Origin: Gracilariopsis chorda | Lineage: Eukaryota > Rhodophyta > Florideophyceae > Gracilariales > Gracilariaceae | Assembly: GCA_003194525.1 (NCBI GenBank) | Contig: NBIV01000125.1 | Coordinates: 156,275 to 220,274 of the forward strand | DNA length: 64,000 bases | Direction of reading: 5' to 3' | Shown here: piece after piece, positions 1 to 64,000 of the stretch | How the letters are laid out: each line of letters opens with the position of its first letter | Numbering within the stretch: the stretch's first letter is position 1 | The notes under the pieces: model-generated | Seen by the model: only the letters and a program-made list of their open reading frames with translations | What the model was told of the DNA's origin: nothing | The model's database searches: none | Made by a program: the position numbers and the translations under genes

Positions 1-756
1 GAGGAGGAAGTTCGCGACGGCGGTTTTCTCAGCGTTACAAGCGTCTGGGTTTCACGTTTGGAAGGCGGTTTGTTGCGACGGCGCGACGGAAAGCGTCTGG
101 CAATGGGTCTTGAGGAGAGTGAGGGAAAAGATGCAGTGGTGGCTGCACAAAGGGACGGCTGCGACTGGACACAGTCATCATCATCTGTGCGCGGTGGTTC
201 TTCATCCTGCGGCAAGGACAGAGAGGAGCGCGCGATGGCGTTTCCTCGCGGGCGCAGCAGACGCATGTTTTGTCGGCGCCACGGAACGCGCGCCCGCGCC
301 GCATGGCGTCAAGGCGTAGAATCATATATATATACATAAACAAAAGTGCATTGTGTGCTGTTCCAGGAGCTGGAACAACGGCAACAATGCACTGGAACCC
401 AGTCGACGCTCGAGTGCGAATCTGGTGCGTGGACAGCTGTGTGACGTGGACAGGTGTCGCAGCTGGAATACTGGCCACGAGTGACACGCGGCAGGTGTTA
501 TATTTTGGTGCGGGGCCGTGTCACGCTGTCAGCCGGGAGACGGGGCTACTGCAACGTGGGGCGCGTTCTTTGGCTGGTCGTGTGCGAGAAACGGGTCGCT
601 TCATTCCCGCACTCGCGCACGCGCCGCGTTGCTCTTTTGCAACGGCCGCTTCACACTTCACAACGCACAGTCCGCGCGTCCTCATTGCGCGCTTCACCTC
701 CGCCGCCTCCTCCTTTCGCCGGCACAAAGCGGATAAACCCCCCGACTTGGCCAGCT
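1..756. other. 5' flank of kinase gene, no gene seen
   Basis: I see no convincing coding sequence here. Open frames exist on both strands, but they are GC-driven and low in complexity. A run of alternating TA (331-340) and a TATATT box near 500 could serve as core promoter elements for the kinase gene, whose ATG is at 757. Confidence 0.4.
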
Positions 757-1869
757 ATGGTGGAGCTCCGTTATGCCGCAGACTCCAAGGAGTCCGACTG
801 GATTACCCGTGTTACGGCGCAGCGACTTTCGCTCTTTGCTCGGCCGGACGAAACGGAACGTAGGTTGTTTTTCAAGCTCAGGGGCTCCACGCTCACTGCC
901 CACGCCGAACCGTCGTACCCGGAGTTGTGGCGCTCGCCCGTCAAGGAGCTGCGTTCGTTTGACCAGCCGTCCTTGACTATTTGTGTTCGGCTTGACAAAG
1001 TGCTGCTCACGTTGAGATGCGACGACGAAGCAATGTTTGCGCGCTGGGTGGACGCGCTGCACCGCTCCGCGGGCACCTCGTTTGAGCGCTTCTACAAGCG
1101 GGAAAGGAGAATAGGCAAGGGGCATTTCTCGCACGTGTACCAGGCGTGTGACCGCTCGACGGGCGACAAGTTTGCCGTCAAGGTCATCAACAAGGACAAG
1201 AACGACATTGAGAAGAGCAAGAAGTTTGTGCGAAGGGAGGTTAAGGTGCTGTCTGTAACGGATCACCCCAACTTGGTACGCGCAGTCGACTTCTTCTCGT
1301 CCAAGGGCAAGCCGCACATCGTCATGGAGTACGTTGAGGGCGGCTCGTTACGCGAGCTCATACGGAAGAAGAAGCGACTGAGCGAGGAGGAGGCCCGACC
1401 TATTGTACGCGGTTTGTTACAAGCTGTGGCGTATCTACATTCAGTCAACATAGTACACCGCGACATCAAGCCGGAAAATGTGCTCATGGAACGAGAAGAC
1501 TTTCCAAAGCTAACTGACTTTGGGTTGGCCACGTTTGTGAACGAAGAGAAGAACATTCATTCCGTGGTTGGAACACCCAGTTATGTGGCACCCGAGGTGA
1601 TCCGTAACGTGCCGTACGGCCCTGCTGCGGACGTTTGGTCTTGCGGCGTGCTGCTGTACTTTATGCTGGCGGGGGAACGACCGTTCACTGGCGATAGCCG
1701 GGAGGACATTAAACGGTCCATTTTGAGCGGCGACTTGAGGTTTCCGAGTCAGTTGTTTGGAAGTTGTTCGCCGGAAATCAGACACTTGATTAACTTGATG
1801 CTTAACTATGAGCAAAGACTACGCATCAGTGCGGAGACGGCTCTTCAACACCCTTGGCTATTGCGCTGA
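757..1869 (+). CDS. PH-like domain plus CAMK-type Ser/Thr protein kinase
   Basis: The 370-residue product should phosphorylate Ser/Thr substrates in the cytosol or at membranes. Residues 1-106 look like a pleckstrin-homology fold (beta-rich, closing with a helix containing FARWVDALH). Residues 112-370 are a complete kinase domain: glycine loop IGKGHFSHVY (119-128), VAIK-type Lys142, HRDIKPEN with catalytic Asp236, DFG at 254-256 and APE at 278-280. DVWSCGVLLYFMLAGERPF is typical of CAMK-group kinases. The open frame extends upstream to 454, but I chose the ATG at 757 because homology starts there and the upstream translation is low-complexity. An N-terminal PH domain on a CAMK-like kinase is uncommon; PKB/AKT has that order but belongs to the AGC group and carries a C-terminal extension that is missing here. 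No introns. Confidence 0.88.
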   Translation: MVELRYAADSKESDWITRVTAQRLSLFARPDETERRLFFKLRGSTLTAHAEPSYPELWRSPVKELRSFDQPSLTICVRLDKVLLTLRCDDEAMFARWVDALHRSAGTSFERFYKRERRIGKGHFSHVYQACDRSTGDKFAVKVINKDKNDIEKSKKFVRREVKVLSVTDHPNLVRAVDFFSSKGKPHIVMEYVEGGSLRELIRKKKRLSEEEARPIVRGLLQAVAYLHSVNIVHRDIKPENVLMEREDFPKLTDFGLATFVNEEKNIHSVVGTPSYVAPEVIRNVPYGPAADVWSCGVLLYFMLAGERPFTGDSREDIKRSILSGDLRFPSQLFGSCSPEIRHLINLMLNYEQRLRISAETALQHPWLLR

Positions 1870-3219
1870 CGTCTGTTTGTTCCTTGGGTTTTATTTTTAT
1901 CATGTACAGTTTGGATGGTTTTTGCACATTACACTTTATAAAATGAAGCGCCACTTGTGTGTGCTCGGGTGCGGTTTGTGTTCGAAGAAAGCAACCAACC
2001 GTTTTGTTGCACAGCGTGCGCACAGAGTGCGTCACGGTACTACTGTATAAGCGATGCTTACCGTAAGCGTTGAACCCTTTTTTCCTTGGTGTAACTTAGA
2101 CTAACCTTACCGCACATGCAACAAGCTGGACTTGGAATAGCAACGCAGCAGCAATATCAACTGTTGGCCGTTGCCTGAGTACAGCGATACAGCCGGCAGT
2201 GTTTGTGGACGACTGTGCGAAGGGCAATGTCGAAATAAGCATGCCGCTGTTGACTGCCGGTCGGGGGGAGGGAATGGCATTCCATTCGCACACAAACACA
2301 GCGACGAAGGTGCTCGGAACGAGGACGCGCTAGAGCGGACGCAGTATCTAGCGTATGTTTGCAGGGGGGGGGAACACAGCTTTCTCGGCCAATGGCGAAC
2401 CAGCCATCTGTTCTCGTACGGAGGCACTCACTACGTAAAGTGCACACGCATCGCCGCTGCGTGTGTATCGATACGCAGATATATCTTATTGGTACCGTTG
2501 TACAAGCAGATGCGAGGAATTCAATGTGTAAAAGGGCGTTATGATACTTTAGTAGTGAATCGACGATTAACAAAGGCGCGCACGCACGAAAAAGCGGCGA
2601 GATGAACGAAGCTCGCACATGTGCAGCGCCAAGTTGGGAGCGTTTATGAAAGCGGCGCTGCTTACCGTTGTAGCGCGACGGAGGAGAGAGAGAGAGCTTG
2701 CTGAAGTTAGGACACGTCTGTCAGCGCCTATGTCGTAGGCGCAGCTGAATTGGCGGAGGTGTGGAGGAGAGTGTCACGCTCAGCAGAGCGGCGGTTGACG
2801 GCTGCCACTTTTCGCCGACGTCAGGCGGTTACATATGTGTTTCAGTTTGGAGCCCTTTTTTGGGTGTGTGGCGCAGCCAAAAGCATGTCACGCCGCCGTT
2901 TGTCCCGCGCTGGCTGTAATGCACTGCGCCGTCGATACCACTTGTACCCGTCAACAGCGCCCTGAAACGTGTCCCCGTGTCCACGGAAACCACTGTAACA
3001 CGCTGCACGCGTGGATACGTGCATCGTGTTTTCGATCAACCAGCCGAGCGGACACCACACCATCCATTGGTGCGACGACGGTGGCTGTGTTCGTCGGTGA
3101 GAGCGCCCGCCACCGCACTTGCTCCGTATCCCGCAAGCTCGCACATTCCTTTCCCGCGTTTCCACTCTTTCACTGTTTCGCTCTCAACAACATCAACACC
3201 AACACCAACAACAGCACAA
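1870..3219. other. Intergenic region between kinase and uS14
   Basis: No recognisable gene. It has a G-run (2366-2373), a short GA microsatellite (about 2684-2695) and, from about 3148, a pyrimidine-rich stretch running into the uS14 start that resembles the TOP-like leaders of ribosomal protein genes. Open frames of 60-170 codons here look like chance. Confidence 0.4.
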
Positions 3220-3390
3220 ATGGGTCACGAAAACATCTGGGGATCTCACCCGAAGAGATACGGAAAAGGTTCACGCTGTTGCCGAGTATGCGCCTCCCGC
3301 ATCGGCATCATCCGGAAATACGGTCTCGACATCTGCCGTCGTTGTTTCCGTGAAAATGCCAACAACATTGGCTTTTACAAGTACCGTTAA
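3220..3390 (+). CDS. RPS29: Cytosolic 40S ribosomal protein uS14 (S29)
   Basis: The 56-residue protein is the whole of eukaryotic uS14/S29, a zinc-binding small-subunit head protein needed for translation. It starts [19 protein letters not shown] and carries the four zinc cysteines as C-x2-C (C21, C24) and C-x2-C (C39 and C42 within LDICRRCF). It ends NNIGFYKYR, matching the family length (about 56) and C-terminus. An in-frame GTG 81 codons upstream is not used: the ATG at 3220 sits in an ACAAATGGG context and gives the exact family N-terminus. The gene converges on the minus-strand ankyrin gene, with about 165 nt between stop codons. Confidence 0.97.
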
Positions 3391-3554
3391 TTGCTTCACC
3401 GCCGCCCTCAACGCACGCTGGAATTGCTTCGGGCTGCCAAACGCGAAGCTGCTACAGCCCTGAATGGCCTTTCTTGCAACACCCATTTTCGGTGCTCCTA
3501 GTATGCGTTGAACTGCGTAAAAACAAGCAACTTACAAAACACAAACAAAGCGCT

Positions 3555-4460
3555 TTATGCCTTCTTTTCAGCTTCCTTAATCTTAATCGTTACCTTAACG
3601 TCATCCACCTTCACAGCGCGTCTCTCAATCCCATTCCCACTAGATGCCTCCCCCCGTGGCTTCACTCTCACCACGAACTTTGCGTTCTCAGTTTCCTCAG
3701 TAATATCGCCAAATTCATTCACACTCCTTGTAACCCCATTCTCCTCCTCCAACCCCTCCTCCTCCTCGTCCTCCTCCTCCACTTCAGTAGCCTCGTCCAG
3801 CACGTCAACCATCTCCTTCAACTTCTCGTGCGTAGGGTTCGCCCTGAAAAACTGTTTGGCGGGCGTCTTTTCAAACATATCTTCCGCAATCTCCACAGCC
3901 AGCTTACCGTCAAAGCTCGCAATGTTCGCATCGGCCCCACGTTCAACCAACAATTTGACAGTGTCCAACTTCACGTATCCAGTCGCCATGTGCAACGGAG
4001 TGAACCCCAACACGTCCTGTTTATCCATTGTGGCGCCCCTGTCCATCAACTTTGTGCACAACGTCGGCAATCCATTGCCAGCACAGAAGTGAAGTGCGCT
4101 ACGTCCGTTCACATCGGTCACACTTGCTACAAAATCTTCTTCCATCATGCTCTCAATGCTTTCCACGTCCGCGTTGTAACACGCTTCTATGAACTTGGCT
4201 TCGCGCTCGCCGAGTCCCACTGTGGATACGCCCGCTTTAGTGGGCGCTTGTGACGGCCCTTGCATTATGCTTTCTTCCTGTTCTTGTTGCGGCGCGTTTG
4301 CATCGCACATACGCGGTGCGACACGGTGTGTGCGTTGTGCGTGCGTCGTGCATACTCTTCGAGATCGAATGCATCTGTTGCTGTTTCCTATATCCAGACG
4401 GCTTGTGAGAGAAGCTGTAGCAAGTGGCGCCGGCAGTAGGAATGTGGGTACAGGCGACAT
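3555..4460 (-). CDS. Ankyrin-repeat protein resembling the cpSRP43 ankyrin block
   Basis: The 301-residue protein has a Ser/Thr/Arg-rich, acid-poor N-terminus (about 1-50) that could be a plastid transit peptide. Ankyrin repeats follow at about 85-205, then an acidic run (226-240) and a basic tail. The spacing of conserved residues (VNGRSALHFCAGNG, then DVLGFTPLHMATGYV, then ERGAD, DGKLAVEIA and KTP) closely follows the ankyrin region of the chloroplast signal recognition particle subunit cpSRP43. In green plants cpSRP43 binds the L18 motif of light-harvesting proteins. The flanking chromodomains of plant cpSRP43 are absent. Function as an LHC chaperone is inference; a generic ankyrin scaffold is the alternative. 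Start ATG at 4460. Confidence 0.75.
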   Translation of the reverse strand: MSPVPTFLLPAPLATASLTSRLDIGNSNRCIRSRRVCTTHAQRTHRVAPRMCDANAPQQEQEESIMQGPSQAPTKAGVSTVGLGEREAKFIEACYNADVESIESMMEEDFVASVTDVNGRSALHFCAGNGLPTLCTKLMDRGATMDKQDVLGFTPLHMATGYVKLDTVKLLVERGADANIASFDGKLAVEIAEDMFEKTPAKQFFRANPTHEKLKEMVDVLDEATEVEEEDEEEEGLEEENGVTRSVNEFGDITEETENAKFVVRVKPRGEASSGNGIERRAVKVDDVKVTIKIKEAEKKA

Positions 4461-4940
4461 GGTGGGCGTCGGTTACAACACTTGTGGCAAAACGTATCGG
4501 CTCGGGTCGTAATTGCGCTTGTCTGCTTTTCTTCTAGACGCTGAGCAGGACGGGGTGATTGTGGTTGGATGCTGTGTAGAAGAGCGTGCGGATGAAAAGC
4601 AGGCAAGCTGGCGGTGCTATTCGCAGGAGGAGTATGCCCGGGTGATGTTGAGCCAGACGTGGACTGGCTAACGAAGCAAATCTCTCGTTGGCGGGCAACT
4701 CCCTGTAACACGTGTGTGGTGAATGCACGCTGAGATGCGTCACATGCCATTCTGTAGCCAGAATTATCTTAAATTCAACACAGACACCGTTTGCCCAACA
4801 CACGGGCTATGTTCTTCGAGGTTCGAGAGCATCCCCGGACAACTACTAGACGAAGGGGAGCACTCACACCGTGTTGTGAATATCGTGTTTCGCTTGTTAG
4901 TTTATTCTAGTGATTGCCGTCAACATACAAAACCAGTTAT
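4461..4940. other. Intergenic region between ankyrin gene and CDC6
   Basis: No gene recognised. It holds the promoter of the minus-strand ankyrin gene on the left and the 3' untranslated region of CDC6 on the right. Confidence 0.4.
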
Positions 4941-6434
4941 CTATGCCTTCTTAACCAACAGCGGCAAGAACCCCTTATCAGCGACACCGGCCCGAACGTC
5001 CTCAACAGGAACCTTCAAGCGAACCGCTCTACCCCGCAGCGTTTTAGCCGAAGCCGTAGAACCCCGTCCTCTGCGCTGTGGCACATCAACCAAGCCATGA
5101 TGCGCAAGTGCATTGCAACAAACATCCGCAAATTCATTGAACGACAGCCCATTCACATGCACCTTTGCGCAGAGCGACACAAATGATTGATAGAGACCGC
5201 CCAGCGTGGCTTTGCTTCGCAGCGCCCCGCTCTTGGACGGCAGCAGAGTTGCGTTTGCAGCTACGCAAAGCGCGATTTGTTGTTGAACTGGAAGTTGTTT
5301 GATCACATCCACAGCGGCCGAAAGAGCACCTCGATTATTGAGAATTGTGGACACGACGGATATGGCCTTTTCATTCGAATTCTCCAAGAGTCGACTATGC
5401 GCCTCATTACATACATCGAGCATGAGTCGCGCATCGCCCGAACCAGCAGCCACCTTTTTTGCAGCAAGCGATATGGCAATGGGATCCAGAACGGTGTGGT
5501 GTGCGCGTTGCAAGCGTTGCGAAACAATGCTCTGCAAATTGGACGACGTGTACGGTCTGAAGGAGAGTATTTCGGGCATGCAGCCCGCTGCTCGAAGCCA
5601 CGGGAGTGCTCGAACGGGCAGATCTATGCAATTGGCTATGCCGATAACTGTGAATTTTGACGACGGTAAATGAGGCCATTCAAAAGCTGTGTAAAGCAGC
5701 ATTTGGTCTCGGGAGGTGAGGAAGTCCACTTCGTCTAATACGATGAGCACCGGCTTTGATGCAGAGCGTGCATGCTGTTGTAACACTTTCCGAGCGTTTG
5801 TGTTGGACGCGGGTAGGTTGAGGTTGAGAGCGTGTGCAAGTCGGTTGTAAACATGGGCAGGTTGAGTAAGATTTGCACAGTTAATCCAGACGTGATCAAA
5901 GCCGTGAGTTTCGTCGACAGTGGAGGGGGAAGCGGAGTGTGAAATGAGATCGATGAGCGGCGTGGCGGTGGATGACTTTAGATGATTGATTACCTTTGTT
6001 ACGGTGAAGGTCTTGCCCGTTCCGGGGGTTCCGCACACGTAAATTGCCTTTGCGGAGCGACCTGGACCTGGAAGCAGAGCATCGGTGAGCAGAGAAAGAA
6101 GGTGGCGAGACTGTTCCTCACGCGCAACGGGCATACCCGCCGGCTCATACGAGAGCGCGAGCGAGAGCGCGTTTGCACGCGGGCACGAAGAAGGGGATTT
6201 CGAACGTTGCCCAGGCGAGGAGCACGGCGAGCAAGGCGGCAAAGGCGGCGGTGGAGAGGGGCCAGAGGCATCTGCAGAAGGGTCACAACAGGGCGCGCGG
6301 AGGAGGCGGACGGGGTTTGTGGGGCGAGGGCGGGATGGGCGCGCCTTTCGCACGCGGCCGATGGAGAGCGGGGCGGCGATTGGGGCGGCGGGGTTGAGCC
6401 GGGCGGAGCGACGGGGAGCGCGGTGCGACTTCAT
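4941..6434 (-). CDS. CDC6: CDC6 replication licensing AAA+ ATPase
   Basis: The 497-residue protein belongs to the ORC1/CDC6 AAA+ family, which joins ORC at origins to load the MCM helicase. An Arg/Pro/Ser-rich disordered tail (1-95) precedes YEPAGMPVAREEQ, equivalent to the family's re-entry motif. Walker A is GTPGTGKT (135-142) and Walker B is VLIVLDEVD (Asp234-Asp237). Sensor 1 is IGIANCIDL (Asn268) and sensor 2 is GDARLMLDVC (Arg336). A C-terminal winged helix (about 420-475, including SFNEFADVCCNALAHHGLV) completes the architecture. It lacks the BAH domain and length of ORC1, so CDC6 is favoured. SP sites in the tail could be CDK targets. It is divergent to GPN1 across a 331-bp promoter with an E2F-like site. 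Confidence 0.92.
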   Translation of the reverse strand: MKSHRAPRRSARLNPAAPIAAPLSIGRVRKARPSRPRPTNPVRLLRAPCCDPSADASGPSPPPPLPPCSPCSSPGQRSKSPSSCPRANALSLALSYEPAGMPVAREEQSRHLLSLLTDALLPGPGRSAKAIYVCGTPGTGKTFTVTKVINHLKSSTATPLIDLISHSASPSTVDETHGFDHVWINCANLTQPAHVYNRLAHALNLNLPASNTNARKVLQQHARSASKPVLIVLDEVDFLTSRDQMLLYTAFEWPHLPSSKFTVIGIANCIDLPVRALPWLRAAGCMPEILSFRPYTSSNLQSIVSQRLQRAHHTVLDPIAISLAAKKVAAGSGDARLMLDVCNEAHSRLLENSNEKAISVVSTILNNRGALSAAVDVIKQLPVQQQIALCVAANATLLPSKSGALRSKATLGGLYQSFVSLCAKVHVNGLSFNEFADVCCNALAHHGLVDVPQRRGRGSTASAKTLRGRAVRLKVPVEDVRAGVADKGFLPLLVKKA

Positions 6435-6555
6435 TGATGCGCGATGTGGGTCGGGGGGCGGGGCAGCGATGGCGCATTGCGACGCGGTTTAGTATCTGCG
6501 CGGCGGGAGGCGGCGCGTTTCGTTTCGGCGGAGCGGCTGCGATGGCGCGCTGCCA

Positions 6556-6568
6556 TTTTTGGCGGGAG
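6556..6568. promoter_or_regulatory. E2F/DP-type site in CDC6-GPN1 divergent promoter
   Basis: TTTTTGGCGGGAG matches the E2F/DP consensus TTTSSCGC and its extended form TTTTGGCGGGA. It lies about 125 bp upstream of the CDC6 ATG and about 200 bp upstream of the GPN1 ATG. CDC6 is a classical E2F target in animals and plants, and red algae are known to have E2F/DP/RB. Binding itself is inferred. Confidence 0.6.
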
Positions 6569-6765
6569 CGGGACAGCGCGCTTGCGTTTCAGTACCAAGT
6601 TGATCTAATGCGTGGAAGCGTGGACGCGTGGCAACGTGGCACTGCTGTCCAGAATGCTGCGATGCGCTTGGCCGCTTGCTATGTGGCGCCTTGCGGCGCC
6701 GCTGCGCGTCGTTCCGCTGCGAGGAGAGAGCAAGGCTGGCGGCGCACACTTGCCGTTCGTTCACC

Positions 6766-8070
6766 ATGTCCGCTTCGCTCGCGCAGTCGGGTGCTGCGTC
6801 CGCTCAACATGACGCGCGTATCACCACGCCCGCCTGCCTCGTGCTCGGCATGGCGGGTTCGGGAAAGACCACCCTGGTGGACGCCCTCTCCGCCTGGCTA
6901 GACGTGGACTCCGTCAGCTCCGACGACGAGCCCGTTGACGACGCCCAGCTTAATCAACAGATCGTGGATGCCATCCACTCCATGTCCCTGAACCAAGCTT
7001 CATCTGTCGCCCCCCCAGCACGCCCCTCAGCCCCCTCTGCTCAGCCACCGGCGCACGACGTGTTGCCCGGTCAGGGCGCGTACGTCATTAACTTGGATCC
7101 CGCTGTTTACGAGCTGCCTTATGATCCGAATATCGACATTCGCGACACCATCAAGTATAAACAGGTCATGAGTCAGTATTCGCTCGGTCCGAACGGAGCA
7201 ATCATTACATCTTTGAATCTGTACGCCACCCGATTTGATCAAGTGCTGACCTTGATCGAAAAACGCGCTCCGCAATCACGCGCCGTCATCATTGACACCC
7301 CCGGCCAGATAGAGACCTTCACCTGGTCTGCTTCCGGTACAATAATCACAGATGCGCTCGGAATCACCCTGCCAACCGTTATTCTCTTCGTTGTAGACAC
7401 CGTCAGATGCGAGAACACCATGACCTTTGTCAGCAACATGCTTTACGCTTGTTCCATCATGTACAAGACCCGACTCCCAATGATCATTGTGTTTAACAAG
7501 ACCGACGTAAAAAGTTGCCACTTTGCGCAGCAATGGATGAGCGATTTCGACAAGCTTGAAAACGATTTGAAGGAGAATAACTTCTTGGGCACGCTTGCTC
7601 GAAGTATGGCGCAAGCTCTTGAACAGTTCTATCACACCCTACGAAGCGTCGCTGTCAGCGCGGAGACTGGAGACGGCATGGATCAGTTGGTCAAGTGCAT
7701 TCAGGACGCTGCTGAACAATATGAAAACGACTATCGCCCTGTTGTCGACGCTCGGAAGAAGGCTAGGGCCCAAGGAAAGAAGGAACACCAGGATGAGCAG
7801 ATTGAGCGCATCAGAAAGGATATGTACGATGAACCTGGGTTCGGAACTGGTCCTCGCTTTGACGAGGAAGATGAGTCTGACCATACTGGTTCCGACCAGC
7901 AGAATGATGGCATGAAGCCAAGCTCCAGCGTGTTTCCGGATAAGCATGCCGTACGAATGGCTAAGATGACGGGAACGTACTATGATAAGCAAGAAGAACA
8001 GCGCAAGTATGATCAGTTTATCCACAACATGGACGCATCCAACCCTGATTCAAAAAGAGATAGGGAATGA
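6766..8070 (+). CDS. GPN1: GPN-loop GTPase 1 (XAB1/MBDin)
   Basis: This 434-residue cytoplasmic GTPase family works with GPN3 in assembly and nuclear import of RNA polymerase II. The P-loop is GMAGSGKTT (28-36). The diagnostic Gly-Pro-Asn loop is [11 protein letters not shown] (141-151), G3 is DTPGQIE (177 onward) and G4 is NKTD (244-247). An acidic C-terminal tail follows, typical of GPN1 rather than GPN2/3. The start is ATG 6766 in a CACCATGTC context; an in-frame ATG at 6628 would add 46 residues unlike the family. Odd feature: about 55 Pro/Ala/Asp-rich residues (46-102) sit between the P-loop helix and the conserved YVINLDPAV segment, which normally follow each other closely. Confidence 0.93.
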
Positions 8071-9570
8071 CAGCAGCACCATTACGTCATACATTTCGGT
8101 GTCGTGTCTATACGAATTTCTAGTTGCAGTACGATGCGTTTTCCACTAAGATATGCAAACTCTCGACTGCTCTTGCTTGCTCTTTCTGGGGAACATACGT
8201 GGTGCTTGCATGCGATTTTCAAAACTTGGCGGGACGCGCCATCGCAACTCGTAACATGATTCCATTCGTGTTTTGGAAACATGCGCTGGAGACATATGTC
8301 GAGCTGCTGTACGCAATCTACGTTAACACCTCTTGCGCGGCGTTTTTGCTGGAGCAAGACCGAGGATGACGTTGCCGCGGATAGGAAGTGTTTGAGAAGA
8401 AAACGCGGGTGGGATCAAAGTGGGCGGGGAAGGGATCAGTCGTAGGAATATGTCTCGTGACGTTGCTAGATGAACGAAGCGGTTTTGTTCAGGTGTGTGA
8501 CGGCCACGTAAAGAGATTATTGTGAAGGGTGGAACGACGAAGGTACTGTACCGTGTACACAATGAGAAGGGCAAAGAGGGGGAACGGCACGTAGATGATG
8601 TACATGCGTTGGTACTGAATTCATTTGAAACTAAATATGGATAGGGAGCTGCAACGAGAGACGGATCGTGAATGATACGACACGCTACGGTACGGTGGGT
8701 GTCTCAACATGGGGAAGTTCCCGCTTGTGTGAAATGCAATAGTTGTACCACGGTGTGTGTTTAAGAAACGGGAGAGAGTGCGTCAAGAGGCGCGTGACCT
8801 TACTATTATTTGTAGGGGTTTCGTATGGAATACACACGCGTTCCATGCACATGTGATCGTGAAGGCAGTTGAACTGGGCGGGCAAGCCACAGTTTGAACT
8901 GCGTCTGCCAATGAGGCGTCTCACACAACTGTCAGGGCCGGGGAAGGAAAACGTACGGAGTACTCGTCTACCAGGGTGGGCTAATAAGTCACTGGGCAAA
9001 AGTTACAAACGGAACATGTATCGCGAAAGGCAACAGCGGCGCTGTGAATGCGGAGCGCAGGCGGTTGAAACGCGCCTTGCCCGGGCACTTGCTCCAACGG
9101 CGAAAGATGAAAGCATTGGAATCGGAATCAAACAAGCAATCAGCGGGCAACGCCTCTCAAGCGGAGCAGAAGCACACTGCGGCGCTTAACTGCAGTATCG
9201 ACGGCGGTGAAGGCAACGCGGACAGCTTTTATGATACGCACCGAAGCAGTTGTGTATGTTGGCGGCGGCAGTGGAACACTTCGCCGAAAATGGCTCGATA
9301 CGTTGGCGGCGCCAATGGCAGTGCAGCTCGCGCTGTTTCAAATGGCCGTTACGAGCTGTACAGCCGTCGCCGTTCAAATCTGAAATTTGAAACGGGCGGA
9401 TAATTGAGCGCCGATGCGCACCGCGCCGTCTCCGTCAACTCTTCCCCCCCGCGCGCGATAAACCGCTCTCTCAACATGTCACTTCTCGCCCGCTCCCCCC
9501 GACTTAACGTCCCCTCGTCTGCGGATCACTCCCCCCCGACCCTGCCCGCCGTACTCTCTCTTCTCCCCAA
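8071..9570. other. Intergenic region, no gene recognised
   Basis: About 1.5 kb without a supported gene. A short near-perfect inverted repeat lies at 9371-9396 (CCGTTCAAAT, 4-nt loop, then ATTTGAAACGG). Open frames of 80-120 codons on both strands show no family signature. Confidence 0.4.
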
Positions 9571-9572
9571 CT

Positions 9573-9579
9573 TATAAAA
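9573..9579 (+). promoter_or_regulatory. TATA box of the CBM48-TPR gene
   Basis: TATAAAA in CTTATAAAACATCC lies 93 bp upstream of the ATG at 9666, inside a CT-rich region. Position and sequence fit an RNA polymerase II core promoter. Confidence 0.6.
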
Positions 9580-9665
9580 CATCCCCCGCCCCCTCATCGG
9601 CGCCGGGCTACGCTTCCGCCGGCTTCTTCTTCACCCCATCTTCTCCGCGGATATCACCCCCACAA

Positions 9666-11249
9666 ATGTTAGGCCGCCGTGCGGCCGCGCGCCGTAACCG
9701 ACTACTGCGCGATCGTGGCGAAGCACAAATCTCTCTTTCGCCTCCAGCGCAGCCGGACAGGTTTCAAACAGCGTTGCAATATGCCGCCGCCGCCCAGACA
9801 GATGGAAACGTGCCCACTACGTTCATCTGGCCGGACCCCCATCATCAGCGTAGCAATGTCGTTCTCGTCGCATCCTTTGACGCCCATCTGCACCATCGCA
9901 TGCGCCCAACCCCTTCTCATCCTCGAAATTTCACCATCACGTTGCGAGTTGCCCCGGGTTCTCATACATACAAGTTCCTGGTCGATGGCGTATGGTCCAC
10001 GTGCCTGGCTCTGCATGACCAACACCCCATTGAGGTTACAGATGATGGCGTTAAGCACCATCGCCTAGTCGTCTCTCCACCGGGCAGATTACAGCGAGCT
10101 GGTCAACCCAAAGTTGTACCAGCCCATCTTCACGACAACGCCGTCAATCCCCACTCAACTGCCGTTTTCCGCTCAGCGTCAGCCTCTGCAGTCCCGCCCA
10201 TACAGCAACGTGCCGAAGCTACCTTGCCCGCTAATGTATTCCAACCCCAAGCCTCGACCGTCTCGCATCAAGAAACTGGTCGGCACAAAGTCGAGGTAGC
10301 ACCTCGGGGCTCGTCCTTTAACTCTCCACCTCCGGTCGGGGGCATCTCCCATATGAAGGCAATCAACAGAAAATCGTTGTTGCAAAGGGTTGGGTCAGGG
10401 TGGCTTAGACGTTTCTCGGGACGCGTTGTTGAGGGAGATTCCGAATACGGTTGCTCGTTTTCCATGACGCAAACGCAGTTCATGTCACGTGATCGTTCAG
10501 GTAGCGGCCTTTTCCGTGGTAGTCGCGACCGCGTATCACTCTTTCCCTCAGCAAGTGAACCTAGCGTTGGCAGATGCCCCACTGATGACAAGGAGAACTC
10601 TTTTGCAGGCAATAGGTTCAATGGGTTCGGGTTTTCACACGATAAAACACATTCGAAGCGTCAAACTTTCAGAGGAAGCAATAGGGGAGCTGCTGTGAAG
10701 ATTTCCAGGCCTATGAAAGTGAATGAACCCAAGGACATCGACGAAGTCAACCGACAAGCTGACAACTGGAGACAGATGGCTAGGCATTTGCAGGATGACT
10801 TGTGCGACCCCACAGGAGCGCGGGAGCTGTTCAACAAAGCTATTCAGCATCGGGAGAAGCACGGTCTGTGGTGTACCAGTCAAAACGCGCAAGTCCATGT
10901 GGATTTAGCGAGAAACTTAAGTAAGGCTGACAGAATGAAGGACGCAGAGCTTCATTTGCGACTTACTCTTAAAATCTACAACAAGATTGACGCTGGAAAG
11001 GAACATGTGGCAGATCTCATGTTGTACGTGGGTGTGGTTGTCGATCGACAGAAGAGACGCGCAGAAGCTGAAGAACTGTACCGGAAGGCTTTGAACATAT
11101 ACAAGGAGAACGACATTCGCAGCAACAACGTTGAAATTGCAGTGAAGAATCTGAGTCTTAACCTGCGGAAACAGAACCGAGAACATGAAATTGAAGCAGT
11201 TCGAATGGACTATGCAGACATACTTGCCGGATCTAGCGCAGCGGCGTAA
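9666..11249 (+). CDS. CBM48/AMPK-beta-type glycan-binding domain plus TPR protein
   Basis: The 527-residue protein combines two modules. Residues 50-137 are a carbohydrate-binding family 48 / AMPK-beta glycogen-binding domain: FIWPDPHHQRSNVVLVASFD, then FTITLRVAPGSHTYKFLVDGVW with the conserved KF.VDG.W strand, and a closing HHRLVV strand. Residues 140-360 are Ser-rich and probably disordered. Residues 367-520 form tetratricopeptide-like helices (repeated A..L...AL.IY patterns, such as AEAEELYRKALNIYKEN). Such a protein could dock partners onto floridean starch or glycogen; this is inference. No kinase-binding C-terminus of AMPK-beta is seen. TATA box upstream and AATAAA downstream support this as a real transcription unit. 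Confidence 0.82.
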   Translation: MLGRRAAARRNRLLRDRGEAQISLSPPAQPDRFQTALQYAAAAQTDGNVPTTFIWPDPHHQRSNVVLVASFDAHLHHRMRPTPSHPRNFTITLRVAPGSHTYKFLVDGVWSTCLALHDQHPIEVTDDGVKHHRLVVSPPGRLQRAGQPKVVPAHLHDNAVNPHSTAVFRSASASAVPPIQQRAEATLPANVFQPQASTVSHQETGRHKVEVAPRGSSFNSPPPVGGISHMKAINRKSLLQRVGSGWLRRFSGRVVEGDSEYGCSFSMTQTQFMSRDRSGSGLFRGSRDRVSLFPSASEPSVGRCPTDDKENSFAGNRFNGFGFSHDKTHSKRQTFRGSNRGAAVKISRPMKVNEPKDIDEVNRQADNWRQMARHLQDDLCDPTGARELFNKAIQHREKHGLWCTSQNAQVHVDLARNLSKADRMKDAELHLRLTLKIYNKIDAGKEHVADLMLYVGVVVDRQKRRAEAEELYRKALNIYKENDIRSNNVEIAVKNLSLNLRKQNREHEIEAVRMDYADILAGSSAAA

Positions 11250-11291
11250 CATACTACCAAGGGATAGTTGCTTGTACGAACTTACGACTGA

Positions 11292-11297
11292 AATAAA
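11292..11297 (+). terminator. Polyadenylation signal AATAAA
   Basis: AATAAA lies 43 nt after the stop codon of the CBM48-TPR gene, a typical distance for a poly(A) signal. Confidence 0.5.
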
Positions 11298-12236
11298 GAA
11301 TAGATTAATATTGTACAACGCTGTGTTCCATCGGTTGCGAATCGCAATTGTACGACGGTAGAGTTAAAGATCTAGATACCGACGGTACCGAGCGGAGACA
11401 ACTGTGCGAGTTATTGTAGCGCTCATGTCGTTCAGGTATGGATATTGATAAAATCTTCCTCATCCAGCTGTAGTAGAGCCCTTTCTTACAATTGGTGCGC
11501 ATTGGGGATGCTACACAGGCCCGTTGGGCCTGTGGCATTGATGCGGAAGACCACCAGGCAAAAAGCGTAGAAGCATTGTTCTCATCCAGGATTGACAGAT
11601 GATTTCGAACGGAATGCATTTGAAACAGGCCGTAAAGGATGTCGGCATGCACCCAAGAACTACTCCGCCCAGCTGTTTGTGTCGATCCTTCCTCAAGACT
11701 GTTTGATGCGAATCGGAGGGAAGACGAACAAATCAGCGATTGGGACTTGTGTAGAAACTACTCTTGTGTGGCCTAGCAATTAACTCTTCAAGTTCACGAT
11801 GCGTTTTCGAAATGTGTGACGTGATCCTACACAAGTGAACCGCTTCCATGCATGTAAAGAGCAAGTAGATATGCAAACCAGAGACGTCAATTGGTCCAAC
11901 GCATTCTCGTTTGATTTAGCCATATCGGCGCTCCCGTCCTGTAGAAGAAAGTGTATTGCATAATATCGATACGCTTTAATCCCCCCGCAGTAGACAGCAG
12001 AACAGTTTATGAATAACAATGAAAGAAAAGCTCGCTACGCAAGTACACCAAGTTTAGCACCCATAGATACAAACGATGACCACAAACGCACGCACGGACA
12101 CAACATTAGGTTCATTGATGCACTCGCTATGGTCGAAATCATTGCATTTCCGAACGCAGATGAGCAAAAGACTGCAATCGACGTAAGCGACGGGATCAGA
12201 CAAGATTTGTGGATACAACGATAACGGGAGACTTGT
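11298..12236. other. Intergenic region, no gene recognised
   Basis: AT-richer sequence without a convincing coding frame on either strand. The right end contains the 3' untranslated region of the minus-strand COX5c-like gene. Confidence 0.4.
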
Positions 12237-12510
12237 CTACGAGGATGAAGCAGCAGCTTCTTCAGCGGCAAGCTTCTTGTAGTAATCATCGATAGCTCCC
12301 TTGTACGAGATATGCCAGGAACGCCAAACCATACCACCCTGCAAGTTTCGCACAAGTGGAAACGGGAAGAAGAGGCGAGTGAGTCGTGAGCGCGAACTAG
12401 GAGAGGTAGGAAGAGGTAGGACGTACTGCTACGGCTAGGACCATTCCCATGACGATTTCTTTGGTGGCGCTGACTTTGTTCGACGCGGCGCGTACTACTC
12501 CTCCTGCCAT
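12237..12510 (-). CDS. COX5C: COX5c-like cytochrome c oxidase subunit, two exons
   Basis: The 61-residue mitochondrial inner-membrane subunit of complex IV is encoded by exon 1 (12510-12427, 28 codons) and exon 2 (12338-12237, 33 codons plus TAG). The 88-nt intron (12426-12339) has donor GTACGT and acceptor TTGCAG, in phase 0. The peptide begins MAGGVVRAASNKVSATKEI, has one membrane span across the splice site (VMGMVLAVA joined to GGMVWRSW) and then a charged tail with YYKKLAAEEA. Start MAGG, K(E)(I/L)V(I/M)G, the GG-x-W turn and total length all match plant COX5C. Removing the intron restores a continuous frame and puts family residues on both sides of the junction, which supports the splice model strongly. 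This is the only host gene here with a clear intron. Confidence 0.85.
12339..12426 (-). other. Spliceosomal intron of COX5c-like gene (88 nt)
   Basis: Read on the minus strand it begins GTACGT and ends TTGCAG, interrupting the reading frame between codons 28 and 29. Confidence 0.8.
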
Positions 12511-13335
12511 GGTGTATTGTTGGGCTGCAAAGTGGGAACGGGATGCTTGATGGCGACGACGCGGGTTGTGCGGTTAGAGATGGCTGCGCGCACTTCTTCA
12601 GAGGGATGTGGTGTGGTTGGCGTAGACTTCGCTCTGCCTCTAGACATAGGCAATGCCGTGGTCAAAAACGGTACAATCTGCCACGTGTCCAGGACCAATC
12701 GAATTCGGTGCAAAAACACTGCTGAAAAATCCTTGCGTTCTCTGAGAATAACCACGAAGAGTAGGTAATAGCTTTGAGCAGTATCGGCTTCGAAGATATG
12801 AAGCGGACTGGTGAAGTTTTCGAGCACTCCCCCTGCAAAGGCAATGTGGCACATCTACCGTTGTGAATCACGTTCAAGTCTCAGCACCGGCAAGAGAGCA
12901 CGGGGATATCTAAGTTGTACGAGTTTAAGCTGATAATATAGGACCCTCAGTAGCCGAATGGTCGTGTAGTATCCTTACTTAAACCGCCCCAAATCTCTCG
13001 GAGCGGACAAGAGCTCCCGGGAGACTCCTGCTGTGTTTTCTTATTGCATTGGGCCTCCTCCCACTTCGTCGACAATGATAAGCATCAAGTGTCAAACGTT
13101 CAATCCATAACAGTACATCGGATAGACACTGCGTTTGTCACACATCGTTTATTAGCTTTTGCTTGGGCATTAAAGTAGATTCATATCATGAATGTTTGTT
13201 CTACTGAATGTTTTATACGGTGTATCAGACGAAAGGGAAAGAGCTACAGGAGAGCTACAGGGATGCGTTTGTGCCCAAAAACAGATAGTGCAATGCGAAA
13301 AGTTTTGTTAAGAAGCATCTCCTTCTTTCTACTTG
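12511..13335. other. Intergenic region, no gene recognised
   Basis: Contains the COX5c-like promoter on the left. Frames of about 80 (plus) and 119 (minus) codons overlap around 12500-12850, but neither shows a family signature, and the minus one overlaps exon 1 of COX5c. Confidence 0.35.
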
Positions 13336-13805
13336 AGACCATTTCGTTCTTAGATGCCGCCGAAGAGCGGCGTCTCGGCGTCGAGAGCTCCCACCTCTCC
13401 GAGGGAGGCAAGGCTCTGACGGCGAATCAATAGTAAGGACATGACCAGAAAAGCTGTTGGGATATCTAGAGAGAGAGGGGTTCTTCTCAATGTATCCCCT
13501 ACCGTAGTCTTGGAATTAGAGACGCGAGCTCATATAAACACACACACACACATTCCAATGGGGCGTCAAAGTTGTCGCAGCCCATATGGAACCGCAATTT
13601 AAATCGCTTTGCGCTGGATGCCTGCTGTGGTGAGGGATCACTGCAAGGTAAAGGCGAGTTCCGCTATGGGCACATGCAGCGCCGCCTGTCAAGATGTGCC
13701 GACCTTCCGAAAAGGCTACAAAAAAACATAAAGTTACGCCGGATGAGGAAGCCAAATGGATGTGCGATTGGGTCTACTAGGGCAATTTAGCCGTCGAACA
13801 GATGG

Positions 13806-13836
<31 letters not shown>

Positions 13837-14022
13837 TATATGAGCTCGTGTCTCTAATTCCAAGACATTGAGAAGAACCCTTCTCTCTCTAGATAAACCA
13901 ACAGCTTTTCTGGCCATGTCCTTACTATTGATTCGCCGTCAGAACCTTGCCTCTCTCGGAGAGGTGGGAGCTCTCGACGCCGAGACGCCGCTCTTCGGCG
14001 GCATCTAAAAACGAAATGGTCT
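13336..14022. repeat. Foldback element: about 215-bp inverted arms
   Basis: Arm 1 (13336-13551) and arm 2 (13806-14022) are inverted copies of each other with few mismatches; arm 1 has an extra stretch of about 15 bp near 13490. Shared landmarks include AGACCATTTCGT at the outer ends and TTAGATGCCGCCGAAGAGCG, CCTTACTATTGATTCGCCGTC (in arm 2 sense) and GGAATTAGAGAC further in. The inner ends are CA/GT microsatellites. The 250-bp spacer shows no gene. This is the structure of a foldback or MITE-like non-autonomous transposon. A degenerate copy of the inner arm end recurs at 14211-14250. Confidence 0.8.
13806..13829. repeat. (GT)n microsatellite at foldback arm edge
   Basis: About twelve GT dinucleotides in a row, mirrored by the CA run at about 13537-13551 in the opposite arm. 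Confidence 0.9.
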
Positions 14023-14891
14023 ACACTATTAAGTTGAGCCCACATCCGAGCGGGCAGAAACATTTCCTGTGCAGAAACGTACAGACTGGATGTAGCGTCG
14101 AAACGTGGCCGGTAAATACCTGCGACAGGGCCGTATGTGCCCTCCTTACATTTAACAGCGACTCCGTGATTAGCCTTCTACTTCTTTTAGAAAGATAATA
14201 CCGCTGCCATGGAATTAGAGACACGTGCCCGTAAACACACCCACATTTGATTCCAGGTCCCTAGTTTAGTTGGACCTTTCCTTCCACTCGCCTTCTTGGG
14301 CGAGGCGTCAAGATGAGCATTCTACATGCGCTGTGCTTTTGCAAGTTTCTTTTGTGTCGACAGCCTGGCAGAAGAAATGTTATAGTTGGCTCTGCTTACG
14401 CCTTGTCAGCTTTAGATGCGTCTGGGAAGGTTGGCCGTTCGCGACGAAAACCTCTTGATACCTTCGAGGCCTTGTTCCACTGCCTCATTACCTGCCGAGT
14501 GAACCATCGAAAACTGCAAATCACTCTACTTAGTTCAGAAGTGTAGACAGCAAAGCCGTGCAGTGGTGATGTCATGTCTATTGTGAACCGTGTCACGGTA
14601 GGTGTCACGAATCCAAAAAGTCAGAAACGTAAGACGTCAGTCTCCTCATTAGCCTTAGAAACTATAATCCAGTATTCTCCACAGATTGACAAGTAGCCGG
14701 TATTCTGGTTTGCATTACGAAACATCGTCAAGCGTATGACTACCCACACACTCTTCAGCAACCTGCGTTTGTAATACAACCTTTGTGATACTCTGCAACG
14801 TTCTCCTCTCCTTTCTTGGCGAGTTACCCTTTCTCCATATTTCACTCGCCGCTCATCACTCTTTCTTTTCTGTAATCTTGTTACTGATAAT
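14023..14891. other. Intergenic region upstream of RING gene
   Basis: Apart from the degenerate foldback arm piece at 14211-14250 I see nothing beyond promoter sequence for the RING gene. Confidence 0.35.
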
Positions 14892-15518
14892 ATGCCTTTT
14901 CAACCTCTGCGAATCACCCACCCAAAAGACTGTATGATATGTCTTGAGAAGCTGGAAGAAGAAGTAACTGAGCTGCATTGCAAACATGTGTATCACACTA
15001 AATGCCTTCAGCCAGTTTACAACCCACCACCTGTTCTTACTACTACGAGAGATCGCAATGGTGATCCGGTGGAAGTTTATGAGATTCCGCCGCCAGGAAC
15101 ATGTCCTTGCTGCAGAGAACAGATTGATGAAACAAAGTGGAGAACGTGGTCTTCATATTCGAACACAAAAGCGGAAATCAATCTAGAATTGTTATCAGAG
15201 AAGGAACGAAAACTTGTGCTGAAGCGTCGCAAAAAAAAATGGGAAGCGCAGAGAGCGACGTATGCGGAAGATTGGTGTTCGGGAGATGGAGCATTGAGGA
15301 GAATGAGAAGTGTATTCGTTTCAACTAAAATGAAATTTGTGAAGTCTCAGCAGGTCCCTGCAACAACTGGGATATACCTTTACAAGGACTGTTCTTCTGT
15401 ACGGTCGATAATCTCCCCTCCTTCTGCAGCTAACGCGTCACACTTGTTGATAAAGCAAAGAAATGGTCGCAAATCTGGTTCAGTCCCGGAGCTGGAGCTT
15501 TGTTCATATATTAGATAG
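14892..15518 (+). CDS. RING-H2 finger protein, probable E3 ubiquitin ligase
   Basis: The 208-residue protein has a C3H2C3 RING at its N-terminus: Cys14, Cys17, Cys30, His32, His35, Cys38, Cys71 and Cys74. The loop between the sixth and seventh ligands is unusually long (about 32 residues, Pro/Arg-rich) compared with the usual 10-20. A basic helix follows (about 100-122, with KRRKKKWEAQR). RING-H2 domains recruit ubiquitin-loaded E2 enzymes. The C-terminal half is not recognised. The gene ends 1 nt before the TrmH pseudogene on the opposite strand, so its last residues could derive from rearranged sequence. Confidence 0.72.
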   Translation: MPFQPLRITHPKDCMICLEKLEEEVTELHCKHVYHTKCLQPVYNPPPVLTTTRDRNGDPVEVYEIPPPGTCPCCREQIDETKWRTWSSYSNTKAEINLELLSEKERKLVLKRRKKKWEAQRATYAEDWCSGDGALRRMRSVFVSTKMKFVKSQQVPATTGIYLYKDCSSVRSIISPPSAANASHLLIKQRNGRKSGSVPELELCSYIR

Positions 15519-15519
15519 A

Positions 15520-16083
15520 TCATAGTGATCTGACACGAAGATCTTCGCTAACGTTGAGCGGGTCCACGCCATTCGACGCGCGGTTCGCGCCGCCGCCGCC
15601 GATGTCCACCACATGGTCGCACTGCCGCCTCACCAGCGTTCGCAGCCCGCGCCCTTCGCTGCCCACCACAACAGCCGTGCGTTGCCGTCACGAAAGCCGC
15701 GTCAGGGCCTCGCCGCCGTCGCCGGCAAGTGCCACCACTCGCCACCCGTCCGTTCTCAACCGGGCCAGCGTCCTCGATAGACTGCTCGTGGCAAACGTCT
15801 CAACCATGTCCGCCACCCCGGCAGACGTCTTGCACACCGTCGCGTTAAGCAGTGCGCAGTTTTTTTCCGACAACACCACTGCATCAGCGCCTAGAAACAG
15901 CGCAGACCAAAGTGCAGCACCCACGTTATGCGGATCACTCACTTCATCCAGCACCAAGATCACCCCTTCAAATCCAGCCTGTAGAAGTTCCACCTCCGTT
16001 CCATACTTGAGCGCAATCGTTTGAACAACAACTCTTTGGTGTTTTTGATGACCAAACAATTCATTTAACAGCCCTTTATCCAT
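15520..16083 (-). pseudogene. TrmH/SpoU-family RNA 2'-O-methyltransferase fragment
   Basis: Read from 16083, the fragment matches SpoU-type knotted (SPOUT) rRNA/tRNA methyltransferases of the RlmB/MRM1 group. It has HQKHQRVVV near the N-terminus, VLDEVSDPHNVGAALWSA (motif 1), VVVGSEGRGLR (motif 2) and a final LNVS (motif 3). An in-frame TGA at 15688-15690 lies between motifs 1 and 2, and the frame then resumes perfectly. The protein stops eight codons after LNVS, losing the last helix. At the other end homology stops near 16083, where a reverse transcriptase remnant begins on the opposite strand. It is broken in three ways and should be inactive. Confidence 0.82.
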
Positions 16084-17095
16084 GCTCGGGGTGGGTACCA
16101 CGTGTGGAGCAGAGGCAATTCCCCACATTCTCAGAGCAGTCACAGACAAGCTGCGTCGAGAAGACTTGGTGCTGCTTACCATTGACGCCAAGAATGCATT
16201 CAATTCAATAGAACGCGGAAAGCTCCTACAGGCCGCAACAACCCATTGTCCCGGAATTTCTCGGTTCGTCCACTTCTGTTACCAGCACCCCATGCCACTG
16301 CACTTTGGAGACTTTGCGATTTACAGCAAGCAGGGAACACAACAGGGAGACCCGCTAAGCCCTCTCTTATTTGTACTCACACTTCACCCACTGGTTCTGC
16401 TTTTTTAGGAGCGTTTCAAACCAATACTCAACCTTTTCTACGCAGATGACGGCAACGTTCTTATCAACCGGGATGATGCAGCTCCATTCCTGACAGCTCT
16501 GTTACAGGAGGGGATAAAGATCGGTTTCGTCCCAAACATGAAGAAAACCAAAGCCTGGTGGTGGCGAGTGCCACAAATCTCCGGCTTCCCCGCTCAAATC
16601 ACTAATGAGCACGCCATTTCAATACTTGGGACAGCAATCGGCCACGGCAATGCGGTCCGCGACATCTTAGCGTCTAAAAGACAAAATCAGACAAAAATGT
16701 TGGAGTCGCTTGCTAGCCTCAATGATACCAACATGGCCCTTACTCTTCTCCGCTTTTGTGCAAGCGCATGCAAAGTTATATACACTCTTCGAACCACTCC
16801 GCCGCATATTACCATATGTCCAACGTTGCTGCGATCTCGTCGAAAAGAGCGCCGTTCCTCCTCGCGAAATGACCACGACGCACACCTCACATACCGCACC
16901 CCGCTTCTGCATCTGTGCGCTAATGCGCTGCGCTACGTACGTAACACTGCAGCTCCGACGCTCACAAATGCCGCCTGCATCTCGTCCACTGCCCCTGCTT
17001 GGAGTGCACACCGCGACAGCTCGCTCTCGTCTGGCGTCGTGCCCACCGTTCGCTTCTCATCTCCCTTCATCTCGCCGTCGTCCCGCGCATGTTAG
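16082..17095 (+). pseudogene. Non-LTR retrotransposon reverse transcriptase remnant
   Basis: Plus-strand frame 2 encodes core RT motifs of a LINE/R2-like element: LTIDAKNAFNSIERG (motif A region), KQGTQQGDPLSPLLF (motif B) and FYADDGNVLI with the catalytic YADD. An in-frame TAG at 16406-16408 separates motifs B and C; otherwise the frame continues to 17095, drifting away from the family after LRTTPPH. The endonuclease and 5' part are missing, as in a 5'-truncated insertion. It abuts the TrmH fragment on the left and the POLD1 pseudogene on the right. Confidence 0.82.
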
Positions 17096-17138
17096 CAAAC
17101 AACGTGAGTGGGCAGACATGCATTGAGCTTGTTTAGCT

Positions 17139-18160
17139 TCATAGTCTGTTTTGGATTAGGGGTTTTGAGACAACCAGCAGAGAAATGTCAATCTTGTTCT
17201 GTAGCTGATCAGATATGGTTTGCTTAACTGTATCGATGGCTTTTTGCAGATCTTGCTTCGACAGAAGTCCTAGAGACGTCGAAATGACGTTGGCAACGAG
17301 CCGACAATTGTCTCGACCGACCAATTCAACTCTTTTGCAATCCATTTTGTCAAAGTTCTTTGCACCAGCTTCTCCCATGTTTCTCTGAAGGTCTGGTACA
17401 AGAAGGTCTACTTGATGACTCTTGCGGTGTAGCAAGCTTACTACTTTGATCATATGGCCACGTGAAACAAGCCATCCAAGAGGAATTCCAGTTACGCGAG
17501 ACATTTCCATGTAGTTCGTCAACGCCAACAATTTATCCATGAGCTTGACAGGCAGTAGGGCATCCTTCAAACAATATACCGCCAACCTCCGGCGCGTCTG
17601 CTCATCACCATTCTGTAGAGCTGAAATGATGCTGTAATGGACATGTTCTTTCTGCTGGCCAAGAAACTCTGCTGAAACCGAGTTCAGTGAGTACGACCGC
17701 AGCTTATACTCCCTAGTAATCAACTGCAACATATCAAATACTGTTCGTCCATGCAACGAAAACGACCGTGACTCAAGTGTCCCGAATGCCGAAGAACTCA
17801 TCCGAATCTTTCTCATTGCCGTTTTTGCCCTTCACAATCGCCCTAGGAAAGGAAAATCGTTGGGCGCTAACTCTTTCGCGCGGTCCAGTAGATAAGGAAG
17901 GTCGAAATTCACGATGTTGTATCCAGTAAGAATATATGGGTCTGTAACTCGTACAAACTCTCTCCAAGCGGAGGGCATCGAGCTTTCATCTTCAAACGAA
18001 AGCACATCAGCCCCTACAATACAAGCGCAGCTTTTGAGCGTGAACACGACTTATGCGACAGGTTTCGGTTGCCCATAGTCCCACACATAGTTGGCAATGT
18101 GGATGACCCCTATCGTGTTGCGGTTCTCTGAAAATTCCTCTCCGGCCATCGGAGTCAACA
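17139..18160 (-). pseudogene. POLD1: DNA polymerase delta catalytic subunit fragment, palm deleted
   Basis: Minus-strand homology to the B-family polymerase POLD1 runs as follows: GRRGIFREPQHD; a frameshift near 18115; IANYVWDYGQPKPVA; TAA at 18051; FTLKSCACIVGA to NFDLPYLLDRAKEL (exonuclease domain); TGA at 17832; then the exonuclease end with [20 protein letters not shown] and [13 protein letters not shown]. Near 17350 it jumps directly to [14 protein letters not shown] and the thumb segment ending IDISLLVV. Roughly 270 residues that should lie between, including the SLYPS and DTDS polymerase motifs, are absent. The zinc-binding C-terminus is also missing. A relic of the N-terminal domain lies at 19258-19524. 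Confidence 0.85.
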
Positions 18161-19257
18161 GTTTCTTCCAGCAGTCACAACATGAACTGAACAGCGTCCA
18201 GGCTTTTGGAAAGCCCCGGGGGATAGGATGTATCATTGCTTTTATCTTCAGTGATCCACTGCTGCCACTGATCATCTTCGATATCGTAGGATAAGGCGTC
18301 AAACACTTTTCCAGATATAATCTGATCTTCATAGCTCATCTGCATGGAATCTAGAGCCTTCTTATGGTGATGACACAGAGCTCTGCTATACAGAAAAACG
18401 CTGAAGTGCTCAAATTGTTCACAGCCTGGGATAGTCGCAAGGCTTTTCCTGCGTTTCAATATACCAGCCTCATCCAGACCATCAGTAGACGACAAAGACA
18501 TGGACTTGTGCGCAAAGGAAAGCAGGGATTGCAAAGGTGTAGGAGGTGGTTGTGCGGGTGACTCCTGCGGCGACTTGGTGTGCGTTGGAGGTTTCTCGGG
18601 GTCGCTGTGTCCACCGCTCCCGGGTTTACGTGAGTATTCGCGAGGGGATCGCGGTCTTGGTCGGGAATTGTCGGATTCGTGACCTTCGTCGTCGGAATCT
18701 GTGGTAATGATGTGGGCTTTCCGCCGTCTTCGCGCAGAGGATATCGGCAAGATGACAATGCCACAGCGCAGACGGCCGGCCAGACTACTAGTCCCGTGCC
18801 GTCCATAGGATTTACACCCCTCTTCACACCAAAACAGTTCAGTGTTTCCAAGCGCAGACCGCTGCGTTATTCGGAAGGTGCAACACCAGTTCGGTCTGCG
18901 TCAAAAATGCTGCCTGTGCCGAGGATCACCAGACAAGGCGAAATAAACCCAGATAGTGAAGATTTGAATGCTGGACAAGAACACCACATAATATCATGAA
19001 GAACGCCAAGAAACTCGCTGACTCCTCGGAACGCTAAGCGAATCACTGTCGGTTATATGGCTGATGCCGACGACACCCCAGAAGGAAGTGCTCCAAAGAC
19101 CAAGGAATCTGATTCCTCTGTTAAACTCACGAGTATACTCCGGAAGCCCAAACGAAATAGCCTCTCCAACTCAGACAGTAGCCCGATGAATGATGGGAAG
19201 AAATACATTGGGCGAATATCAGGTAGTGAAGAGTTTAGGTGGGCTCATTCACGCCCA
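18161..19257. other. Unassigned insert within the POLD1 relic
   Basis: This 1.1-kb stretch separates two POLD1 homology blocks that should be about 480 nt apart. It holds a 191-codon minus-strand frame (18175-18750) beginning with an Arg-rich, Ser/Pro-rich disordered segment, and divergent plus-strand frames (18679-18999 and 19057-19290), also Ser/charged. None matches a family I know. Inserted mobile DNA or replaced N-terminal coding sequence are both possible. Confidence 0.4.
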
Positions 19258-19524
19258 TCAACCTGGAGCAAGAAGCAAGGTCTTGATTAATCTGTGACCA
19301 CGCAAGAGAACACTATTTCCTTGTTCAGTGACTCCAAACAACCGAAGAATTGCTGAACCATTCCGTTCTGTGGCGTAATCGTCGGACACGTCAACTTGCA
19401 TGACTACCAAGGGGTCTGCTTGAGGATTGAGATTCGGCAGCGGTGGACGTCTCCATACATCCCGAACCTTAACAGTTTGAAGGTCGGAAGCTCCCATCTC
19501 TCCCCAGTTACACTTGGTACACAA
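19258..19524 (-). pseudogene. POLD1 N-terminal domain relic
   Basis: The segment from about 19455 to 19280 reads WRRPPLPNLNPQADPLVVMQ, then AILRLFGVTEQGNSVLLRGH. This is the start of the polymerase delta N-terminal domain (DP..DPL.F.Q.D and LR.FGVT..G.SVL). It is separated from the rest of the pseudogene by a 1.1-kb insert, and the frame ends soon after. Confidence 0.75.
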
Positions 19525-19833
19525 AGAATCACCCCCACAGGAATTGCTAGGCCGAGAAACACAATCCCGAGTTCTAGCAGCTCTTTGCCAAGAAGGCCTT
19601 TGTTAAGGACGATTTTCGCGCGAAACCGGTGCATCCAAAAACATGTGGTGCCATAGTCATCGATAAACTCGAATCAGATACAAACGTACTGTACCTTCGT
19701 GAAAACAGTTAAAAATCATTCGAAAGCCACTAAGACCATCTCCAGCAGTGAAATAAACGCCAGACCACACACACACGCAACAGAAGTACGTCGCAAACTG
19801 AGATATAGTGCTAGCCATCGTCATCCCCAAAGC

Positions 19834-21093
19834 ATGTCCGTTCCCAGCAGCGTTTCAACACGCGTTCGAAAAGGGAGAGGTTCAAAGAGGCCAAACCTTA
19901 GTCTCAGCGGCGATGAAAGACTCCGTGCTCCATACGAACTTGTGTCTTCTGCTTGCAGTGCTTCTACTAAGTCCAACATAAAGCTCGCTTTGAAAGTAAT
20001 TACAGATTACGCCAAGATCAAACAAGCTCCTGATCCTATTAGAGTAACGCCGTCCAGTTCAACCTTTGTTTTGAATCTATTAGCGGACTACTGCCAATTT
20101 GGGAAGCCAAACAGCCTGAAGAACGATGCAATGAATGCGTTAATACAAGGCTTGAGACACGTTTACTCTCAAAATGGTCACAGCAGGACATGGTTTGTTG
20201 ATGAAGCAAATTCGAAAGCTCATGGAAACCCTTTAATAGGCAATCCCGAGCTCGATGCGTTACGAAGATCACACAGAGTGCATCTTGCGCATTATGGTGT
20301 TGTAACATTGCGCTCACAGCCTATAACGGTTGAGCAGGTTTGTGATCACGCCGAGAAGTACTGGTATAGTGGTCATCAGCGATCTGTCAACATAATGGAT
20401 GTTCTTCTTCATTCTATTATAGTCATTGGTTTAAACTTGGGACTGCGTTATGATGAAGTTTCTAAGCTTAAAGTTGAAAATGTGTCTGTGGGATCCGGTG
20501 GATGCACTCTTATTATAAATGAGTCTGTAAAGAATTCTACCAAGCAGAGGATTTACAAACTTAGAGACTGGGCAGGGAACACGGCTTTACGATTTTCATT
20601 GCTCATGGATCCTTTTGTTGCAATTTACTCCTGGTTGATGTTGCGTGGGAGCTCACGAGGACCTTTGTTTTGCGATGTACGAACTTCAGCAGGTGGAAAT
20701 GTTCTTGACCATTCTCGGCACTGGAGCGCAAAAAAGTTCACGGAGTTCCTTCAACGGCGATTACTCTCAATAGGCGTTAGCGAAGGTGAGGTTAAAATGT
20801 ACTCTGGACATTCCATCAAAAGGGGAGCAGTTCAGCTGTATCGATCGCTAGGTCTCAGAGATGAAGCGATCATGGAGATAATTCAGATGACTGGTCATCA
20901 TGCATACGCAAACTATTGTGCGGCATATAACGACTGTGCCCCTCAATCTCTTCCTCGCTTTACATCTGTATCAGAGTACATCAGGCACGCCGAGAAGATA
21001 TCCATAGAGTCAGATATTATTCACGATAGTGTGGCTTTTCAAGCGTTCATGACAGACGTTTATGAACAGCAAACTGACGCACAGCATCATTAA
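19834..21093 (+). CDS. Tyrosine recombinase, Crypton-like element gene
   Basis: The 419-residue protein is an intact tyrosine recombinase, which cuts and rejoins DNA through a 3'-phosphotyrosine. Residues about 35-165 form the SAM-like core-binding region (ASTKSNIKLALKVITDYAKI). The catalytic domain contains LGLRYDEVSKL (Arg205), SGHSIKRGAVQLYRS (His326 and Lys329/Arg330 in place of the usual HxxR) and TGHHAYANYCAAY (His355/356 and probable nucleophile Tyr365). The frame is open further upstream to a GTG at 19699; the first ATG is 19834. No introns or stops, so it is recent or conserved. Downstream lie the 141-bp palindromic array and a convergent GCR1_C-like gene. DIRS or other YR elements are alternatives, but no RT accompanies it. 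Confidence 0.85.
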   Translation: MSVPSSVSTRVRKGRGSKRPNLSLSGDERLRAPYELVSSACSASTKSNIKLALKVITDYAKIKQAPDPIRVTPSSSTFVLNLLADYCQFGKPNSLKNDAMNALIQGLRHVYSQNGHSRTWFVDEANSKAHGNPLIGNPELDALRRSHRVHLAHYGVVTLRSQPITVEQVCDHAEKYWYSGHQRSVNIMDVLLHSIIVIGLNLGLRYDEVSKLKVENVSVGSGGCTLIINESVKNSTKQRIYKLRDWAGNTALRFSLLMDPFVAIYSWLMLRGSSRGPLFCDVRTSAGGNVLDHSRHWSAKKFTEFLQRRLLSIGVSEGEVKMYSGHSIKRGAVQLYRSLGLRDEAIMEIIQMTGHHAYANYCAAYNDCAPQSLPRFTSVSEYIRHAEKISIESDIIHDSVAFQAFMTDVYEQQTDAQHH

Positions 21094-21428
21094 ACACGTT
21101 TTCTAATACAAACAACTTCTTTAGGTCCTGTCAGGTGGAGTAGTCTACCACACCTCTATCTAACCAAGATAAGAATAAGTATATCTACGCCACATAATCA
21201 GTACTAACAATCGAACAGCTACTTACATAGACGTAAACAAAAGCGGTAAGATTTAAACGATGTGGCGTATATTTCCAAAGTTAGGGATAAGAAAGCACTA
21301 GAGAGGCCACACGAATCATGTAGAATACATAAAAGAGCCTCCGAAAAACAGAGGAGGTACGCAACGTAAAACAAACCACTTCAATACAAGATTTGCCACA
21401 TATATCATTCTCCTGAAAAGCAATGGAA
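21094..21428. other. 3' flank of tyrosine recombinase gene
   Basis: AT-rich, no coding potential seen; lies between the recombinase stop codon and the tandem array. Confidence 0.4.
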
Positions 21429-22540
21429 GTGGCGTAACCGCCCTCTACATGGCGTCCAGCGGGCATAACCCACTGGACGCCATGTCCCGTAGAGGGAGGT
21501 GGCATATCCAGCCCTCCTCATGGCATGGAATGGGCGTAGCCCACTCAGTGCCACACCAACAGACCCGAGGTGGCGTAACCGCCCTCTTCATGGCGTCCAG
21601 CGGGCATAACCCACTGGACGCCATGTATCGTAGGAGGAGGTGGCATAACCAGCCCTCCTCGTGGCACCGAGTGGGCGTAGCCCACTCAGTGCCACACCAA
21701 CAGACCCGAGGTGGCGTAACCGCCCTCTTCATGGCGTCCAGCGGGCATAACCCACTGGACGCCATGTATCGTAGGAGGAGGTGGCATAACCAGCCCTCCT
21801 CGTGGCACCGAGTGGGCGTAGACCACTCGGTGCCACACCAACAGACCCGAGGTGGCGTAACCGCCCTCTTCATGGCGTCCAGCGGGCATAACCCACTGGA
21901 CGCCATGTATCGTAGGAGGAGGTGGCATAACCAGCCCTCCTCGTGGCACCGAGTGGGCGTAGCCCACTCGGTGCCACACCAACACACCCGAGGTGGCGTA
22001 ACCGCCCTCTTCATGGCGTCCAGCGGGCATAACCCACTGGACGCCATGTATCGTAGGAGGAGGTGGCATAACCAGCCCTCCTCGTGGCACCGAGTGGGCG
22101 TAGACCACTCGGTGCCACACCAACAGACCCGAGGTGGCGTAACCGCCCTCTTCATGGCGTCCAGCGGGCATAACCCACTGGACGCCATGTATCGTAGGAG
22201 GAGGTGGCATAACCAGCCCTCCTCGTGGCACCGAGTGGGCGTAGCCCACTCGGTGCCACACCAACACACCCGAGGTGGCGTAACCGCCCTCTTCATGGCG
22301 TCCAGCGGGCATAACCCACTGGACGCCATGTATCGTAGGAGGAGGTGGCATAACCAGCCCTCCTCGTGGCACCGAGTGGGCGTAGCCCACTCGGTGCCAC
22401 ACCAACACACCCGAGGTGGCGTAACCGCCCTCTTCATGGCGTCCAGCGGGCATAACCCACTGGACGCCATGTATCGTAGGAGGAGGTGGCATAACCAGCC
22501 CTCCTCGTGGTACGAAGTGGGCATAGCCGTCTTGGTGAGC
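21429..22540. repeat. 141-bp tandem array of palindromic modules, about 7.9 copies
   Basis: Copies begin at 21429, 21570, 21711, 21852, 21993, 22134, 22275 and 22416 (the last is truncated and divergent). Each 141-bp unit contains four hairpins spaced about 35 bp apart, centred on related cores GGCGTAACC, GGCATAACC, GGCATAACCA and GGCGTAGCC. The largest are GGCGTCCAG...CTGGACGCC and GTGGCACCGAGTGGGC...CCCACTCGGTGCCAC. Units 3-4 and 5-6 share the same pair of variants (GTAGACC with CAGACC, then GTAGCCC with CACACC), revealing a 282-bp dimer duplication. Because 141 is divisible by 3, both strands stay open for over 370 codons; I regard those frames as by-products of the repeat, not genes. Confidence 0.95.
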
Positions 22541-22664
22541 TTTTTATATCTCATTCTATCTAGGTACAATAGTATAAGTTTTACATGTGAACTGATTACC
22601 GAAAGATAATGAGATTGTCTTTGTTGTGTTTAAACTATTTTATACTTCGCACAAAACGTAAACG

Positions 22665-23465
22665 CTATCTACTTTTCAGTATAGCAGATATGGAGTGAGG
22701 TCTTTCTCGCAGCCTAAAGTGCTGATTGAATCCGTCAATAGCTGCTTTCCATTTTTCAGTAGTTTCTTCTTCGTTGATTCGTAAGGTAACTGGACCAAAC
22801 TCGGATATTAGTTCAATAAGAGCCCTATAGCGTAGAAACAGGTTCTTTTGACCCGTTTTGGACCACATCCAGTCTTCATAGCCAACAATATACTTTCTGC
22901 GATTTGCCGCATTCCCAAAAAGTCTGACTGCTTTATACCCTCTGTCACTAGACCCTTTACGCCAAATTTCTATGGCTTCTTCGGCTGTTTTAGGCATCCA
23001 TGGTATGAATCGAACAAATGCGTTGAGCTTCTGATCTGCCTTTAGTTTTCCAGAAGATGAAATAGAGGAAGTTCGAAACTGAAACTCATTTTCGGTGCTG
23101 GATCTGTTAGTACAAGCTAATGCATTCTGTTGAATCTTCGAAAGTGATGACATCTCGTTTGTCACTTGGTTATCAGCGACCGTAAAACCCTCTTCGGATT
23201 GCCGTTTTTGCTGCAAATTGCTACAATCTGTACGATTGTTTTCAAGCCTTCGTTGATGTATCAAGAACAGTCGATGTTCTAGTTCTTTCTTCCATACTTC
23301 CATTCTTTCGTCATTTTTATTTGACGAAGCACAAGATTGATTGAGAATCTTACGACTTATTTCAACGCCTTTCGTGGATTCAAGCTCTATGACTTGTCTT
23401 GGTGTTTGAAACCCAATTCCATCCCCACCTCCCTGTATAGGCTTAATGTACCCATAGCGTTCCAT
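22665..23465 (-). CDS. Putative GCR1_C-like DNA-binding protein of YR element
   Basis: From the first ATG (23465) the product is 266 residues; the frame is open upstream to a TTG at 23552, so a 5' exon or a non-ATG start is possible. The N-terminal half is polar with a Gln/Lys-rich predicted coiled coil. The C-terminal 110 residues (from FVRFIPWMPKTAEEAIEIW through KYIVGYEDWMWSKTGQKN to FLRYRALIELI) have the W...G, R, W, G-x-K and R..LI pattern of the GCR1_C domain. In Cryptons that domain is fused to the tyrosine recombinase. Here it is a separate convergent gene across the palindromic array. The assignment rests on pattern only. Confidence 0.5.
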   Translation of the reverse strand: MERYGYIKPIQGGGDGIGFQTPRQVIELESTKGVEISRKILNQSCASSNKNDERMEVWKKELEHRLFLIHQRRLENNRTDCSNLQQKRQSEEGFTVADNQVTNEMSSLSKIQQNALACTNRSSTENEFQFRTSSISSSGKLKADQKLNAFVRFIPWMPKTAEEAIEIWRKGSSDRGYKAVRLFGNAANRRKYIVGYEDWMWSKTGQKNLFLRYRALIELISEFGPVTLRINEEETTEKWKAAIDGFNQHFRLRERPHSISAILKSR

Positions 23466-24609
23466 GGTTTGAAGATATTCGTTGATAAAGGAATTGTCTA
23501 TGTCTGGTAAATGTTGGAGATTTAGACGAGTAGAAGTACTATACCTATGCAATACATTGTACGGTTCAAGCTGGCAAAATAACGATTCTGAGCCATTATT
23601 TTGACAGTTTGAACCTTTTGCGAACCATTAGTGAACCATTCAGTGTTTTGCGATTAATTTATCTACATGATTCTCACTGAACGGATAGATTGCCTACTAG
23701 GGGTAAATCATAGTCAACGTAGTTCTTATTGAAGGTTTGCAAAGCATCTCTAGGCAATGTTGTCCTGGCTGGTTGGCAGAGTATAATCTATTCTTAAAAT
23801 TTGCTTTGGAAGGCAGTAGTTATTTGTTAAGTAACTTTTGGGCACTTTATGGGGTAACCTAAGGCGACAGTGGTGTTTACAATGTGTCACGGGGTTTCGG
23901 ACTCACTTACAATGTGACGTAAGGGTGACTTACACTTGCGAACCTAGGGAGGGGGTTCAATTTGGCTCGTAATCCATCATTATGACTAATGTTATTCCTT
24001 TCGGTGCATCAAAATGTGAGTTACGTGCAACTTTATTGTGCAGACGAGTTCTTGTCAGTCAGGTAAGCTTGTTCGCATAACAGCACAGCATCTTGTGGAA
24101 CCTAACTTTCTTCTGAGAATCTGCACATCACCTGCAAATACCTATTTGCGGTTCCAGTCGTAAGAAGGTGAGAGAGTACAACATGAATTACTAATTTCAG
24201 TTTGTAATAATAATGCGTAACGCACAACATTGAGGTGACAATACCTCACGGTATAATAGTGCTCATCCTCTGTGGGGTGTGTGCGAACACAAGGTTCCAA
24301 ACAGAGCTGCACAAAAATTGCACGGAGGTGGCTAGATAATGGTTTAGAAAGTTCTGACATGAAGTTGGGATTGCTAAGGGTTAGACCGCGACCAAGTTGC
24401 ATCATACTGGTTCTGTGGTAAAGGGTTTATTTTATACATTACTTTCCTTTCGCTGGAGCATCACGTAGTCCACGTACAGTTCTAGCTCCCGAGACCTGTT
24501 GCTTTTGGCATCGAACTGTATATATCAGAGAACTTCCTCCACAACCCGACTAGTGGTTGTGGATGTTGCTCACCTTTGACTTCGACCTCTTCACATTGCG
24601 TACCCCGCC
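23466..24609. other. Intergenic region between YR element and UPP gene
   Basis: No gene recognised. Near the left side there are short repeats: GAACCATT twice in 23625-23640, and TTACAATGTGWCRYRRGG twice at about 23877-23930. These may belong to the end of the recombinase element. Confidence 0.35.
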
Positions 24610-25620
24610 ATGACCAACCCACTGCTCGAACATCATTCCAAAAGAGAAGGGGCTGATGAGACTCAATCTCTTCTCCCAATACCCCGACTCCCAAACAGTT
24701 CACGATGTGCAATACATTGCAAACAAAGTGCTCGTTTCTCTCACGGTTCTTCTATCTCTAATACACATCAGCCAGAACAGCGTTCATCCGACAATGTAAT
24801 TCTCTTTCATCTTGGTTTTCGACTCCCTCAAGACAAATCTACGCTCGTCCAGCACTTGAGCTCTGTCCGTTTTGTCGTACTATGTGGCTCCTTTCAACGC
24901 GCACATCACATTGCGAAACGTTTCACATCATTGAAGTACCTGAACCATTGTCACACTGATCGTTACTTGCTTCTACAGCCGTTACCATCCGTACTAGTTG
25001 CTGCTCATGGAATAGGTACTGGGTCCATTGACGTGCTACTTCACGAAATATATAACGCTCTGGACGCTGCGGGCGCTTCGAACTGGTGCTTCATTCGCAT
25101 CGGTACTTGTGGCGGGCTTGGAGTTCCGCCTGGCACCTTGGTCTTCACCCGACGTGCACTGAGTGGCGACCTGAAGCCGTCGCTTCGCATGTTCGTTCTC
25201 GGTGAACAAGTTCGTTTCCCGGCCACTCTCGACTCTGATCTGACCAACTCGCTTGTCTCGCACGGGAAGGCTATGTATGGCAGTGTCTGCGTACACGGTG
25301 ACACGCTTTGCGCAGAAACGTTTCACATCGCGCAGGGACGTACCGATGGTGCGTTCGTACCATACACAGAGGAACAGAAGCTGTCGTACTTCCGCAGGTG
25401 TCGGAGTGCCGGCGTTGTGAACTTGGAGATGGAAAGCTTGGCGCTAGCCGCATTTTCAAGCAGAGTGAACGTACCGGCTGCCGTGCTCTGCGTGGTGCTT
25501 GTGGATCGTCTAGAGCATGAAACTCCAGTCAAGCAAAAGCACGAATTGGGTATGTTTGAGGAACGTGCCATTAGACTTCTTGTGAGTTACGTGCTCTCTC
25601 ATGTCACGCACGCGGAATGA
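24610..25620 (+). CDS. UPP1: Uridine phosphorylase, eukaryotic UPP1 type
   Basis: The 336-residue enzyme should convert uridine and phosphate to uracil and ribose-1-phosphate in pyrimidine salvage. Motifs follow the nucleoside phosphorylase NP-I family of the animal UPP1/UPP2 type: LFHLGF (65-70), VLCGSFQRAH (phosphate-loop region), HGIGTGSIDVLLHE (133-146), IRIGTCGGLGVPPGT (162-176), HGDTLCAETF (229-238), QGRTDGAF (242-249) and NLEMES (271-276). The first 60 residues are Ser/His-rich and unlike the enzyme, possibly a targeting or disordered extension. No introns. Confidence 0.9.
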   Translation: MTNPLLEHHSKREGADETQSLLPIPRLPNSSRCAIHCKQSARFSHGSSISNTHQPEQRSSDNVILFHLGFRLPQDKSTLVQHLSSVRFVVLCGSFQRAHHIAKRFTSLKYLNHCHTDRYLLLQPLPSVLVAAHGIGTGSIDVLLHEIYNALDAAGASNWCFIRIGTCGGLGVPPGTLVFTRRALSGDLKPSLRMFVLGEQVRFPATLDSDLTNSLVSHGKAMYGSVCVHGDTLCAETFHIAQGRTDGAFVPYTEEQKLSYFRRCRSAGVVNLEMESLALAAFSSRVNVPAAVLCVVLVDRLEHETPVKQKHELGMFEERAIRLLVSYVLSHVTHAE

Positions 25621-27104
25621 ACTTTGCTTACCGTCATTATCTCAGACTAGGAGCCACTACTAACGAACGAGCGGACGAACGATAAGGATTGCGTTGAAAG
25701 TAGCAGCTCGGCTACGGGAATGTTGAGTGCGTGCCAAGCGGATTACCAGAATGAACATCTAAAACAGAAGCTTGTGCAGTTGCTTCAGCACAGTTGCAAT
25801 TTGTAATGCAGCAGACTACTTTTGGGGCGTGTGAATTTATTCTTGGCTCTCCGATGAGCGTTTCCGCTTCCCATTCATTCTTCGTTCAACCATGAATTCG
25901 AGCTATTGATAAGGGGCCCTGATCCCGTGATTTTGAACGTGTATCTAGAGCTAATTCACTGCTTCAGAACGGCTCTCAGTTGACATCATACATCGAAGCT
26001 TTAGAGTCTTATTCTGGTAGGAAGATAGAACGGAAAATGGTTTACATGTACTACCTGTTTCCTTGTTGTAGCAAAAGTTGAGTTTTGTCATGTGCAAGGA
26101 GCGCTGAAGCACAATTGAAGACTTCATATCTTGAGAAACTTAATTGACCGCCTAGAAGAAACATGGGTATCTCTGCTATTGTTCAACTACGACATCAGAA
26201 ATAGATGGTTTGCGAACAACACTTTCTTTTGGGTGCGGACATTCTGCATGAATGCAAGAGGATCCAACACGCGTAGTCGAGTCACTAAACACTTGAAGTG
26301 AACTGATTCGTCATAGTGTGGGACCAGGCTTCTTGCCGGACCAAGTGAATTGTGGGTAACAGAACAGAAACAATTCCGATGCTTGGGATGTATACGACAC
26401 CCCCGAAGAATGTAAATACAGAGTAAAGACTCGATAATATGAACCAAAAGGTGGCGCATCTTGGCGACCTCGAAAGTTCACATTACCGAGGCGTTCACAC
26501 TACCGAAGCTGACTTACAGTAAGAATTTGACACGTGGCCATGGGTTGACCATGTACGTCTGTATCCTATGCAACTTTCGGAGTCGCAGCCGTCATATCTC
26601 CCAGCACGCACGTTCTCTTGCGGTGCTCAGAACACATTCAGAGAATCCATGGATAGCAAATAAGACATTGTTCACATTTCCACCCCTGCCGAGCTCCATA
26701 TGGCCGATCCAGCCCATGACATCGCACACCAGCCAGATAACCTCCGTACCTATCCCATCTCGCAAAAACGACGCGATGTATGTGTCAGCCAGCGTATCGA
26801 GGCAGTAACAATTCTTGGTTTCAAACAAGATGAGTCTAAAACCATTGCAAAAATCAACCCATCAACACATAAGCCTTGAACACAATCCAAAGTTGCGTGA
26901 AGAATGGCGTAGTCAAAACCACGGTATTTATTTGATTCAATAACACAAACAGTACGATGGCAACCAATCCTCTAAAGAGCGGAATTGACAGACGTCGAAG
27001 GCTCAAACCTGGCTGTTGTACGCAAACTAAACACGTCTTTACGACGTAAATCAACAACTTCATTTTGAAACAAAGACATTAATCACCATTTCCGGAAAGC
27101 ATTG
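25621..27104. other. Intergenic region up to element 1
   Basis: No supported gene. Three related motifs, CTCGATAATATGAAC at about 26431 and its inverted relatives GTTCACATTACCGAG and GTTCACACTACCGAA at about 26477-26510, cluster within 80 bp and look like the terminal or binding motifs of a degraded transposon. The flanking frames are short and unrecognisable. Confidence 0.4.
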
Positions 27105-27708
27105 TGAAGTGCAACGCCCTCAGGAAGGGATTCTTGGTACTTGAATGCTTTCCCGATATTATCGGTTGTGTAGTTTTTATATGAACTACACCCCAAAATG
27201 GTGGATATGGACACGTGGGACACGGTTTTGGGTCAATTGGCGGTTAGCTACAATAATGGACGTTGCCACGGAATTTGGAGCATTTTAGTTGATTTTATTT
27301 ATTATTTTTACACCCATTTGTGGGAAGCTAGTACTTATTGCGACGAAGCACTGCCGTCGCACCAATAAACTTTCTCCAACAAGGGACCTCAACCTGGGGA
27401 ATGGGCTCTAGTTGTTGTCGCTTCCGTGGCTTCTCAACTCCTCCTTGGAGGGAAACGCCGTGAACCACGGGACCTCTAACCCCGTTGCACACCTAAAGAG
27501 ACAATCCTTGGGAGTATAATTGTTCCAATCACATTGGTGTTTCGCCCTGTATAGGTAGTCCTGTCCACCGGCATTGCCGTATTTGTTTGTCGCTCTTGCG
27601 ACTCACCCTCGCCCGCTCTTTCTCCTTTCCCTTCACTCCTCCTCCTCCCCCCCTTGAGGGTAGTACATCCCGCTACCCGTGGCCCTCGTGTGCGCATCCG
27701 TCCACACA
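27105..27708 (+). repeat. Element 1 5' LTR, left part
   Basis: Starts TGAAGTGCAACGCC and runs colinear with the first 600 bp of the LTR at 54316. It stops at ACACA (27704-27708), the target duplicated by solo LTR B; the LTR resumes at 44577. Confidence 0.9.
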
Positions 27709-28500
27709 TGTGGTGCAATGTCCGAAAGGGGAAAAACACCGAAAGACGTTCGGGATCTTCCTCTCACGAGGTGAACCGAGTTGGGTAGAGCCGTCCCAGA
27801 GGTGTCACGGCGAGGCCGGTTTGTAAGACCAGGGACACCTGTCGCGACTCGCGCAGGGAGGTGAAGGCGAAGAATCGGTATCCGCGTGAGCGGGGTGTGA
27901 TCCTCAGTAGAGGTATGTTTCCCCGTAAATGGGGGTGTGTGAGCGGATGCGCACACGAGGGCCGCGGATAGCAGGAGGTGCTACCCTAAAAAGAGGAAAA
28001 AGAAAGGGCGAAGAGGAGGAATAGAGGGCGAAGTGAGTCGTGAGAGCGACGGGGACGAACGGCGATGCCGGTAACAATATCCCTACACAGGGCGAAACAC
28101 CAATACAATTGGAACAATTATAATCCCAGTGATGGGTCCCTTTAGATGTGCAAGGGGGTTAGCTGTCCCGTGGTTTACGGCGTTTTCCTCCAAGAAGGAG
28201 TAGAATACGCACGCAAGCGGCAACAACTAGAGCCCATTCCCCAGATTGGGGTCCCTTGTCGGGGAAGGGTTATTGGTGCGACGGCAGTGCGCCGTCGCAC
28301 TAAGTACTAGCTTCCCAGAAATGGGTGTGAAAATAATAAATAAAATCAACTAAAATACTCCACATTTCGTGGCAACATCCACTACTGTGGCCAACCGCCA
28401 AATGGCCCAAAACCGTGTCCCACGTGTCCATACCCACCATTGTGGGGCGTAGTTCATACACACACTACACCACCGATAATATTCGGAAAACGATCAGGTA
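27709..28500 (-). repeat. Solo LTR B, main part (reverse orientation)
   Basis: Begins TGTGGTGCAA, the LTR 3' end read in reverse. It is interrupted at 28500 by the DNA transposon; the missing LTR end is found at 44535-44571. The 5-bp duplication ACACA at 27704-27708 and 44572-44576 brackets the whole. Confidence 0.9.
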
Positions 28501-28502
28501 CG

Positions 28503-28541
28503 TCTGTGTTCTCGGAACGCTAGTACTTGGGGCTAGTTTGG
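28503..28541 (+). repeat. Left terminal inverted repeat of DNA transposon
   Basis: Starts TCTGTGTTCTCGG and contains two GCTAGT motifs, ending GCTAGTTTGG; pairs with 44488-44534. Confidence 0.85.
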
Positions 28542-28608
28542 TCTGATTGAAATATGTCGTCCAAAACTTCTGCAGAAAATGACGGATCTCGAATGCAGAG
28601 GTAGTTTT

Positions 28609-29433
28609 TGTGGTGCAACGCCTCAAAGGGGAGAAACACCGAAAGACGTTCGGGATCTTCCTCTCACGAGGTGAACCCAGTTGGGTAGAGCCCTCCCAGA
28701 GGTGTCACGGCGAAGCTGGTTTGTAGGACCAGGGACACCTGTCGCGACTTGCGCAGGGAGGTGAAGGCGAAGAATCGGTATCCGCGTGAGCGGGTGTGAT
28801 CCTCAGTAGAGGTATGCTTCCACGTAAGTGGGGGTGTGTGAGCAGATGCGCACACGACAGCCGCGGATAGCGGGAGGTGCTACCCTAAAAAGGGGAAAAA
28901 GGAAGGGCGAAGACGAGGAAGAGAGGGCGAAGTGAGTCGCGAGAGCGACGAACAAATACGGCGATGCCGGTAACAATAACCCTATACAGGAAGAAACACC
29001 AAGACACTTGGAACAATTAGTACTCCCAATGATGGGTCTCCTTTAGATGTGCAAGGGGGGTGAACTTCCGTACACTACGGTGCTTCTCTCCAAGGAGGAG
29101 TTGAGAACACGCGGAGGCGGTAAAGCTCAGAGCCAATTCCCCAGGTTGGGGTCCCTTGTTGGGGAAGGTTTACTGGTGCGACGGCAGTGCGCCGTCGCAC
29201 TAAGTACTAGCTTCCCAGAAATGGGTGTGAAAATAATAAATAAAATTAACTAAAATACTCCACATTCCGTGGCAACATCCACTACTGTGGCCAACCGCCA
29301 ATTGACCCAAAACCGTGTCCCACGTGTCCATACCCACCATTGTGGGGCGTAGTTCATATACACACTACACAACCGATAATATCGGGAAAGCGTTCAAGTA
29401 CCCAGAATCCCTCCCTGAGGGCGTTGCACTTCA
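28609..29433 (-). repeat. Solo LTR C with GTTTT target duplication
   Basis: A full 825-bp LTR in reverse orientation (TGTGGTGCAACGCC ... GGCGTTGCACTTCA). It is flanked by GTTTT at 28604-28608 and 29434-29438, so it is a clean insertion later reduced by LTR-LTR recombination. It lies inside the DNA transposon and is therefore younger than it. Confidence 0.95.
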
Positions 29434-29630
29434 GTTTTCGTTAATTTTTTAGAGTGCCAGCTAGTTTTCGCATTCGATTCTAGCACAGAGTCTTCCATAT
29501 TATGAATGCAAAACGAACGCAAAAGACGTCGCTAGTTTACCGTGGAGTTTTGTATGTCATTCGCTAGATGTGAATAACGGGTCTGGAGCTTAAGAACCGC
29601 TCTTACCAACCCATATCACGACGACACCCA
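29434..29630. repeat. Left subterminal CTAGT repeats
   Basis: Several (G)CTAGT and GAATG motifs (about 29459-29580) mirror the richer cluster at 44310-44520. Subterminal repeats of this kind are typical of CACTA-like transposons, where the transposase binds them. Confidence 0.6.
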
Positions 29631-30473
29631 TCAAAACCACTCTCCACCGAGAGGCGGGTGCGTCTCCGTCTCCGGGAACGTCATTTTGAAGAACTCGTCC
29701 GGTACGCTCTCCTCCTTCTCCTTCTTCACTCTCTTCCCCCAACGTCCACAACGCCTCTCCTCATCAACCTCACCATCCACCTCCCACCTCCTCTTGCGCT
29801 GATCACCCAAGATTCTCTCTGCCTCCCTCGCCACCTCTCCTACACTCCTAAGCCCACGAGTCCCCTTCCTAGCGCCCTTCTTCTCCTCCTTCCCTCCACC
29901 CACTCCACGCTTACCGCATCCCTTCAAGTCCGCTCTCACTATCGGCCTCTTCTCCCCAACCCTCCCCTTGCACACCTCCCCCTCGCTCTCCGCAGTGTTG
30001 GCCACAAACCGTACCCCATCCTTCTCGACTTCCCCGTCAAAGCCCCCGTCTCCAGGTCCAAAGCTTATCCCATCGCCACTCACATACCTAAAACCACCCG
30101 TCATCTTACCATTCGGCGTCACAGTCACGGGTGAGCCCCGCCGTCCACCACGACTCTCCCCAACTCCGCCTCCCTCCTTCACCAACTTCTCCACCTCCCG
30201 TAGCCGCGCCTGAAACCTTTCCTGCTCCTCCCTCAACCCTCCCACCTCTCGAACCACAAACGCTGCAATCTTCTTCCCCATCCCACGCACACCCCTCTCC
30301 ACCTCCTTCCCCACCTCCCTCACCATCGCCCTAGAACACAACGCAAGCACTCCCTCCAACCGTTCCTCCTCCGCTTTCTCCTGTTCCCGCTTCTTCCGCA
30401 TACCCACAGCCACGGCTTCCTCAATCTCCGCAAGGAACTGTCCCCAGCTGCGCGATCCGCGGCCACTCGTCAT
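29631..30473 (-). CDS. Highly charged coiled-coil protein of the DNA transposon
   Basis: The 280-residue product starts at ATG 30473; a TTG 11 codons upstream is less likely. Residues about 10-110 are Glu/Lys/Arg-rich heptads (KKREQEKAEEERLEG, then LREEQERFQARLREVEKLV), a predicted coiled coil. The rest is Gly/Lys/Arg-rich and disordered. No family is recognised. The frame is intact, unlike its neighbours. It may bind nucleic acid or oligomerise; this is guesswork from composition. Confidence 0.5.
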   Translation of the reverse strand: MTSGRGSRSWGQFLAEIEEAVAVGMRKKREQEKAEEERLEGVLALCSRAMVREVGKEVERGVRGMGKKIAAFVVREVGGLREEQERFQARLREVEKLVKEGGGVGESRGGRRGSPVTVTPNGKMTGGFRYVSGDGISFGPGDGGFDGEVEKDGVRFVANTAESEGEVCKGRVGEKRPIVRADLKGCGKRGVGGGKEEKKGARKGTRGLRSVGEVAREAERILGDQRKRRWEVDGEVDEERRCGRWGKRVKKEKEESVPDEFFKMTFPETETHPPLGGEWF

Positions 30474-31112
30474 CTCAAACACAACACAGCTCAAAGAAAG
30501 CGGCAAGGATCAAAAGAAGCGGTTGAGATCGAAATAAGTGGAAAGCCCCCGGTGAGAACCTCACGCGCCAGCCGCTCCCGCGCATTCACTTCCCCGCCAT
30601 TTTAACCCCTTCCAAAAACCCCCATACACTGTATTTCAAAATATCTAGCACTTTCTGCTTTTACTTTCATTTCTACCCCACCCAATAACCTCTCTCATAT
30701 CGTCACCCCCTCTCTACACCCCAGATGTACCCCTTCAATGCCCAATAAACTCATATTCTTTACCTCTACCACCATCCCACAGCCCCCATTTACATAAACC
30801 TCATTATTTCTTCTTCATATCCCTTTCCCCCTTTTCCGCACACATTCTGGACCTCTTATACCACTTCTACCAGAAAGTGTTTCTCATCTCCTTCGTCCTC
30901 ACTTCTAAATATTGTGCACTGAATATGAACAGAAACGCGTTCAAAACGCATAGAACAACCGTTTGGTCCTGCCTTTAATCTTCCTTCATCTAGTCGCCAT
31001 CATCTAGTTAAATAAAGCTATTCTTTTGCATATAAAATCAGACACACCTGCCCGTTCTCTCTCTCTCCCGTTCTTCACCAACAGTTCCGCCCTTGACCTA
31101 GCACCTCTAAAC
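30474..31112. other. Non-coding stretch within DNA transposon
   Basis: C/T-rich on the plus strand with no coding frame of note. Probably the promoter of the minus-strand coiled-coil gene and spacer before the membrane protein gene. Confidence 0.4.
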
Positions 31113-32245
31113 ATGTTGTTAGAGAACTTTCGCTCCCAATAATACGTCTTCCTGCACAATGACGTTCGAGCAACTCTCACGTTCGACATTCTCCCCAACA
31201 AAACCTACCTTCGTTTCAACAATTGCTTGAAGCTAGAGTACTGCAGGGACAAAAACAAGTCATATCTTTCAGGCGCAGCATCCATTCTAAGTGATGAAGT
31301 GAAAGCCGAAATGACCAACATTGACCAACTCCTGCGCGACAACCCCTCTGACCCTCGGTTCTTGCAAAATCACCTTCTACTACAAGACCTCCCATACCTT
31401 CGACACATATCCAACTACATTCGTTCCTCTCAATACCTTTCGAACAATCCATTCCATATGGCAAGTCTTCTTTCTCTACTAATTTTCACCTCCCTCCTCT
31501 CCTTCGCCATTGGAACTCTCTAAGGTGTTTTGAAACCAGTGGTCACCAAATTCCTTCTATCCGGCCATTCCTCCTGTGAAGCGGAGACTGGATATACCAT
31601 ACTGTACAGTATCATCGAGACAGTACTCCATATCTTGTTGTTCGACTTTGCATTCTCCCTTCACAAGGAGTTGTTCGGCTCCCTCTCTTTCTGCCCAATG
31701 AACCCCACTCAACATTATGGCAGACTGAGCACCATCAGCGCAAGATTGGCAGGATTTGCCATAGCTGGACTCCTCGCCCTGAACGCGAACATATTTGCCG
31801 CCTACGAACTGCTACCAACGCTTCCCTAAGCTGTTCTATACGGAACGCCTCCATCGCGTTCTTTCCCGGTGGATTCTTCTTCGCCCTAACAGTCTACTTT
31901 GTCGACAGATTGGCCGTGTACGCCCTCACAGGCCACCCGTTCAACAACAGAGTCCTTCTCCAATATTCGTCACACTATCTCTCCAACATCATACAAATTA
32001 TTACGTCAACGGCCTGGAAGTCTCTTCGAAGAGCATTGTTCCTGGACGACATCGTAATCTCCATTCGCACCTTTCTTCGTCGAGTTGTGCCCGTCTTCTT
32101 CGCGCACTTCACTTCGGAGTCCATCCAACCTTCTGCCTTTTCAACCCACAGAGGTTTCTCTCCACTAGTGACTAACACTTTATTCATTCTTCTCCTCGTC
32201 TGCTCCAGCGCTATAGACTACGAAATCAAATATAGATTCAAGTGA
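31113..32245 (+). pseudogene. Decayed multi-pass membrane protein gene
   Basis: From ATG 31113 the frame meets TAA at 31140, continues through TLTFDILPNKTYLRF and about 120 residues of soluble sequence, then a hydrophobic span (MASLLSLLIFTSLLSFAIG), TAA at 31521, and further spans (IETVLHILLFDFAFSL and LAGFAIAGLLALNANIFAA). A frameshift near 31825 moves to frame 2, which adds FFFALTVYFVDRLAVYAL and a last span (TNTLFILLLVCSSAI) before the stop at 32245. About five membrane segments in total. No family is recognised. Two stops and one shift make it a pseudogene, unless small introns are present. Confidence 0.6.
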
Positions 32246-32816
32246 TATATTGCAGCTATCGGAAGAAACCCCAGACCCCCAACCTCTCGGGTCCTTCCGT
32301 ACGAATAACTTCTAGAACAACAGACCAACAATACAGAATACCTTCGTTTTCGTAGCCCCTTCATCTTCTATCTCCCGCATTCCCTTCCAGTCGGCGTCTT
32401 TGCACAGCTGTTAAGATTTAGGATATGTGAGCTACATACTATGCTTCTCTTCTATACCCCATTTTAGAGGTTTTTCTTATAACTATACCACTTTTTTTTG
32501 TACGCGAGTGAGTTCATTGTACGTTTTAGAAAGCGAGTGAGCTTGAAGTAAGATATCCAATGCCAAGGTTCTCCTTGTAGACGACTCCATACACGGTAAG
32601 AATTATATTTGGTTCATTCTGATTCAGAAACACAGTTAGGCGCATATTGTAGTATTAACATATCAAGCTGCGTACGTGGAAAGCTGTTTAGATGTCGCAG
32701 AAGTACGGTTTTAGTAGAAAATTGGAGACCGAAATATTTGAGGACGGGTTAGCGTCGATACTAAATATCTCGCGTACTATATCGCGGCTTTGTTCAGAGC
32801 TTAAGCAATTTTCCCA
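32246..32816. other. Non-coding stretch within DNA transposon
   Basis: AT-rich and without coding potential. It probably carries the promoter of the 220-residue gene. Confidence 0.35.
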
Positions 32817-33479
32817 ATGTCGAGTGGGTACATTAGAGATGAAGAACTGCTCACTCTTTTGAATCACACGGAAGTCCCCGAAACGCCACCCAGAGATGAA
32901 GCAGATGGTTATGAGGGAACAGAAGAGAAGAAGAAGACTGTTGGGCTAGGAGAGCTGGGAGTTGGAGTAATGGCTGCGAATGGAGGAGGAGATGCAGGTG
33001 GTGGACCAGAGCACAGATTCAGAAAGGATATGAAGGCCCGGGTTAAGGCTTTAAGTGCCTCGTTGAAGGAGAGTTTGTATACTTGTATGACAGATGTAGT
33101 GTTTGAGTATGGTGGCCTGTCTTGGAGCGTTTCTGATGGTGTGATTCCACTGGACGTGGTTACTATTGTTCGAAGTCGGATGACAATGGCAGGAGTCTTG
33201 ATGGGGGATCATGTGGAAGGGATCGTGGAGTGCTTGCTGAGGGAAATAGGAGCAGTTTATCGAAAGAACAATGCTCTAGAAGACAGAGTGACTGTCCTTG
33301 AAATGCAGCTTAGAGAGGCCGTTGATATTCAGGTGCACTTGAAAAACAGAATAAACGGAGCACAACACGGGGCAGGTGGAGCAGGCGGTGCTCTTAGAAG
33401 CTGCCTAGGGACGAGAAAAAGAATGGAAGACAAAAGTGAAGATGTGGAGCGAGGTACTCTCTTGAAGAAGAAACGTTGA
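32817..33479 (+). CDS. Unknown 220-residue protein of the DNA transposon
   Basis: Intact frame from ATG 32817. The N-terminus is acidic and Gly-rich (to about residue 65). A central predicted globular part follows (KARVKALSASLKESLYTCM to MGDHVEGIVECLLREIG). Then comes a short coiled coil (NNALEDRVTVLEMQLREAVD) and a basic tail ending LLKKKR, a possible nuclear localisation signal. No known family. It converges on the 2OG-oxygenase-like gene, with 120 nt between stops. Confidence 0.5.
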   Translation: MSSGYIRDEELLTLLNHTEVPETPPRDEADGYEGTEEKKKTVGLGELGVGVMAANGGGDAGGGPEHRFRKDMKARVKALSASLKESLYTCMTDVVFEYGGLSWSVSDGVIPLDVVTIVRSRMTMAGVLMGDHVEGIVECLLREIGAVYRKNNALEDRVTVLEMQLREAVDIQVHLKNRINGAQHGAGGAGGALRSCLGTRKRMEDKSEDVERGTLLKKKR

Positions 33480-33599
33480 GAGGTTAAGACATATGTTTCT
33501 GATATAGAAAGAAAAGGACGACTCCTAGCTTTTATGTGCATCATGATATAACTGAGACTATGCTTTATTTACGGCAGTACTAGAATGTATCTGTCATCG

Positions 33600-36368
33600 C
33601 TAATTATCTTCTTCCATATCCTCATCTCCCTTCTCACCCTCCTCTTGAGTATAAATGGCGTCGTCCGCATTATCATTTCCATCTTCATTAGGGTCATATT
33701 CGCCATCAATTTCATTTTGAGGGTCCTCGTCGTCTTCTAGAGGTTCTTCTGACACTCTGTCATCAGCGAAGCCCTCTTCGTTATCCCCAACTCCTGGCAA
33801 CAGAATGGTTCCTTTCGTTCCGCTTTTGTCCTTCCGTATTAAGTGCTCGTCCTCCACAAACCTGGGCCTAAAACTTGATTGAAGTTGAACCGCATCCGGT
33901 AGCTTGTAGTCCTCTGGTACCATGTATATATGGTAACGGAACAGAAAATTCTGTGCCATGATCGCATCTCTACTCCCTGCCCCGGCATGGGACACATCTC
34001 CTCTTCCAATGAATATAGATAACGGTAGAATTAAAAACTTCCTGGTCGCGTATCCTCCAGAAACCGCTTCCAACTCCGCATTTGTTGTCGCAAAATGCTT
34101 GTGAGACCTCTCGCACACCCACAATGGAAACGAATAATTGCCAGAGGCTATCATAAAGTACCCCGGATTCTTTTCGTTCAGTTTCTCCGGGATCGTCAGC
34201 GTCTGAAAGTCCGTATGTAGCTTCTGTCTGGGACAGCCGCGTCCAGTACACAACACTCTACCCCCAGTCTTTGGCGCAAACATCTTATGCACCGCCATTC
34301 GGTTATCTTCCAATCCTAGGCATACACAGATCTGACCCATACGTGCATCCAACAACGCCCGCCTCTTCACCACCCAGTGATTCTCCGTCGTTCTTTCCAT
34401 TTCATCCGCGATTCCTCTCCGTGTAGTCATATACCTCGTACACCCAGACAGTCTGTCTGCTTCATCAGCTGCCTCCCCAGCATTGAAAATGGGGTTCCAG
34501 AACTCTTGATTCTCTGCTTCTCGAAGATCTTGTTGGCGATTGAAATACTCCTCGAAGAATCCAAGCAGCTTCTCACTTACATCACCATCCATCAAGTCAC
34601 TCATGGCATGGAGCCTGCCCCTCATTCCTTCATCCGTTCCGAAACCTTCCAGCACACAAAATCCTCGCTCTTTCAACTCGCTTGTCTTCTTCGCAAAGTA
34701 CACCATGGCGTAGTAGTCCTCCTCCACCGCCCGCTCCCAGAGACTGTTCGCTTCCGCATCGCTGAGAACCGGCGCTGCTTCTTCAGACGCTTTCCTTTCC
34801 CTATTCCATTCGCTCAAAAGCTCCTGGAACGCACCATGCCAGAAAACTGCGTGATGAACCCCCCTCTTGTCGTTCGGCCCAAGCAAATGGCAACGGTGCT
34901 CCTTGGGAAGATGTATCCTGTCCATCCACGCGTACATGCCCTTAACACCATCTGCAGTTGCGGTGGGCCACCTGCTGGGCAACATGCTCACATACTTGAG
35001 CCAGCTCAAGCCCCCCACATTTGTATCCTCCTCGGCCTTGACCAATCCTTCTGGAAGAATCTGAGGCACTTCATCATCAAACTTCTTCTTGTTTGGATCG
35101 TTCCTGTCTTCATCTTCTCCCCCCTCGTCGTCACTGAAAAGCAGTAGCTTATTCTTTCTTAAGACGTGGCGTAGTTCACGTCCTCGCTTCTGCTTCAGAA
35201 TGTTGATGACAAAGTCAGGAACATCATCGGTTCTCTGCCTTTTCGCATCGGCGTCTACCGATTCAAACAACAGCTCCTCAGCGTCCTCTTCGTCTTCCGA
35301 GTCTTCATCTGCCGGTTTCTTTGTTTTCTGGACCTTTCTCTTCCTCTTCCCCAGCGTAGATCCCGCAGAAACCATCCCCGTTGCACCTCCGTCTTTCAAG
35401 TAGCCCAGAGCCTTCTTTTTACTCGCCCTCGCGGGCAAGCTCGAATTACTACCCTGAACTGCGCTTTGCCCCTGTGTCGTCGGAACAGGTACAGGTGCGG
35501 GAGGGACAGGACTTGGATTTGGCTTTTGAAAGTCCATACGGAACGTCGTTCCCAGTCTCTTCTTCAGATTCGTCAGCCTCTTCGATATGTTTCCTTCCCA
35601 CATGGGAGGAGTGGCCGCCCTCTCCAGGTGTGCGGTGTTTCTGGCAACATAATCTCGAACAGGAACAACCAGGGACCATATCACAACCTCAGTTTTGAAC
35701 ACGGTGTGAAGCCCTATGTTCTTCGTCTTCGCCACTTCTTCAAATAGGTTGTAAGCTTGCTCACAACATCTGAAGAAATGCAACCTCATGTCCTGAAACC
35801 TGCCCATGGCAGTCCCTTTTGATGCTCTTCGCACGTCATAGTGTTTCTGTAAGGCTTCCAACGCAAAGTTCATCCTGTTCCCCTTCAGATTGAAGAACCT
35901 GTCACTGGAAAAGTGCGTAATCCCCAGCTCCGGGTACTTGAAGCACATTTCTTCCATATCTCCCAGAGTGTTCGGCACGCTGTCACTCGTCTTGAACTGA
36001 TACGGGTACTGCATATCTTTGCCATCCTCAATGAGCACCTTCCATATGACGACAATGTCCTCTGTCGGCTTCCCCTTCAGTTCGTGCCCATGCAACGTCC
36101 TCACCAAGTGCCCACCAGCACCGGAATCAACTCTGACAAAGGCAGTCCCCACGCTCTTCTTCTCCCCATTCGGTAGACGGACGACCAGGGTCACCTTCTC
36201 GCTTGGGTTCGGCCCCCAGGATGGGTCACTGGGCTGCTTTGTGCCGCTGCGCGTTGTTGGCATTGCGCTATCGGACGGTGTTGCCCTCGCTTTCCGCACA
36301 GAGGCACTGGGTCTGGTAGATTTCCTAGTGTGCCGCCTGTTGTCCGCCTTTGCAGTCTTGCGCACCAT
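33600..36368 (-). CDS. Large protein with 2-oxoglutarate/Fe(II) dioxygenase-like domain
   Basis: The 922-residue protein starts at ATG 36368 (an upstream in-frame GTG at 36410 lies in a 14-bp duplication). It has a basic N-terminal tail, a conserved-looking segment (about 55-275), a Pro/Ser linker, a basic-acidic disordered middle (about 320-435), then a C-terminal domain (about 450-830) and an acidic tail. The domain shows a 2OG-oxygenase pattern: LHTDF with metal ligands His718 and Asp720, YFMIASGNYSFPLWV, LPLSIFIGRGDVSHAG with distal His794, and FRYHIYM with a candidate 2OG-binding Arg811. Fungal KDZ transposons are known to travel with TET/JBP-type 2OG oxygenases. The gene is intact. Its substrate is unknown; nucleic-acid oxidation is inference. 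Confidence 0.62.
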   Translation of the reverse strand: MVRKTAKADNRRHTRKSTRPSASVRKARATPSDSAMPTTRSGTKQPSDPSWGPNPSEKVTLVVRLPNGEKKSVGTAFVRVDSGAGGHLVRTLHGHELKGKPTEDIVVIWKVLIEDGKDMQYPYQFKTSDSVPNTLGDMEEMCFKYPELGITHFSSDRFFNLKGNRMNFALEALQKHYDVRRASKGTAMGRFQDMRLHFFRCCEQAYNLFEEVAKTKNIGLHTVFKTEVVIWSLVVPVRDYVARNTAHLERAATPPMWEGNISKRLTNLKKRLGTTFRMDFQKPNPSPVPPAPVPVPTTQGQSAVQGSNSSLPARASKKKALGYLKDGGATGMVSAGSTLGKRKRKVQKTKKPADEDSEDEEDAEELLFESVDADAKRQRTDDVPDFVINILKQKRGRELRHVLRKNKLLLFSDDEGGEDEDRNDPNKKKFDDEVPQILPEGLVKAEEDTNVGGLSWLKYVSMLPSRWPTATADGVKGMYAWMDRIHLPKEHRCHLLGPNDKRGVHHAVFWHGAFQELLSEWNRERKASEEAAPVLSDAEANSLWERAVEEDYYAMVYFAKKTSELKERGFCVLEGFGTDEGMRGRLHAMSDLMDGDVSEKLLGFFEEYFNRQQDLREAENQEFWNPIFNAGEAADEADRLSGCTRYMTTRRGIADEMERTTENHWVVKRRALLDARMGQICVCLGLEDNRMAVHKMFAPKTGGRVLCTGRGCPRQKLHTDFQTLTIPEKLNEKNPGYFMIASGNYSFPLWVCERSHKHFATTNAELEAVSGGYATRKFLILPLSIFIGRGDVSHAGAGSRDAIMAQNFLFRYHIYMVPEDYKLPDAVQLQSSFRPRFVEDEHLIRKDKSGTKGTILLPGVGDNEEGFADDRVSEEPLEDDEDPQNEIDGEYDPNEDGNDNADDAIYTQEEGEKGDEDMEEDN

Positions 36369-36664
36369 GATGGGAAACCTTTCGATAAGCGACCTTTCGA
36401 TAAGCGACACGGAATTGCGTAATCTGGTGCAGACGGTCGCGAAAATCAGCGCGTGCTGACAGCTGAATTCAACCCTGAGGGAAGGCAGGTGTTCTCTTTG
36501 CGTCCTTTCAGTCGGACCAGGTGCTAAGGTGGCACGAAGAAGTGGATTCGGTGAGTTCTCTCACAGTTCTTTGCGGAGGAAGCATTCCGGTCGCCCTTTC
36601 CACCTCTTCTCTAACCCCCCTCCTGCCACGCGTCAACGCTTCATTGCTGGCACCGACCCCCAGG

Positions 36665-36895
36665 CCGGCGCAGCTGCGCCGGGTGGTCGGTCTTGACATT
36701 GTCGGTCGACAAGGTCAAGAACGACCCCCCGCAATTTAATCAAAAATCAACATTCTGGTGTCCGTGCTTGACATTGTCGGTCGACAATGTCAAGAACGAC
36801 CCCCCCTTATTTAATCAAAAATCAACATTCTGGTGTCCGTGCTTGACATTGTCGACCGACAATGTCAAGACCATCCACCCGGCGCAGCTGCGCCG
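36665..36895. repeat. Symmetrical palindrome array in a divergent intergenic region
   Basis: Two copies of a GC palindrome, CCGGCGCAGCTGCGCCGG (36665-36682) and its 17-nt match (36879-36895), bracket three 28-bp palindromes of type CTTGACATTGTCG-GT-CGACAATGTCAAG at 36692-36719, 36767-36794 and 36842-36869. The inner sites recur every 75 bp within a 75-bp direct repeat that includes TTTAATCAAAAATCAACATT. The outer arms are themselves inverted (CCGGGTGG next to each GC palindrome). It lies between the ATG of the 2OG-like gene (minus) and the plus-strand unknown gene, so it could be an operator, transposase-binding or origin-like site. Confidence 0.95.
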
Positions 36896-37046
36896 TTAGA
36901 CCGACAACCTGAACTGTGAGAACTGCGACGAATTCTCGAAGTTTCACCTTCTCCGTCTGTTCTGCAGTGCCCAACTCCCTCAATCCAAACAAAACCCTCC
37001 GAAGTTTTTCTCCCTGCTCCATTACACACTTCGAAATCAAATCTAT

Positions 37047-39012
37047 TTGAAGTTCGAGGGACGTGAATCATCAGAACGGGCGTCTTCGTTCCTCGGTTGC
37101 CACGAAGCATCTCCTTCGCAACCATTCAAACTCGAACGCAATCTTTCGTGCATCTGTGCATCTCCCGCCGAAATTCCACCCATGTCGTTCCCCTCCACTA
37201 AACAGGGGAGTACCTCAGGTGCACCCGTTATAGGGCATAGGGCTCCTGCGCACCCGCCCTCAGACATGAGCATTTCGGAAAGCTTCACAACCATCTAGAA
37301 TGTGTTTGTGTCCGTCCGTGATGCGTACGCCGAATCGAGAGGCTCCGGGGTCCCTAAACGCGATGTCACATTCGAGAAGACTGTAGAGTTTATGCTACAG
37401 AATCGTCGAGCGAATTCAGAAGTGGTCGGATTGTTGGAATGATCCCTTGGTTCCTCCCACACCTCCTACAGCGACGAAGAGGTCACTGCTTATCTTTACA
37501 CCTCTGTACAGGGTCCGACGAAGTACTTCCGACAGGTTTATCGATATGTGGCATTGTTCAAAAAACAAGACGGGTCGAAAGACAGGCGTGTACGGGACTT
37601 TTACGAGTGGACCATTGACGGGAGGCGCGGAGGTGGAACAGGGATGGTACAAAAGGTGTTCAACAATGACATCTTCAAGAGGTAATTTCGCGGAGCCGCT
37701 ACGGGGAAGGGAAGGGGAAGGTTTAGGACCGTTGCTGCTACTCGATTCCAACAGCTGCTGTATCTGTCGGTGGTAAAGCACATCGAGATTGAACGCAAGG
37801 GTCGGGAACGGAAGCGACGCCTCGGACACGAAAAGAAGGTGAAGGCAGTGAAGTACGTGGAAATTTTCACCATGTCTAATCGCATGCATGGTCAGCGTAT
37901 GGCGTACGGCGTACAGCACGTATGCAGGGCTTGGGACGCGTTCGCTGTCGTTCTGGGTTCCAGAGACTGCGAGCAGATGATGCTTCCTTATCTCCTTATC
38001 AACAGAGACACTTTTAAGCTCTCTGATATTCACTCCCGAACGATTGGTTACAGCCCCAAAACCGCCGCGTACAAGCTGGGACATGAAATGAAGCCGACGG
38101 TATCCGATGACAATGTTGTTCCCTGGGCTATTGCTTTTTCGGATGACGTAGACCGCAATATGCGTATTCTGGCCAGAGAATTGGTCTCGGAACTTCGGCG
38201 TATTGTACTGGACATGAAGATGTATGAGCTGAGTGAAACCGAGCAATGGCCAGTGCTATCTACGTTAACGCGAAGCGGCACGAACCCACCGGTTCGATTT
38301 GACTCCTTTTCCGATCTTATGTGCGTGGAGGTTGTCTGGTTTAGACAGAATATGTTTCTCTGGTTATGACGTGACTTCGACAAAGTATGGAGAAGAACCA
38401 GATGACTTGTACTTCAAGAACGGATTGAGTGTGGAGGTGTTGAGGGAATTTATGGGGTACGACGCGGAGCGACCGTGCAGGGAACGGGAGACGAGCTATG
38501 TAGATGGAAGTGTGATGCATTTGGCGCGATTGGATGCGTGGATTGCTTCTGTGGTAGAGGCATTGAAAGAAGATGTGGGGAGAGGAGGGAAGCGGCAAAT
38601 GCTGTTTTCGAAATTGTATGCAAAGTATCTCCCGCTTGCTGTGGAGGATATCCTACTGACTGCGAGAAGGAAGATCGAAGGGAAGTACGGGAAAGAGCTT
38701 GTGAACTATGGTGTGAAAGCTGAGGATCCAACTGAAGTGGTAGGGAATGAGGAACGTGAGGGGACCGTTGCGTGTTGGATGCCGTCGAACCGAATGGTGT
38801 ATCTGTGTGTCCAGTACGAGGTGTTTTTGGATGAAATGACTACGTACCTTGGTAATGTATTTGATTGCTACGTAGGCCGTTGCATGCCTGAAGAACGGGA
38901 GTTTAAGGAGTTGTTAGCCGTTGAGGAAGAAATGTTGGACCCAAGAGAGAAAGGGGAGGGGAAGGAAGACGGAGAGGACGGTGGGCGTGGAGAAGAGATG
39001 GCGGAGGAATGA
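37047..39012 (+). pseudogene. Decayed unknown cargo gene of the DNA transposon
   Basis: One coding frame can be followed for about 650 codons with stops at 37296 (TAG), 37440 (TGA) and 37683 (TAA), then a single frameshift near 38345 into a frame that ends at 39012. Recognisable protein-like stretches include VTAYLYTSVQGPTKYFRQVY, RAWDAFAVVLGSRDCEQMML and LFSKLYAKYLPLAVEDILL. The C-terminus is Glu/Gly-rich. I do not recognise a family. It is divergent from the 2OG-like gene across the palindrome array. Confidence 0.5.
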
Positions 39013-39418
39013 GAAGTTTAAGAAGTTTATTGCTAGAGTTAGCGGGTCTGTGTTTCTAAATTTGATTACCTTGCGGTGGAATAAGCTCTTGCTCGTGGGT
39101 CGCGGAAGAATCTGTTCATATAGAACCGATGTTGTTGCCATGGAAGGGGCGGAAAGAAAGGTCGTGCTGGGTAGTTCTGGCGAACAAGATGCACGGAACT
39201 TTTGATGGCGGAGAAAGGAACAAGACCAAACCAAGGTGCGGCATTGAGGCTAGGATTCGAGGTTCCGTGAAGGGCGGGGAGAATAGTATGGTCATGTTCA
39301 TCGTCTGTCGCCCAACGGAGGGTGATGCAGTTAAGAGTTTCATCCACGTGATCAAGAGGATCTGTGAGTTCGAAGAAGCGGACGAAAGCATATTCGCGTT
39401 CACCTGGCTCATCGTCTT
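39013..39418. other. Convergent intergenic stretch
   Basis: About 400 nt between the end of the decayed plus-strand gene and the end of the transposase frame; nothing else seen. Confidence 0.3.
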
Positions 39419-42241
39419 TTATGCGGAAGCGGAGAAGGGCAAGAAGCTTACATACCCAAACCGTGGGAACTTGCAGTTGGGTGGTGGAGTGCTTGAGACG
39501 AGAAGATGACAGAACTTTGGAAGTTCTGAAGGACCGAAGCTGGTGGTGGCAAAGATGCGCTGGGGAACAGGGGCCGATGGTTCTCTGAACCGGATGCATT
39601 TGAACGTTCTGTCGACTTCTTGCAAGGAAGGGGTGAAACCGCTGCGGATGAAGGCGGAGTTGACGACGGAGAAGTTGAGAGAAGAGAGGGAGGGTGAAGA
39701 AGGGGAAAGTCCAAGCGCTTCGAGGCATAGATTGTGAAACGGTGAGATTGCGTTTCGTGAGATTTGGGTGATGAACGATATGGTGGAAGAGGTGAAGATG
39801 TTTGAGAGAGAGGCATTGGAGCAGTTTGGGTTCGCCCGAAGGTACTTTTCTGCGGTGATTATATCCCGAAAGAGAATGGTGGTACCGTCGCGAACCATGA
39901 AATGTCTTCGAGCTGGGAGTGTGTGGGAGTTTGAGGAGGAGGAAAGGTGGTGGGGGATGGCAGTTGAGTTTCGAAAGCCTTCTGTGAGTTGAATTGCGTC
40001 GATTGTTTCTCTGTGAACGGTTGAAGATCTTCGGGATGTGTGCCGATAATGGTTTTTGAAGAGTAGGTGTGCGTGTTCGTAGATGACAGCATCAGTGAAG
40101 TGGAGACCTCCGTATAGTTTGATGTCGGCGACGATGTGATCGAGAAGGTGGAATTTGAGCGTTCCGAAGTGAGAAGCCTGGAAAGGGCCGAGGATGAAGA
40201 CGCAGAGATGCTTGAAGTGCTTGATGAGTTCTTGGAGGGAACGAAGTTGTTGGTGTGTCCATTCTGAGTTGGTGTTGTAGTGGAGTGCGGTAGTGAAGAG
40301 GTCGGCGTGTGTCGTGAAGATGGATGTGATGGGTGCTGTGTCAACTTCGTTGCAGCAACGATCGAAGAAGGCGCCTACGAAGGGAAACACCATGTCGACT
40401 GCGCGGTAATCTTTTGCCTCGAGCATGCCTTTGATGCCGTCCAGGGTGGAGAAGCCGTTGAGGGATTTGCCCTTCTCTGCGGTGGAAAAGTCAATGTGAA
40501 GTCCCGGTGCGGAGAAGTTGACTTCGATATCTGCGAGAATGTTGTTTGCATGGGTGAGAAGGGTGCTTCGAATGGATTTGAATGATCTCGAGGAGGAGCC
40601 AACAGTGGTGAAGATATTGTCGGACTTCAGGCGTTCGATGGTTGCGAGTTTGACGAGTTTGGAGATACCGAGGTGGAAATTGTGAAGGGGTTCGAAGGAG
40701 AAGATGGATTATGGGGTGAGCAGTGGGGAAATGTTGAGGAGGGGGTAAGATTCGAAGAAGGAGTGGTAGGGGGAGAGGGAGTTTGTGTGCAGGAGAGATG
40801 CTGCTTGATCTCTGAGAGTCCTTGCGACGCGCGGTCTGCGTTGTAGTTCGGCGTTATTTGCATCCTTGAGAAAGGCGTCGTGTGAGGATCTTATTTGGAG
40901 GGTGTGGGAAGCGGTTAGAGGGGTTAGGGATCTGAGGTGGAGGCTGAGGTCGGAGCGGGGGACGAGGCATCTATGGCAGGGCTTCAACGGTTTTGTGCCG
41001 TGGAGGACAGCGAGGATGTCTTTCGCTTCGGGGATGTCTGCAGCATAGTTTGCGATGACTGGGTGGCACTGCCGGATGACCTGGTCTTCATCCCGGAAAG
41101 GAAATCCTTTGAGGGCAACAGCTGCGAGGGGCTCGAGGATGGTTTGCAGAGCTTCTTGAATGAGTTCCATTCGGGTGGTACTGGTGATGGCGGAGGAAAG
41201 CGAGCGGTCTTCGAGGGAATCCTCGTTGGATGGGGAGGAAGGGGCTTCAAAGTACGTGGGGTAGTAGCCGAGTAGGGTGTAGTTACGGGATATGCAATGG
41301 CGGCGGAAGGAGTCTGAAAAGTTGAGGAGGGTGATGTGGAGGGGGTAGGAGGTGATAGAAGAGTTCTTGAGCGAGGTGGAAGACTTGTCTGAGTAAAGCT
41401 GTACGAAGCCGATGAAAGATTCAATGCCAGTGATGTTGGAGTTGTGCCAAATAACATCTGGGTCTTGAGAATGTAGGATGTGGTGCTTGAGGTCCTTGTA
41501 GACGCATGTACCGAGTTTTGAAGCCATGGGGTGAGCGTGTGCGGGGGAGCCGTCTGACGCGGACTGTCTTACTGGTTGGAAGAAGGTGTTTGCGCCAGAA
41601 GCGTAGCGGAGTTGTTTGAGGAGGACATCGACGGGGTTTTTCAGGTAGAGAGTTGTGGTGATGTTTGAGGGCTTGTGACGAATAGTTCTGGATTCGAAGC
41701 CGATAGAGCCGACGGTGTCCTCGAAGAGCTTTGCATGGAGTTCAAGGCAGTGGGAGACGGACGTTATTTGTTGGATGAGTGCCTGGGCGTAATCTGGGTC
41801 TTTGAGGAGGTTGATGAGTTCGTCTGCTTTGCGTTTGCTGAGCTTGGTGGCGATGGAAGCGATGTAGGAGAAAATAGGGTGGAGGTTGGCAGGTGCGGGG
41901 GTGCTGGAAGCAGGTGTGTTGCGAGGGGAGGAGAGAGAGGAGTGGAGAAGGTGGACGGCGTCTGCGGAGCGAAGGGCTAGAGTGAGCTGGCTGGAATGGT
42001 ATTCATCGTCTTCCGCGAGCGGAACGTTGTCAGAGGGGCGGTTTGAGATGCGAACGGAGCTGGAGTCTGCGGTGTGAATGCGTGGTCGTTTGGTGCGGGG
42101 TGGGAGCTGGGTGCCGTTCTTGGGAGTGGTGGCGAGGAAGGGGTTGGGGTTGTGGCGGAAGCGACAACGGCGCTGGTGTTGGACAAGGGAGGCCTGGAGT
42201 TTTGTCTGGAAGGAGCACCTGTGGAAGCGACAAGGCTGCAT
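39419..42241 (-). pseudogene. Plavaka/KDZ-type transposase with one in-frame stop
   Basis: From ATG 42241 one frame runs 940 codons to 39419, interrupted only by TAA at 40709-40711. The N-terminus is a C-x4-C-x12-H-x3-C zinc finger (Cys4, Cys9, His22, Cys26). The core has the Plavaka pattern: IGFVQLYSDKSSTS (Asp285), SYPLHITLLNFSDSFRRHC, LLGYYPTYF, then CHPVIANYAADIPEAKDIL and CHRCLVP. After the stop come FEPLHNFHLGISKL and, further on, KFHLLDHIVADIKLYGG followed by EHAHLLFKNHYRHTSRR, the family's helical histidine-rich C-terminal part. Plavaka is a CACTA-related group described mainly from fungi. The stop could be a nonsense mutation or, less likely, read through. A TATATA box lies 64 bp upstream. 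Confidence 0.82.
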
Positions 42242-42304
42242 GGTGCAGAGGAGAAGGATGTAAGTCTGTGGGAGATGAGAAAGACGTGGGAGGCGTTCCG
42301 GGAG

Positions 42305-42311
42305 TATATAT
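42305..42311 (-). promoter_or_regulatory. TATA box of the transposase gene
   Basis: ATATATA on the minus strand, 64-70 nt upstream of the ATG at 42241; supports that start over an upstream TTG. Confidence 0.5.
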
Positions 42312-42639
42312 GACTGCTCAGGAGCAGCAATCAGGTGGCATTGTGATGCGCCAGAGAGGCGCGTGGCAGGCACGGCAGGCATGGCACGTGTGCGGACGGG
42401 AAAGTGGTTTGGAATGAAAACATTCAAAGTTGGTAAATTTTTTAAGCGACGGCGAGGACTTGATTATTTCGCATGAAGAGGTTGGGAACATGTGTAGAAG
42501 AGGGTGTAGATCAGTGTGATCTTCGGAGCGTGCGATTTCCTGGACGCTGGATGTGGCGGAACGTCCCGCTCGTGCTTGCAGGTTCGTGAAGTGCAATTGA
42601 GTACGTCTCGTTTTTTCGTGTGTTGACATGTGCTGACTC

Positions 42640-43860
42640 TTGCTACGCTTTCTATGTTGATGCGGGAGAGGGAGCAGCGGCAGTGTTTTGGGATGAAGCT
42701 AGGGGCTTGGAAGACTGCGAGGAACAGGTGAGTTTGCTATGCTGTTCACTTTTCAATCTGGACGAGGACCTGACATGTTTTGTTTCTTGATACGGAGCTA
42801 TATGAATGAGAAGGGGTGGATCGGGTGAGCAGAAGTGGTTGCTACAAGGTGAGTTAGATTGCGAATGTTATCTGGTAACGACTACGCGCGGAGATCTGAC
42901 AAGATTTTGTTGCTGTCGCGACGCGTTGTGGATGCGGTGATAGGTGAGAGCAAATGAATGGCGAGCATAGAGCTGAGTGCGGTTGTGTTTTAGTTTTGCT
43001 CCATTTTTGGATGGAGATCAGACATGTTTCTGTGTGTTAGCGCGAAGGGAGAGGCATGAGGGAATGGGTGCGAAGAACTGGTTGCTACAAGGTGAGTTTC
43101 ATTGAGAATGTTTTCTGGGACTGGCTACTTACGGAGATCTGACACGTTCTTGTTTTTTGATGCGAAGAGAGCGAGATGGGAAATGGGTTCGAAGAAGTGG
43201 TAAGTGCTAATGTTATCTGATATTGGCTATGTATGGAGAACTGACAAGATTGTGTTGCTGTTGCGACGCGTTGTGGATGCGGTGATAGTTGAGAGCGAAT
43301 GAATGGCGAGCATAGAGGTGAGTGTGGTTGTGTTTTAGTTTTGCTTCGTTTTTGGATGGAGATCTGAAATGTTTCTGTGTGTAAGCGCGAAGGGAGAGGC
43401 ATGAGGGAATGGGTGCGAAGAACTGGTTGCTACAAGGTGAGTTTCATTGAGAATGTTTTCTGGGACTGGCTACCTACAGAGATCTGACACGTTCTTGTTT
43501 ATTGATGCGAAGCGAGCGAGATGGGAAATGGGTTCGAAGAAGTGGTGGTTGCAAGGTGAGTTTAAGTGCTAATGTTATCTGGTATTGGCTATGTACGGAG
43601 AACTGACAAGTTTTTGGTTTCTGCTGCGAAGCGTTGTGGATACCGTACTAGGTGATAAGGAGTGGGTGTTTTTCTTAGAGGTGAGTGCGGTGGCGAAGTT
43701 ATTTTGGATTCTTTATTTGATGGAGATCTGACTTTTGTTTGTTTATTGATGCGAATGTGCGAGAGAGAAGTTGCAGATTGGATGAGGTTTGATGGTTTCT
43801 AACGAGTGTTTGTTTGTGTTTGCTTATTTGTATCTTCTGCAGGTGCGAATGGGGAGGTCG
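42640..43860 (+). repeat. Tandem modules with splice-site-like organisation
   Basis: Modules of about 120 bp repeat at least eight times, grouped in a 345-365-bp higher-order unit. Each has a GTGAGT, then a GGAGATCTGACA-type element about 50 nt later, a T-rich stretch and GCGAAG. Read as introns they are about 70-80 nt with donor GTGAGT, branch-like CTGAC and acceptor GAAG. The exon-like pieces before some donors encode variants of one peptide: MGSKKWWLQ, MGAKNWLLQ (twice) and EQKWLLQ. The last element ends CTTCTGCAG at about 43841. Whether it is transcribed and spliced is unknown. Confidence 0.7.
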
Positions 43861-44003
43861 AAGGGAGAAGGTGCAGCGAGGGGGGATGAGCAGAGGTTTG
43901 GATGGGGTACGTGTGTTCAACACAAGTTGTGTTATTGGAGGCGTCGTGATGAAAGGAGGGTGCGCATTCTAACTTGTTTCTTTGTGGTTTCGTTTTGTGA
44001 CGG

Positions 44004-44153
44004 GTACAGGCCTCGCTTCACCGTCTATCGTGGAATGGAGGCTGTTTTTGTTACCGTTTTCGATTTGTTCTAGGCGCACTACGTCTGGAGCAAAATGAAA
44101 CGACAATGAAAGCGGTTTCCATTCCACGATAGACGGTGAGGGGAGGCCTGTAC
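44004..44153. repeat. Inverted repeat, about 40-bp arms
   Basis: Arms 44004-44043 and 44112-44153 share GTACAGGCCTC..CTCACCGTCTATCGTGGAATGGA with few mismatches; the loop is about 68 nt. It lies between the modular array and the right subterminal repeats. Confidence 0.85.
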
Positions 44154-44289
44154 TGGCGTAGTATAGATTCAAGATTACATCCATTAGACGAGGTAAAAGT
44201 GAATGAGTACCGCATCCGAAACGTCCATGTCTGCTAGATTTCATCGCCGATGGTGAATGATCTGGCACTAGATGACAAACATTCACCCC

Positions 44290-44534
44290 TTCACTGTTCG
44301 TAGTATTTATGCTCTAGTATGAATGAGAACTGAACGATAGACTGCTAGTTTCTTACTGCTAGTATGAATGTTGCTAGTTTTCTCACATTCACCTCTGCAT
44401 TCATTTGAGCTAGTATTTTGTGCTAGATATACTAGCACAAAAGTTCTGAGATTTTTTTGAATGCCCACCATAGACTTTCTAGCACCCCCAAACTAGAAAA
44501 ACTAGCACTCAAACTAGCATTCCGAAAACACAGA
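44290..44534. repeat. Right subterminal CTAGT cluster and terminal inverted repeat
   Basis: More than a dozen CTAG(T/C) motifs in both orientations plus several GAATG, ending in the right terminal repeat (44488-44534). They match the motif found at the left end. Confidence 0.8.
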
Positions 44535-44571
44535 AGTACCCAGAATCCCTCCCTGAGGGCGTTGCACTTCA
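44535..44571 (-). repeat. Solo LTR B, remaining end
   Basis: AGTACCCAGAATCCC to GCGTTGCACTTCA is the missing terminal 37 bp of solo LTR B, displaced by the DNA transposon insertion. The duplication ACACA follows at 44572-44576. Confidence 0.9.
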
Positions 44572-44576
44572 ACACA

Positions 44577-44804
44577 CCCCCACTTACGTGGAAACATACC
44601 TCTACTGAGGATCACACTCAGCTCACGCGGATACCAATTCTTCGCCATCACCTCCCTGCGCAAGTCACGACAGGTGTTCCTGGTCTTACAAACTGGCTTC
44701 GCCGTGACACCCCTGGGAAGGCTCTAACCAACTGGGTTCACCTCGTGAGAGGAAGATCCTGAATGTCTTTTCGGTGTTTTTCCCCTTTGGGGCATTGTAC
44801 CACA
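44577..44804 (+). repeat. Element 1 5' LTR, right part
   Basis: Resumes the LTR exactly where the left part stopped and ends in GTACCACA. It is followed by AAG and the primer-binding-like TGGTCTCCCGACC (44808-44820). Confidence 0.9.
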
Positions 44805-44909
44805 AAGTGGTCTCCCGACCTATAATCGGTGTTTGTTTTCCCTCTTTCGAGGTTTGTCTTCCACTTCCCGGAAGTTCCAGAATCGTTTCCGTCGTGACGG
44901 TAGCTCGTC

Positions 44910-47048
44910 ATGTCGAGGAAAGCCTCCGATGCGGAGCGTGCGGTCACCCGCAGTCGTTCCCATGATGGTGGAGAAGTCCCCGAAGTTCGGTTCGTATCCC
45001 TCATTCCGAAGCGGACCGGCTCCAGCTCCGCTGGTGGACCCTCTTCGAGGAATTGAAACCAACCCCTGGAACCCCGGAACACTCTTTTGCCCTCGTTGTC
45101 ACCCCCGCAAGTGAATGATGCATCGACTCTCGCTTTCGCGGTATCAAACTCCCGTGGAATGGTCGACAATACCCCCCAGGGGACACCCCTGGATCCCCAG
45201 GTCCGCGCCCTGTTGACCGCCCACGACACCCTTGTAGGGGAATTGAAATCCCTCCAAGAGGTGGTTATGGCAACCCCTGTGAAAGAGGTTGCCCAGGACC
45301 TCCGTATTTTACGGTCTGATGTCAACTCCGTGTTGGAGAGTTTGGGGCAGCCCGCCACCTTCATCGAAGGACTTGAAGCCCGATTTGATCGGATTAGTGC
45401 CCGCCTGGAGACGCAGGAGCAGTTCGTCCTCATGGATAAACCATCCCCGGATGATCCGGTAAATGAGGCATCGCACAACGACCAGGTTGCTGGAAAGAAG
45501 AAACGCCGTCATCGACGGAAACACCACCGAAAATATTCGAACTCTGATTCTTCGACATTGTCGGACTCATCCCGAAACCATTCGGTTAGCTCGAGCTCCT
45601 CGGACTCCGACTCCGTGGATGAGAAGCGAGGCTACTCCTCCCGCTCGAAGCGGTCATCGGCCACTGAAGATGTGATCCGAACCCGCCAGAAGGGGAGAAG
45701 ACACCCCGGTCTCCGGGAGGTGAAGCCGACAAACCCAGATTACCGGAAGTTATTATCATACCGGTACTACCGGCTGAAACATTCGTCACTTGGACGTACG
45801 CCCCGTGGTACGGGAAAGGTGCGAGAATGCATTAAGGGAATGCAGCTCTCGCTCTGCAACCAGTATTTTACTGGAGAGGACCTGGTCCTAATACTGGATT
45901 TCCTATCCCGATTTGTAGCGGAGGCCGATATCCTCGGTATGAATGAGGGACAAGCCTTCTTGGCTTTACCGTATTTCTTACGGGGAGTGGCGGAGGACCA
46001 ATACAACTCTGTCAGAGGATCTTCCCGCGCCTCCGAGGGAGGAGTTACTTGCTGGCCGGAAGCGGTGCAGTATCTACTGCGTTCTTACGCCACAAACACC
46101 GCTATTCAGCAGGCTATCCTCGCTTCGCGAGGTACACGCCAGCGTGCTGGAGAGACCGAGACCGATTACTCGGTGCGCCTTAACAAGGCTTTCCACAGAT
46201 GTGGTAACATATACCCCGCTGGAGAGCTCTGTACCATGTTCATCGATGGTCTTGACCGGGCAATCCGGAGTTTAGTTACCCGTTATCGGGAGGATAAGCG
46301 GAGGATCACCTATCTCGAGCTGGTCCAACACTCTCGGGCGGAAGGGGATGCACTTCGTGCAAGAACTCCTAACAATCGGTCTAAATCCGCCAAGGCGTTG
46401 ATGATGGAGAGCGACTCCTCATCGCTCCCGCTCACTGCGGATAGGAACGCTAGACAGGGATTTGATACCGTGCATTTAATGCAGGGGGATGGTGTGTCGA
46501 TTCCAACCAACGATTTACCGTCAACGGCGGAGATGACCCGTGATACGGGAACAGAAAATCCCGTTCTATACGGTGGTAACGGTCGGGTCCAACTCCAACG
46601 ACTCACGTTTTCAAACGGTCAATCCCGTTATCAACGGACTGGATGGAGTGACACCCGCCCTGCGGCTCGCTTCTCCGATAATCGGAATAATAATCCGCGT
46701 GTCGCGGTGTTGGCTCTCATTTGCCCCCTTTGTTATGCCCATGGCCATACCTCGCCTCAGTGTATCTGCTCACTGAAGGATATGGCCAAGGTGGTGGCAA
46801 ACTACGAGGCCCTCACTCCAGAGGAGAAACGTTCCATCCCGACGGCTTCCTGCCTCCGTGCTAAAACGGACTTCTCCCATGCCCTACCACAGACTCCGCG
46901 TGTGCGGCAAGCTTCATACACCCCGATTCGGGAGATCGCGCAACCATCCGTTGCCACCCCGCTTATGCGGATAGAAACCTCCGTCAACGGGATGAAGCAC
47001 TCGTTGTCGAGGAAACCAACCCACCGCCGAAGGCGGAAAACTAACTGA
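44910..47048 (+). pseudogene. gag: Element 1 gag (broken)
   Basis: Homologous along its length to the intact gag of element 2. ATG 44910 opens MSRKASDAE, but TGA at 45054 interrupts the frame, which then continues in phase. It contains the acidic/Ser-rich spacer, a capsid-like helical region (SYRYYRL to RAEGDALRART) and a CCHC zinc knuckle CPLCYAHGHTSPQC near 46721-46762. A single-base deletion near 46955 shifts the last 30 codons relative to element 2. Confidence 0.9.
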
Positions 47049-47056
47049 GGGAGTCT

Positions 47057-50000
47057 CCCCTTTGGGAGAGGCGTCCTCAAGAACGAGGCTGTTGGCGCCC
47101 GAGGCGTCCTCGCCTCGCTCCCCGGTGAAAGTCCTCTCGAGGAAAGACACCACTGACGCGGACTCTGCGCACCTCGGTGTGTTGCGTTGCCCGTGAATAC
47201 GGAGTAAAAATCCCCGGATTCCCGGTAGAGTCTTGGTCTTGGCCAAGCGCAATTATAAGGTCTATGCCGACCTTGACCTTGATCCCCAGTTTATGGTGAG
47301 GTTTCTAACCGTCCTGGATACAGGTGCAGGCCCCAAATTTGTTGTGGAATCATTGTTACCCCCGCTTGTGCGGTCTGGTATCCGCTCTGACGCGGTCCCC
47401 GACATTTCGGATGCCAACAACAATCCGTTACAAACGGTGAGCACAGTGGACTTCGTCGTGAGACTTGGTACCTCTGTGGTGAAATTGAACTTCATCGTTT
47501 GCCGTTCATTGGCAGCACCAGTTATACTGGGATGTGATTACTGCGACAGATGTGTCGACGCAATCAGGCCCCGCCTTAGGCTTGTAGAACTTGACGACGG
47601 ATCGTCGGTTCCGATTGTTCGCAGCCCGCTAAAGCGGTCCTCTCAGAAACAAGTTCCGCTCCCTGCTGCGCACGAACCACCGCCCGCGTCCCGCGAGTCC
47701 ACCAAGCTCCGCGTCGCTGCCTCGGTTTCTATACCGCCTGAGTCCCAAACCTGGGTGCAGGTGAATTCCCGTCAACACGGTCTTCGGGTCATCCAACCCC
47801 TTGCCTCGTTGTACGAGAAATCCCATCTGGCGCTGGCTAATGGAATTGTCTCCATTTCCCCGGATGTTCCTTTCCGGATATTGGTTGCCAACCTTGGCAA
47901 ACACCCCCAGTATCTGGTAAAACACCAAGTAATTGGGAGCGTAACCCCCCATCCTATGGGAATGCTGCCAACAAAGATGACAGCCGCCGATGTACTCGGA
48001 GTTACCACCTCTTCTGAGGAGTTCGCCCCGCCGTCCGAAGACGTCAAGTCTAAGGAGGGGGAGGAAACCGCTACTTAAGCGTCGAACACACCGAGTAACT
48101 CGGAATTGCTAACCACACCTGTTCCACAGGACAATGCTCCATCGAGCAACGACCGGATTGATCCGGAAAAGGCACTTGAAGCGCTGGACTTCAGCCATGC
48201 GCCAGAGTCGCACTGCGACAAACTCCGTACAATGTTATGGGAATTCACTACAATGTGGGATGGCTCGCTTGGCGAGATTATTGCAACGGAACACCGGATC
48301 GATTTAATCCCCGCAGCGCGACCGGTTGCACAACCCCCTTACAGGGCAGGTCCGAAAGCTCGGGAAGAGGAGCAGTCCCAAGTGGACAAGATGCTCCGCG
48401 CAGGTGTGATTGAGCCCGCTCAATCACCCTGGACATCCCCAGTTGTACTGGCTTTGAAGGCCGACGGAACCCGGAGGTTCTGTGTCGACTACCGCCGGGG
48501 CAATGCCGTGACGGTTAGGGACACGTACTCTATCCCTCGTATGGACGAGTGCATTGAATTCCTCGCAGACGGCACCGTTTTCACGGCTCTCGATGCCAAT
48601 TAGAGATATTGGCAAGTACCTGTCAGACAGGAGGATCGCGACAAAACCGCATTCACCTGCCACGCAGGAACGTACCGCTTCAAGCGGATGCCATTTGGGT
48701 TAACCAACGCCCCCGCCACCTTTCAGCGTGCAGTAGATATTCTACTCAACCGCTTTAAGTGGCGGAGTTGTCTGGTCTACCTTGATGATATTATCATCTT
48801 CTCCAACTCGTTGGACGACCATCTCACTCACGTCCGAGACGTGCTGACAGTCCTCCGCGATGCGGGAATCACCCTCAAGTTGAGGAAATGCGAGTTTTTC
48901 ACAGATACTGTGAAGTATCTGTGTCACATTATCCGTCCTGGACGGTTAGCGATCTAGAAAGCTCGAGTCAAATCCCTCGTTGAGGCGAAATAGCCCCGTA
49001 CTCAAACGGAACTGCGCTAATTTTTGGGGCTGGTCAACGTCTATCGACGGTTTATCCCGAACTTTTCGGATACTGCAGCGCCCCTGAACGCGTTGTTGCG
49101 AAAGGGGAACCCCCCAAAACTGGGAATATTTACGCCCGAGCAATCGGAAGCCTTCAACTCCTTAAAGGAGGCTGTCACATCAGCACCAATCCTACATCTC
49201 CCAAAACTTGGGTTGCCGTACTCCGTAGATACGGACTCGAGCGACTACCAAGTCGGGTGTGCTCTTTTTCAAACCACCACCGAGGGGGAACGACACCCAA
49301 TCGGTTATTGGTCGCGCTCGCTCAATGTTCATGAGCGGAACTACTCCGTATCGGAGAAAGAGTGCCTCGCCGTCGTATGTACGATGACCACTCTGCGCCC
49401 CTACCTTATGGGAGTTCACTTCACCGTGTACACGGATCATTCCTCACTGAGGTGGTTAATGAATATCTCCGACCCGTCGGGACGCCTCATGCGGTGGAGA
49501 CTCCGCCTCGCGGAATATTACTTCCAGGTCATTTATAAGAAGGGCACGCAGAACACCCAAGCTGACGCCCTGTCGCGTTTACACATAGTGGGGAAGCACT
49601 CAAAACGTAGGATAATGAAGTCCCATGTTTCATGGCCATAGACCTGGATGATCGGGAATGTGGCGTCGAGGCTGGGCCAGAAAATTGGGACGAGGATGCT
49701 GACTTTGACGACCTACTCGCATCGCGAGATGAATCTGAGAACCCGTTACCGGGAAATTTTTTACCGGTTTCACAGGAACAGATGATCCGAGAACAGTTTG
49801 GTGACCCCTTCTGCACGAGGATTCGTGCCCGTCTTAACGGTGGTGAAGATCTCCCTTTCGGGGTGGACGACAAGGGCTACCTCGTCCGGAAGGTCGAAGC
49901 CCGCCCACAGATTATGGTACCACATTCCCTGCAATCGCGGGTGTTACATCTATCACACTACGCCCCCATGGGAGGTCACCCAGGTGGGAGAAAACTCTAC

Positions 50001-51139
50001 CTAACCCTGCGAAGGGATTTCTATTGGCCCGCCATGGTGGTGGATTGCTACGCAACTGTGCGGTTCTGTAGCGAATGCGCGAAGAATCGCGTCAAGCTCC
50101 GCAAAAATGCGAAGAGGATGAAACTATTCCCCGCAAGGGCGCCACTCTAGTTTATCGCAATTGATATTCTCGGACCACTACTCACCACAAAACGTGGAAA
50201 CAACTTTCTACTTGTCATTACCGACTGCTTTTCCAAGCTGGTGCGGACTGTCCCTCTTCGGAGGATAACCGCTTTCACGGTGGCCCAGGCTCTGGTGACC
50301 CACTGCATTTTTGTCTACGGTCCTCCTGTGGAAATGCTCTCCGATAACGGGAAACAATTCGTGAGCAAGTTCTTCCAGGATGTTTGTCGCATCCTGGATG
50401 TCAAGACCTTGTTCACGACTACCTACTACCCCCAATGTAATGGGCAAGTTTAACGGTTTAACCGGACGTTACTCGTGGCGTTACGTTCCTATGTCGCAGA
50501 CCACCCAATGAACTGGGACATGTACGCTGATGCGTTAACCAACGCGTACAACACGCAGGTACACCGGAATACCGGAGTTTCGCCATTCGAGTTTGGTCTA
50601 TCTAGGACACCCCCGCCTGTGGCGCTGGAACCCCAAGCTACCTTGGACAACCTCCCATGAGTGGGTATCTACCAGCAGAAATGGAAACAATGGCTTTCCA
50701 AGGTGGTCCCCGCTGCGCGGAAGTCTATGGCACGGGAAAAAGCCGCTTAAAAGCGGGATTTTGATGCTCGCTTGCGAGGGAAACCGTCCCCGACTCGGGC
50801 GAATAACTACGTCTTCATCAGGAAGGAGTACTACAACCTGGAACGGGAGAAGCGCCATAAACTCTCGCCTGTGGCATATGGACCATTCAAGGTCATCTCT
50901 GTGAACACCGACGCTGTCGTGGTAGAGATGGGTGACACGCACGAACGGAATTCCCGTCATTGTGTTGTCCTTGCCCCTCCTCCCTCGTCAGAGGTAGTCC
51001 TGGATCCAGGCAACCCCGTTTCTACGGACTCTGCAACACCGTAATCCGCCGGGAGTACTAGGCCTACGGTACTACCAAACCCCAGCCGGGGACTCTCAGA
51101 TCTACCGACCCTGTCGGACTCACCGGCTCAGCCGGGTAA
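47057..51139 (+). pseudogene. pol: Element 1 pol: protease, RT, RNase H, integrase (broken)
   Basis: Protease active site VLDTGAG is at about 47308. RT includes FGLTNAPATFQ and VYLDDII (near 48778). RNase H has YTDHSSL and the integrase has a Zn-binding region plus D,D,E core pieces. In-frame stops relative to element 2 occur at 47194, 48076, 48601, 48955, about 48991, 49018, 50148, 50451, 50658, about 50748 and 51042; a frameshift lies near 49600. Each stop corresponds to a sense codon in element 2, so this copy cannot make enzyme. Confidence 0.92.
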
Positions 51140-52279
51140 TTTGGGCCTCTCAGCGTCCGCCTCTACCACGCCCACCCCCTGGCGTTAACTTACACCCGTC
51201 AGGAGGGGAATTTTATCCCTTATCCCGCCGCTCCGTCTAAGGAGGGGGAGGAGAACACTCGTTTTCGAGAAACGATATCGCTGTCACAACGGGAAACACA
51301 TAACATACGGAACACTGGTGCGCAAGCGGCTGAAACGCATCCCGTCGTCGACGGAGTCGAAGCCCCCGTTCCGGGGAGTAATTTGCGCCAACTTCCGCAA
51401 CGCTGCGGCGAAGAACCGAGGAACTCGGAAAACGTGCACGCCATCGCACGCTCGAAACCGTTCATACCGGACGCTGCTCCCCTGCGTGGAGACGGTGCAC
51501 CGTACTTAGCGGCCAAGCCCCTGAAAAGGGTGTCATCGGCACCTGCCCGGCACCCCCTAAAGGGGAATTTTGACCAAACTACCGGTGTACCGGAGTTATC
51601 CCCTGGCAACCCGTCAGTAGCCGGGGACACCACGGCGTCGCTGGAACGTATGGTGCAGAGCGCTCGTGTGCCTGGCATAGAGGCGGTTTGCCATCCAATC
51701 ACCGCGTCGCACACGACCCCCCAGGGGATCGTGGAAACGCCGATTCCGCAGGAGCGGTCATCTTCCCGCCAAATCGCGGTTCGTGAGCTCAACCGCGAAG
51801 GCGGAGCCCAAGTTCCCCACCGAATGGCGGTTTGCCCGCAATACCGCGAAAGCGGAAACGGCCCTGCCCCAATGGGGAATGACTTGGCGATGAGAACCAT
51901 GACGCCAAACACCCTCTTGAGGGATATTCTCCCGCACGAGCAGCGGCTGCTACCACAGCGCACGGCAACGCCGGACTTATCGCCGAACACACTGCTAAGG
52001 GACATTATACGGCACCGCGGGCAACCCTCACAAGAGAGTACAACCACCACCCGGCACGACCGGCAGGTCTACGAACGAGAGTTCGTAGTAGACCGACTTG
52101 TTGGACACACCTGGGACCAGGATGGTATTCTACAACACCGCGTCCGCTGGTACGGATATGACCCCAGTGGGGATACGTGGGAGCCAATCGAACACCTCCC
52201 ACGGTCGCAGGTTCTGCGATACCACCGTCAAACGGGAACTGCAGCCCCAGCCACGCTGGTTAATGCCCAAGTTGGGTAA
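51140..52279 (+). CDS. Element 1 chromodomain extension frame
   Basis: An open frame of 379 codons follows the pol stop TAA (51137) in the same phase, with no ATG near its beginning. It is mostly Pro/Arg/Ser-rich and disordered, then ends with a chromodomain (about 52079-52237): EFVVDRLVGHTWDQDG, HRVRWYGYDPSGDTWEP and a closing helix. The aromatic cage-like W-Y-W positions are present. Chromodomains on Ty3/Gypsy integrases guide insertion to marked chromatin. The same TAA is present in element 2, so the domain may be made by readthrough or from a separate message. Confidence 0.72.
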   Translation, partial: FGPLSVRLYHAHPLALTYTRQEGNFIPYPAAPSKEGEENTRFRETISLSQRETHNIRNTGAQAAETHPVVDGVEAPVPGSNLRQLPQRCGEEPRNSENVHAIARSKPFIPDAAPLRGDGAPYLAAKPLKRVSSAPARHPLKGNFDQTTGVPELSPGNPSVAGDTTASLERMVQSARVPGIEAVCHPITASHTTPQGIVETPIPQERSSSRQIAVRELNREGGAQVPHRMAVCPQYRESGNGPAPMGNDLAMRTMTPNTLLRDILPHEQRLLPQRTATPDLSPNTLLRDIIRHRGQPSQESTTTTRHDRQVYEREFVVDRLVGHTWDQDGILQHRVRWYGYDPSGDTWEPIEHLPRSQVLRYHRQTGTAAPATLVNAQVG

Positions 52280-52470
52280 CGTTGCCGCGCGAGCGGAGAG
52301 CGATAGGAAAGGATAACAAGGCAAGGTCCGTCGAAGACGGGGAACTCAACCGAGAAGCACCGTTCTAAACGGGAAAGTTTATTCAAGGGAGCAGCTAGCT
52401 CCCCACAATACTACACTAAACTAACTGGCATAGCCAGGGAAAGAAGAACCAGGAAACTGGACCAGAGGTT

Positions 52471-54258
52471 TCACTCACCCCCATCGTCCGGGGCGTAACC
52501 ACCAGCGAGGCGGTAGGCCAACGCGTCCGCCATGGTGGTGACATCCCCCGATACCTCGGCAGCGCTAAGACCGGCACCCCGGAGGAAACGTGCGATGATT
52601 TCGTTTTCATTCGCCGTCACCCCGCTGGGGATTGAAGGTCCGGCACTTGCCGCCGAAGGGTCAGCAGCCGGCTCGGCCGGAGATACCCCCTCTGGGAAAG
52701 CTTCCGCGCTAGCGCCGGTTTCCTCTACTTCCATCTCCCCGGGTTCTTCTGGTTCGTTATCGACCATTGGGTCATCCCCACCGTATGCGCGGTAGTAGTC
52801 GTCAGAATCGACGTACCCCACCGGGTGGTCTTCCGGCACATGCCGGGGCGTATCGCGAAGCTCGCGCGCCTCCTCGGAGGAAATTTACCGGAACTCCCAG
52901 GGGTCGAAGTAGATAAAATCCCCCGCAAGGGCGGTGTCTCTACCGAGTCCTGGACCATCGGTGTTACCGCCGCCGCCATCAAGACAACCGCTTTGCTCCA
53001 GCGGGACCTCACTCCAGCTAACGCTGTCGATGTACCCAAGTAATTGGAGGACCTCGTCATTGTTGGCCTGGCCCACAAGGGGGATGCGAAGATCGAGGTT
53101 TCGGATCGCTGCCCGCACACGCGGTTGAAGGAACCAGAGACGATACTGGTCGTACGCCTCGTTGAGGATATAAGCCGCAGTGCGGGCCGCTCAATCCGTA
53201 ACCACTACGGACCACAACCCCGACCGGGGATCCTGCATGACCAGCGAACTGAGGTACGTAAGTACCGGCGGGAGTTCTATGTAGCACCCCCGGCAGGCTT
53301 CATGGAAGCGCCACCACTCGGGGAGTGCTACATACCGACCTAGTCGGTGAGGTGGCGCAATCCGCTCTATCTCCACGTTCTGATACGGGATAAAATACCC
53401 GAATCGGGATCGCCAACGCCGCTCGTAGCGGATGAAGTTTTGGAGAAAGTTGGACCGGTATTGCCGGGGAAGGTACCTGAACTCCACCCGAATAATCGGT
53501 CGCTCCCAACAAAGGGCTTCTTGCCGCGCTGCGGGGAAATTCCTCCAAGCGAGGGTCTCGAGGCGGAACAGGTTCTCGCCGTACCCAATGTCCCCGCGAG
53601 TGCGGAAGTAGCTAACGTCGAAGCCAAACTCCGGTGGGACCGGTACATCGAATGGAGCCCGGCTCTGCCGTTGATACGCCATGCGCGTCAGCGCGGTCTG
53701 TGCCGCAGTGACGGTCTCGCCCGAGTTTCTTCGGAGGTGGTGACGCGGAATCGCAATCCGGTGACGCCAATCCCACGATGTGGTGACTGCTCTGGGCAGA
53801 TCCCCCGGAAGGGTGTCTGAACCATCCGCATAAGCGGTGACCAATCCCTCATTGAGGACGGCGACCGGGTGAAACCACGGGGCAAGGCGCAGGCGCGACG
53901 CGTGATTCCGATTCATCGGGTTGAGCCCCACCAGGGTGTTGTAAGTTGGCCAGTTGGACACCGGAGTGGTTCCGGAGGACACCACCGAAGGTGGTAGTGC
54001 GAAGGGATGGTCGGCTGCCGCAGCCATATTCCCCGGTTGTACCGGATTTCGATCGCCCTGAGGCAGGGGAACTGACCGGAAACCGGTGGTGTATCGCCCG
54101 AGAAGTCTCGGCGGTTGGCTGTGGTTGTTGATATTGTTGTCGCCGTTCATTTTTCCCTTTTGGAGGGTGGCTGTTGTTGTCGTTTGTGTGCTTGATGACT
54201 CTGGTGCAGAGGGATTTACCGGAGAACCGGAGACAAAGCACGTGCTTTTATCACCCAT
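52471..54258 (-). pseudogene. Element 1 antisense gene between pol and 3' LTR
   Basis: A single minus-strand frame of 596 codons starts at ATG 54258, only 58 bp inside the 3' LTR, and runs to 52471. Stops TGA at 53191 and TAA at 52885 correspond to TGG and GAA in element 2, so the ancestral frame was open. The product has a Gly/Asn/Thr-rich N-terminus, a long Arg/aromatic-rich middle (such as WRNFPAARQEALCWERPIIR and FIRYERRWRSRFGYFIPYQ), and an acidic Pro-rich C-terminus. No membrane segment or signal peptide is seen, so it is not env-like. The family is not recognised; plant Tat/Retand elements have antisense genes in this position. Confidence 0.7.
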
Positions 54259-54302
54259 TTTCGTCTGGGAATCCTCCGCCTCCGCGGTCTTTTTCCCGTC
54301 TT

Positions 54303-54313
54303 AAGGGGGGGGA
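54303..54313 (+). promoter_or_regulatory. Polypurine tract of element 1
   Basis: AAGGGGGGGGA ends 2 nt before the TG of the LTR at 54316; the standard plus-strand priming site, showing that this LTR is the 3' LTR of element 1. Confidence 0.85.
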
Positions 54314-54315
54314 TA

Positions 54316-55160
54316 TGAAGTGCAACGCCCTCAGGGAGGGATTCTGGGTACTTGAACGCTTTCCCGATATTATCGGTTGTGTAGTGTGTATATGAACTAC
54401 GCCCCACAATGGTGGGTATGGACACGTGGGACCCTGTTTTGGGTCAATTGGCAGTTGGCCACAGTAGTGGATGTTGCCACGGAATGTGGAGTATTTTAGT
54501 TAATTTTATTTATTATTTTCACACCCATTTCTGGGAAGCTAGTACTTAGTGCGACGGCGCACTGCGGTCGCACCAGTAAACCTTTCCCAACAAGGGACCC
54601 CAACCTGGGGAATTGGCTCTGAGCTTTACCGCCTCCGCGTGTTCTCAACTCCTCCTTGGAGGGAAGCACCGTAGTGTACGGAAGTTCACCCCCCTTGCAC
54701 ATCTAAAAGAGACCCATCATTGGGAGTACTAATTGTTCCAAGTGTCTTGGTGTTTCGCCCTGTATAGGGTTATTGTTACCGGCATCGCCGTATTTGTTCG
54801 TCGCTCTTGCGACTCACTTCGCCCTCTCTTCCTCGTCTTCGCCCTCTCTTCCTCGTCTTCGCCCTTCCTTTTTCCCCTTTTTAGGGTAGCACCTCCCGCT
54901 ATCCGCGGCTGTCGTGTGCGCATCTGCTCACACACCCCCACTTACGTGGAAGCATACCTCTACTGAGGATCACACCCGCTCACGCGGATACCGATTCTTC
55001 GCCTTCACCTCCCTGCGCAAGTCGCGACAGGTGTCCCTGGTCCTACAAACCGGCTTCGCCGTGACACCTCTGGGAGGGCTCTACCCAACTGGGTTCACCT
55101 CGTGAGAGGAAGATCCCGAACGTCTTTCGGTGTTTCTCCCCTTTGGGGCGTTGCACCACA
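54316..55160 (+). repeat. LTR shared by elements 1 and 2
   Basis: The 845-bp LTR starts TGAAGTGCAACGCC and ends GGCGTTGCACCACA. A polypurine tract precedes it and a primer-binding-like TGGTCTCCCGACC (55164-55176) follows, so it is at once 3' LTR of element 1 and 5' LTR of element 2. It contains a duplicated segment at about 54831-54860 (CGCCCTCTCTTCCTCGTCTT twice). Confidence 0.92.
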
Positions 55161-55265
55161 AAGTGGTCTCCCGACCTAGAATCGGTTTTTGTTTTCCCTC
55201 TTACGAGGTTTGTTTTTATTCACTGGAAGTTCCGTGATCGTTTCCCGTCGTAACGGTATTTTCTC

Positions 55266-57440
55266 ATGTCGAGAAATCCCTCCGACGCGGAGCCAGTGGT
55301 TACGCGTAGTCGCTCCCGCGACAACGCGGACACTTCCGAAGTTCGGTTCGTACCCCGTATCCCTATACGGACAAGTTCCAGCCGTGCTGGCGCCGCTTCA
55401 TCGAGGAATGATACCCCCGACCGGGAACCCCGGAACCTCCTTTTGCCCTCGTTATCACCCCCGCAGGGGAATGCAGCATCGACTCCGGCTGTTGCCGCAG
55501 TGCCCCAGGCACCCCGGCCTGCCCCCGCTGTCGCGGCTTCAAGTCCCCGTGGAACGGGCGATAACACCCCCCAGGGGACGTCCCTGGAATCCCAGGTCCG
55601 CGCTCTGTGGACCGCCCATGACACCCTTGTAGGGGAACTAAAATCCCTCCAAGAGGTGGTCTCGGCAACCCCCGTAAAGGAGGTCACCGAGGAACTCCGT
55701 ATTTTACGGTCTGACGTCAACTCCGTGTTGGAGAGTTTGGGACAACCCGCCGCCTTCATCGAAGGAGTTGAAGCCCGATTTGATCGGATTGGTGCCCGCC
55801 TGGAGACGCTGGAGCAGTTCGTCCTCATGGACAAACCATCCCCGGGTGATCCGGTAAACGAGGCATCGCACAACGACCAGCTTGCTGGGAAGAAGAAACG
55901 CCGTCACCGACGGAAACATCACCGAAAATATTCGGACTCCGATTCTTCGACATCGTCGGACTCATCCCGAAACCATTCGGTTAGCTCGAGCTCCTCGGAC
56001 TCCGACTCAGAGGACGAGAAGCGAGGCTACTCCTCCCGCTCGATGCGGTCATCGGCCACTGAAGGTGTGGTCCGAACCCGCCAGAAGGGGAGAAGACACC
56101 CCGGTCTCCGGGAATTGAAACCGACAAACCCGGATTACCGGAAGCTTTTATCATACCGGTACTACCGGCTTGAAGATTCGTCACTTGGACGTACGCCCCG
56201 TGGTACGGGAAAGGTGCGAGAATGCATTAAGCAAATGCAGCTCTCGCTGCGCAACCAGTATTTTACTGGAGAGGACCCAGTCCTAGTACTGGATTTCCTA
56301 TCCCGCTTTGTAGCGGAGGCCGATATCCTCGGTATGAATGAGGGACAAGCCTATTTGGCTTTACCGTATTTCTTACGGGGAGTGGCGGAGGACCAATACA
56401 CCTCTGTCAGAGGATCTTCTCGCGCCTCCGAGGGAGGAGTTACTTGCTGGCCGGAGGCTGTGCAGTATCTTCTGCGCTCCTACGCCACCAACACCGCTAT
56501 TCAGCAGGCTATCCTCGCTTTGCGAGATACACGCCAGCGTGCTGGAGAGACCGAGACCGATTACTCGGTGCGCCTTAACAAGGCTTTCCACAGATGTGGT
56601 AACGTATACCCCGCTGGGGAGCGCAGTACCATGTTCATTGATGGTCTTGACCCGGCAATCCGGAGTTTAGTTACCCGTTATCGGGGGGACAAGCGAAGGA
56701 TCACCTACCTCGAGCTGGTCCAACACGCTCGAGCGGAAGGGGATGCACTTCGTGCAAGAACTCCGAACAATCGGTCTAAATCCGCCAAGGCGTTGTTGCT
56801 GGAAAGCCAAGCTTCCTCTCTCCCGCTCACCGCGGATGGGAACCCTGGACAGGGATTTGATACCGTGCATTTAGCGCAGGGGGATGGTGTGTCCATACCC
56901 ACCAGTGAGTTACCGTCAACGACGGAGATGACCCATGATACGGGAACAGAAGATCCCGTTCTATACGGTGGTAACAGTCGGGTTCAACCCCAACGACTCC
57001 CGTTTTCAAACGGTCAATCCCGTTATCAACGGCCTGGATGGACTGACACCCGCCCTGCGGTTCGCTTCTCCGATACTCGGAATAATAATCCGCGTGTCGC
57101 GGTGCTGGCTCTCATTTGCCACCTGTGCTATGCCCATGGCCATACCTCTCCTCAGTGTATTTGTTCACTGAAGGATATGGCCAAGGTGGTGGCAAATTAT
57201 GAGGCCCTCACTCCAGAGGAGAAACGTTCCGTCCCGACGGCTTCCTACCTCCGTGCTAAAACGGACTTCTCCCACGCCCTACCACAGACCCCGCGTGCGC
57301 GGCAAGCTTCATACACCCCGATTCGGGAGATCACGCAACCATCCGTTGCAACCCCCGCTTATGCGGATAGAAACCCCCGTCAACGGGATGAAGCACTCGT
57401 TGTCGAGGAAACCAACCCACCGCCGAAGGCGGAAAACTAA
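55266..57440 (+). CDS. gag: Element 2 gag, intact
   Basis: The 724-residue structural protein starts at ATG 55266, about 105 nt after the LTR. It has a disordered N-terminus rich in Arg/Ser/Pro, a predicted coiled coil (about 120-190), an SR-like basic/acidic linker (KKKRRHRRKHHRKYSDSDSS), a capsid-like helical region (about 290-510) and a CCHC knuckle CHLCYAHGHTSPQC at about 617-630. The C-terminus is Pro/Glu-rich. Pol follows in the -1 frame immediately after the stop, so frameshifting or reinitiation would be needed for pol. Confidence 0.92.
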   Translation: MSRNPSDAEPVVTRSRSRDNADTSEVRFVPRIPIRTSSSRAGAASSRNDTPDREPRNLLLPSLSPPQGNAASTPAVAAVPQAPRPAPAVAASSPRGTGDNTPQGTSLESQVRALWTAHDTLVGELKSLQEVVSATPVKEVTEELRILRSDVNSVLESLGQPAAFIEGVEARFDRIGARLETLEQFVLMDKPSPGDPVNEASHNDQLAGKKKRRHRRKHHRKYSDSDSSTSSDSSRNHSVSSSSSDSDSEDEKRGYSSRSMRSSATEGVVRTRQKGRRHPGLRELKPTNPDYRKLLSYRYYRLEDSSLGRTPRGTGKVRECIKQMQLSLRNQYFTGEDPVLVLDFLSRFVAEADILGMNEGQAYLALPYFLRGVAEDQYTSVRGSSRASEGGVTCWPEAVQYLLRSYATNTAIQQAILALRDTRQRAGETETDYSVRLNKAFHRCGNVYPAGERSTMFIDGLDPAIRSLVTRYRGDKRRITYLELVQHARAEGDALRARTPNNRSKSAKALLLESQASSLPLTADGNPGQGFDTVHLAQGDGVSIPTSELPSTTEMTHDTGTEDPVLYGGNSRVQPQRLPFSNGQSRYQRPGWTDTRPAVRFSDTRNNNPRVAVLALICHLCYAHGHTSPQCICSLKDMAKVVANYEALTPEEKRSVPTASYLRAKTDFSHALPQTPRARQASYTPIREITQPSVATPAYADRNPRQRDEALVVEETNPPPKAEN

Positions 57441-60400
57441 CTGAGGGAGTCTCCCCTTTGGGAGAGGCGTCCTCAAGAACGAGGCTGTTGGCGCCCGAGG
57501 CGTCCTCGCCTCACTCCCCGGTGAAAGTCCTCTCGAGGAAAGACACCGCTGACGCGGACTCTGCGCACCTCGGTGTGTTGCGTCGCCCGTGGATACGGAG
57601 TAAAAATCCCCGGATTCCCGGTAGAGTCTTGGTCTTGGCCAAGCGCAATTATAAGGTCTATGCCGACCTTGGCCTTGACCCCCAGTTTATGGTGAGGTTT
57701 CTCACCGTCCTGGATACAGGTGCAGGCCCCAACTTCGTTGTGGAATCATTGTTACCCCCGCTTGTGCGGTCTCGCATCCGCTCTGACGCGGTCCCCGACA
57801 TTTCGGATGCGAATAACAACCCGTTACAAACGGTGGGCACAGTGGACCTCGTCGTGAGACTTGGTACCTCCGTGGTGAAGTTGGACTTCATCGTTTGCCG
57901 TTCATTGGCAGCACCAGTCATACTGGGATGTGATTACTGCGACAGATTTGTCGACGCAATCAGGCCCCGCCTCAGGCGTGTAGAACTTGACGACGGATCG
58001 TCGGTTCCGATTGTTCGCCGCCCGCTAAAGCGGTCCTCTCGGAAACAAGTTCCGCTCTCTGCTGCGCAGGAACCACCACCCGCGTCCCGCGAGTCCACCA
58101 AGCTCCGCGTCGTTGCCTCGGTTTCTATACCGGCTGAGTCCCAAGTCTGGGTGCAGGTAAATTCCCGTCAACACGGTCTTCGGGTTATACACCCCTCGCC
58201 TCGTTGTACGAGAAATCCCAGCTGGCGCTGGCTAATGGAATTGTCTCCATTTCCCCGGATGTCCCTTTCCGGATATTGGTTGCCAACCTTGGCAAACACC
58301 CCCAGTATCTGGTCAAACACCAAGTAATTGGGAGTGTAACCCCCCATCCTATGGGAATGCTGCCAACAAAGATGACAGCCGCCGATGTACTCGGAGTTAC
58401 CACCTCTTCTGAGGAGTTCGCCCCGCCGTCCGAAGACGTCAAGTCTAAGGAGGGGGAGGAAACCGCTACTTCAGCGCCGAACATACCGAGTAACTCGGAA
58501 TTGCGAACCACACCTGTTCCACAGGACAATGCTCCATCGAGCAATGACCGGATTGATCCGGAAAAAGCACATGAAGCGCTGGACTTCAGCCACGTGCCAG
58601 AGTCGCACCGCGAAAAACTCCGTACTATGTTACGGGAATTCACCACAATGTGGGATGGCTCGCTTGGCGAGATTAATGCAACGGAACACCGGATCGATTT
58701 AATCCCCGGTGCGCGACCGGTTGCACAACCCCCTTACAGGGCAGGTCCGAAAGCTCGGGAGGAGGAGCAGTCCCAAGTGGACAAGATGCTCCGCGCAGGT
58801 GTGATTGAGCCCGCTCAATCACCCTGGGCATCCCCAGTTGTACTGGCTTTAAAGGCCGACGGAACCTGGAGGTTCTGTGTCGACTACCGCCGGCTCAATG
58901 CCGTGACTGTTAGGGACACGTACCCCATCCCTCGTAGGGACGAGTGCATTGACTCCCTTGGAGACGCCACCGTGTTCACGGCCCTTGATGCCAATTGGGG
59001 ATATTGGCAAGTACCTGTCAGACAGGAGGATCGCGACAAAACCGCATTCACCTGCCATGCAGGAACGTACCGCTTCAAGCGGATGCCATTTGGGTTAACC
59101 AACGCCCCCGCCACCTTTCAGCGTGCAGTAGATATTCTACTCAACCGCTTTAAGTGGCGGAGTTGTCTGGTCTACCTTGATGATATTATCATCTTCTCCA
59201 ACTCGTTGGACGACCATCTCACTCACGTCCGAGACGTGTTGACCGTACTCCGCGATGCGGGAATTACCCTCAAGTTGAGAAAATGCGAGTTTTTCACAGA
59301 TACTGTGAAGTATCTTGGTCACATTATCCGTCCTGGACGGTTAGCGATCGAGAAAGCTCGAGTCAAATCCCTCGTTGAGGCGAAAGAACCCCGTACTCAA
59401 ACGGAACTGCGCTCCTTTCTGGGGCTGGTTAACGTCTATCGACGGTTTATCCCGAACTTTTCGGATACTGCAGCGCCCCTGAACGCGTTGTTGCGAAAGG
59501 GGAACCCCCCAAAACTGGGAATATTTACGCCCGAGCAATCGGAAGCCTTCAACTCCTTAAAGGAGGCTGTCACATCAGCACCAATCCTACATCTCCCAAA
59601 ACTTGGGTTGCCATACTCCGTAGATACGGGCTCGAGCGACTACCAAGTCGGGTGTGCTCTTTTTCAAACCACCCCCGAGGGGGAACGGCATCCAATTGGT
59701 TATTGGTCACGTTCGCTCAATGTTCATGAGCGGAACTACTCCGTATCGGAGAAAGAGTGCCTCGCCGTCGTATGTACGATGACCACTCTGCGCCCCTACC
59801 TTATGGGAATTCACTTCACCGTGTACACGGATCATTCCTCATTGAGGTGGTTGATGAATATCTCCGACCCGTCGGGACGCCTCATGCGCTGGAGACTCCG
59901 CCTCGCGGAATATGACTTTCAAGTCATTTATAAAAAGGGTGCGCAGAACACTCAGGCCGACGCTTTATCGCGGTTACCCACAAGTGGGGAAGCACTCCCA
60001 ACGGAGGATGATGAAGTCCCATGCTTCATGGCTATAGACCCGGATGATCCGGAATATGCCGTCGAGGCTAGGCCAGAAACCTGGGACGAGGATGCTGATT
60101 TTGACGAACTACTCGCATCGCGAGATAAATCTGAGAACCCGTTACCGGGAAACTTTGTACCGGTATCACCGGAAGAAATGATCCGAGAACAATTCGGCGA
60201 CCCATTCTGTACGAGAATTCGTGCCCGTATCAACGGTGGTGAAGATCTCCCTTTCGGGGTAAACGACAAAGGCTACCTCGTAAGAAAGGTCGAAGCCCGC
60301 CCACAGATCGTGGTACCACATTCCCTGCAATCGCGGGTGTTACATCTATCACACTACGCCCCCATTGGAGGTCACCCAGGTGGGAGGAAACTCTACCTAA

Positions 60401-61538
60401 CCCTGCGAAGGGATTTCTATTGGCCCGCAATGGCGGTGGATTGCTACGCAACTGTGCGGTTTTGTAGCGAATGCACGAAGAATCGCGTCAAACTCCGCAA
60501 AAATGCGAAGAAGATGAAACTATTCCCCGCAAGGGCGCCGCTCGAGTTTATTGCGATCGATATTCTCGTACCATTACTCACCACGAAACGTGGAAACAAG
60601 TTTCTACTTGTCATTACCGACCGCTTTTCTAAGCTGGTACGGACTGTCCCTCTTCGGAGGATAACCGCTCTCACGGTGGCCCAGGCTCTGGTGACGCACT
60701 GGATTTTTGTCTACGGTCCCCCTGTAGAGGTGCTCTCTGACAACGGGAAGCAGTTCGTGAGCAAGTTCTTCCAGGATTTTTGTCGCATCCTGGATGTCGA
60801 GAACTTGTTCACGACTACCTACCACCCCCCAGTGTAATGGGCAAGTTGAACGGTTTAACCGGACGTTACTCGCGGCGTTACGTTCCTACGTCGCTGACCA
60901 CCCAACGAATTGGGATCTCTACGCTGATGCGGTAACCTACGCGTACAATACGCAGGTACACCGGACTACTGGAGTTTCGCCATTCGAGTTAGTTTCTATC
61001 TAGAACACCCCCGCCTGTGGCGCTGGAACCCCAAGCTACCTTGGACAATTTCCCATCTGTGGGTATCTACCGGCAGCAATGGAAGCAATGGCTTTCCAAG
61101 CTGGTCCCCGCTGCGCGGAAGTCTATGGCACGGGCCCAAGCCGCTTACAAGCGGGATTTTGACGCTCGCTTGCGAGGAAAACCGTCCCCGATTCGGGCAA
61201 ATAACTACGTCTTCATCAGGAAGGAATACTACAACCCGGAACGGGAGAAGCGTCACAAACTCTCGCCTGTGGCGGATGGACCCTTCAAGGTGATCTCTGT
61301 TAACACCGACCCTGTCGTGGTAGAGATGGGGGACACGCACGAACGGATTTCCCGTGATCGTGTTGTCCTTGCCCCTCCTCCCTCGTCAGAGGTAGTCCTG
61401 GGTCCAGGCAACCCCGTTTCTACGGACTCCGCTACACCGGAACAATCCGGGAGTACTAGACGTACGGTTACTACCACACCCCAGCCGGGGACTCTCAGAC
61501 CTACCGACTCTGTCGGACTCACCGGCTCAGCCGGGTAA
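57441..61538 (+). pseudogene. pol: Element 2 pol: protease, RT, RNase H, integrase (three frameshifts)
   Basis: Frame 2 (57441 to about 58195) carries protease VLDTGAG (57706 onward). A 1-nt deletion near 58195 shifts to frame 1 (58196-60830), which holds RT (RFCVDYRRLNAV, FKRMPFGLTNAPATFQ and VYLDDIIIF), RNase H (DTGSSDYQVG, YTDHSSLRW and QADALSRL) and integrase Zn-region and catalytic Asp in AIDIL and LSDNG. A 1-nt insertion in a C run near 60830 moves the catalytic Glu (QVERFN) to frame 2, and a third shift near 60995 moves the integrase C-terminus to frame 3, ending at TAA 61536. Confidence 0.9.
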
Positions 61539-63013
61539 TTCGGGCCCCTCAGCGCCCGCCTCTACCACGTCTGCCCACTGGCGCGCATTTATACCCGCCA
61601 GGTGGGGAATGTTATCCCTTATCCCGCCACTCCGTCTAAGGAGGGGGAGGAGAACACTCGTTTTCGAGGAACGATATCACCGTCGCAACGGGAAACACAC
61701 CGTAACATACGGAACACTGACCGTGGAGCACGGAGTATGTCACGCGACACTAATCCCCCGTTCCCGGGCAGTGCTGTGCAACAGGAACCAGACGCGCAGG
61801 CCCCGCAAAAGCGGCAAATACACCGTTTGTCACGGGAAAACGAGAAGCCTCACTCCAATACCGCAGCAGCGGAAAGGCAATCGCCCGATGCCTCGAAGCC
61901 GCCGTTGGCGGAAGTCCCCGCGGAAGCGGTTCAATCAGGTCGATCAGACCCGCGCCCTGCGGAGAAGGGGCGCCCAGATACGCCGGCCTCACAGGGGAAT
62001 ACCCACAACCCCTCTTGGGGGAAAAAGGCGGCCAAGCTGCAGTCGAAGCTTTAAGCCCTGGCTTGCAAGCACCGGAAACGCCTCCCGTCGTTGACGGAAT
62101 CAAAGCCCCCGCTACGGGGAATAATTTGCGCCAACCCCCGCATCGCTGCGGCGAAGAAACCGAGAAACTCGGGAATAACGCGCGCCATCGCACGCTCGAA
62201 ACCGGTCGTACCGGACGCTGCTCCTCCTCACGGAGATGGTGCACTGCGCTCAGTGGCAATTCCCCTGAAAAGGGTGTCATCGGCACCTGCCCAGAACCCC
62301 CAAAGGGGAATTTAGACCAAAATACCGGTGTACCGGAGTTAGCCCCAGGCAACCCGTCAATAGCCGGGGGACACCACGGCATCGCCGGAACGTATGGTGC
62401 AGAGCGCTCGTGCGCCTGGCAGGGAGGCGGTTTGCCACCCAATCACCGTGTCGCACGGGACCCCCCATGGGATTGTGGAAATGACGATCCCGCAGGAGCG
62501 GTCATCTTCCCGCAAACTCGCGGTTCGTGAGCTCAACCGCGAAGGCGGAGCCCAAGTCCCCCCGCCGACTGGCGGTTCGCCCGGCCTACCGTGAAGACGG
62601 AACAACGACACCCCAATGGGGAATGACTTGCCGGGGAAAACCGTGACACCACACACCCTCTTGAGGGATATTTTCCCGCATGAGCAGCGGCCACTAGGAC
62701 AGCGCACGGCAACGTCGGAGTTATCGCCGAACACCCTGCTAAGGGACATTATACCGCACAGCGGGCAGCCCTCGCAGGGAGTACAACCACCACCCGGCAC
62801 GGCCGGCAGGTCTACGAACGAGAGTTCGTAGTAGACCGACTTGTCGGACACACCTGGACCAGGATGGTATTCTACAATACCGCGTCCGCTGGTACGGGTA
62901 CGACCCCAGTGGGGATACGTGGGAGCCAATTGAACACCTCCCACGGTCGCAGGTTCTGCGATTCAACGGGAACTGCAGCCCCAGCCACGCTGGTTAATGC
63001 CCAAGTTGGGTAA
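61539..63013 (+). pseudogene. Element 2 chromodomain extension (broken)
   Basis: Continues in phase after the pol TAA (61536-61538), as in element 1, but several indels split it. The first stop in phase is at 62052. The chromodomain start FVVDRLVGHTW (about 62827) is followed by a 1-nt deletion, and its GDTWEPIEHL part lies in another frame. A further short deletion removes part of the closing helix. Confidence 0.75.
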
Positions 63014-63205
63014 CGTTGCCGCGCGAGCGGAGAGCGAAAGGAAAGGATAACAAGGCAAAGTCCGTCGAAAGACGGGGAACTCAACCGAGAAGCACCGTTC
63101 TAAACGGGAAAGTTTATTCAAGGGAGCAGCTAGCTCCCCACAATACTACACTACACTAACTGGCATAGCCAGGGAAAGAAGAACCAGGAAACTGGACCAG
63201 AGGTT

Positions 63206-64000
63206 TCACTCACCCCCATCGTCCGGGGCGTAACCACCAGCGAGGCGGTAGGCCAACGCGTCCGCCATGGTGGTGACATCCCCCGATACCTCGGCAGCGC
63301 TAAGACCGGCACCCCGGAGGAAACGTGCGATGATTTCGTTTTCATTCGCCGTCACCCCGCTGGGGATAGAAGGTCCGGCACTTGCCGCCGAAGGGTCAGC
63401 AGCCGGCTCGGCCGGAGATGCCCCCTCTGGGAAAGCTTCCGCGCTAGCGCCGGTTTCCTCTACGTCCATCTCCCCGGGTTCTTCCGGTTCGTTATCGACC
63501 ATTGGGTCATCCCCGCCGTATGCGCGGTAGTAGTCGTCGGAATCGACGTACCCCACCGGGTGGTCTTCCGGCACATGCCGGGCGTATCGCGAAGCTCGCG
63601 CGCCTCCTCGGAGGAAATTTCCCGGAACTCCCAGGGGTCGAAGTAGATAAAATCCCCCGCAAGGGCGGTGTTTCTACCGAGTCCCGGACCACCGGTGTTA
63701 CCGCTACCGCCATCCAGACGACCGCTTTGCTCCAGCGGGACCTCACTCCAGCTAACGCTGTCGATGTACCCAAGTAATTGGAGGACCTCTTCATTGTTGG
63801 CCTGGCCCCCAAGGGGGATGCGAAGATCCAGGTTTCGGATCGCTGCCCGCACACGCGGTTGAAGGAACCAGAGACGATACTGGTCGTACGCCTCGTTGAG
63901 GATATAAGCCGCACTGCGGGCCGCCCACTCCGTAACCACTACGGACCACAACCCCGACCGGGGATCCTGCATGAGCAGCGAACCGAGGTACGTAAGTACC
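63206..64000 (-). pseudogene. Element 2 antisense gene, 3' part (start beyond window)
   Basis: The minus-strand frame entering at the window edge continues through DPRSGLWSVVVTEWAARSAA (Trp where element 1 has a stop) and DPWEFREISSEEAR (Glu where element 1 has a stop). It then suffers a 1-nt deletion near 63580, which shifts it off the acidic C-terminal part (63574-63206) still legible in the original phase. Confidence 0.7.

Follow-up and report, generated by a model that had tools for sequence, protein, structure and literature searches.

The window (the whole 64,000-nucleotide stretch of DNA analysed here) holds a dead, internally deleted copy of a giant cut-and-paste DNA transposon of the Plavaka class, and it is probable that the cargo of this transposon sets or counters epigenetic state for the benefit of the element itself. 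The copy spans positions 28501-44536 (16,036 bp), carries the termini CGTCKGTGTTYTCGGAAYGCTAGW, is bordered by a 2-bp duplication (TA) and has a solo LTR as its target.

There are exactly two occurrences of the 22-bp terminus in the window, in inverted orientation (28503-28524, plus strand; 44513-44534, minus strand), against 0 expected from 100 shuffles, which bears out the inverted termini of the original prediction. Across the genome searched (91.3 Mb in 1081 contigs), it is found 132 + 126 times at up to 3 mismatches, compared with 1 + 1 for the reversed control. Both termini are shared by other copies in the same genome, and comparison of 28 such paired copies revealed that each end extends 2 bases beyond the 22-bp terminus (CG ahead of TCTGTG). 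An exact 2-bp target duplication is present in 26 of the 28 (shuffles: mean 3.4, maximum 11 in 1000) and is lacking in copies C3 and C12. Consequently, the element is set at 28501-44536; the left end is where it had been predicted, and the right end moves from 44534 to 44536. The alignment of the 28 pairs also rules out a 4-bp duplication, GTAC, at the window element, as well as a reading of CG as the target duplication. The left terminal inverted repeat is then 28501-28524 (plus strand; CG followed by TCTGTGTTCTCGGAACGCTAGT) and the right one 44513-44536 (minus strand), whose outer 2 bases are AG here rather than the usual CG, with the TA duplications at 28499-28500 and 44537-44538.

The flanks had been described as the halves of one broken LTR, and this holds. 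The larger part of solo LTR 'a' lies at 27709-28500 and the remaining part at 44537-44571, across the element (both minus strand), with its own duplication, ACACA, at 27704-27708 and 44572-44576; related LTRs within the window are uninterrupted at the insertion point and have a single TA there. A feature absent from the original prediction is solo LTR 'b' (28609-29433, minus strand), which is nested within the element, is flanked by 5-bp duplications (GTTTT, 28604-28608 and 29434-29438) and is missing at the corresponding place in copy C3. When this nested LTR is excluded, CTAG occurs 6 times in the first 300 bp, 13 times in the last 310 bp and 24 times in the remaining 14,597 bp, in agreement with the predicted CTAG-rich subterminal clusters. 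All 13 sites on the right fall within 44234-44517; on the left, 4 lie within 29434-29567 and 2 at 28520 and 28533. In addition, there are 345-bp tandem repeats between the transposase gene and the right end (42890-43546) and an imperfect hairpin (44003-44153); an inverted stretch matching the hairpin is present in 6 of 10 other loci compared, 2 of the 10 ending short of the site.

The transposase gene (39069-42343, minus strand) has one in-frame stop (40709-40711) and one frame change (near 39440-39473). A Pfam profile search matches it to Plavaka (PF18759) with an E of 4.1e-20 and 72.7 bits (cut-off 26.3), and there are at least 114 such matches genome-wide (123 of 133 candidates scored). In eight of eight aligned transposases, D319, D442, C456, C459, H731, H735 and E755 are invariant. 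C456/C459 and H731/H735, placed between the second catalytic D and the last E (E755), form the C(2)C and H(3-4)H arrangement of Plavaka, and we infer the assignment of the catalytic D from among these conserved residues. The original prediction of a Plavaka/KDZ type thus stands for Plavaka and fails for KDZ. No KDZ model matches either window transposase piece at E <= 1, the target duplication is 2 bp rather than the 8 bp of KDZ (Zisupton), and Kojima 2025 (PMC12730594), in the portion available, groups Plavaka with EnSpm/CACTA-Transib, apart from KDZ. Neither the CAC..GTG termini nor the 3-bp duplications of CACTA/EnSpm proper are present. The duplications agree with those of Plavaka (2 bp in PlavakaA, 2-3 bp in PlavakaB), since a 3-bp duplication is found in 0 of 28 pairs. 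The same genome contains seven PBS_linker_poly matches (best E 9e-41) and one Phycobilisome-domain gene (E 1e-4); given the phycobilisome-linker and Plavaka matches together, a red alga, as had been supposed, is the likely host; the new lineage or horizontal arrival proposed with it is a conjecture.

Judged from its sequence, the window copy is dead, broken and internally deleted. From left to right, it contains an open frame of 292 aa with no assigned function, found also in copy C320 (29634-30509, minus strand); a membrane protein gene whose frame is broken here (31008-32305, plus strand); an open frame of 224 aa, again with no assigned function (32805-33476, plus strand); a 986-aa open frame (33603-36557, minus strand); the first 472 residues only of a DNA methyltransferase-SET gene (36900-38315, plus strand); and the last part only of the gene for an ~820-aa protein, the remainder of which is missing (38314-38913, plus strand). 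Comparison of copies indicates that internal segments present elsewhere have been deleted here from a longer form; the converse idea, that segments found in some copies only are nested insertions, was rejected on the same comparison. Thus, the 986-aa frame lacks ~1.34 kb (447 codons, in frame) near 35953-35962, its relative in C550 being 1417 aa long, and both catalytic domains of the methyltransferase-SET gene fall in a missing segment. The prediction of a large, cargo-bearing element holds, and its cargo goes beyond what can be read in the window, the copy there being a deletion derivative.

In these relatives, the full layout is a membrane protein, a ~1,400-aa protein, an N6-type DNA methyltransferase-SET protein, the ~820-aa protein and the transposase. 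All five modules are present at three loci, and a single gene order is seen in 63 of 66 clusters with at least three modules. Several copies have an uninterrupted frame of 820-821 aa for the ~820-aa protein. The membrane protein is 434 aa long in copy C228, has 5-6 hydrophobic segments and is kept at ~35% identity in another lineage. The 20 paired copies of the TCGGTG group span 5.9-11.8 kb; among the matches listed, 19 have the membrane gene, 3 the ~820-aa gene and none the ~1,400-aa gene, suggesting that the latter two are not needed in cis. Copy C98 (20.5 kb) was set aside as an estimate of size, as it contains frames that by eye resemble a nested retroelement.

PF01555 and PF00856 both score above their cut-offs in a single 831-aa frame (L089), as they do in the frames of C550 and C37, whose methylase match is confined to the last part. 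For PF00856, E is 1.6e-6 in the C37 frame, 1.8e-5 in L089 and 2.1e-5 in L082; in L088, whose frame stops inside the domain, it is 0.0025, below the cut-off. The methylase motif is DPPY in L088, L081 and L083, DPTY in L089 and DAPY in C228, which belongs to the window's lineage and in which the methylase may therefore be inactive. The closest solved structures are DpnA and CcrM. PF01555 with a DPPY-type motif points to a DNA methyltransferase of the N4/N6 type, and PF00856 to a SET lysine methyltransferase, so that the fused enzyme seems capable of methylating DNA as well as proteins. If so, the element may write its own epigenetic marks. Of 150 methyltransferase matches, no more than 43 are over 15 kb away from both the nearest Plavaka match and the nearest listed end, and other elements or the host may possess the methyltransferase as well. 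A word-based protein search found no relative of the fused protein at E <= 0.001 among 4680 candidates; such a search is of limited reach, since it sees only relatives with short exact words in common.

By the same kind of search, which needs shared short exact words, no relative of the ~1,400-aa protein was found at E <= 0.001 among 7999 candidates, and there is no convincing match in Pfam, PHROGs, NCBIfam or PDB. An AlphaFold model made without an alignment has a pLDDT of 34 and is unusable. An HxD...H...R pattern, seen by eye only, suggests a dioxygenase, but the 2OG-Fe(II) dioxygenase reading was not confirmed by a convincing profile or fold match in those four collections. The middle part likewise looks ParB-like by eye only; that reading was not confirmed either, since a genome-wide search with PF02195 (ParB_N) gave 0 matches at E <= 1. 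No TET/JBP family came up at that threshold when the cargo was scanned against Pfam.

Between lineages, dN/dS (by NG86, and rough where dS > 1) is 0.13-0.40 for the ~1,400-aa gene, 0.18 and 0.22 for the methyltransferase-SET gene and 0.31-0.47 for the transposase; one pair of membrane proteins gives a dN of 0.145 and a dS of 0.445. The share of differences at third codon positions is 0.55-0.61 in five cargo pairs, 0.44 in a transposase pair and 0.40 in a within-lineage pair. From such comparisons, the cargo genes look to be under purifying selection between lineages. Within the window lineage, dN/dS is 0.70-0.90. Constraint is apparently weak in some close pairs (C1-C46, 0.73 and 0.80; C550-C143, 0.48). 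Recent activity is indicated by 60 ends that match the 22-base left terminus of the TCGGTG group exactly, among 102 at up to 1 mismatch, and by the 99.3% identity of C143 and C550 over 2.8 kb.

Other explanations of the cargo can be weighed against these findings. It is possible, if on the whole doubtful, that the extra genes act directly in transposition or replication, for example in end binding, target choice or assembly, the methyltransferase being a DNA-recognition subunit or a marker of donor ends and having no anti-silencing role. In Spm, TnpA works beside TnpD in transposition. The constant module order and the open ~820-aa frames are consistent with such a role, and the CTAG palindromes clustered at the ends could be methylation or binding sites. 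However, shorter copies for which no ~1,400-aa match is listed have multiplied, even if helper copies could supply the protein in trans, and a SET domain has no obvious part in end binding.

That the element is instead a virus-like or conjugative mobile genome, with a membrane protein used for transfer between cells, is improbable. The hydrophobic segments of this protein and its retention across lineages are odd for a transposon, but Pfam scans of selected frames revealed no capsid, polymerase or packaging family, and viral contigs, scanned for two peptide patterns from each of the transposase and ~1,400-aa alignments, gave 120 and 42 pattern stretches and 0 relatives. Equally hard to credit is the idea that host genes were trapped between two Plavaka ends as passengers of no benefit to the element. 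Near-neutral decay in the window lineage and two cargo proteins lacking relatives at E <= 0.001 in the word-based search would fit; nevertheless, this idea is largely contradicted by a between-lineage constraint comparable to that on the transposase or tighter and by a gene order common to many loci.

In the preferred model of an epigenetic cargo, the extra genes would be part of the element's own fitness rather than host genes picked up by chance. The transposase would bind the CTAG-rich ends, excise the element and insert it elsewhere by way of 2-bp staggered cuts. Deletion derivatives such as the window copy, which have a few shared bases at most joints, would result from faulty gap repair. 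The methyltransferase-SET protein would methylate DNA, of the adenine-N6 type by its closest relatives, and a protein lysine. Along with the ~1,400-aa protein, it would hold the element's own chromatin open or shield it, in line with what others have proposed for the TET/JBP enzymes in transposons of fungi. A more specific version is offered tentatively and is rather unlikely as a whole: in a self-marking lineage, the fused protein would place an adenine methyl group on DNA, possibly at the end-clustered CTAG palindromes, and a methyl group on the histones of the element, and the ~1,400-aa protein would read or reset the mark, allowing elements of up to ~21 kb with a membrane protein to persist in a small red-algal genome.

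The size by itself is no novelty. In the red alga Chondrus crispus, EnSpm/CACTA families, of a CACTA-related transposase group, have 16-20 kb and 4-5 ORFs (Kojima, Bao and Jurka 2013, Repbase Reports, as cited in PMC6431247; compared by description only). If those ORFs are the same genes, the present element is a new member, and the novelty lies in the reading of its genes. Fungal Plavaka elements, as far as the available text of PMC12730594 goes, share the C(2)C and H(3-4)H transposase and the 2-bp duplications, and some PlavakaB families carry epigenetic enzymes (TET/JBP). In contrast, the present element has five or more genes, a DNA methyltransferase-SET protein and no TET/JBP Pfam match, and its termini are CGTCKGTG..CACMGACG: the ends set by the duplication are CG..CG, not the TGT..ACA of PlavakaA, and CGTCK..MGACG, not the CATCA..TGATG of PlavakaB. 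The Amoebidium Plavaka 'giant repeats' are described with tyrosine recombinases, for which red-algal hits are mentioned, and the excerpted account gives neither ends nor target duplications (PMC11244446); no tyrosine recombinase match was found among the frames scanned here. SET histone-methyltransferase genes occur in or adjoining other DNA transposons, namely HarbingerS and MuDR of Phytophthora (cited in PMC12730594) and SETMAR, but these have transposases of other groups, and in the sources at hand no DNA methyltransferase fusion was found for them. EnSpm-Plavaka is also reported in a green alga, Auxenochlorella, with no cargo mentioned in the extract available (PMC12636532). As far as the searches reach, the novelty against this literature lies in the conserved gene set, and most of all in the DNA-methyltransferase-SET fusion. 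The exact ends and the 2-bp rule can be used for annotating such elements in red seaweeds. Fungal transposons with epigenetic erasers (TET/JBP) are known; a bacterial-type DNA methyltransferase joined to a histone-type SET domain would be the writer counterpart, and such a cargo would make it testable whether one transposon sets both DNA and histone marks alone.

The Plavaka assignment of the original prediction has been borne out for the element at window 28501-44536, since the window frame 40712-42463 matches PF18759 (E 4.1e-20). The second piece of the transposase, 39419-40708, has no Pfam match; both pieces align to an open 1091-aa frame in C228, a copy on another contig. PF18759 is matched at least 114 times genome-wide, and six relatives of the transposase (29-35% local identity; 25-31% over the alignment), all with PF18759, were found among 8000 protein database candidates scored. 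D319, D442, C456, C459, H731, H735, and E755 are invariant in 8/8 aligned transposases, the same residue pattern that is given for the EnSpm-Plavaka-Transib group in passages of PMC12730594.

The 22-bp terminus proposed from the sequence is likewise confirmed: it is found once at each end of the element, inverted, where the chance expectation is 0. Within the 91.3-Mb assembly, whose contig C125 includes the window, there are 132 + 126 occurrences at three or fewer mismatches versus 1 + 1 for the reversed control. Ends were compared in 28 copies: eight of a long group with the terminus TCTGTG, including the window copy, and 20 of a TCGGTG group, which span 5.9-11.8 kb and were drawn from 26 that could be paired by eye among the ends listed. 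CG lies immediately outside TCKGTG in 28/28 left flanks and 26/28 right flanks. Just beyond this CG, two bases are identical on both sides in 26 of the 28 copies (with shuffled right flanks, a mean of 3.4 and a largest value of 11 in 1000), while three bases match in 0/28; the two matching bases therefore indicate that the element begins CGTC and duplicates 2 bp of its target. In the window copy the right-hand CG is now AG and the target duplication is TA. The copies without matching 2-bp flanks are C3 and C12. Because C3 agrees with another long copy, C228, in its left flank and carries a membrane gene 100% identical to the one there, but differs from it in the right flank, C3 may have arisen by recombination or be an assembly error.

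The split LTR described at the element's flanks is also present. A 5' LTR (27105-27708 and 44572-44806) is interrupted by a solo LTR with the duplication ACACA, which is in turn split by the transposon, and another solo LTR (28609-29433, duplication GTTTT) lies inside the transposon. Elsewhere, one LTR retroelement occupies 44572-53266 and 54930-64000 as two head-to-tail copies (~92% identical), a 141-bp unit forms a tandem array of ~8 copies at 21426-22537, and 13336-13552 and 13821-14022 form an inverted repeat pair (89% identical over 217 bp aligned).

Judged by Blast against ten other loci of the genome, the window copy is a deletion derivative. C3, C12, C28, C228, C320, C330, C1, and C37 are ~95-97% identical to it and C98 82-88%; the C53 stretch has no match over 150 bp. 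Near 35953-35962 the window copy is missing 1.1-1.35 kb that is present in C28, C320, and C37, and at 38310-38314 it is missing 4.3 kb of C37; conversely, 33695-36524 is absent from C3, C12, C228, C330, and C1. Aligned blocks overlap by 5-10 bp at most deletion joints, the first joint of C37 being the exception. With the missing parts added, the full long form would be ~21 kb; each long copy seen was incomplete.

Among the matches listed, the order membrane protein, ~1,400-aa protein, methyltransferase-SET, ~820-aa protein, transposase is kept, on either strand, in 63 of 66 clusters with at least three modules (C37, C212, and C346 depart from it), and all five modules occur in C31, C46, and C550. 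In the 20 paired TCGGTG copies, again among the matches listed, the membrane protein is found in 19, the ~820-aa protein in 3, and the ~1,400-aa protein in 0. A Plavaka match or one of the 188 listed ends is found within 10 kb for 101 of the 150 methyltransferase matches (~7% expected), and a Plavaka match in particular for 71; 43 have neither a Plavaka match nor a listed end within 15 kb. For the ~1,400-aa protein, 51 of 54 match rows (several per locus) have a Plavaka match, an end, or a methyltransferase match no more than 15 kb away.

The window retains only the first 472 residues of the methyltransferase-SET protein. A 942-aa frame in C228 matches N6_N4_Mtase (E 5.5e-12), the end of the gene in C37 matches methylase and SET (E 1.6e-6), and both domains exceed their cut-offs in a single 831-aa frame of C236 and also in a frame of C550, where the gene is divided between two overlapping frames (701 and 398 aa). 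The closest solved structures to the methyltransferase are DpnA and CcrM. Within 15 kb of the open C236 frame (locus L089, G000:C236:13000-16000) there is neither a Plavaka match nor a listed end; the frame may belong to another element type or a diverged Plavaka, or may be a host gene.

The ~1,400-aa protein is an open frame of 1417 aa in C550, with 31-46% identity between lineages; none of the libraries tried gave it a convincing match. For the membrane protein (434 aa, 5-6 hydrophobic segments) 101 matches are listed, and identity is ~35% in the TCGGTG group; its gene (31008-32305; also locus L083) is oriented one way relative to the ends in the window lineage and the other way in that group. 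For the ~820-aa protein, 59 matches are listed. No Pfam family reaches its cut-off for the membrane protein, the ~820-aa protein, or the 292-aa and 224-aa proteins.

A red alga is the likely host: the genome gives seven PBS_linker_poly matches (best E 9e-41) and one Phycobilisome-domain gene, and among 14 controls in each search, Synechococcus alone gave matches. Searches of open-access texts outside Repbase Reports turned up no title or abstract on a DNA-methyltransferase-SET fusion in a transposon. There are precedents for the size of the element, for its host group, and for epigenetic cargo: the 16-20 kb Chondrus EnSpm for size and host (PMC6431247), the Plavaka giant repeats of Amoebidium (PMC11244446), and TET/JBP Plavaka for epigenetic cargo (PMC12730594).

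By NG86, whose estimates are rough where dS > 1, dN/dS of the ~1,400-aa gene between lineages is 0.13 to 0.40 (13 computable pairs, C1-C46 and C179-window left out). For methyltransferase-SET it is 0.22 (C550-C7) and 0.18 (C7-C143), and for the transposase 0.33 (C228-C550) and 0.47 and 0.31 (C550-window). No usable dS was obtained for nine pairs with more than 30% identity. Among close pairs the ratio is near neutral: C179-window 0.70, C228-window transposase 0.90 and 0.72, and C1-C46 0.73 and 0.80; for the C550-C143 methylase it is 0.48. Given the low values between lineages and the near-neutral close pairs, the cargo looks, on these substitution patterns, to be selected between lineages and to decay in dead copies.
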